Assembly: GCF_000521785.1 (NCBI RefSeq)
Contig: NZ_JALZ01000032.1
Coordinates: 1-32,729 of the forward strand
Length of the DNA stretch: 32,729 bases
Reading direction: 5' to 3'
Source: Roseivivax halodurans JCM 10272
Lineage (GTDB): Bacteria > Pseudomonadota > Alphaproteobacteria > Rhodobacterales > Rhodobacteraceae
Shown: positions 1 through 32,729 of the stretch, piece by piece
Position numbering within the stretch: the stretch's first letter is position 1
Layout: each line of letters opens with the position of its first letter
Notes under the pieces: model-generated
What the model was told of the DNA's origin: nothing
Database searches by the model: none
The model's input: the letters and a program-made list of their open reading frames with translations, nothing else
Made by a program: the position numbers and the translations under genes

Positions 1-45
1 TCCACTTTTTCGGGGCAGGATCAAGGGCGTCTAAGAAACGCGGGG

Positions 46-342
46 CTATTCATTAACAGCCCACGCCTTGTGAACGCCTTCTTCAATAGTTTTAAGGCAA
101 GGAGGCCATGATAAAGCAGAGCCAGGTTCAGCGACGAGCTCAAGCGGGACGCGGTCGCGCAGGTCAACGAGGGGGCTGACCGCATCGGAAAACACCGCAG
201 GGCGCCCGAAAAGCGGCGCGCGCCAGGTCATGTCCTTGTTCACCCAGAACAGCAGCGACCCCGCTTGCGCAGCGACGCGTTGCAGCTGGACCAGTTTGTC
301 ATGCGATAGAGGGCGGGAAGTGGCTCGCTCCTGAAGCTTCTC
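46..342 (-). pseudogene. possible C-terminal remnant of an unidentified gene
   Basis: An open frame of about 99 codons on the minus strand runs from just after an in-frame TAA near 343 to a TAG at 46-48. It has no convincing start: the only reasonable one is a GTG at about 243, giving a 65-residue product without a good ribosome binding site. The C-terminal half reads like coding sequence (a Pro-, Leu- and Val-rich stretch ending in a charged Lys/Glu helix), but I cannot assign a family. It lies upstream of and divergent from the glycosyltransferase, in a flank full of broken genes, so a decayed gene end is the simplest reading. It could also be a chance open frame. Confidence 0.2.
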
Positions 343-534
343 TTACCGTCACTACAAACATGTAGATCAGACCGATGTCCAGAAAACGGACCAGCTCAAG
401 GGTTGTCACGTCCGGCCCCACATAACTTTAAGGATGCGCTTGTTCTCGCCATGGTGCCCCACTACCCGTTACCCCGATCAAATTTGAAGGGGGGCACGCC
501 GGGCCTCCCAAATCTCCAATACGGATCTTTCCGA

Positions 535-1602
535 ATGTCCTTGCCCCATCTTGGTGTCGTCCTCGTCACATTCAATTCAACCGGAGTGATCCGTGAATGC
601 CTCGAAAGTCTTTTGGCCTCAGTGGGGGTGCGACTGTCGATTGTGGTTGTAGACAATGCGTCGACAGACGGCACGCCCGACCTTCTGCGAAAGTGGGCGC
701 GCGGCGATAGCGATGCCGACATCGACGGGCTGCCGTTCGTTCTGAAGCCGACCGCAAAACCCGTGACGCTTCACAGAACCGCGTCCATAGAGGAGAGCGA
801 TCACAGCATCGCCCTTCTTGAGACAGGATCCAATTTGGGGTTCGCCGGTGGAGTGAACTACGGCATCGCAGCCCTGGCAGAGCTTGATAGCTGCGACCGG
901 TTCTGGGTGCTTAACCCCGACTGCGTGTCACCACCGGGCACGGCAAGCGCCTTCGCGATTGAGCCTGGTCCGCCGGAGGGCTTTTCGATTATGGGCGGAC
1001 GCGTTCTCTATCTCGACCGCCCAGACATGATCCAAATTGACGGGGGTACCGTCACCCGCTGGAGCGGAATCACCAATAATCTAGCTCTGTTCGCCTCGCA
1101 TGCCGATACCCCACCTTCGAACCCTGCGCAGATGGATTTTATCACCGGAGCAAGCATGGTGATCAGCCGGACCTTCTATGAGACTGTTGGTCCGATGCGC
1201 GAAGATTACTTTCTCTATTACGAAGAAGTGGACTGGGCCCTGCGCCGAGACGATTTGCCCTTAGCCTACTGTCCAGATGGGGTCGTCTATCACGAGGGTG
1301 GCAGCGCCATTGGATCGGCCACTCACAACAGGCCAGCCGCCCCTTTCGCGCTCTACTTCAAGCACCGCGCTAGGATGATGTTCATGCGTCGGTTTTTTCC
1401 AAACCGTTTGATCTCTGCCCATATTTGGACGTTGGCGAAGGCGGGCCAATTAGCTGGAAAAGGGTACCGTAACGAAGCCGCTGCGTTGCTCGCGGGTGCG
1501 TTCGGGCGCAAGCCTCCCCTCCATGTCGCACACCGTTTGCCGGACGAACTGTGGCAGAACATCTTGGAATCAAAAGACTTTAGGACAAAAGAAGACACCT
1601 AA
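535..1602 (+). CDS. GT2 family glycosyltransferase (rhamnosyltransferase-like)
   Basis: Probable cytoplasmic glycosyltransferase that adds a sugar to the lipid-linked repeat unit. The 355-residue protein opens with the GT-A nucleotide-binding strand (GVVLVTFNS) and has VVVDNASTDGT shortly after, as in WbbL-like GT2 enzymes. It carries an NPDC metal-binding motif around residues 127-130 (in place of DxD) and the acceptor-side motif YYEEVDWALRR around 228-237. The frame stays open upstream to a TTG at 403 and has an ATG at 451, but the fold begins at the ATG at 535, so I chose that start; no strong ribosome binding site is visible for any of them. The stop overlaps the next start (TAATG), so it is probably translationally coupled to the acetyltransferase. 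The sugar donor and acceptor cannot be told from sequence. Confidence 0.88.
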   Translation: MSLPHLGVVLVTFNSTGVIRECLESLLASVGVRLSIVVVDNASTDGTPDLLRKWARGDSDADIDGLPFVLKPTAKPVTLHRTASIEESDHSIALLETGSNLGFAGGVNYGIAALAELDSCDRFWVLNPDCVSPPGTASAFAIEPGPPEGFSIMGGRVLYLDRPDMIQIDGGTVTRWSGITNNLALFASHADTPPSNPAQMDFITGASMVISRTFYETVGPMREDYFLYYEEVDWALRRDDLPLAYCPDGVVYHEGGSAIGSATHNRPAAPFALYFKHRARMMFMRRFFPNRLISAHIWTLAKAGQLAGKGYRNEAAALLAGAFGRKPPLHVAHRLPDELWQNILESKDFRTKEDT

Positions 1603-2084
1603 TGAAAAAAGCTAAGAAGCGCGGCCTCAATCGCCTATCAGGTTTACGCAACCTGCTCGTCTCGATGCGGCGGACCTACTATGTCCGCGCATGGGGAATG
1701 GATATTCACCCCACGGTTCAAATGTCGCTGTCGGCCAAGCTCGATCGTACGTTCCCGCCGGGGGTTCACGTGGGCGCCCGCAGCTATCTCGCCTTTGACA
1801 GCCGAATCCTGACCCATGACAGAACCCGCGGCCTCTACCTGCATACCCGAATTGGATCGGACTGCTTTATTGGCGGCTCGAGTCTAATTCTTCCAGGCGT
1901 CGAGATCGGAGATGGATGCGTGGTCGGTGCCGGATCTGTGGTGACGAAATCCGTTCCGGCACGCTCACTCGTGGCCGGAAACCCTGCACGGATCTTACGC
2001 GAGAACATCGATGTAGGGCCCTACGGACGGTTTACCGACGCGGACACCAAAGAGGCGGAACTTGCAGAAGCAAATTTGACCTGA
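1602..2084 (+). CDS. hexapeptide-repeat (LbH) acyltransferase, WcaF/maltose-acetyltransferase-like
   Basis: This 160-residue protein probably O-acetylates a sugar of the polysaccharide in the cytoplasm using acetyl-CoA. Residues from about 30 to 135 form left-handed beta-helix turns (IHPTVQ, IGSDCFIGGSSLILPGVEIGDG, VVGAGSVVTKSVP, LVAGNPARI); the VxAGxPAxxI ending is typical of this family. The catalytic His is probably the one in LTHDRTRG, but this is less clear than in textbook members. The N-terminus is basic (MKKAKKRG). The start overlaps the stop of the upstream glycosyltransferase by one base. The substrate sugar and acyl group are unknown. Confidence 0.82.
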   Translation: MKKAKKRGLNRLSGLRNLLVSMRRTYYVRAWGMDIHPTVQMSLSAKLDRTFPPGVHVGARSYLAFDSRILTHDRTRGLYLHTRIGSDCFIGGSSLILPGVEIGDGCVVGAGSVVTKSVPARSLVAGNPARILRENIDVGPYGRFTDADTKEAELAEANLT

Positions 2085-2187
2085 GTTCAGAAATCTGTGA
2101 ATTAGAGCGTGTCGCGGCCGTTCCGATTAGGATATCCATACGGAATTGATGTTATTCTCTGTTGTCGAAACAGATGTGGGGCCGCAG

Positions 2188-2378
2188 TTGGGCCAGCCAC
2201 ATCCGATAGAGCTGCGCACACGCCCGGTGGCGTTCTTCGATGAGGGTCACGGCATAGCGAGGCGGCGCGTCACTTTCGGGTGGAGCCAATGTTCGTGAAT
2301 GATTTGATCAACGTGCGGCGGGAGACCGTGTCGCTGTCACCTCGGTCGCAAGGCAACGGCGGTGGCCTGGTCATGTGA
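2188..2378 (+). pseudogene. IS630-family transposase remnant (N-terminal part, frameshifted)
   Basis: A TTG-initiated frame from 2188 reads GQPHPIELRTRPVAFFDEGHG, very like the helix-turn-helix N-terminus of Rhodobacteraceae IS630-family transposases. The frame then fails near 2285-2290, and the next expected motif (FVNDLINVRRETVSLSPR, then QGNGGG) continues in another frame until a TGA at 2376-2378. The catalytic DDE part is absent. Seen directly: two collinear motif blocks in different frames. Known of the family: this block order. Inferred: an insertion that decayed in place and was cut at its 3' side by an IS110-like fragment. Confidence 0.7.
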
Positions 2379-2470
2379 AGGCGCGCCGATGATCGAGACT
2401 TCCTTCATAGCTAATTCCTCCTGATCCGGTCCGGATCAATCTGGCACAAGCGCCGGCAGGAGGGCTACCC
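2379..2470 (-). mobile_element. IS110-family 5' end remnant
   Basis: On the minus strand a strong ribosome binding site (AGGAGG, 8 nt upstream) precedes an ATG at 2406-2408 that reads MKEVSIIGA. This matches the usual start of IS110-family transposases, where MKEVSIIG is followed by a DLAK motif. The similarity stops after about 9 codons, at GCGCGCC, exactly where the IS630 remnant begins on the other strand. Only the first codons and some upstream sequence of the element survive. The call rests on a short peptide plus its ribosome binding site. Confidence 0.5.
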
Positions 2471-2905
2471 AGCCCATTGGCTGTTACGACATTTTCCCCA
2501 TTTTACTCTGTAAACGCATGCCTTATACAGTGGAGCTAACGCATCTTACCGAGACACCCGCTTTGTCTTTAAACTAATACTTTCCACGCTGGCCTAACAG
2601 AACGTGGAGGAACCGTGGGCCAGAATTCATGATATCATTTATTTTCCGCGTTTGGCTGACGATAGAAAACGAATGGGTTATTGGTGTGGAGAATGACTAG
2701 AGCCTTCGATGTCGTACTGTGCCACCCAAGCTTTAGAGGTCCTACCAGCTACGACCGAACGGTAGGATGCCCAAGTGGAAGTTTTGAGGATGAACATATC
2801 TCGCGCCGAACCCGACATGTCGCCCAACCGTAAGCAAGATAAGCGTACTCGTTGTGCAGCCCCCCTGCACACCCTTCTCGATTGTCTCAGCTGACTGCGC
2901 CCCCA
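2471..2905. other. gene-free stretch before the second glycosyltransferase
   Basis: About 435 bp, lower in GC than the genes around it (by eye). I find no convincing coding frame; the minus-strand open frame that runs into the next gene is a shadow of it. The AT-rich part (about 2500-2670) could contain the promoter of the downstream glycosyltransferase, but no clear -35/-10 pair stands out. Confidence 0.4.
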
Positions 2906-3745
2906 ATGCCCAATGCTGCGATTGTCATCCCCCATTATTGCGACCACGAACGTTTGGCGCGTTGTCTTGAGGCTCTTGCCCCACAACTCGAAGAGCGTGT
3001 TGAGGTAGTGGTGGTGGACAACGCATCGCCCGAAACGCCGGTCTGCAACCACCCCAACATTCGCATCGTTGTGGAAACCAAGAAAGGCGCTGCAAACACA
3101 CGCAACCGTGGCGTCTCCGAGACCACCGCCGAACGAATATTCTTTCTCGACTGTGACTGTATACCAGCCCCCAACTGGCTGGAAGCGGCACTGACTGTGG
3201 CAGAGCGCGCAGACCTTGTGGGGGGCACACTCACAGTCTTCGACGAGACCCCACCGCCCCGCACAGGGGCCGAGGCTTTCGAAACCGTCTTCGCTTTCAA
3301 CAATCGGCGCTATATTGAGCGCAAGGGCTTCTCGGTTACTGCCAACCTTCTAACGACACGACGGGTCTTCGAGGCAATTGGCGGTTTCCGGCATGGGATG
3401 TCGGAGGATCTCGATTGGTGCCGCCGGGCAACGGAAGCGGGTTTTGCGCTTGCCCATGACGACAATCTGCGCGTGGCACATCCGACGCGGCAGGACTGGC
3501 CGGAACTCATGCGAAAGTGGCGACGGCTCACAGACGAGGCCTGGGGCCTTAAAGGGCGTAGCGGCGGGGCGCGCGCCAAATGGGTCCTGCAAGCCCTCGC
3601 CATGCCTGCCTCAGCGCTCGCCCACCTGCCGAAGGTGCTGACCCATCCTAATTTGAGCGCGAGCGAAAAACGCGCCGCAGCCTTGACCCTCCTGCGCTTG
3701 CGGCTGGTGCGTATGGGCTGGATGCTGCGCCAAGCCGTGGTATGA
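2906..3745 (+). CDS. GT2 family glycosyltransferase
   Basis: A 279-residue cytoplasmic GT-A glycosyltransferase. It begins directly with the nucleotide-binding strand (AAIVIPHYCDHERL), then VVVVDNASPE, the Asn/Arg motif KKGAANTRNRGV, the metal-binding DCDC motif around residue 100, and the acceptor/catalytic motif MSEDLDWCRRATEAGF near 165-180. This order is typical of exopolysaccharide GT2 enzymes. I chose the ATG at 2906 because the fold starts there; the frame extends upstream only to a TTG at 2852 with no family-like sequence. The C-terminal third is basic and Leu/Ala-rich, probably a peripheral membrane-association region. It converges on the acetyltransferase at 3776-4318 with a 30-bp gap. 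Donor and acceptor sugars are unknown. Confidence 0.88.
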   Translation: MPNAAIVIPHYCDHERLARCLEALAPQLEERVEVVVVDNASPETPVCNHPNIRIVVETKKGAANTRNRGVSETTAERIFFLDCDCIPAPNWLEAALTVAERADLVGGTLTVFDETPPPRTGAEAFETVFAFNNRRYIERKGFSVTANLLTTRRVFEAIGGFRHGMSEDLDWCRRATEAGFALAHDDNLRVAHPTRQDWPELMRKWRRLTDEAWGLKGRSGGARAKWVLQALAMPASALAHLPKVLTHPNLSASEKRAAALTLLRLRLVRMGWMLRQAVV

Positions 3746-3775
3746 TCAAGCCTGACCAAACCGATCAGCCCGCTG

Positions 3776-4318
3776 TCAGTCGCGCATCTTGAGCACTTTG
3801 GCCGGTACGCCTGCTGCTATGGCACCGGCGGGCACGTCTTTGGTCACCACCGACCCCGCCCCGATCACAGCCCCCTCGCCGATGGTAATCCCTGCCGTGA
3901 TCACCGCCTTGGTGCCGATCCAGCAATCGGGTCCGAAGATCACGTCACGCTCAGTCATCGGCTGATCTGTGATCCGTGTGCCTGCGTGCAGGCCATAATC
4001 CGCAGCAGTGATGAAGCAGCTCGGTCCAAAGGTGGTCCGCGCACCGACTTCGATCCGCCCCGTGCTGCGCCCTGCCCAGAGTGCGCAATGTGCTCCGATC
4101 TGCACTTGGTCGCCCAGTAAGATGCGTTCTCCGTGGGCAAACGACACGTTAGGCGCAATCCGTACATCCCGACCTAACGCGATCTTCCGCCGCTCAGCCA
4201 CATGCGTGTAGCCATAGTAATGCAGCATGCGGAAGGGATGCAGCCACAGCGCAGGATCGACAACCGATCGTAGGAGACGAGCAAGGCGCGAGGCTCTGGA
4301 GCGTGGTTTGGGCGGCAT
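3776..4318 (-). CDS. hexapeptide-repeat (LbH) acyltransferase, WcaF-like
   Basis: A 180-residue acetyl-CoA-dependent sugar O-acetyltransferase candidate. After a basic N-terminus come beta-helix turns (IAPNVSFAHGERILLGDQVQIGAHCALWAG), an ITAADYGLHAG segment, then CWIGTKAVITAGITIGEGAVIGAGSVVTKDVPAGAIAAGVPAKVL. The WIGTKAVI and VVTKDVPA blocks are characteristic of the CysE/LacA/NodL group. The His of DYGLH is the likely catalytic base. The start is well placed behind GGAGAG about 7 nt upstream. It lies in the same direction as xrtD, but an IS5 remnant separates them, so it may have been cut away from its original operon. It is not a close copy of the hexapeptide gene at 1602-2084. Confidence 0.85.
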   Translation of the reverse strand: MPPKPRSRASRLARLLRSVVDPALWLHPFRMLHYYGYTHVAERRKIALGRDVRIAPNVSFAHGERILLGDQVQIGAHCALWAGRSTGRIEVGARTTFGPSCFITAADYGLHAGTRITDQPMTERDVIFGPDCWIGTKAVITAGITIGEGAVIGAGSVVTKDVPAGAIAAGVPAKVLKMRD

Positions 4319-4483
4319 TTAAGTCTCTCCGGTGGCGGCCCGCGCCATGTAGATCTGCCGCCGGACTGATGTCCATTGCACAGCGAGGTTCCAGCGCGGT
4401 TCCGTGCGTTGTCCAGCGACATCGGGGACTGCCCCCGCGCTGTTTGATGTGTTGATAGGCGGGGGCGCCGGTGGAGGATCGCG
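4319..4483 (-). other. non-coding or degraded stretch upstream of the acyltransferase
   Basis: A minus-strand frame ending in TAA next to the acyltransferase ATG ends with a helix-like peptide (EPRWNLAVQWTSVRRQIYMA, then RAATGET) that could be the tail of a lost gene translationally coupled to the acyltransferase. Upstream of about 4420 the frame looks random. I do not recognise the family and regard this only as a possible gene end truncated by the IS5 insertion. Confidence 0.2.
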
Positions 4484-4735
4484 GTGCCCACATCGCTGCG
4501 ACTGGTGGCGGGGCTGTTCTATCTCCACCACGCCTTCAAGCTGTCGGACCAAGGGCTGACGCGCTCTCAGCTCAAGAAAACGGCCGGCGACGCTCTGTTT
4601 GCCATCCTCTGCGCCTGTGGTCACAACCTCCGGAAGGTCCTTGCCACCTTAGGGCGTTTTGGCTTTCCTGATCGCCGCCATCTTCGGCGCAATCAGAGCC
4701 AAACGCCGCATGGAAGCGGTGATGTTGCCGTCTGA
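4484..4735 (+). pseudogene. IS5-family transposase remnant with internal deletion and frameshift
   Basis: The frame contains LRLVAGLFYLHHAFKLSD, matching the RLVAGLxYLxHAF motif near the N-terminus of IS5-group transposases. It then passes directly to LKKTAGDALFAILCACGHN followed by LRKVLATL, which is the extreme C-terminus of the same family. The whole DDE catalytic region between them is missing. Near 4650 the expected ending (FLIAAIFGAIRAKRR) continues in another frame, so there is also a frameshift. Two ends of one transposase joined in the right order point to an old insertion that has lost its middle. It sits between xrtD and the acyltransferase, and terminal repeats were not identified. 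Confidence 0.7.
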
Positions 4736-4758
4736 CCGAGTTGTGCAGACCAAACTAC

Positions 4759-6345
4759 TTATTCAGGGATATAGTTCGGCAAGCGGGGCAGAAGCTCTTC
4801 CATCATTTCCTGAATACGGGCATCGGCAGTTGCCACGTCGCCGTCAATTGGTGTGGTGAAGCGTACAATGGCTCCGTCCGAACGGCTGCGGGTCAGACTG
4901 TCCCACATCACCGACATTTTCGCGGCAACGTCGTTGGTCATCCGCTTGCCGCGCTGCTCGAACCAGTAATAGACAAGTTGTTGCTCGAGCCCCTTCTGGA
5001 TCACCGCGCGGTTCACCTCGAACGTGCCGTAAATCGTGCCGGGTACACTTACCTCGTGGTTCTCGAGCGAATAGATCTCCCAACCGCCACCCGGGAGGCA
5101 GACCTCAGGCGAATGAAGCCCCTCACCTTCCGTCTGTGTCTCATACCAAGCCGAGAAGAAGGAGACAGGCGTCCGCGGGTTGTCCGAGGTATAGAAGGTC
5201 TGGACGTAATCCGTCGCCCCGAGAACTTCCTCGACGTCCGAGGTCAGCGGTATTGATCTGCCCGACCAATCGCCGACGCTGGTCGGGAACAGAGCGAAAT
5301 TCTCGCGCGAGATCTCCACGTGATCGGGGCGCGGGGCAGTCAGGAACGCAAGTGACACGATTCCCGTCATCAGCATCGCGACGATCAGCCCGCGCGACTT
5401 GGTCAAGCCGCCAATACGTTTCGCTTCCGACGGCAAACCGTCAAAATCGATATCGATTGTCTCGCGCAAAGACTTCGGGTTCCGCGTAAGGCGTTGCAGG
5501 AGAACGGCTGTTGCAAACAGTATTGCGATACACATCCCAAAGATTACCCAGCCCTCGAAGAAATGCAGGAACCCTTCGGCTTGCTCGATGCCGTAAAAAT
5601 TTACCAAAATGCTGATCACGCCGATGCGGAACGAGTTCATCACCACCGTCACTGGCGCTGCCATGATGAAGAGCAGCGCCTTATGCCAGAACGGCCCGCG
5701 ATATAGGATCGCGGTAAGATAGGAAAAGCTCAAAATCGGGAAAAGGTAACGCAGCCCCGAACAGGCCTCGGCCACCTGCAACTTGTAGATGCCCAGGTCG
5801 ATGATATTGCCGTCGAGATAAACCGGGATGTCGGCAAGACGCACAAACCACACACCGAGCTCGGATGACACTCCTTGCAGGAAGATCGTCATATGCCAGT
5901 AGAGGATCTGCGGGAGCGGCAGCATGAATATGAGATGCAGAACCGGGAGTTGGTGACGCTTGCCGCGCTCCCACCCCATACATACCAGCACCACCCCACT
6001 GATCCAGATAATCATGCCGTAAGTGGCGAAATCGGGGATCGAGGTCAGGTTGGCCAGCACGCCGATCACAAGTCCCAGCGCAATGACAGCAAGACCCGGC
6101 CGGCGGTCAATCCGCCCCAGTTCGGACGGCGCCATGTTCGGCGTATCCCGCAACTCACGCAGAAACAGGTAAAGCGAAATCAGCGGTATTAGGGGACCGT
6201 GGCTATATTCTGGCGTCGACCAAGCTTGACCGAGCGAGACTATCCCAATCCAGAAAATCGGGACCGAGGCCAGGACCAAACCGCAAAACCAGACCCAGCC
6301 AGGGATTCCACGCGTGAGAGGCAGGGAGGATGTGGAAACCGACAT
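4759..6345 (-). CDS. xrtD: VPLPA-CTERM-type exosortase XrtD, fused to an EpsI domain
   Basis: Membrane-embedded cysteine transpeptidase/protease that recognises C-terminal VPLPA-CTERM tails on exported proteins and cleaves or transfers them. The 528-residue protein has an N-terminal exosortase domain (about 1-285, roughly eight membrane spans) with the catalytic triad in order: Cys195 in AEACSGLR, Arg240 in NSFRIG and His261 in HFFEGW. One more span near 320-336 leads into a periplasmic EpsI-like domain (about 340-528) with [14 protein letters not shown] around 411-424. This fused layout and length match XrtD of Rhodobacterales, as opposed to XrtA, where EpsI is often separate. It follows the BY-kinase gene on the same strand after 288 bp, and a VPLPA-CTERM gene lies at 28668-29240. 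The triad is intact, so it should be active. Confidence 0.93.
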
Positions 6346-6633
6346 GGCAATGCGTACTTTCAGATCAAACGTATGGGGCGCGAAGGCTTAGGGAGCTTTA
6401 CACAGGAAGTTGCCATGAAAACGAGTCAGAATATCGTTAGTGACCCTGGCAGCCAGCCAGTCCACCCGCCTCGATTGTACGAACCTGGCAAAAGCGCCTG
6501 GAGATTGATGGGCTTGAGCCAGAGTTGAATTTTCCATGGCCTCTGGCCCCCTTCGGCATAAGGGCGGCACGCTCTTGCAGCACGATTTCGCAATCCAGAC
6601 GAGGACCCTTAGGCAATCTGTGCTCACCAAAAC
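6346..6633. other. gap between the tyrosine kinase and xrtD
   Basis: 288 bp on the operon strand. It contains a possible 49-codon minus-strand frame (ATG at 6535-6537, ending at 6388) with no recognisable domain and only a weak AGAGG upstream, so I do not call it a gene. No strong terminator is visible. The gap may carry a separate promoter for xrtD. Confidence 0.35.
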
Positions 6634-7452
6634 TCAATAATACCCGTATCCGTACTCGCCCTGTTTCGACTCGTAGCGGCACTTGTTGAGCACCACCCCC
6701 AGCACAGACGTGCGCTCGGCCACCTCACGCTCGCATGTGTCAATCTCAGCGATCGAGGTCTGCCCCGCAGCCGCCACGATCAGGGCGCAGTCTACATTTG
6801 CAAGAAATCCGATGACATCGTCACCCACACCCAGAGGGGGCATATCGAACACCGTGATCGAGGGTGTAAGCTCGTCGATCATCCTGTTGAGTGCCGCCAC
6901 GTTTTCCGGATCCTGCAAGAATTCAGCTGTACCGCTGCCCATAGGGCTAGAGGGCGCCACAATTAGGTTGTCGCGCAGTCGAACCATGTGGTCGACCACC
7001 GCCCCCTCGCCTTTCAAGACCCGCGTCACGTCGAGACCGCCAGGCAGGCCCAGAAGCCCTCCGAGGCTTGGCCGCCGCAGGTCAAGTTCAACCAGGAGCC
7101 CGCTCAGGTGGCTTTGCTTGGCAAGGCTCAACGCAAAGTTTGCGGCAACGGTCGATTTTCCATTCCGCGGCCCAGGCGAGACAATGGCCACACGGCGCCA
7201 ACCCTCCGTTTGCATCCTTTGCAGCACACGCGTCCGGAGCCGGTCGAACTCGGCAGCGGGGGCGCCGCTTTCAAAGGCTGCAATGCGGTGGGCCCGCAGG
7301 TGCTTGGGCTTCAGCTCCACCATGGGGATGTCGGACCAGGCGTCGAGCTTCCGCTCGACCTTCTGAGGAGCTGAAGAGCGCGGGCGTTCCGGAGAAGGCT
7401 GGCCCTCCCGCGCGGCCCGGGCCTTGGCGATGGCAGACTGGATACGTTCCAT
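6634..7452 (-). CDS. CpsD/CapB-type tyrosine kinase (BY-kinase)
   Basis: Cytoplasmic autokinase that works with the Wzz/GumC partner to control polymerisation and export of the exopolysaccharide. Walker A is around 92-101 (SPGPRNGKST), Walker A' near 121-128 (VELDLRRP) and Walker B near 201-206 (VFDMPP). The C-terminus is a tyrosine cluster with Tyr at 260, 267, 269, 271 and 272, the expected autophosphorylation tail. At 272 residues it is the stand-alone form. Its ATG overlaps the Wzz stop (ATGA), indicating translational coupling. The N-terminal 40 residues are charged and low in complexity. The layout resembles the XrtA-associated tyrosine autokinase of PEP-CTERM loci. Confidence 0.9.
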   Translation of the reverse strand: MERIQSAIAKARAAREGQPSPERPRSSAPQKVERKLDAWSDIPMVELKPKHLRAHRIAAFESGAPAAEFDRLRTRVLQRMQTEGWRRVAIVSPGPRNGKSTVAANFALSLAKQSHLSGLLVELDLRRPSLGGLLGLPGGLDVTRVLKGEGAVVDHMVRLRDNLIVAPSSPMGSGTAEFLQDPENVAALNRMIDELTPSITVFDMPPLGVGDDVIGFLANVDCALIVAAAGQTSIAEIDTCEREVAERTSVLGVVLNKCRYESKQGEYGYGYY

Positions 7453-9053
7453 CAGGAAGCTCCGGTGGAGGTGGACCCGGTCAGCGCCGGGATGTCGGGC
7501 AGGCGGTTGAGAATATTTCCGACAATCAGATCAAGCGGCTGATAGTAGGTGTCGATTGCCCAGAGCCCCGCGGGGATGACCGCCGCGGCGACGATAACCG
7601 CACCCGCAATCAGGACACGCCGGCGGCGAATTTCTTCTTCGGTCCGCATGTAGGACAAGGTCGCGATCGGGGTGATGTCGAGTGCCTGCTGGATCTCTGA
7701 AGACCGGCGGACTGTGGTGTTCAGGAGTTCGAGCAGAAGGACGAGGCCAAGTCCCGCCATGAGCCCGCCGCCGAAGCCTGCGATGGCAACCACGCGGCGG
7801 TTAGGGCTGTTGGGGGCATCGGGGGCAATCGCGTTCTCGATCACCGAAATCCGCTGCCCCTTCGACAGGGCCTCGATTGTATCACCGGTCTCCGCGCGAG
7901 CACGGCTTTCAACAGCACGATCATATTGCTGGCGGACGTTTTCCAGGTCACGCTCGAGCCCGCTCAGGGTGATGGCATTGTTGGGTGTTGCTTGGATCGT
8001 GCGTTGCAGCTCCCCCATCGAGGTACCAAGCTCGGAGCGGCGCTCTTCGAGAAACTCGATCTGGTTGTCGATATCGGCAATCTGGACATCAAAAGCACTT
8101 GTTGCTTCGCCTTCAGCGGAAGCCTCCCCGTCGGTGGCCGCCCCGGACTGCGCCGCAACAACCTCTTCGAGCGCGTCGATCCGCTGGGTCAGGATCTGCA
8201 TCCGCGGATTCTGATCGCTCATCACCGCGGCGTTTGCGGCATATTCCTCGCGCAGGCCCTGCAGCCGGCGCGCCTCGGGGGTCATCTCCGCCTCGCTCTG
8301 CTGCAGCCCGATCGAGCCGGTCTCGGCGTAGAGCGTTTCAAGACTGCGCTTCCTGTCCCGCAACTGCTCGAGCTCCCGGTCGATTTCCGCCACACGCTCC
8401 TGCTGCGAGATCAGCTGGTTGCGGCGGAATTCGAGGCTCTCGGGCAGGGCATCGCGATTGTCCTCCTGGAACTGCGCGACCCGGGCACTGCGCTCCGCCA
8501 GCTCCTGATCGAGCCGATCGACCTCCTGTTGAAAGAAATCCAGGGTTTGGCCGGAGACCGTGGTGCGCATCTCGACATTTGCCTGCAGGATCTGGGAGAC
8601 AATCTCGTTCGCGACCAGGGCCGAGCGCTGCGCGTCGGAAGCCGAAAAACTCACATTCACCAGCGTCGCTTGTGGCTCGGCGCGCGGCCCGCCTCCGCCG
8701 CTGGTTTCGATCGAGATGCGTGCGCGCATATCCGTGACGATATCGTCAGGCGAGAGCGCTTCATCTTCCGCGGCGGTATAAAGATCGAACCGGTTGGCCA
8801 TGTCGAGCAGCCGATCACGCGCCAAGATCCGCTGACGGATGATCTGCAACTGCTCGATCGCCTCGGTGCGCACCGTGGAACTGGCAAGCTCGTCGGGGAT
8901 TTGCTGGCTTTCGACCACCAGCAATGCCTCCGAGACGTAGCGCGGGGGCAGGATCAGCGCGATCGTCACCCCGAGCACCGTTCCGAGGATGGTCAGCAGA
9001 ATGATATAATGAAGGCGCCGCAGCAGCAGCCGGGCGTAGAACCCCAAATCCAT
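7452..9053 (-). CDS. Wzz/GumC-type polysaccharide chain-length regulator
   Basis: Inner-membrane protein that sets chain length and couples the tyrosine kinase to the export machinery. The 533-residue protein has an N-terminal Wzz domain (FYARLLLRRLHYIILLTILG, first span about 14-38; then YVSEALLVVESQQIP), a long periplasmic coiled coil rich in Glu, Gln and Arg (about 165-350), and a second span near 405-425. The residues just before that span include Pro-rich APDAPNSPNRR, the usual Wzz signature. A further hydrophobic stretch near 480 (VLIAGAVIVAAAVIPAGLWAI) makes it somewhat longer than minimal Wzz. I chose the ATG at 9053 because the family begins there and it lies 4 bp after the upstream stop; the open frame upstream to 9146 overlaps the ATPase gene. 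Confidence 0.9.
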   Translation of the reverse strand: MDLGFYARLLLRRLHYIILLTILGTVLGVTIALILPPRYVSEALLVVESQQIPDELASSTVRTEAIEQLQIIRQRILARDRLLDMANRFDLYTAAEDEALSPDDIVTDMRARISIETSGGGGPRAEPQATLVNVSFSASDAQRSALVANEIVSQILQANVEMRTTVSGQTLDFFQQEVDRLDQELAERSARVAQFQEDNRDALPESLEFRRNQLISQQERVAEIDRELEQLRDRKRSLETLYAETGSIGLQQSEAEMTPEARRLQGLREEYAANAAVMSDQNPRMQILTQRIDALEEVVAAQSGAATDGEASAEGEATSAFDVQIADIDNQIEFLEERRSELGTSMGELQRTIQATPNNAITLSGLERDLENVRQQYDRAVESRARAETGDTIEALSKGQRISVIENAIAPDAPNSPNRRVVAIAGFGGGLMAGLGLVLLLELLNTTVRRSSEIQQALDITPIATLSYMRTEEEIRRRRVLIAGAVIVAAAVIPAGLWAIDTYYQPLDLIVGNILNRLPDIPALTGSTSTGAS

Positions 9054-9057
9054 CTCG

Positions 9058-9951
9058 TTATACCCGTCTTCGTGCGTCGAGCAGCAGAGGCCCGTCGGTT
9101 GTTGTGTCTGCAGCAGGTCGCTTCGGCGCGCCGACAAGCAACCCATCGGCGATCACCTGTTCTACGGTCTCGGCATCGACCACAGGACTGTCTGCAGAAA
9201 ACGCGTAAACCATAGCGATATCGCACAATTTGTTGACCAGACGCGGCACACCCTCCGTGGCGGTGTATACCGCCCTGCACGCTTCTGGCGTGAAGATCTC
9301 CGAGGTTGCGCCAGCCACCCGCAGCCGATGCGCGATGTAATCGGCCACGCCACCTGCGTCCATCGGCTTGAGATGGAAGTTCGCGGACACACGCTGCGCA
9401 AATTGGGTCAGGTCCGGAGCCGAGATGATCTCACGCAGTTCCGGCTGGCCGACGAGCACCAATTGCAGCAGCTCGTCCCGACCCGAGTTTATGTTGGTGA
9501 ACATCCTGAGCTCTTCGAGCGCCTCGCGACTGAGGTTCTGCGCTTCGTCGAAGATCAGAAGGACCCGTTTTCCCGCGGCGTATTGCTCAATGAGATAGGA
9601 TTGAAAGCGCGAAAAGAGATCGACATAGGTCTCGCCGGGCTCGGAGCGCTGGTCGAGCGCCAGCATTGCCCATCGCAGGATCTCACCCCGGTCGCCTTGC
9701 GTGTTGGCAACCATGCCGACCACCACATCATCCTCCACCGAGCGCAACAGATGGTGCAGCAGCGTGGTCTTGCCCGCTCCCACCTCGCCGGTGATGAGCG
9801 TGATCGGCGCCCGGGTCATCAGACCGTATTCCATCATCGCAAACGCTCCGCGATGGACCGGCCCCCAGTAAAGGAAGTCGGGATCGGGAACCAGCGAGAA
9901 GGGCCGCTCACGCAGGTTGAAGTGATCGATGTAGAAAGCGATGGTGGACAC
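9058..9951 (-). CDS. ExeA-like AAA ATPase of exosortase/EPS loci
   Basis: A 297-residue cytoplasmic P-loop ATPase of the kind found beside Wzz and BY-kinase genes in exosortase-linked polysaccharide loci (general-secretion-pathway protein A family). The N-terminal FNLRERPFSLVPDPDFLYWG block is the family signature. Walker A is GEVGAGKTT at 55-63, Walker B is LLIFDEAQNL at 131-140, and a sensor-type LVGQPEL follows. The role is not firmly known; it is thought to energise or regulate assembly of the export apparatus. It is the first gene of the leftward operon, and its stop is 4 bp from the Wzz start. Divergently placed from the sugar transferase. Confidence 0.9.
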   Translation of the reverse strand: MSTIAFYIDHFNLRERPFSLVPDPDFLYWGPVHRGAFAMMEYGLMTRAPITLITGEVGAGKTTLLHHLLRSVEDDVVVGMVANTQGDRGEILRWAMLALDQRSEPGETYVDLFSRFQSYLIEQYAAGKRVLLIFDEAQNLSREALEELRMFTNINSGRDELLQLVLVGQPELREIISAPDLTQFAQRVSANFHLKPMDAGGVADYIAHRLRVAGATSEIFTPEACRAVYTATEGVPRLVNKLCDIAMVYAFSADSPVVDAETVEQVIADGLLVGAPKRPAADTTTDGPLLLDARRRV

Positions 9952-10322
9952 TCGTCAACAAAGGAACAGGCATGGAGCCCGTGACACGGCCCCATAGCAT
10001 ATGAAGACTTCGGCGCGATAGCAAAACACCCAAACCCGGCCACCGCCGGCCCACAGAACTTTACCCGCGCAGCTCACCTTCGCCACAATTCCTCTCCGAG
10101 AAGTGGTCAATCGCCAGAGAGTTGTGGTGATTGAAGACCTTCAGGTAACGAACTCTCCTTAAACGTGAATCTTTCCCCGAAATGGAAGTAGATACTGTTC
10201 AACGCCCTCAAATTAAGGCAAGGCTGCCACAAGTTGGACATTTTTCGGCGGCGATTACATACCCCACGAGAGCTGCAGGTTCTGCGCCACAAGACCTCGT
10301 GTTTTTTAGGAGTCTCGTACCA
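9952..10322. promoter_or_regulatory. divergent promoter region of the two EPS units
   Basis: About 370 bp between the ATPase start and the likely sugar-transferase start, clearly richer in AT than the flanking genes. It must carry promoters in both directions. The seven-base word GCCACAA occurs three times on the plus strand (10082-10088, 10226-10232, 10286-10292), and TTGTGG, the complement of its core, occurs at 10122-10127. This suggests a repeated regulator site, but chance cannot be excluded. No clear sigma-70 or sigma-54 element was found by eye. Confidence 0.5.
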
Positions 10323-11024
10323 GTGTCTTTTTCCGATACGCCTTTACTTTTTAGACCATTAACGGGCTCTGAGAGCCTCTCCACTGCCATTGAGGTTCCG
10401 CCGGCCGGCTCGCGAGCCCGTCCCTATGCCCGCCGCTACAAACCGATGCTCGACATCAGCCTGGTCGTTCTGCTCCTGCCGATCGTCCTCCCGCTCCTGG
10501 TACTTTTGGCCGCCCTGGTGGCGCTCGACGGCGGCAACCCAATCTACTCGCAGAAACGCGTCGGCCGGGCAGGCCATGTCTTCCGGATCTGGAAGCTCCG
10601 GACGATGGTGCCCAACGCAGACATTCAGCTCGCAAAATATCTCGCCGAGAATCCCGAGGCGCGGGCCGAATGGGCGGTGAAGCAGAAGCTGACAAACGAT
10701 CCGCGCATCACAAAGGTCGGATGCATCCTGCGCAAGGCGTCGCTCGACGAGCTGCCGCAAATTTTCAATGTACTGACAGGCGACATGAGTCTCGTGGGAC
10801 CACGGCCGATGATGCCCGATCAGAAGCCGCTTTATCCGGGTCGCGCCTATTTTGTCCTGCGCCCGGGGATCACCGGCCCCTGGCAGGTCTCGGACCGCAA
10901 CATGACCAGCTTCGCCGCCCGCGCCCAATATGACACCGTCTACTACAAGTCGGTCTCCTTCATCGGCGATCTGCGCCTTCTTATGGCCACAATGCGCGTG
11001 GTTATGCGCGGTACAGGCTGTTGA
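10323..11024 (+). CDS. undecaprenyl-phosphate sugar phosphotransferase (polyprenyl glycosylphosphotransferase)
   Basis: Membrane enzyme that starts each repeat unit by moving a sugar-1-phosphate from UDP-sugar to undecaprenyl phosphate. It has the family's single hydrophobic segment (KPMLDISLVVLLLPIVLPLL) followed by the cytoplasmic catalytic domain: PIYSQKRVGRAGHVFRIWKL, then RTMVPNAD, DPRITKVGCILRKASLDELPQ, FNVLTGDMSLVGPRPM, and YFVLRPGITGPWQVSDRN. It lacks the long four-span N-terminal half of WbaP and ends in the usual VVMRGTGC. The frame extends to an ATG at 10182, but the extra 47 codons look non-family and AT-rich. The GTG at 10323 has AGGAG 10 nt upstream, so I prefer it; the start remains uncertain. 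First gene of the rightward unit. Confidence 0.88.
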   Translation: MSFSDTPLLFRPLTGSESLSTAIEVPPAGSRARPYARRYKPMLDISLVVLLLPIVLPLLVLLAALVALDGGNPIYSQKRVGRAGHVFRIWKLRTMVPNADIQLAKYLAENPEARAEWAVKQKLTNDPRITKVGCILRKASLDELPQIFNVLTGDMSLVGPRPMMPDQKPLYPGRAYFVLRPGITGPWQVSDRNMTSFAARAQYDTVYYKSVSFIGDLRLLMATMRVVMRGTGC

Positions 11025-11145
11025 TCTCGTCAGCGGCGGCGGTTGATCCCGCCGTCTCGGCTGACATCCCGGTCCAGATCAAGTAATCACCCCGTACTCA
11101 CGTGCTCCTTTCGCGGGCCATCCTTGCTGGAGAATACCCCCTCCC

Positions 11146-13575
11146 ATGCACCTTGTGCGCTCCATCCTGCTGCCTCTCGCGCTCGTTCTGGCCCTTGCCG
11201 CTTGCAAAAGCTCCGAAGAACGCGCGGAGGAATATTTCGAGACCGGGCTCGAACTGCGCGAGGCCGGTGACCTCGAGCGCGCCGCCCTCTCCTTCAGGAA
11301 CGTCTTTCGCTTCGACGGGGCCCACAAGGAGGCACGCACCAACCTCGCGGAGGTGCTGATCGAACAGGGCAACCCGAACGCCGCCTTCTCGCAATATCTG
11401 CGCCTCGCGGAACAATATCCCAACGATGTCGGCATCCGAATCGCACTCTCGGAGCTCGCCATTTCCCAGCAGGCCTGGAGTGAACTCGAGCGCCACGGCA
11501 ACGTCGCCATCGAAGCCGCCCCCGAACGGCCAGAGGTGCAAGCGATCGCGGCGATGATCGATTATGTCGAGGCCTCGCAAAACGACAGTGCCGGCGGGCG
11601 GCAGGACGCTGTGGAGCGCGCGAGAACGCTTCTGGAGACAGATCCGGATCTCACAAGCGCCCGCCAGCTGGTGATCTTTGGGTCAATCGAGGCAGGCGAG
11701 TTCGACGCCGCGCTCGACGCGATCAATACCGCCCTCGAGGCGGAGCCCGACGATCTCACGCTCAACACGCTGAAGCTGCAGGTGCTGAACACACTCGAGC
11801 GGCCTGACGAGGTCGAAGCGCTCTTGCAGGACATGTATGCCCGCTTTCCCGAGAACGAGGAAATCCGGCAGAACCTGATCGCCTGGTATCTCCAGCGCGA
11901 GGATCTCGGGGCAGTTGAAACGCTCCTGCGCGAGATCGCCGGGCCCCGCGATGCCGAAGGGGCGGTCGAGGATCACATCACACTTGTCCGCTTCCTCGCG
12001 CAGGCAGAGGGGGTCGAGGCCGCGCGCGCCGAGCTGAGCGAGTTGATTGAGGCCAGCGAGGGCAATACGGAGGCCGTCGACCGTTACGTCCTCCTCGACG
12101 CCGGCTTCGCCTTCGATTCGGGGGAGCAAACCGAAGCTGTCGATCGGTTGCAGGCACGCCTCGATGACGATGCAGAGACCCCCGTCACCAACGACATCCG
12201 CACCACGCTGGCGCAGATGCACCTCGTCACCGGCGACGAGGTGACCGCTCGTGCGCTGGTCGAAGAGACGCTGGCGGCTGACGAAAGTAATGTCGCCGCG
12301 CTGAAGATGCGCGCCGAATGGCAAATCGAGGCCGATGATCCGAACGAGGCGATCACCTCTCTGCGGACCGCGCTCGACCAAGCGCCAAACGATTCAGAGA
12401 TCCTGACGCTCATGGCCCGAGCCCATCTGCGTGCGGGCAGCACCCAGCTCGCCGGCGAGCGCCTGGCCCTTGCCGTGGACCTCTCTGAGAACGGCCCCGC
12501 CGAGACGCTGCGTTACGCCCGCTTCCTGCTGGACCAGAACCGGGAAGCCGCCGCGCGCTCACTGCTCGCCGAAGCAATTGACGCCAATCCCGGCAATCTC
12601 GATCTTCTGACCGAACAGGCGCGCCTGGCGTTGAGTCAGGACGATACCGCGACCGCCCGCACCGCAATTGCCGCGCTCGAACGTATCGACAGCCCCGAGG
12701 CAACCGACCGCGCCACAACGCTCAACGCAGCCCTCCTTCTGGGACAGCAACGCTTCGATGAGAGTGTGGCACTTCTGGAGGAACGCGCCGAAGGCGATGA
12801 TGCGCCTGGCGCCGTGGTGCTCGACGTGGTGCGTATCCGCCTCGAGGCGGGACAAGTTGCCGAGGCCCGGTCCTATCTCAGCACGCGCCTCGAAGAGCGC
12901 CCCGAGGATCCGACACTGCGCTTCGCAGAAGCGGTCCTGCAGATGGCCGCGGGCGAGACCGAGGAGGCCGAAAACGGCTTGCGCGAGCTGATCGAGGACT
13001 TTCCCGAAGCCCAGGCGCCGGTGCGTCTGCTCCACGGGCTTCTTGTCAGTGACGATCGCGAGGAGGAAGCGCGCGAGCTGCTCGCCGCCGCAGTGGAGCG
13101 CATGCCGGAGGCCCGTGAGCTACAGCTTATCCGCGCGAGCAATTTCGAGGCCGAGGGTGATCTCGAAAGCGCGCTCGACATTTACGAGACGCTTTACGAG
13201 CAGGAGAGCGACGACACGGTCGTGGCCAACAATTACGCAAGCCTCCTGAGCGATCTGCGCGAGGACGAGGAGAGTCTCGCACGCGCCGCGGATGTGGCCC
13301 GCCGCCTTGCGGATGCCGACGTGCCGGCCCTCCAGGACACCTATGGTTGGATCGCCTACCGGCAGGGCAATTTCGAGGAGGCGCTCTCCTATCTCGAACC
13401 CGCCGCGGAAGGGCTGCCCGATAATCCCGTGGTGCTCTACCATCTCGGCATGACCTATGCCGCCCTCGAGCGCTCCGAAGAGGCCCGGGAGACACTTCAG
13501 CGGGCCGTCGACGCTGCGGAGGGGCAATCACTGCCGCAGATCGACCAGGCGAGAGAAACACTGGAGGGGCTTTGA
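11146..13575 (+). CDS. large TPR lipoprotein, PrsT-like, of the exosortase/EPS system
   Basis: An 809-residue protein with a lipoprotein signal ending in LAAC at Cys20, so probably lipid-anchored in the periplasm. The rest is tetratricopeptide helices from about residue 25 to the end (for example the AEEYFETGLELREAGDLERA unit), with strongly acidic composition. Length, lipobox and neighbours match the PrsT-type TPR proteins of PEP-CTERM/exosortase loci, which are thought to act as scaffolds for polymer export. The start is the ATG at 11146, with GGAG about 12 nt upstream. It follows the sugar transferase by 121 bp. Several antisense frames across it are only shadows of its GC-rich codons. Confidence 0.88.
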   Translation: MHLVRSILLPLALVLALAACKSSEERAEEYFETGLELREAGDLERAALSFRNVFRFDGAHKEARTNLAEVLIEQGNPNAAFSQYLRLAEQYPNDVGIRIALSELAISQQAWSELERHGNVAIEAAPERPEVQAIAAMIDYVEASQNDSAGGRQDAVERARTLLETDPDLTSARQLVIFGSIEAGEFDAALDAINTALEAEPDDLTLNTLKLQVLNTLERPDEVEALLQDMYARFPENEEIRQNLIAWYLQREDLGAVETLLREIAGPRDAEGAVEDHITLVRFLAQAEGVEAARAELSELIEASEGNTEAVDRYVLLDAGFAFDSGEQTEAVDRLQARLDDDAETPVTNDIRTTLAQMHLVTGDEVTARALVEETLAADESNVAALKMRAEWQIEADDPNEAITSLRTALDQAPNDSEILTLMARAHLRAGSTQLAGERLALAVDLSENGPAETLRYARFLLDQNREAAARSLLAEAIDANPGNLDLLTEQARLALSQDDTATARTAIAALERIDSPEATDRATTLNAALLLGQQRFDESVALLEERAEGDDAPGAVVLDVVRIRLEAGQVAEARSYLSTRLEERPEDPTLRFAEAVLQMAAGETEEAENGLRELIEDFPEAQAPVRLLHGLLVSDDREEEARELLAAAVERMPEARELQLIRASNFEAEGDLESALDIYETLYEQESDDTVVANNYASLLSDLREDEESLARAADVARRLADADVPALQDTYGWIAYRQGNFEEALSYLEPAAEGLPDNPVVLYHLGMTYAALERSEEARETLQRAVDAAEGQSLPQIDQARETLEGL

Positions 13576-13726
13576 CCCCTCCCTTTCCGTGACCCGCGAG
13601 GCACATTCTCCAGCAGAACTGCATCCTTCGGCGGCAAGACAAGCGATCCCCCCTGCCCCGCGAAGTGCGGGGCCGTTACGCTGCGCCAAAGTTCTCCTTC
13701 GAACACGTCATCGGGATACCGAAAAA

Positions 13727-14347
13727 ATGCTTAGCCATATCAGACAGCTTCTCGTCGTGCTTGCGGCGCTCCTCGGGGCCACCGCGGCCCACGCGCAGGG
13801 CTATCAGGTACAGCCCGGCGACGTGTTGCGCGTCGAGGTGCTTCAGGACGACAGCCTCAACCGCAACGTCCTCGTCGCTCCGGATGGCAGCATCAATTTC
13901 CCGCTTGCAGGGTCGCTGCGCGCCGGGGGCCGCACGATCGGCGCCATCCAGACCGATCTCGTCACCCGGCTGGAGCCCAATTTCTCGACCCGTCCCACCG
14001 TGTTCGTTTCGCTCGAGCAGCTCGCCGAGCGTGACCCTCCGCAGCCAACACTTCCGCAGGAGGATCCGGTCGTCGCAATCTTCGCCATGGGCGAGGTCGC
14101 CAATGCGGGCCGCATCGAGCTTGTGCCCGGAACGCGGCTCCTGCAGGCGCTCGCGCAACTCGGTGGCTTCACCGATTTCGCCGCCAAGAAGCGGCTGCAG
14201 CTGCGCCGCTACGACCCGAGCCTGGGGCGCGAGAGGATCTATCCGCTGAACTATGATGCCATTATGTCAGGCCGCAGCCCCAACGGCACTGTCCTCATGC
14301 AGGAAGGCGACGTCATCCTCGTGCCGACCAGGACCCTGTTCGAATAA
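13727..14347 (+). CDS. Wza-type polysaccharide export protein (short form)
   Basis: A 206-residue secreted protein with a signal peptide (1-23, cleavage after AHA). It has a Poly_export domain (GYQVQPGDVLRVEVLQDDSLN, then VLVAPDGSINFPLAGSL) and an SLBB-like domain (VAIFAMGEVANAGRIELVPG, then LLQALAQLGGFTDFA). It ends soon after EGDVILVP, so it lacks the C-terminal membrane-spanning helix of E. coli Wza and is about half its length. It has no lipobox Cys. It probably forms a periplasmic ring and relies on the neighbouring beta-barrel for outer-membrane passage. The ATG at 13727 starts the signal peptide; the longer upstream frame overlaps the TPR gene. Confidence 0.88.
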   Translation: MLSHIRQLLVVLAALLGATAAHAQGYQVQPGDVLRVEVLQDDSLNRNVLVAPDGSINFPLAGSLRAGGRTIGAIQTDLVTRLEPNFSTRPTVFVSLEQLAERDPPQPTLPQEDPVVAIFAMGEVANAGRIELVPGTRLLQALAQLGGFTDFAAKKRLQLRRYDPSLGRERIYPLNYDAIMSGRSPNGTVLMQEGDVILVPTRTLFE

Positions 14348-14371
14348 TTCCCGAAAGGGATCTCACCACGT

Positions 14372-15679
14372 ATGCTTCGCACCCTTTTCCTCCCGCTCGG
14401 CGCCGCAACCACCGCGTCGCTGATCCTCGGCCTGCCCGTTCTGGCGCAGGAGCGGACGCCGGACGGGCGGCTTCTGACCCTGGGCCTGACGACCGGGATC
14501 ACCGCCTCGGACAATGTCGATCTTGACCCGGAGCCGACAGAAGAGGTCGAGGCAACAACCTCGCTCTCGCTGGGGCTCCTGTCGGCGACCCCGACGCAGC
14601 GCTTCGAGCTCGGCACAAGCGCAGGTCTGCGCGCGCTCTTGGTCGGAGACGAGGACGAGGATAGCTTCGCGCTCGACGACCCGAACGGCAGGTTCCTCTA
14701 CACCCGTAGCTCACGCGCCGCGAAGCTGTCGCTGGAGGGCAGGTTCGACAGCCGGGAAATCACCTCACTTACCCCCCTGGAGCTGACCAGCGAGGATCTG
14801 GCGGACCTTGAGGATCTCCAGGACCTCGAGGATCTGATTGCGGCCAATCAGGTGCCGCGTGATGCGCGCCGGCTGACCTTCGATCTGGACGCCGCGCTCG
14901 AGACCCGGCGCGATAGCCCCTTCGGGATCACCTATTCGGTAGGCGTCTCCGGCGAGCGCTACAGCGACGCCCCCGAAGCCTTCGAGGAGGAAACCCGGGC
15001 CTCTGCCGGGCTCGGCCTGCGCTTCGATCTTGACGAGATCACCCGGGCCACGACCGATCTCCGCTTCGTAACCAGCAACGACCCGGAAGAAGAGGATCGT
15101 TTCTCGCTCGATCTCGGTCTCACCCGCACAATCGGGACCGATCAGGTCGGGGCGTCTTTCGGAATCGTCGAGAACGGCGATGCAACCCGGCTCAGCCTCT
15201 CGGCCAATGCCGCACGTGACTTCTCAACCGGCAGCGTCAGCGGGTCACTGGGCGTGACCCGCGCTGACAGCGGCAACCTTGCGCTGACCGGCTCGCTCGG
15301 GCTCACTCGCGAGCTTTCGCCCACCCAGGACGTGAGCGTCGACCTCTCGCGGCGCGTGATCCGGCTCGACGGTCTCGAGGAAGGTGAGCCCGACCGCGAG
15401 CGCGCCGTCTCGAGCCTCAGTGCCGATTACAGCCAGGCCGTCACCCGCCTCTGGCGCTTCGGCCTCGATGCGGAACTGACGCAGGCCGACGTGATCGAAG
15501 GGCCCGGCGGGAGTGACAGCTTCGGTCGGATCGGTGCAGACCTCTCGCGCCCGCTCACCGAGGATTGGCGCCTTTCCATGGGTGTCAGCCACCGGTTCGA
15601 GGAAAATGCCGATGGCACCGATGCCACCAGCAACACCGTCTCGGTCTCGCTGAACCGATCCTTCCGGATCTCCTATTGA
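14372..15679 (+). CDS. outer-membrane beta-barrel protein of the EPS locus
   Basis: A 435-residue protein with a signal peptide (about 1-26, cleavage near VLAQ) and then alternating hydrophobic/polar strands ending in a terminal aromatic (SFRISY), the classic outer-membrane barrel signature. It most likely provides the outer-membrane pore or anchor for the exopolysaccharide, as the barrel proteins of XrtA-type loci do. An odd acidic block, EDLADLEDLQDLEDL, lies near residues 141-155, probably in a periplasmic or extracellular loop. It starts 25 bp after the Wza-type gene, and its stop overlaps the rhomboid start. Exact family membership is not certain from sequence alone. Confidence 0.8.
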   Translation: MLRTLFLPLGAATTASLILGLPVLAQERTPDGRLLTLGLTTGITASDNVDLDPEPTEEVEATTSLSLGLLSATPTQRFELGTSAGLRALLVGDEDEDSFALDDPNGRFLYTRSSRAAKLSLEGRFDSREITSLTPLELTSEDLADLEDLQDLEDLIAANQVPRDARRLTFDLDAALETRRDSPFGITYSVGVSGERYSDAPEAFEEETRASAGLGLRFDLDEITRATTDLRFVTSNDPEEEDRFSLDLGLTRTIGTDQVGASFGIVENGDATRLSLSANAARDFSTGSVSGSLGVTRADSGNLALTGSLGLTRELSPTQDVSVDLSRRVIRLDGLEEGEPDRERAVSSLSADYSQAVTRLWRFGLDAELTQADVIEGPGGSDSFGRIGADLSRPLTEDWRLSMGVSHRFEENADGTDATSNTVSVSLNRSFRISY

Positions 15680-16329
15680 GGCGTCCTGCGCCGCGCCACC
15701 GTCCATATCTTTCGATCGGCGCAAGCCTGATTGGTGTAGAACTCGCGATCTGGATTATCGGCTGGACGCTAGGAAACCCGGATCGGTTCAGAATCTGGGT
15801 GATCGGGCTTGCGGGGTTCTGGCCTGGCCTTCTTGGTGATTGGCACTCGAATTTTCCCCTCCAACCTCTGACAATGTTCCTAACTTACTGGCTGGTTCAT
15901 TCCGGGCCCGGGCACCTTCTGGGAAATCTCGCCGTCCTCACCTGGTTCAGTCTCAGCATCGGACCGCGCCTGCGGCGCAGGGAAACCTGGGAGATCTGGA
16001 TCATCTCGGTGTTCGGCGGGGCGCTTGCCTTTGGATATCTCAGCACCTCCTACTCGCCGGCGATCGGCGCATCAGGCGGCGTCTTCGGGCTGCTCGGCGC
16101 CTTTATAGTGCTTGATTTCCGCGCCGCCCGTGGCAGGAGCGGACTGGCCCGAGCCGGAGCCCGCACGGCAGGCATCTGCGCGCTGATCGTGATGCTCTCG
16201 TTCCTCGACTATCTCCTGCGCGATGCGATCCTCGCATGGCAGGCGCATCTCGGGGGATTTTTCGCCGGAGCGGCACTCACCTGGGCCATCTTGGCCAGGT
16301 CAGGGAAGACCCCAACCTGTTTGCGGTAG
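15676..16329 (+). CDS. rhomboid-family intramembrane serine protease
   Basis: A 217-residue polytopic membrane protein with about six spans. It shows rhomboid hallmarks in order: His80 and Asn84 in GHLLGN (second core helix), catalytic Ser133 in IGASGGVFG, and catalytic His191 in AHLGGFFAG. It should cut membrane-anchored substrates within or near the bilayer. No ATG fits: the frame has TTG at 15676, which overlaps the barrel gene's stop as TTGA, the likeliest start by coupling. In GlyGly-CTERM systems a rhomboid relative (rhombosortase) replaces exosortase, so a rhomboid inside an exosortase locus is notable. Its substrate is unknown. Confidence 0.82.
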   Translation: MRRPAPRHRPYLSIGASLIGVELAIWIIGWTLGNPDRFRIWVIGLAGFWPGLLGDWHSNFPLQPLTMFLTYWLVHSGPGHLLGNLAVLTWFSLSIGPRLRRRETWEIWIISVFGGALAFGYLSTSYSPAIGASGGVFGLLGAFIVLDFRAARGRSGLARAGARTAGICALIVMLSFLDYLLRDAILAWQAHLGGFFAGAALTWAILARSGKTPTCLR

Positions 16330-16629
16330 AGGCGAGGACGCCCGCGCAAGGAGGAGACCACGCCGGCATCTCGGAGGACGGTGGATACGGCTCGTTCATT
16401 CCGTCAGCCCCACGGGCTTACAACGCCCGGCTCAATGGCCTGCCCGCCTACGAGGCGCGACTGACGGATTGACACAGGCTATCCGGGCATCCCCGTCTGG
16501 GGCCGCTGGCCTATACCTACGGCATCGCCGCGGGCGGTAGGCGCGTCGCTAAGGCTGCCGGCTCGGACTCCACATCGAGAGACATTAGATCGGCGCGGGC
16601 GTGCCCAGCTGACGCTTTTGTGTTCAAGG
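16330..16629. other. gene-free stretch after the rhomboid gene
   Basis: About 300 bp with no complete gene. A plus-strand frame near 16350-16472 ends in YNARLNGLPAYEARLTD and a TGA, and looks like a short piece of something once coding, but I cannot place it. It may belong with the decayed sequence that follows. Confidence 0.25.
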
Positions 16630-16990
16630 GCAGGATCGGCGTCCAGGACGGCGCAGACCCTTGGCCTCAACAGCAACGGTCTGGCCCTGGTCGGCGATAC
16701 GCGGGCGTCCCACTGCGGCCCGTACCTCTACATGGAAAACGGTGCGGCGCGTCTTCTGGTGAATAATGCCAGCGCGTCCGGTGCGCTACCGGCGCCGGCG
16801 GACGAATCCGTTATCATGGTCACGGGGCGCCATGATGTCGGATTGGGCGCCCCCGCGGTGGAGGTCTACGTGAACGGCGGCGCGGCCGTAGCGCTTTCGC
16901 GCTCTGATACGGCGACCGAGAACTCGACATCCAGGCTGCGCAATGGGTCGAGACGCTCCCTAACGACGTGGCAGTCGAGAGGTGGAGCGG
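16630..16990 (+). pseudogene. degraded fragment, possibly lectin/LamG-like
   Basis: A plus-strand frame reads as beta-rich sequence (LGLNSNGLALVGDT, then GPYLYMENGAARLLVNN, then SVIMVTGRHDVG and VEVYVNGGAAVAL). The VEVYVNG piece resembles the strand motif of concanavalin/LamG folds. There is no start codon or ribosome binding site that makes sense, and family-like reading ends near 16930; afterwards another frame looks better (ELDIQAAQWVETLP). It therefore looks like an internal piece of a larger secreted protein, frameshifted and abandoned. The fold assignment is a guess from pattern. Confidence 0.3.
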
Positions 16991-17139
16991 ATCGCGGTTT
17001 GGACCACGCACAGCGCGGAACACACGAAGCCGCAGACGGGCCTCGTGGCAGACCTTTCCGGCGAAGCAGATCACCGGAATGGCAGCGGGTTGGACGAAAC
17101 AGGGTACGGGCCTTTTCACCGACCTCTGAGGGACGGGAT

Positions 17140-18552
17140 TTACCCACCACCCCAGCGCCGAAGGCGGCGGACAACCCAGATGCGCAGTTTGGACATGGTG
17201 GCGAGCTGCACGGCGAAGAGCACGAGGACCGCGGCGATGGCGGGAACAGAGGGCAGCAAACGTCCCGCCCCATTGAAGTCCCAGGGAAGGCCGGAGGTCA
17301 GGGCGATCAGGGCCGCTGTAACCGCAAGGGGCAGGGCGAGCGGTGCGAGCCTCTGGCGTAGCCGGTAGCGGATCAGCAGAAGCGAGGCGGCAAAGCCACT
17401 GATCTCTCCGATCATCGCCACCGCGATCACTTCGGGAAGCCCCGCGCCCCGGACCAGAAGCCACCAGACGACGGGCAGAGTCGCCACGCGGAAGAGGTTG
17501 GCGACCATCGCGTTGCCGGTCTGCTGGCGGGCCAGGGCCACCAAGCTGCCGCCGGTCTTCAGCACACGGATCGCCTGCACCGCCGCGAGCGGGCCGAGAT
17601 AGGGGATGAGCTCCGTATAACCCTCGCCTAAGACCGTTGTCACGAGCGCCGGACCGAACAGGAATACGGCGGCCATAAGCGTTGTCGCGCTCAGCATCGT
17701 AGCTTGCATCGCCGCCATCGCCAGCCGGTCGAAGTGCGCGGCGTCCGGCTCCGCCGACAGGCGGGGCAGAAACAGGTTCTGCAGGCTTTTCGACATCACG
17801 AGGGTGGGCGTCAGCGTCAGCGTCACCCCCATGGAGAAGATGGCGAGGACCGAGGGCCCGAGTTCGCGGGCGACGAGCAGCCGATCACCCTGGAAGACGC
17901 CGAAGAGCAGGGCATTGTTGATCAGCAGCGGCCAGCCGAAAGACAGGCTGCTGCGCATGATCCCGAAGTCGAACGCGATGCGGTACCGACGCTCGGCCAC
18001 CAGGTGCGAGACGGTAGTCATCGCCACTGCCTGCAGCACGAGGACCACCAGCATCACCCGCCAGTCTTCGAGCCAGGCCACCAGCGGCCAGACCGCCACG
18101 AGCGTGAGCGCCATGGGCAGCGCGTTGAATGCCATAAGGGGCCCAAAGCGCATACGCCGGTTCATCCGGTGGATGTCGAAATGGGTAAAGCCGTTGATCA
18201 GCGGAATGAGTGCGACGGTACGGTAGGCCCAGGTCAGCTCGGGTAGCTTCAGGAAGGAGCCAACCGCCCCTGCCGCGGCGAAGAGGATCAGTGCCGAAAG
18301 CGCGCCGCGCAGGACGTGAAATCCCTGCAGCCCAGCCTGGAAATGCGGATCGTCGCCGCGGTCGGACTGGACGATCTGGACCTGGAGTCCGAGGGCCGCG
18401 GCCATCTCCACGAGCGTCATCACAAGCGCGAAGGTGGCCGCGATGCCGTAATCCTCGACCGGAATCAGGCGCGCGATCAGAAGGTTGCGGACGAGCGACA
18501 GCAGTGATGCGGTCGCGTTTCCCGCGAGAAGAAAGATAGCCTTGCGGAACAT
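17140..18552 (-). CDS. Wzx-type oligosaccharide flippase
   Basis: A 470-residue integral membrane protein with about 12-14 spans that should flip the lipid-linked repeat unit to the periplasmic face. The opening MFRKAIFLLAGNATASLLSLVRNLLIARLIPVEDYGIAA is typical of the polysaccharide transporter (PST/MATE-like) family, as is the later LSFGWPLLINNALLFGVFQGDRLLVAREL. I chose the ATG at 18552, where the family begins; the frame upstream to 18726 overlaps the sulfotransferase and is not family-like. It lies 13 bp after the sulfotransferase stop, so the two form a small leftward unit opposed to the main rightward one. The C-terminus is basic (RRLRRWGGG). Confidence 0.88.
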   Translation of the reverse strand: MFRKAIFLLAGNATASLLSLVRNLLIARLIPVEDYGIAATFALVMTLVEMAAALGLQVQIVQSDRGDDPHFQAGLQGFHVLRGALSALILFAAAGAVGSFLKLPELTWAYRTVALIPLINGFTHFDIHRMNRRMRFGPLMAFNALPMALTLVAVWPLVAWLEDWRVMLVVLVLQAVAMTTVSHLVAERRYRIAFDFGIMRSSLSFGWPLLINNALLFGVFQGDRLLVARELGPSVLAIFSMGVTLTLTPTLVMSKSLQNLFLPRLSAEPDAAHFDRLAMAAMQATMLSATTLMAAVFLFGPALVTTVLGEGYTELIPYLGPLAAVQAIRVLKTGGSLVALARQQTGNAMVANLFRVATLPVVWWLLVRGAGLPEVIAVAMIGEISGFAASLLLIRYRLRQRLAPLALPLAVTAALIALTSGLPWDFNGAGRLLPSVPAIAAVLVLFAVQLATMSKLRIWVVRRLRRWGGG

Positions 18553-18565
18553 GAGCCCGGGCCAG

Positions 18566-19333
18566 TCAGACGCGCTGCAGGCGGCGTCGGATCCAGCGTT
18601 TGAGGCGGAAGACCGGGCGCTGCATCGTATCCAGCGCCCGGTCGCGTTCGGCAAGGAAGGCCTCGGTGAGCTCGGGCGGTGGCGTCGACGGATCGCGCCG
18701 GTCGAGCGTGTAGCCGAACCGCTCAAAATCGGCGTCGTAGATGCGTCCGATCCGTGCGATGTCCTCCTCGGTGGGTATGGCCTTTTCGGATTTCACGTCG
18801 ACCAGCATGCCGCGGGCATTCTCGGGCGTGACAGCGCGGGGGCCGTCCTTGCGCCCGGTGAGAAGGTCGCACCAGTGCACCAGGCCGTCGAGGCCGTGCT
18901 CGAGATGAAAGATGGTCGCCCCCTCGGGCACCAGCTGATCCATCGGCAGCACGTGATTGTCGTACTCGAACCGCGGCGTGCCCTTGTCCTCGAGGCCCTT
19001 CAGCCACTCCGAGAAGCTCGTCTCGTCAGGGATTCGCTTCTCGACCTCACGCTGGAAGTGATAGGTCGAGACGGTGCGCGGAACCGGGTGGCGCACCACG
19101 GCGAACATCGCGTCGAAGAACCGCGCCGGCAGCAAGGTTTCGAGCGCCCTGACATCCACGTGTTGGGGCGACGTCCGCGTCCAAGGCGTCTCGTCGGGCC
19201 TGTCGTGGTAGAAACTGTCGTAGAATCCCAACGGCCCGAACCGGTCGATGAGATAATAGGCGATGGCCGATCCGCCGCATTTGGGCACATGAGCGTAGTA
19301 TACGAGCCTGTCTGCGGCCTTGAATAGGGGCAC
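18566..19333 (-). CDS. sulfotransferase family protein (PAPS-dependent)
   Basis: A 255-residue cytoplasmic enzyme predicted to move sulfate from PAPS to a hydroxyl, here most likely on the polysaccharide repeat. The 5'-phosphosulfate loop is HVPKCGGSAI at 15-24, and the 3'-phosphate-binding motif is VVRHPVPRTVSTYHF at 79-93, both in the expected places. The C-terminal half carries charged helices. It is co-directional with, and 13 bp from, the Wzx flippase, which suggests that sulfation happens before flipping. I take the ATG at 19333. A lipid or protein acceptor cannot be ruled out. Confidence 0.85.
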   Translation of the reverse strand: MPLFKAADRLVYYAHVPKCGGSAIAYYLIDRFGPLGFYDSFYHDRPDETPWTRTSPQHVDVRALETLLPARFFDAMFAVVRHPVPRTVSTYHFQREVEKRIPDETSFSEWLKGLEDKGTPRFEYDNHVLPMDQLVPEGATIFHLEHGLDGLVHWCDLLTGRKDGPRAVTPENARGMLVDVKSEKAIPTEEDIARIGRIYDADFERFGYTLDRRDPSTPPPELTEAFLAERDRALDTMQRPVFRLKRWIRRRLQRV

Positions 19334-19443
19334 TTCTTAAACTCCTTCGCATCGTCCGGCAGGGCAGGGACAGTCAAGGGTGAGCGCGCTTGCCGGCGCT
19401 ATGCACGCGGCAGCGGAGGACATTTTTCCGAAACCGCTGCCGA

Positions 19444-19960
19444 TCACGGCATATCCCCTGCCCGGCCTTCGACCGGAGCCGGAACCCCGACCCGTCCGGA
19501 GAGGCTCGGGCTCGCGCGCAGGTCCGCCGGGTCCTGCACGGACTGCGGGAGCGTGTCTCGGTCGTCGGGATCGATGCAGAGCAAGGCGACCTCTATCTGC
19601 TCCATGCGTTCACCCGTCGCTCAGACGAGGATCAGCGGACAGGCCTTGAGCCGCCGCCTCTTGGACCACCTGCGGACCGCCCTCTTCGGGCGACAAAAGG
19701 ACGAAGACGTCTGCCCGCGCGAACCAAGCGTCCACATCGTCCACATAGGCCGCGAGTTCAACCCGTTTGCTCTCAGTCCGGGCAGCACGGCGTCCGGCGA
19801 CGAGAACGGCTGGATATCCGGCCCGCCAGGATCGCTCGGCCATATCGGGCAGGCTCTGTCTCGGGCAGCCACAGTCCGAGGCCATCGGAACACGGGTCGG
19901 GATCTGTCCGCTTGCGGTTTGCTGCAATATCTTCAACGCAATTCCAGCCGGTAAGCAGCG
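19444..19960 (-). pseudogene. GT4-family glycosyltransferase remnant
   Basis: On the minus strand, from about 19948 to 19640, one frame reads RVELAAYVDDVDAWFARAD, then VFVLLSPEEGGPQVVQEAAAQGL, the nucleotide-sugar-binding core of GT4 (GT-B fold) glycosyltransferases including the EEGGPQVVQEA glutamate motif. The frame then breaks, and the likely C-terminal tail (DPDDRDTLPQSVQDPADLRA) continues in another frame to a TGA at 19444-19446. The N-terminal acceptor domain is missing or unreadable. It probably once belonged to the sulfotransferase/Wzx unit just downstream. Loss of this gene would shorten or change the repeat unit. Confidence 0.6.
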
Positions 19961-20278
19961 CGGACATTGCGTTCGGCCGCGGCAAAGGTAAAGTGGTTTT
20001 GTGCCGTTTTCCATCGTTTTTGCCCGAGCCCGGGGGCACCTGCCCGGCTGAGAGCCGATGGCACCACCGGACCGCATTGATCCGTCGCGCGCGCTACATA
20101 TCGGCGCCGCTCCGCATGCCCCATCTGGCAGTCCGCCCGCTCCTGTTCCGCCGACCGTGTCGGAGCCCGCCGCGTGCGTTGAGCACAACTTGTGTCACGA
20201 CCGCATCTGTCGTTAAGAGCGCCGCGCGATGCTTTGCCATGACATGCGATCCGTTGCGCAGGAAAGCCGGAGGCCGAC
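19961..20278. other. gene-free stretch before the VanZ-like gene
   Basis: About 320 bp. It may still hold unreadable 5' sequence of the decayed glycosyltransferase on the minus strand. No convincing plus-strand gene, RNA or repeat is visible. The promoter of the VanZ-like gene probably lies here. Confidence 0.35.
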
Positions 20279-20842
20279 ATGATGATCCAGGATGTACCGC
20301 CCACCGTCTTCGGAGTTGCCGCAATCCTGTGCGCGGTCGCGGTGCTCTCGGCCCTCGCGCTGCGCGCCGGGCACTCCGAGCGACTGCCGGCCATCGGGCT
20401 TATTGCGATCTTCGCGGGCATCACCCAGCTGCCCTTGCCGCCGTCCGAGGGCCTCGATTGTAGCGACAGCGGCGAGCCGCCCCTCTTGCGGCCGCTCAGG
20501 TTCGTCGACGCCATCGGTCGGCGGCTGGAGCGGAATCTCAGCGCTCTGGAATGGCTGCGCGAACTGACGATCTCGAGCACGGCGCTGAACCTGCATGCCT
20601 GCATCGTCATCGGCGTGGCGCTCGGGCTCTGCGTCGCACGGTTCCGGGCGGCAATCCTGATCGGCGCGGCGATGTCCCTGACCGCCGAGACGGCGCAGAT
20701 CACGGGGCTGTTCGGCCTTTACGACTGTACCTATCGTCAGTTCGAGGTCGACGACCTAATCCTGAACACGTCCGGCGTCGCGATCGGGTATGCTCTTGCC
20801 CGCATGATGCGGGCCGGTCGCGTCTGGAGGGCTGCCAGGTAG
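20279..20842 (+). CDS. VanZ-like membrane protein
   Basis: A 187-residue membrane protein with about four spans. The C-terminal half has the VanZ-family signature: an E-x-x-Q motif (TAETAQITGLFG) followed by CTYRQFEVDDLILNTSGVAIGY, matching the usual D-D-x-x-x-N-x-x-G ending. VanZ-like proteins are often found in polysaccharide and exosortase loci, but their biochemical function is unsettled. GGAGG 6 nt upstream supports the ATG at 20279; a second ATG follows at 20282. A pair of cysteines (in LDCSD and YDCTY) could form a periplasmic bridge. It heads the group of beta-helix, polymerase and acyltransferase genes after a 178-bp gap. Confidence 0.75.
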   Translation: MMIQDVPPTVFGVAAILCAVAVLSALALRAGHSERLPAIGLIAIFAGITQLPLPPSEGLDCSDSGEPPLLRPLRFVDAIGRRLERNLSALEWLRELTISSTALNLHACIVIGVALGLCVARFRAAILIGAAMSLTAETAQITGLFGLYDCTYRQFEVDDLILNTSGVAIGYALARMMRAGRVWRAAR

Positions 20843-20905
20843 GGGCCCCGCCGAAGGAAACATGCGCAAAAAATTGATCATTCTGATGCCGTGAGCCTAC
20901 CTTCC

Positions 20906-20917
20906 ATCCACGTGGAT
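20906..20917. promoter_or_regulatory. 12-bp perfect palindrome upstream of the beta-helix gene
   Basis: ATCCACGTGGAT is a perfect inverted repeat 104 bp before the ATG of the beta-helix gene, in the 178-bp space after the VanZ-like gene. It could be an operator for a dimeric regulator. No regulator is assigned, and one 12-bp palindrome may be chance. Confidence 0.3.
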
Positions 20918-21020
20918 TTCGATGTCCTCACGTTTTGGGGGTATATCGTATCCGGATTAGACATGCTACCGCGGCAGCGCGGCATGACAGAGAGGCCGCG
21001 GACCGGAGTTCGACAGAGAG

Positions 21021-22280
21021 ATGGCGCGCATATCCATTCATACCTTGCGGCTCCACGTCGTCCTCCTCGCCGTCCTGACCCTGCTGGTCCTGCCCGCCGC
21101 GACCGAGACCGCCTTTACCGCACAGCACTTGAAACAGCGTTTTTCAGCCGCCGAGCCCGACTCGGTAATTCGGCTCGGGGCAGGCCTGCACGGGGCTGCG
21201 GTACTAAAGGGCGGGGGCGGCGCGCCAGGGCGCCCCGTGACCATCACCTCTGCCGATCCGGCCGACCCCGCGCGCCTTGTCGGGTTGCACCTGCAGGACG
21301 TGGCGCATGTGGTCTTCGAGGACATCGTGCTCGACTACGTCTTCCGCCCCGGCGACGACATCAAGGCGCGCCCGTTTCGCGTCAGCGCCGGCCGCGACGT
21401 CACTTTCCGCCGGGTGATCTTCGACGGCGATCTTGCACGCGGGATGGACGCAACAGCGAACGGCTTTCCGGCAGGCTTCGGGCTGAGTGTTGACGGCGCC
21501 GACGGCATCGTGGTGGAAGACAGTGAGGTCCGCGGCTTCTGGCGCGGCCTGTCCATGCGCGAAAGCCGTGGCATCGACATTCGCGGCAACGATCTGCACA
21601 GCCTGCGCATGGATGGCATGAACTTTGCCCAGATTAAGGACCTGGTGATCGAGCGCAACCGTATCCGCGATTTCGACCGCTCGCCCGACTCCGCCGACCA
21701 TGCCGACATGATCCAGTTCTGGACGGCGCATACCACCGAGCCGTCGCGGAACATCATCATCCGCGGCAACCTGATGAATTCGGGCGATGGCTTCTGGACC
21801 CAGTCCATATTCATGCGCAACGATCAGGTCGATACAGGACAGGCCGGTCAGGAGATGTACTGGCGCGATGTGACGATTGAGGACAACCTGATCATCAACG
21901 CCCATGCCCACGCTATCGTGCTCGGCGCAAGCTTAGGCGCGCGGATCTCGAACAACACGCTGGTACACAACCCCGGTTCGGACGGTGATCGCAACAGCCT
22001 TGCGATGTACCGTCCTCTTCTCACTGTCTCGCCTCTGTCGCGCGATGTGGTGATCGAGGGCAACATTGCCAACGAGTTCAGGCTTCCCGAGACGCTCCCC
22101 AAAAGCTGGACAGTGCGTGACAATCTCGCCGTGCAGGACATCGCCCGGATGCAGCCCGTTCATTATTCGACAGTCTTTGTCGGCGGAGACCCCGCCGATC
22201 CGGCGGCCTATCGCCCCCTTCCCGGCGGCGTCCTCGACGGCGCGGCACTCGGCGCACCGCTTGAGCCATGGCTACGCTAA
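21021..22280 (+). CDS. secreted right-handed beta-helix protein, candidate polysaccharide lyase/epimerase
   Basis: A 419-residue protein with an N-terminal signal (hydrophobic 11-27, likely cleavage around PAATETA). From about residue 45 it is a parallel beta-helix with repeating ladder units (VTFRRVIFDGDL, GIVVEDSEVRGF, GIDIRGNDLHSL, LVIERNRIRDF, IIIRGNLMNS, VTIEDNLIINA). Conserved unusual blocks are DHADMIQFW near 230 and VDTGQAGQEMYWRD near 272-285; both recur in the larger protein at 25508-28273. Such folds commonly cut or epimerise acidic polysaccharides, so a polymer-processing role in the periplasm is likely but unproven. The last 13 bases overlap the polymerase gene. Confidence 0.82.
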   Translation: MARISIHTLRLHVVLLAVLTLLVLPAATETAFTAQHLKQRFSAAEPDSVIRLGAGLHGAAVLKGGGGAPGRPVTITSADPADPARLVGLHLQDVAHVVFEDIVLDYVFRPGDDIKARPFRVSAGRDVTFRRVIFDGDLARGMDATANGFPAGFGLSVDGADGIVVEDSEVRGFWRGLSMRESRGIDIRGNDLHSLRMDGMNFAQIKDLVIERNRIRDFDRSPDSADHADMIQFWTAHTTEPSRNIIIRGNLMNSGDGFWTQSIFMRNDQVDTGQAGQEMYWRDVTIEDNLIINAHAHAIVLGASLGARISNNTLVHNPGSDGDRNSLAMYRPLLTVSPLSRDVVIEGNIANEFRLPETLPKSWTVRDNLAVQDIARMQPVHYSTVFVGGDPADPAAYRPLPGGVLDGAALGAPLEPWLR

Positions 22281-23626
22281 GCCGGTCAACATTCGACGAC
22301 GTGGCGGACCCTCCCCTTTCGCCGGTCTTCGTTCTGGTCTTCCTGTCGCTAGTGTTTCAGGTCTCCTTCGAGATCAGCTCGCTCTACATGACGGTGTCGC
22401 GTTTGCTGCTTCTGGTGCTGACGCCGATACTGCTGGTGAAGTTCCTCTCTGGCCGGTTCGGAAAGATCCTGACGACAGACTGGCTCGTCTTCGGCTTCCT
22501 GTTCTGGTTCTCGATCAGCACGCTGAAGAACAATACGGCGGTCTTTCTGACCTTCGCAGGCTCCAACATGCTAATCCTGCTGGGCGGATATCTCATGGGC
22601 CGGGCCTATATCCGCGGACCGCGGGCGTTTCGGCAGATGATCTATCTATACGGGAGCGTGGTCGTACTGACCCTGCCTCTGGCCATCCACGAGACGATCA
22701 CCAGCACCATGAGTCTGGCCCGGATGATCGACCAGGTCCCCGGCATCTCCGCCAGCATCGACGTCGACTACCCGCAGCGGCGCGGGCTCTACCGAGTGCA
22801 GGTCACCTTCCCTCACCCGATCCATTACGGGCTCTTCTGCACGATCTGCTTTGCGATGGTCGTAGTCGGGCTCAAGGATCGCATCACGACTGCCCTGCGC
22901 TGGCTCTGGGGCGGAGCCATAGCGCTGTGCTGTTTCCTGTCGGTATCCAGCGGCCCTCTCATGGGCATTATGGCGCAGATAGGGCTGATCTTTTACGCCT
23001 TCGTCACGCGCGGCGCAAAGCGACCCTGGATCTGGCTTCTGCGGTTCAGCATCGTGGGCTACGTCCTGCTTGATCTCGCCTCGACGCGCCCGGCCTATTA
23101 CGCCGTTGCCGAACGGCTCGCCTTTTCGTCGGGAACCGCCTACGCGCGCAAGCTGATCCTCGAGTTCGGTACCCAGCAGATCGCTCGCACGCCGATCTTT
23201 GGGTACGGCGCAGGCAAGCGCATACCATTGCCGCACTGGATGACGGGGAGTATGGACAACCACTGGCTCCTGCTCGCCGTGGTCTACGGCGTGCCAGCCT
23301 TTGCCCTGCTGTTCGGCGCCTATGTCTACACGATCTGGAAATCGGGCCGCGCCGGGCACGAAGCCGATCCGGAAACGCGCCACTTGCAGCTCGGCTGGTC
23401 GATCGCGACCGTCGGCATCATGCTGACGATCGCAACCGTTGCCATCTGGTCGGAGATTGCCACGCTGATCTTCGTTGCGTTCGGGGCCGGGGTCTGGATG
23501 GTCGTTCCACGCGACAACACCGCTCCCCCGGTTGAAACAAAAGAAGCCGCAGGCCGCCGCGGCCTGCGTTACACCCGGTTTCCCGCCAGAACCGCAAGCA
23601 TCGCGACGCGCACGCGATCGGCCTGA
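22268..23626 (+). CDS. Wzy-type O-antigen polymerase/ligase family protein
   Basis: A 452-residue membrane protein with about 11-12 spans, consistent with a polymerase that joins repeat units on the periplasmic side. The family is poorly conserved; evidence is the span pattern, the large periplasmic loop between later spans (about 265-340) and the motif FGYGAGKRIP followed by DNHWLLLAVVYG, typical of the O-antigen ligase/Wzy Pfam group (His and Gly of the N-H-x-x-L-x-x-x-x-x-G kind). It overlaps the beta-helix gene by 13 bp, implying coupling. The basic Arg/Thr-rich C-terminal tail is cytoplasmic. It is the only Wzy candidate in the window. Confidence 0.82.
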   Translation: MATLSRSTFDDVADPPLSPVFVLVFLSLVFQVSFEISSLYMTVSRLLLLVLTPILLVKFLSGRFGKILTTDWLVFGFLFWFSISTLKNNTAVFLTFAGSNMLILLGGYLMGRAYIRGPRAFRQMIYLYGSVVVLTLPLAIHETITSTMSLARMIDQVPGISASIDVDYPQRRGLYRVQVTFPHPIHYGLFCTICFAMVVVGLKDRITTALRWLWGGAIALCCFLSVSSGPLMGIMAQIGLIFYAFVTRGAKRPWIWLLRFSIVGYVLLDLASTRPAYYAVAERLAFSSGTAYARKLILEFGTQQIARTPIFGYGAGKRIPLPHWMTGSMDNHWLLLAVVYGVPAFALLFGAYVYTIWKSGRAGHEADPETRHLQLGWSIATVGIMLTIATVAIWSEIATLIFVAFGAGVWMVVPRDNTAPPVETKEAAGRRGLRYTRFPARTASIATRTRSA

Positions 23627-23646
23627 CAAATCAGGAACTCGCCGAA

Positions 23647-24726
23647 ATGGACAGCAACCCCGTCGCCGCTCAGAAAAAGCGCTCCTCTCTTCTGGATTGC
23701 ATTCGCGCCCTGGCAGTCATCATGGTCGTGCTTTATCATATCGGGCTGCAGGCGGGCTCCGGGCTCGACCCGGTGGCCACCTGGTTCCTCCAGTACGGGC
23801 TTCTTGGGGTCGACATTTTCTTTCCGCTAAGTGGGTATCTGATTACCAGTTACCTGCTCACCCACCATAACAAACGCGACGTCGGCGTCTTCTTCATGCG
23901 TCGGTTCTTCCGTATCGTGCCGCTCTACATGGCTGCCTTGGCGATCTATGCTTTGGGTAGCATTGTCACACGGACAAACCTCGACACGTTGCACAATCTC
24001 TGGCAGAATGCAGTCTTCCTGACGGGCTGGGTGATCTTCCACGGTGACCGGGCAGAAGTGCCGTATACCATCACCTGGTCTCTCTCGGTCGAGGAATTCT
24101 CTTACATCATTCTCGGCCTCGCGGCGCTGATCCTGCGGGGAAGAATCGGTCGCATCCTGATCGCCATGACCGTGGGAGCGCTGGCCCTTCGGTTCGCGAT
24201 CAACCTAGCCGGCTTCCCAAATGTCTATTTCTATCCACCCGCGCGGCTCGATTCCGTCGCGCTTGGCGGTGCGGTCGCGTGGGCGCTGCACGCCCGATGC
24301 AAGATTCTGATCCCGCTCCTCGTCACGACTGTCGCTACTTGGGGGCTGATGCAGTTCGGCCGCGTGCCGTTTCACACGCTGCTATTTCTGCTCATCACTC
24401 TCATGGCCTGTCTGGTGATCTACATCATCGTGGTCTACCTGCCGTCGATGCGCACACCACTCATCTCCGCCGTGGCGGCGATCGGGTTCTACTCTTATTT
24501 CATCTACCTGTTCCACTACTTCAACATAGTCGTCCTAGAAGTAATCCAAGAGCGATTTGGCATGGGACTGTCCTTCTGGCCGCAATCGGTTCTGGTCCTT
24601 GCGATGACCTACTTCCAGGCTTGGCTGTCCTACCGGTTCTTCGAGGGACCGCTCATAGGGTTCGGACGCCGTCTCGAAACTAAACTCGGTCCGCGTCCCG
24701 CGCCAACGTCGGCAGAAGCGTACTAA
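23647..24726 (+). CDS. acyltransferase 3 family protein (OafA/YrhL-like)
   Basis: A 359-residue membrane protein with about ten spans that probably adds acyl (acetyl or succinyl) groups to the exopolysaccharide from the periplasmic face. Family motifs are in order: LDCIRALAVIMVVLYH near the N-terminus (the R-x-x-A...H pattern), VDIFFPLSGYLIT, FFMRRFFRIVPLY, and WSLSVEEFSYI with the conserved Glu pair. It lacks the SGNH domain some members have. It starts 20 bp after the polymerase stop, so it is in the same transcript. With the two hexapeptide enzymes this makes three potential acylation activities in the locus. Confidence 0.88.
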   Translation: MDSNPVAAQKKRSSLLDCIRALAVIMVVLYHIGLQAGSGLDPVATWFLQYGLLGVDIFFPLSGYLITSYLLTHHNKRDVGVFFMRRFFRIVPLYMAALAIYALGSIVTRTNLDTLHNLWQNAVFLTGWVIFHGDRAEVPYTITWSLSVEEFSYIILGLAALILRGRIGRILIAMTVGALALRFAINLAGFPNVYFYPPARLDSVALGGAVAWALHARCKILIPLLVTTVATWGLMQFGRVPFHTLLFLLITLMACLVIYIIVVYLPSMRTPLISAVAAIGFYSYFIYLFHYFNIVVLEVIQERFGMGLSFWPQSVLVLAMTYFQAWLSYRFFEGPLIGFGRRLETKLGPRPAPTSAEAY

Positions 24727-25507
24727 AAGGAATAGCCCCGCGAGCGGTCGCTGGGACCGGGATCGAGAGGGATGGTCCGGCGGACATGCGTCAAGGCCGG
24801 ACGCCCCCGCCACTCCGAATAATAGGGGCAACCAGTCGCGCTATGACGGGAATATGCGTTTTTCCGCTCATCCCAACCCTAGAGATTCATGTCACGGGTC
24901 CTGCATGCTAACGCAGACCCATGACAATACCAGCCCTACCAAGTTGCGAGACCGATACGCGGGCAGCCCCCGATAGCTTACCAAGGCGGTGGTGCGCCGC
25001 ACCGTCCTATACGCCTTCTGGCGTGGCTTAAATGCCCGCCAGCGCAAGGTGGCCATCATAAGCGACGACACCCAGCCTCGCAACTCGGACGTCAGAACCC
25101 CATCGCCCCTTACCTGCATTCAACGCCGGAGCACAGCCTTCCGCGGTAGCTGGCCCGTCGCGGTGCTCATGGGACCGCTCTGCCCCGCGCAGCGGCCGCG
25201 CGCAGATCGCCATATTGCCGGCATGATAATCGACCAGCAAGCACTCTAAAAATGTATCCAAGAATAAGAAAATACTGCCTTATGAGAGTTGGCTAAACAG
25301 AAGAAATTTATAGGGGGTGCCTTTAGAGTAAATTTCTCCAACTAAATTTGGATTATTGCCATACATAGGCGTGCTGGCTCCCACGCCAGACTCTCTGGAG
25401 AGCCTTCTAAAAGAACTTATTTCACCGCATCTTTGCCGCAGACTTCACCAAATAAAGCCACAACCGCGACTCAACGTCTGAATCAAGCTGCCTTTGAGGG
25501 ACAAGAA
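24727..25507. other. intergenic region with AT-rich leader of the large beta-helix gene
   Basis: About 780 bp without a gene I can support. The first 500 bp are GC-rich with several short open frames of no recognisable family. From about 25245 to 25440 the sequence becomes markedly AT-rich, typical of a promoter or long leader. Two small hairpins sit at 25374-25389 (CTGGC/GCCAG) and 25391-25402 (CTCTC/GAGAG), about 105-135 nt before the ATG. The frame from 25433 (TTG) is open into the gene, but the first family-like sequence follows the ATG at 25508. Confidence 0.4.
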
Positions 25508-28273
25508 ATGTACGATCATATCAGCGTCAACGATACGGACGACCTCTTGAACGCCCTCGCATCCGCCAAAGGCGGAGAGACAATTGTTCTCTCTGGCGGA
25601 AATTATGGAGAAATGAGGCTCAAATCTGGCCTCAATATGTCCTTGAACTTCCCGGAGACCGTTACCATCAGGTCAGCCGACCCTGAAAATCCTGCCATTT
25701 TCAATATGATGAACGTCCAAGGCGCGTCGAATATCACTTTCGATGGGATTGTGTTCGATTATAAATTCTCGGAGAGAGACCCGGTCTGGACCGCTCCATT
25801 TGGAGTTTATGATAGCAACGGGATAACCTTTCGTAATTCTATCTTCGATGGAGACCTAGCAGCAGGCGTGTCGCCCGAATCCGATAGCCACGGCTACGGA
25901 TCCGGCCTGATTGTTCGCAATTCCGAGAATGTGACTCTCGAAAACAACGAAGTCTACGATTTCTGGAAAGGCTTCAAGATCCGAGAGAGTGAGGGCATCA
26001 CTATACGCGACAATGACATCCACTCCATGAGAGTGGACGGCATAAACTTCGTCGATGTGCAAGGCCTTTTGATCGAAGGAAACCATATTCACGATTTCCA
26101 CTCCATTCCCGGGGATCACGCCGACATGATTCAGGGTTGGAACGTGGGAACCGATACGCCGTCGAGTCATGTGACCATTCGCGACAATCGACTGGATATC
26201 GGCGCGGGCGACCCTACACATTCAATTTTCCTGCGCAACTATCTCGTCGACACCGGACAGGCCGGCAAGGAGATGTATTGGCGCGACATCGCCATCGAGA
26301 ACAACATGATCTCGAACGGTCATGGCCACGGCATCACGGTGGGCGCGAGCATCGGGTTGTCTATAAGCAAGAATACGGTGTTGCGTGCCGACGGGGCCGA
26401 GGCGGACACATCGGGTGAGGCCGTCGGGATCCCGCGGATTTCGGTTGCACCGCAATCTCGGAACGTGATGATCGAGCGCAATGTGACCTCCGAAATTCTC
26501 GCCGGCGGCTCGCTTGAGGGATGGAGTGTCGCGGACAATCTGCTCGTTCAGGATCAGATGGCCGATGCCGACAATCATTACAGCATGGTGTTCGTCAGCA
26601 GTACGCTGGACTCGCGCGACTTCCAGCTCCTGTCGGGTGCCTCGGTCGGCTCGACCATGTCGTCCGGCGACGGTCCGAGGTACCACGCCTCGCCTGACGC
26701 CGAGAATTTGGCTGCCATGCATTTCGATGCCACCTACAGCACTTTGGGCGGAGCGCCGCTGCCGACGGGTACCGAATATTTCTGGACCTTCGGTGACGGC
26801 ACCACGGCCACGGGCGCGGTTGCCCATCACGTCTTCAACGACCGCGGCACCTACACTGTCGGATTGTCGGTCCAGCTGCCTGACGGGCGCAGCTGGGCTG
26901 TCGAGCATGAGCACGCAGTAAGCGGGCCCGAACTCGCGGTCTACGACGGCAGCATCCTGAAAATCGCGTTGGACAGCGGGATAATCGCCACCGATCCCGC
27001 CGGGCACGGAACCGACGGTATCGATCTTGACACCCAAGGGGCTGCCCTGACGATCCCCCGCGACGCTCTTCCGCCCCTGTTCGGAGCGGAGGAATTCGCT
27101 CTGGCGATTGAGGTGAACCTTGATGCGGCCGGAGGTACGCTGTTCCGCCTAGGCCACGACCTGAACGCCTATTTCACCGAAGATGGCGAGTTGATAGTCA
27201 AAGTTGTCACCGATGCGGGGGCGGCGGCACTGGACAGCAGTGGGGTCTCTCTTGCTGACGGGGCGTCCCATTCCATCGCGCTGGAGCTCAAGGATGGCCT
27301 CCTATCGCTGTTGATCGACGGAACGAAAGCTGACTCTGCGCGTCTCGACGGGACACTTGCTAGCAGCCGCTTCGATTTTACTCTGGGCTCGCCCTGGCAC
27401 ACCAATGCCGATGGCATCGTCTCGGCCTTCTCGCTCACCACCCAGGAAAGCGCCTACGACTTCGGGGCGACGCCGCTCGAAACCATAGGAGCCGACGCCG
27501 CTCCGGAGACCAGCGAGACGCAAAACATAACGAGACCGAACGAGACCGCTCTGGAAGACGAAGCTTCGATCATGCCGTCTGAAAACATGGACACGGGCTC
27601 TTCCGAGATCGGCTGGAAGGACGCGCTCGCGACCTCGATGCCAGATGAGAAGACTTGGCAGCAGGTTCTGGACTTCGACACAGAATCGGCCTTCATCGCG
27701 TATTCCGAAGGAGGCCCCCGACAACTCGATACCGGGACGGTTGACAGGGGAGTTGGGCTAGAGCTCGGCGGCCCTGGAATCTCCAGCCAGATTTCCTACG
27801 ATCTTATCAAGGACATGATGGAAGCCGATGCGTTTCACCTATCGATGGAAGTGCGCTCGGAGGACGACGACAGCAGCGGGGACCTCGTCCATTTCAGCGG
27901 TGTATTCTCAGTGTATATCAAGTCGGACGGGAACCTGATGATACGCATCCTCGACGAGGATGGCATCGTTTCGCGACACAGCACGGGAGAACTGGACCTG
28001 AGCGACACGGAAACGCAGGAGATCGAAATACTCTATTTCGATCGGACGCTTGCAGTGGAGGTCAACGGCGAGATGGAGATCGAGATGCTCATCGAGGCCG
28101 GCCTAGCGAGTGGCAATTCAGCCGGCGCCTTCTTCGGAAACCCGTGGGGGAGGGAGAATTTCGACGGAGTGCTGGAAGATCTCGATGCCCATTTCCTAGC
28201 AGCCGATCCCAGCCTCCTGCGCGACGACGCCGTCGGCATGGAGATTTCCGGCCAAGATCTCTTCGGAATCTGA
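25508..28273 (+). CDS. multidomain beta-helix/PKD/lectin-like protein, candidate extracellular polysaccharide-processing enzyme
   Basis: A 921-residue protein. Residues about 1-370 form a parallel beta-helix clearly paralogous to the protein at 21021-22280: same order of ladder units, a DHADMIQGW block and VDTGQAGKEMYWRD. Residues about 395-485 are a PKD-like domain (YFWTFGDGTTATGAVAHHVF, then DRGTYTVGLSV). Two lectin/LamG-like domains follow (about 490-645 and 715-895), joined by an acidic Ser/Thr/Glu-rich linker. No N-terminal signal peptide is visible, so a type I-type C-terminal signal is possible; the last residues (GQDLFGI) do not settle this. No RTX repeats. The ATG at 25508 is behind GAGGGA about 7 nt upstream. 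A binding and cutting role on the exported polymer is the best guess. Confidence 0.78.
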   Translation: MYDHISVNDTDDLLNALASAKGGETIVLSGGNYGEMRLKSGLNMSLNFPETVTIRSADPENPAIFNMMNVQGASNITFDGIVFDYKFSERDPVWTAPFGVYDSNGITFRNSIFDGDLAAGVSPESDSHGYGSGLIVRNSENVTLENNEVYDFWKGFKIRESEGITIRDNDIHSMRVDGINFVDVQGLLIEGNHIHDFHSIPGDHADMIQGWNVGTDTPSSHVTIRDNRLDIGAGDPTHSIFLRNYLVDTGQAGKEMYWRDIAIENNMISNGHGHGITVGASIGLSISKNTVLRADGAEADTSGEAVGIPRISVAPQSRNVMIERNVTSEILAGGSLEGWSVADNLLVQDQMADADNHYSMVFVSSTLDSRDFQLLSGASVGSTMSSGDGPRYHASPDAENLAAMHFDATYSTLGGAPLPTGTEYFWTFGDGTTATGAVAHHVFNDRGTYTVGLSVQLPDGRSWAVEHEHAVSGPELAVYDGSILKIALDSGIIATDPAGHGTDGIDLDTQGAALTIPRDALPPLFGAEEFALAIEVNLDAAGGTLFRLGHDLNAYFTEDGELIVKVVTDAGAAALDSSGVSLADGASHSIALELKDGLLSLLIDGTKADSARLDGTLASSRFDFTLGSPWHTNADGIVSAFSLTTQESAYDFGATPLETIGADAAPETSETQNITRPNETALEDEASIMPSENMDTGSSEIGWKDALATSMPDEKTWQQVLDFDTESAFIAYSEGGPRQLDTGTVDRGVGLELGGPGISSQISYDLIKDMMEADAFHLSMEVRSEDDDSSGDLVHFSGVFSVYIKSDGNLMIRILDEDGIVSRHSTGELDLSDTETQEIEILYFDRTLAVEVNGEMEIEMLIEAGLASGNSAGAFFGNPWGRENFDGVLEDLDAHFLAADPSLLRDDAVGMEISGQDLFGI

Positions 28274-28612
28274 GCCCGCGTAACCTGCCTGCCCCAAATC
28301 TTCCATTTGGCCGCAACAAACGCGATTGACTACCGCGCCTGCCCTTCCCCCTGGATTCAGCGCTAGGCCGATGCCCATGTCGGTTGGACCCGAGAGACAC
28401 ATCCCGGCCGGTCCCGCACAGATTTTCCGGCTGTCTCAATGTCGAGATCGATGAAGAGCCTACAATAAATTTCAGCCGCTATCGGACAAAACATCCACCG
28501 TTACGATCTCTTGATCTTGAACCTGCAGTCCCGCGGCCGAAAGACCGTCCAGCCAGGGATCAGCAGCCTGGCCCTTGAGGAACGCAAGCAACCCCAAGGC
28601 ACTGGCATGAAA
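28274..28612. other. gap between the large beta-helix gene and the VPLPA terminator
   Basis: About 340 bp. A short 6-bp stem (CCAAAT/ATTTGG, 28294-28310) lies just after the beta-helix gene, but no T-run follows it. On the minus strand, about 28475-28610, a frame reads LLAFLKGQAADPWLDGL and continues LQVQDQEIVTVDVLSDSG to a stop. It looks coding-like but has no start, and it sits beyond the terminator of the VPLPA gene. It may be the tail end of a lost gene; I cannot name it. Confidence 0.25.
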
Positions 28613-28641
28613 AAGGGCGCCCCCGTCGGGGAGCGCCCTTC
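28613..28641 (-). terminator. rho-independent terminator of the VPLPA-CTERM gene
   Basis: A strong GC-rich hairpin (AAGGGCGC and CCCC paired with GGGG and GCGCCCTT, loop GTC, one bulged base) is followed on the minus strand by a run of T. It lies about 27 bp after the VPLPA-CTERM stop codon. Confidence 0.85.
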
Positions 28642-28667
28642 TTGTTCTGTCGCCGATCCGTTGTGGA

Positions 28668-29240
28668 TCAGGCCGCCTTGCGGCGACGGCGGGACGCAAC
28701 GCCAAGCGCACCGAGGCCACCGATCAGCAGAAGACCACCTGCGGGCAGCGGGACCGCCGCCACAGTGAAGGCTGCGAGGTCGTAACCGTCACCGGTCCGG
28801 TTACCCGGCACGATCGTGGTGTCGGTGAAGCGGATGGCATCGAAGCTGCCCGCAAAGTTGATCGTCGAAACCGCGCTGGTGTTGCTCACCGAACCAAGGA
28901 GTTCAAACATCCCGGTACTGGTGTTGCGACCAAACACGTCAGCGGTTTCGGTGTAGTAGCGCTCACGACCGTTGGTCACTTCGAGCGCGGTCAGCGGACC
29001 GGTGAAGTTCGGAGCAATCTCGAACTCTGCGGTGCCACCGAGCCCGAGCGAAAAAAAGTCATTTCCCACGCTCTCACCGAGCTCAACCACGCTGAGATCG
29101 CGGCGGTCATCGGTTCCGCAGGTTACGCTGGTGCCACTGCCCAGTTCGCAATCTGCGGTTCTGTTTGTGATCGTCAGCGCACTGGCCGCGCTGCTCATCG
29201 CAACCGTCGTCACAGCGGCCATCAAAAGCTTATTAAGCAT
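28668..29240 (-). CDS. VPLPA-CTERM sorting-domain protein
   Basis: A 190-residue exported protein, the probable XrtD substrate. It has a signal peptide (1-21, SAASA then L), a beta-rich middle resembling PEP-CTERM-type secreted proteins, and a C-terminal tail at 163-190 consisting of VPLPAGG, a hydrophobic segment (LLLIGGLGALGVA) and a basic end (SRRRRKAA). This tripartite tail is the defining VPLPA-CTERM signal. Two Cys near 31 and 41 could form a disulfide. The ATG at 29240 has AGGA about 8 nt upstream, and a terminator follows the stop. It is a single-gene unit, and its job after sorting (structural matrix or surface protein) is unknown. Confidence 0.9.
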   Translation of the reverse strand: MLNKLLMAAVTTVAMSSAASALTITNRTADCELGSGTSVTCGTDDRRDLSVVELGESVGNDFFSLGLGGTAEFEIAPNFTGPLTALEVTNGRERYYTETADVFGRNTSTGMFELLGSVSNTSAVSTINFAGSFDAIRFTDTTIVPGNRTGDGYDLAAFTVAAVPLPAGGLLLIGGLGALGVASRRRRKAA

Positions 29241-29318
29241 AATGGTTCCTCATATCCAAACACCGCGAACGAATCGAACACTACGTAAACGCCCCGGTTA
29301 AAGGATTCAAATAGGGGA

Positions 29319-29348
29319 GTGCCACATTTCTGTCCACATCTGGCCACA
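29319..29348. promoter_or_regulatory. three direct repeats upstream of the VPLPA-CTERM gene
   Basis: On the plus strand GTGCCACA, TGTCCACA and TGGCCACA occur in a row, at spacings of about 12 and 10 bp, 80-108 bp upstream of the VPLPA ATG. Read on the gene's strand they are TGTGGNNA-type words. Spacing close to one helical turn suggests binding of a multimeric activator. No sigma-54 -24/-12 pair fits nearby. Confidence 0.45.
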
Positions 29349-29466
29349 GAAAAACGCTCTGTTTCCAGCAATATACACCCTTTAATGGCATTTTGATGGC
29401 ACCTGGTCTCGATTAAGTTGAGTCAGATGCAAGACAGGATCGGCAAGGACGACTCCGTTTCCCCCC

Positions 29467-29832
29467 GTGCCCTACATCATGCGCATACCAACGACCGAAA
29501 ATGGCGCGCCCCTTACCAAAAACAAAAAACCGCCCTTTCACAAATTGATCCGCCATGGCGCGCGTCACGCAGCAGAGCCGAGGCTTCTCCTCGACAAGCC
29601 TTCTTCTGCCAGGACAAGCGGCCCCTTGGACATGGGGACAAGTGAGCCAGGCGGATCGCAGGACACAGACCCTGCCACAATACCCGCCGTGCCGCTGCCG
29701 CCAGCTGGCACGATGTTCCTGGCAGCGATGGGTCTTCTGGGATGGCTCGGGTGGCGGCGTCCTCTGACGCTCAGCAGGCGCGGATTCCCGCAGCGATCAG
29801 CTCCGCGCTACGCTGTTTATAAAGCCCGTTGA
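29467..29832 (+). pseudogene. orphan VPLPA-like sorting tail on a short open frame
   Basis: The frame (GTG at 29467 or ATG at 29479) encodes a 121-residue peptide whose positions about 75-98 read VPLPPAGTMFLAAMGLLGWL followed by GWRR, a good copy of a VPLPA-CTERM tail (29689-29760). Upstream is basic, Pro-rich sequence with no signal peptide and no domain, so there is no normal exported protein here. After the basic end the frame runs 22 codons too far, into the decayed gene on the other strand. Best read as the surviving 3' end of a lost VPLPA-CTERM gene. Confidence 0.4.
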
Positions 29833-30125
29833 TGCGGTAGCGGGCAACATTCAGATACCACGCGCGCACCGGCTGCGGATAATGCGCCGCAACAAGCCGC
29901 GAGACCTTTTCGAAGGTGACCTCATCGAGGGGCCGCCCCGGCGCGAGGGACCGTGGAAGCCGAAGATTGTTTGCGGCGCGACACGCAGGCGCCCGGCAGC
30001 ATCGTACAGCTCGACATTCAGACATCTCCGGTAATCCGGACTTCCACACCCTCCTGCCGCAAGCTGCGAACCTCGCGCATGCGCTCGGCGACGCCGCCAC
30101 CCCGATCGTCTGAGATCACCGCACG
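29771..30125 (-). pseudogene. broken gene of a ClpP/crotonase-like periplasmic protein family
   Basis: Three collinear pieces on the minus strand fit one protein: VISDDRGGGVAERMREV, then RQEGVEVRITGD in one frame; a TGA at 30018-30020 where a residue before SSCTML is expected; FGFHGPS in a second frame; and DEVTFEKVSRLVAAHYPQPV, then RAWYLNVARYRINGLYKQRS, ending IAAGIRAC in a third. The order (ISDDRGG, SSCTM, GFHGP, then a conserved C-terminal helix) resembles small predicted periplasmic proteins with a Clp-protease-like fold. At least one nonsense change and two frameshifts are present, so it is dead. The family name is from memory of the pattern. Confidence 0.5.
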
Positions 30126-30440
30126 GGAGCCTCTACAGCCGCAGCCGCAGTCGACGGGGCGCCCCATGCCGCGATCAGACAGGCGCGAGCATCAGGATTC
30201 CAAAGCCATTGATCAACTTGAAGTTGCCTTTATCGATGATATCTCATATTAGTGTTATGATGATAACTTGCCATTCTTGACGAGGATAAGGTGATGTTCA
30301 CCCAGAATTGAGGTCAATTTTGTGCGGAATCCCGGGTGTTACCCCAAGCCACACGCACCCGCGCCACATTTTTGCCGCAACTCTGAGATGTCCTATGATG
30401 GGCCGACGGTCCTGAGCTGCAGGTTAATAGGAGAGCCACA
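30126..30440. other. gene-free stretch before a small membrane-protein gene
   Basis: About 315 bp. The part around 30200-30290 is AT-rich and contains a small inverted repeat (GTTAT/ATAAC, 30254-30267). It probably carries the promoter of the following small gene. No coding sequence seen. Confidence 0.35.
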
Positions 30441-30650
30441 TTGGGTTTCATCATTGTCTTCGCTGCTGCGATTCCGGCCTATCTTGCCGGAGGAGCTGCA
30501 TTGCTGATGGGGGCAGGATGGCTCATGGCTCTGGCGGTGCTGTCGGGCACCGGGCTCGCGCTGGCGATCATTTTCACTCTCATTGCCCTCACACTCGATG
30601 CGCTGCGCCGCCCCCAGAATGAGGAAGAATTGGCTCAGCCCGTGCGCTAA
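30441..30650 (+). CDS. small membrane protein of unknown function
   Basis: A 69-residue protein with two hydrophobic helices (about 2-25 and 28-54) and a short charged C-terminal tail (LRRPQNEEELAQPVR). It starts at a TTG with AGGAG about 8 nt upstream, a good ribosome binding site that supports a real gene. Small two-span proteins like this are common in Rhodobacteraceae, but I know no function. No neighbour appears to share its transcript. Confidence 0.55.
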   Translation: MGFIIVFAAAIPAYLAGGAALLMGAGWLMALAVLSGTGLALAIIFTLIALTLDALRRPQNEEELAQPVR

Positions 30651-31133
30651 CGCAAAAGCACGCCCATAAGAGCCCCGCCCCATTGCCAGCCACCTGCCCT
30701 TAAGCAGACTCCGGCAAAACCGTATCACCCAAACCTACAGAAAACCGCTTTCCGTCGGGGGTGATGGTCACGTTACCTCACCCTCTTCAAGGTGCTGGCT
30801 CCATCGACGCAGCACGGTCGCGACCAAGATTGGCCGCCGATCGGAATCCGGCATGGGATAATGTCCCCTACCCCCTTGGCCCGTGGCGGGACTGACGTTC
30901 CCGGTTCGGAGGTGATCTCGGGGAAGCAGGCACACGTCCCCTGGGGCGGTTTGCGCCCTAAAAGTGACACCGCAGGCAGTGCTGAAGCTGTCCAAGACGC
31001 TTGAGGGGCCGATCCACGGGCGCCATCAAGGCCGCCCGACAAGATCCTCAGACGTGACTGCTTTCGGTCTGGATGGCCACGGTCTTGCGCAGCAGGGATG
31101 TCCAACCTGCATCTTGGCAAGCTCGGACAGCAA
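30651..31133. other. gene-free stretch before the phasin terminator
   Basis: About 480 bp. Short minus-strand frames are open here (one ends near 30768 with LVATVLRRWSQHLEEGEVT), but none has a convincing start or recognised family. No repeats or RNA genes noticed. Confidence 0.3.
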
Positions 31134-31161
31134 AACGGCGGGCCCTCAAGGACCCGCCGTT
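31134..31161 (-). terminator. rho-independent terminator of the phasin gene
   Basis: An inverted repeat AACGGCGGG...CCCGCCGTT with a short loop is followed on the minus strand by TTTT. It lies about 32 bp beyond the phasin stop codon. Confidence 0.85.
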
Positions 31162-31192
31162 CATCGTTGATCTTGGTGTTGGGCCTGTGGCC

Positions 31193-31624
31193 TCACGCGG
31201 CCTTGTTGGCTGCCGAGGTCGCCTTGTCTGCGGCGCCTTGCACGTTTGCAGCGGCTTTCTGGCCCATGTCCTCACCGGCTTTGGACGCCAGCTCGGTGGC
31301 TTCGGTCGCCGTGTTCTGGCTCACGGTGGCGAAGGCCTGCGCCGTGCGCATGAAGAGATCCATCTGCTTCTGCGCGAAGTCGCTATACGCCTTGCCGTAA
31401 TCGGCCGGCTCATCGCGGACCTGAGCCACCTCACGGAGGTTCGAGAACGCTTCCTTGGCGGTGCCGTTCGCGATGTCGGTCGAACGTGTCGCGGCATCCG
31501 TGGTGATCGCGGTCATGCGCTCAGCCGTCTGGCCCCAGGTCTTGAAGAGGTCCTGATAGCCCTTCGGATCAAACAGGTTCTGCATGTCGTTGGCTGCGGA
31601 TTTGGTGTTCTGCTTCGTGGCCAT
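31193..31624 (-). CDS. phasin family protein
   Basis: A 143-residue amphipathic helical protein that coats polyhydroxyalkanoate granules. Typical phasin features: FDPKGYQDLFKTWGQTAERM, a middle SDFAQKQMDLFMRTAQAFA segment, and an Ala/Lys-rich C-terminus (AAANVQGAADKATSAANKAA). The ATG at 31624 has AAGGAGA about 7 nt upstream; the frame open to 31882 is not coding. A 17-bp CTGC/GCAG palindrome 67 bp upstream matches the known PhaR operator pattern, and a terminator follows. It therefore appears to be a single gene repressed by PhaR and released when polymer is made. Its presence indicates polyhydroxybutyrate storage. Confidence 0.88.
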   Translation of the reverse strand: MATKQNTKSAANDMQNLFDPKGYQDLFKTWGQTAERMTAITTDAATRSTDIANGTAKEAFSNLREVAQVRDEPADYGKAYSDFAQKQMDLFMRTAQAFATVSQNTATEATELASKAGEDMGQKAAANVQGAADKATSAANKAA

Positions 31625-31690
31625 GTCGGGTCTCCTTCCAGAGAAGATGATGTCTCGGTGGCGCCCTCTTGCGCCTCTGAAGCTCAGGTA

Positions 31691-31707
31691 ATGCTGCAGT
31701 GCAGCAT
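31691..31707. promoter_or_regulatory. PhaR-type operator upstream of the phasin gene
   Basis: ATGCTGCAGTGCAGCAT is a perfect inverted repeat around a central G and contains CTGC-N3-GCAG, the pattern reported for PhaR binding sites at phasin promoters in Paracoccus and Rhodobacter. It lies 67 bp before the phasin ATG. Confidence 0.7.
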
Positions 31708-31921
31708 TTTCAAGGGATCGTTCCGATTGTGGGTAGATTTCCGCGATCGAGATCACCCTGGTGGGGGTTCTGTGTGAGCGCGCCTGAGCTGCTGGGCTGT
31801 GATTGGCATCAAACCGCGGCAGGATGTCCGGGACGGCGCTACGGGTGCGCGTCTCGACGGCCCCAATACAGCCCATTGCCAACCGATCTGGATACTTGCC
31901 TGGGGGAGTGGAGACGTGCCG

Positions 31922-32729
31922 CTACAATTGCGGCGCAAACCGTAGGGTTGCGAGGACCCCATCTCCGCTGTTGCGCAGGTCGAGGTCGCTTTCGAGCTCC
32001 ATACAGACGACCTCGGCGATCTGCATTCCCAGTCCGAGTGGTTGAAGTGACGTCTGGAAAGCCGACCCCGGTATCCATGCAGACCAGTTCGCCGAGATCA
32101 CGTTTCACGTCATGCAACCGCACACGGACGACACCTTTTTCGCCATCGGGGAAACCGTGCTTGTAGAAATTGGCGATAAGCTCGTTGAGATAGGTGCCCA
32201 CCGCCGCAGCCTGCTGAGGCGACACGGCAACCGGCACCGCCTCGAGCTCGAGCGTGACACCTTCGGGCGCAACGCTCGCAAGATGCCCGCATATCTTCTC
32301 AATGAACGCCCCGAGATCCACAGATTGATGCTTATCGGTCTGATAGAGCTGCTCATGCAGGTGAGTGAGCGCGTCGATACGCGTTCCCACCATCGACAGC
32401 GCCAGCTTGGCATCCTCCGACGCGAAGGCCCGACGCTGCAAGCGGATGAAGGACGAGAGCGACTGAAGGGAGTTCTTGACCCTGTGGTCGACTTCCCGGC
32501 GGAGCACATCGGCGGTGCGAAGGGCTCTCCGGGCCTCGAGAAGCACCATGACCTGGCGGGATAACACGCGAAGTGTGTCCCGTTGCAGGGACGTGAGCTC
32601 CCCGGGTTCATAGTCGAGGGCGCACAGAGTGCCGAGGGGCAGCCCGTCCTCCGTCCTCAGCGGGGCGCCTGCGTAGAACCGCAGGCCGGGCTCGCCGCAG
32701 CAGAGCGGATTATCCTGCATCCGCGGATC
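31922..32729 (-). pseudogene. GAF-HWE/HisKA_2-type sensor histidine kinase, 5' truncated by window edge and frameshifted
   Basis: The frame enters from the right edge (reading DPR before the Met at 32720) inside a GAF domain (RFYAGAPLRTEDGLPLGTLCALD). It continues with a phospho-acceptor helix (REVDHRVKNSLQSLSSFIRLQ), the N-box (LNELIANFYKHGFPDG) and G1 (DTGVGFP). At about 32034-32056 the reading frame changes: the expected ending (LGLGMQIAEVVCMELESDLD, then LRNSGDGVLATLRFAPQL) is in another frame and stops at a TAG at 31922-31924. In the original frame the protein ends in non-family sequence at 31839. Either the ATPase domain is broken, so the kinase is inactive, or there is a sequencing error. 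The output partner is not in the window. Confidence 0.75.

Follow-up and report, generated by a model that had tools for sequence, protein, structure and literature searches.

The 32,729-nucleotide stretch of Roseivivax halodurans DNA analysed here (the window) encodes two paralogous beta-helix proteins, P0001 and P0002, which lie in one exopolysaccharide locus. An unusual group of residues, probably catalytic, is retained in both, so the pair probably cuts or edits the slime polymer of the cell itself at two locations. P0001 apparently acts inside the cell envelope, beside the enzyme that builds the polymer, and P0002 is apparently exported. The more specific reading, in which they are a pair of depolymerases working in two compartments on the exopolysaccharide of the XrtD locus, we put at about an even chance; the chemistry could be that of a lyase, a hydrolase or an epimerase.

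Two paralogous proteins in an exopolysaccharide locus

An earlier note on this DNA had described P0001 and P0002 as paralogues, and this is borne out: 154 of 374 positions are identical (41%; BLASTP E 4e-89), and a search of the whole R. halodurans genome with P0001 returned these two proteins as the sole matches at E <= 1e-3. The similarity is therefore not a generic beta-helix likeness. The two shared blocks that the note had picked out, DHADMIQ(F/G)W and VDTGQAG(Q/K)EMYWRD, are present in both proteins as written. Sequence, Pfam and model also agree with its description of one form with a signal-type N-terminus and one without, the latter extended by PKD and lectin-like domains. The N-terminus of P0001 is a hydrophobic segment; none is found in P0002, whether read from the TTG or from the likelier ATG (Table 1). 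The predicted model of P0001 (pLDDT 95.2) is a right-handed parallel beta-helix. P0002 matches PKD (PF18911, 1.8e-12) and laminin-G models (PF02210, 1.7e-6; PF13385, 2.7e-6), the strands of its predicted model are compatible with two LamG-like domains, and repeats in its tail are a further basis for the second.

Table 1. Features of the window, with positions, strand and basis of assignment.
Feature	Position	Strand	Basis or remark
P0001, clade A right-handed beta-helix protein	21021..22280	+	419 aa, hydrophobic N-terminus
P0001 putative groove block: R196, D198 and, one rung further, H227, D229, Q232	21606..21716	+	register by eye from model; conservation
P0003, Wzy/O-antigen-ligase-like membrane protein	22268..23626	+	directly downstream of P0001
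P0004, acyltransferase (Acyl_transf_3)	23647..24726	+	PF01757, 2.2e-17
P0002, long clade B paralogue	25433..28273	+	open frame from TTG 25433
P0002, likelier start	ATG 25508	+	921 aa; GAGGGACAAGAA just before ATG
P0002 beta-helix domain	25508..26692	+	residues 1-395 of predicted model, boundary by eye
P0002 putative groove block: R200, D202, H229, D231, Q234 (TTG numbering)	26030..26134	+	alignment and conservation
P0002 PKD domain	26717..26899	+	PF18911, residues 429-489
P0002 first LamG-like domain	26945..27442	+	Pfam matches and model, boundary by eye
P0002 second LamG-like domain	27614..28198	+	model, boundary by eye; after low-confidence linker
XrtD, VPLPA-CTERM-specific exosortase with C-terminal EpsI-type domain	4759..6345	-	TIGR04152, 682 bits; TIGR02914
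EPS export core	6634..15679	.	ORF list and family models
VPLPA-CTERM sorted protein	28668..29240	-	TIGR03370

The window holds an XrtD exopolysaccharide locus, with both the XrtD exosortase and a VPLPA-CTERM substrate present. Its export core comprises a CpsD-type kinase, Wzz, an AAA ATPase, a sugar transferase, a PrsT-like TPR protein, a Wza-like export protein and one more outer-membrane-type protein (judged by eye); this gene set is matched, and annotated likewise, on a P. turbinis plasmid. P0003, whose gene overlaps that of P0001 by 13 bases, is 35–38% identical to four annotated O-antigen ligase proteins and gave no match at E <= 1 in a Pfam scan. XrtD is present in 37 of the 38 genomes with a family match (E <= 1e-10), compared with 110 of 390 overall; family gene and XrtD occupy one contig in 29 of those 37 genomes and lie within 60 kb of each other in 27. 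Only from their common locus do we infer that P0001 and P0002 would act on the same polymer.

An old duplication and two probable compartments

The earlier note had envisaged a duplication that split into a periplasmic and an extracellular enzyme. The split into forms with and without a signal stands, but a duplication at this locus does not: the comparisons support one that is old and not local. In a 30-row tree of the 15 contigs carrying both copies (a further clade B sequence from these contigs, L082, was not included), groups A and B are separated at 100/99, and a recent local duplication is rejected (AU p 0.00028). A quick tree of 90 rows, taken alone, does not reject a local origin (window proteins as sisters, p 0.103; log-likelihood 33.9 lower).

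The two groups differ in ways that support the division between compartments. Among 90 homologues, 46 belong to the P0001 group and 38 to the P0002 group; a hydrophobic N-terminus is found in all 46 of the former and in 1 of the 38 latter, where L105_936 is above the hydrophobicity cut-off and L080_772 just below it. A Wzy-like gene follows on the same strand in 38 of 40 P0001-group loci versus 3 of 33 in the P0002 group. Type I secretion genes lie upstream at none of 32 P0001-group loci and at 15 of 33 testable P0002-group loci: ABC and HlyD together at 11, an ABC-type gene alone at 4, these four being less sure because the type I label takes in ABC exporters found by iterated profile. By the criterion used, such genes are absent upstream at 18 of the 33 testable P0002-group loci, and the window contains none; other contigs of the R. 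halodurans genome encode ABC transporters 41% and 39% identical to the P. turbinis type I ABC protein. C-terminal tails longer than 150 aa are found in 21 of 45 P0001-group proteins as well and do not set the secreted form apart.

A putative active-site groove

H227 and D229 of P0001 are invariant in three sets of homologues, of 90, 58 and 50 rows. The 90-row set was partly chosen with a pattern containing H-x-D-x-x-Q, so its 90 of 90 for that motif is biased; the 58- and 50-row sets were chosen by whole-domain similarity, each including both window proteins, and the 58- and 90-row sets have genomes in common. In the 50-row set D229 is found in all 50 rows, while position 198 is D in 41 and E in 6. 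R196 is conserved in 84 of 90 rows, and an asparagine ladder (N213, N250, N289, N312, N348, N368) in 90 of 90. The groove residues are conserved within both the P0001 and the P0002 group.

The suggestion that invariant blocks mark the active site is thus supported in a weaker form: conserved R, D, H, D and Q residues on successive PB1 strands would cluster in one groove, as placed by eye from the register and secondary structure of the model, together with conservation, rather than by measured coordinates. Of the residue types that the earlier note proposed to look for, acidic and histidine residues are invariant; lysine is not conserved, with 16 of 90 rows in its best column. Among 50 more distant relatives H295 is retained in just 5 and H297 in 23, so the site is not fully fixed.

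Comparison with known enzymes

Known folds are matched weakly as wholes: among the 50 of 394 Foldseek matches listed, TM by query length is at most 0.54 and rmsd mostly 8–12 Å. Profile similarity is to PL6 and PsAly lyases, mainly in the N-terminal cap. The best PDB profile match, AlyGC, has a whole-chain E of 2.5e-13 summed over weak stretches, of which the best single one scores 21.7 bits (7e-4), and covers mainly the N-terminal cap and first rungs.

PL6 enzymes (AlyGC, BcAlyPL6, chondroitinase B) share with this family a right-handed parallel beta-helix and an asparagine ladder. Their conserved catalytic residues, according to the accessible part of one account, are Lys and Arg (PMC6879350); here an Arg, R196, is kept, whereas no Lys is conserved. 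PF14592, the PL6 model, does not match P0001 or P0002 at E <= 1. It matches 10 of the 90 relatives at E <= 0.01 (best 3e-5); among eight sphingomonad-type relatives, L222 is above the cut-off (26.3 vs 24 bits, over residues 20–54 only) and L217 below. In 149 genomes of the order it gave nothing at E <= 1e-20, a result uninformative alone because the controls were silent too. Membership of PL6 was rejected on the absence of a PF14592 match and of a conserved Lys.

PsAly (PDB 6kfn) and RbmB (PDB 9ozl), the latter described as a matrix-polymer depolymerase of Vibrio cholerae, are beta-helix proteins among the 50 of 394 Foldseek matches listed, PsAly being matched also by profile. PsAly is described as using Tyr184 and Lys221, unlike the present family with its lack of a conserved Lys column. 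Rhizobial EPS glycanases of the ExsH/PlyA type are type I-secreted and shorten the producer's own EPS; their folds and families probably differ from those of P0001 and P0002.

WelR and the novelty of the family

Generic beta-helix models are the only ones in Pfam and NCBIfam to match the helices of the two proteins, in keeping with the earlier view of an undescribed family; this status is, however, made doubtful by the layout of WelR, which we compared by description only. WelR (KTF67430.1, 675 aa) is the welan gum 'lyase' of Sphingomonas sp. WG, and its gene is predicted to lie within the wel cluster (PMC7899989). The accessible part of that report gives it no signal peptide, PbH1 repeats at 99–264 and Laminin_G_3 at 421–570, and models it on AlyGC, also the best PDB profile match here. 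In vitro it lowered the viscosity of welan and released reducing ends, the assay being viscosity and DNS; that part of the report mentions neither 235 nm nor a periplasmic partner. As reported, WelR thus resembles P0002 in having no signal peptide and a beta-helix followed by LamG; P0002 differs in its additional PKD and second LamG domain.

A residue pattern taken from the accessible text of the WelR paper had no match in the ORFs gathered for this analysis, and WelR itself was not recovered among the sphingomonad and plasmid sequences searched, one plasmid search being swamped by RTX repeats. A class-level search of 142 genomes with the XrtV profile gave one match, below cut-off. A genome whose GlmS shows 74% similarity to that of Novosphingobium was taken to be a sphingomonad, and the search of its family did not yield WelR either. 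In the open literature on beta-helix proteins and exopolysaccharide, XrtD/VPLPA-CTERM, exosortases and biofilm plasmids, as far as its accessible parts go, the family is not described; most subscription papers lay outside this scope. Were WelR a member, an industrial sphingan depolymerase, that of welan, would join a family spanning Rhodobacterales, Sphingomonadaceae and others.

Proposed function and alternatives

We propose that P0001 would be exported by Sec and act in the periplasm on the chain delivered by the Wzy-like polymerase whose gene comes next, shortening it or removing chains that have gone astray. For P0002, which has no Sec signal, type I secretion is the most likely way out, to judge from its relatives; outside the cell it could bind the released polymer with its PKD and LamG domains and cut it there. 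Cleavage would take place in the PB1 groove through R196, D/E198, H227, D229 and Q232. As to mechanism, a lyase reaction, with beta-elimination at a uronic acid, is somewhat favored over hydrolysis. In Novosphingobium ES2-1 two family members lie in a locus with XrtV, a type I ABC protein and HlyD, together with genes annotated as the beta-1,4-glucuronosyltransferase WelK and a UDP-glucose dehydrogenase; these genes point to a polymer containing uronate.

Hydrolysis is a chemical rival of the lyase and a functional sub-case of the depolymerase reading, so that their probabilities overlap. We think it unlikely that P0001 and P0002 cleave as glycoside hydrolases whose acid pair, like that of other beta-helix hydrolases, would be D/E198 and D229. 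The acidic positions do lie on adjacent PB1 strands with the conservation given above, the WelR assay, as reported, scored reducing ends, and the top Foldseek match is GH136 LnbX (E 1.6e-7). However, LnbX aligns with a TM of 0.51–0.54 and an rmsd of about 9 Å, short of a clear family match, and according to its description it has a pocket, a difference from enzymes that act on polymers; moreover, elimination or epimerization fits better with an invariant His and with those relatives whose context points to uronate.

Quite unlikely, in our view, is that the two epimerize C5 at the polymer level, as a counterpart in the Wzy pathway of periplasmic AlgG and secreted AlgE; H227 would then be the base, and R196 would neutralize charge. 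The mannuronan C5-epimerases are beta-helix proteins, and the available descriptions place AlgG in a periplasmic export complex and other epimerases outside the cell, a two-compartment layout like the present one; in AlgG, His and Arg are described in these same roles. Weak matches by sequence and by fold include AlgE6 and AlgE4 (for Foldseek, among the 50 of 394 listed). AlgE has RTX-type tails, as do some sphingomonad relatives, whereas P0002 has PKD and LamG domains and no RTX match in Pfam. Alginate is made by a synthase and not by Wzy. The invariant D229 and near-invariant D/E198 also suit hydrolases, and WelR, if related, is reported to make its polymer shorter. DPHD, given as the active-site motif of AlgG and AlgE in the accessible part of PMC4444821, is in neither window protein; its single occurrence in the 90 rows, which corresponds to P0001 position 390, lies far from the groove.

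A non-catalytic role in binding or assembling the polymer, as adhesins or export guides, might be suggested by the LamG and PKD tails of P0002, by the beta-helix adhesin PfbA among the 50 of 394 Foldseek matches listed and by a weak profile match to a cell wall surface anchor protein; it is very improbable given charged residues strictly conserved on successive strands in both groups, a pattern we take as typical of a catalytic site.

If the depolymerase reading is true, some Alphaproteobacteria would possess an inbuilt system that edits their own biofilm polymer in two steps, one next to the polymerase and the other outside the cell; the reading predicts the cutting residues and the export route of each copy. 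A broader generalization, which we advance as decidedly speculative, is a lysine-free R-x-D/E...H-x-D-x-x-Q beta-helix family that edits Wzy-made EPS in a periplasmic, polymerase-coupled form and a type I-secreted form. Should the chemistry be C5-epimerization, the enzymes would be polymer-level uronate epimerases for a Wzy-made exopolysaccharide, of which we know of no example. Possible uses include anti-biofilm tools and the tuning of gum viscosity.

Two paralogous beta-helix proteins in an exopolysaccharide locus

The window is an entire contig (C32, 32,729 bases of a 4.49 Mb genome whose same-gene relatives are mainly Rhodobacterales). Its exopolysaccharide locus includes an export core, an XrtD exosortase and a VPLPA-CTERM protein. 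P0001 and P0002 lie on either side of two genes, one Wzy/O-antigen-ligase-like and one for an acyltransferase. The two proteins are identical at 154 of 374 aligned positions (E 4e-89); a whole-genome search at E <= 1e-3 found no third copy. The two are thus a real and well-defined paralogue pair, as the earlier note had proposed, and both carry the blocks it named, DHADMIQ(F/G)W and VDTGQAG(Q/K)EMYWRD. The most likely reading, at about even odds, is that they are depolymerases acting on the polymer of their own locus.

Features in the window and in one related plasmid locus
Feature	Position	Strand	Remark
P0001	21021-22280	+	short beta-helix protein, hydrophobic N-terminus
P0002	25433-28273	+	long paralogue; start probably ATG 25508
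Short overlapping frames	19390-20463		seen by eye
ORF within these frames	19610-20188	-	end resembles a GT4-type glycosyltransferase fragment (by eye)
Phasin-like protein	31193-31882	-	near contig end (by eye)
Clade A (P0001 group) gene, L072, Pseudorhodobacter turbinis plasmid	28783-30047		two separate ORFs, beside O-antigen ligase gene

The overlapping frames and the GT4-type-like ORF end suggest that a glycosyltransferase gene may be broken there.

A predicted groove with conserved residues unlike those of PL6, AlgG and PsAly

The P0001 model has a mean pLDDT of 95.2 (90 sequences). The P0002 model (84.9; 31 sequences) shows one PKD and two LamG-like domains besides the beta-helix, with linkers of low confidence, and its Foldseek list is headed by laminin LG domains and tailspikes. 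When the P0001 model's DSSP strands and its rung spacing are compared by eye, R196-x-D198, H227-x-D229-x-x-Q232, Q261 and H295-x-H297 (P0001 numbering) occupy matching places on successive PB1 strands. The residues would cluster in one predicted groove, as judged from register rather than measured distances. Core residues are kept in both proteins, with H at the Q261 place in P0002.

Among 58 homologues found without using the motif, H227, D229 and Q232 are present in all and D198 in 56. Across 90 rows, partly motif-selected, these four are invariant, and R196 occurs in 84, Q261 in 86 and H295 and H297 in 85 each; the best lysine column reaches only 16 of the 90. A profile-found set of 50 rows, 48 from other genomes, retains H227 and D229 throughout, Q232 in 47 (H in three) and R196 in 43; position 198 is D in 41 or E in six, H295 is kept in five, and the H297 position is H in 23 or N in 20. 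The three relatives with H-x-D-x-x-H (L181/L214, L183 and L159) have no acid at position 198 and perhaps differ in activity.

Above the cut-offs, the beta-helix of the window proteins matches only generic beta-helix models in Pfam and NCBIfam. Compared as a profile, the family matches PsAly at E 2.4e-6 and PL6 AlyGC at a whole-chain E of 2.5e-13 (7e-4 for the best stretch), mostly through the N-terminal cap. Among the best 50 of 394 Foldseek matches, GH136, tailspike, PL6, chondroitinase B, AlgE, AlgG and RbmB rank close together, with TM up to 0.54 by query length and 0.63 by target, so no one family is singled out. According to the published accounts, catalysis is by Lys and Arg in PL6 (PMC6879350), His and Arg in AlgG (PMC4444821) and Tyr and Lys in PsAly (PMC6796002); the conserved set described here differs from all three. 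Hydrolase chemistry, a special case of depolymerase action, competes as an account of the pair, as does epimerase activity.

Two lineages with different signals and neighbors

A tree and alignment of 88 of the 89 homologous ORFs from 70 loci, plus the two window proteins, placed 46 rows with P0001 and 38 with P0002 (clade B); six (L129_1125, L141_1138, L121_617, L100_472, L111_442 and L113_442) were excluded from group counts. Ahead of the core, a hydrophobic stretch (judged not by SignalP but heuristically, by a Kyte-Doolittle mean >= 1.6 over 12 residues) occurs in 46/46 of the P0001 group versus 1/38 of the P0002 group, where one more row scores 1.59 and nine are too short before the core for measurement. 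Given enough flank, a same-strand Wzy-like gene lies within 2.6 kb downstream in 38/40 versus 3/33, and type I genes (same strand; ABC no more than 6.5 kb away or HlyD no more than 4 kb) lie upstream in 0/32 versus 15/33, 11 of these with HlyD and ABC and four with an ABC-type gene alone. C-terminal tails exceed 150 aa in 21/45 versus 34/36.

There is good support for a split into a Sec-type form, encoded next to the polymerase gene, and another form that lacks this kind of signal. The compartment split proposed earlier is supported; for Roseivivax halodurans itself we infer the type I route, other contigs of its genome encoding ABC proteins that are 41% and 39% identical to the type I ABC protein of P. 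turbinis.

Both forms occur on 15 of the 66 contigs with counted rows (window included), the P0001 form only on 31 and the P0002 form only on 20. The 30 rows from the two-form contigs separate by group at 100/99. A sister relationship of the window proteins is rejected on this set (AU p 0.00028) and not rejected on a 90-row quick tree (p 0.103); these sequence comparisons point to two old lineages as most likely.

Distribution and association with XrtD

Among 390 genomes of the order, P0001 has matches in 48 at E <= 1e-3 and in 38 at E <= 1e-10. XrtD is present in 37 of these 38 (G230 being the exception) versus 110/390 overall (Fisher p 8e-22, kinship ignored), and in seven of the ten genomes with weak matches only; 73 of the 110 XrtD genomes have no strong family match. 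Family member and XrtD share a contig in 29 of the 37, within 60 kb in 27; G325 is linked through the weaker of its two copies.

At least 70 loci belong to named genomes (80 of 91 confirmed stretches), mainly Rhodobacterales by title, with some unplaced MAGs and Nitrincola. A class-wide draw gave matches in 8/385 genomes at E <= 1e-10, own genome included, and the family taken as Sphingomonadaceae in 55/392. Plasmid records number 13 (query P0001) and 14 (query P0002). A family member adjoins an O-antigen ligase family gene in Roseobacter litoralis pRLO149_63, Loktanella salsilacus and P. turbinis; none is annotated in the stretch viewed around the member on D. shibae pDSHI04. The two separate ORFs at L072 mean that the clade A gene there may be broken or misread.

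WelR and sphingomonad relatives

The best functional lead is WelR of Sphingomonas sp. WG, a welan gum 'lyase' reported to lack a signal peptide, to combine PbH1 repeats with a LamG domain, and to liquefy welan; its model was built on AlyGC, and a reported assay measured viscosity and reducing ends (PMC7899989). WelR is known here by description, not sequence, and thus serves as a lead by analogy rather than proof of membership in the family of P0002.

Relatives in Sphingomonadaceae-type genomes and Novosphingobium lie among EPS genes. In 22 annotated stretches (two from the Novosphingobium plasmid and 20 measuring at most about 20 kb), an XrtV-like exosortase occurs in five (L167, L212, L213, L215, L226) and a WelK-like protein at >= 55% in five (L207, L219, L223, L225, L167); only L167 and L226 (WelK at 39%) combine them. 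HlyD accompanies ABC in L166, L210, L223 and L225. Many of these relatives have RTX-type tails, and L226 has PKD and LamG. Two tandem profile matches in one open frame (L218, L191 and L183, from Sphingomonadaceae-type genomes G839, G906 and G995) suggest that some members may have two beta-helix units. Genus g180 (L168, L169, L171) has relatives of great length, one ORF reaching 2051 aa, that carry the beta-helix far from the N-terminus, with other EPS genes nearby.
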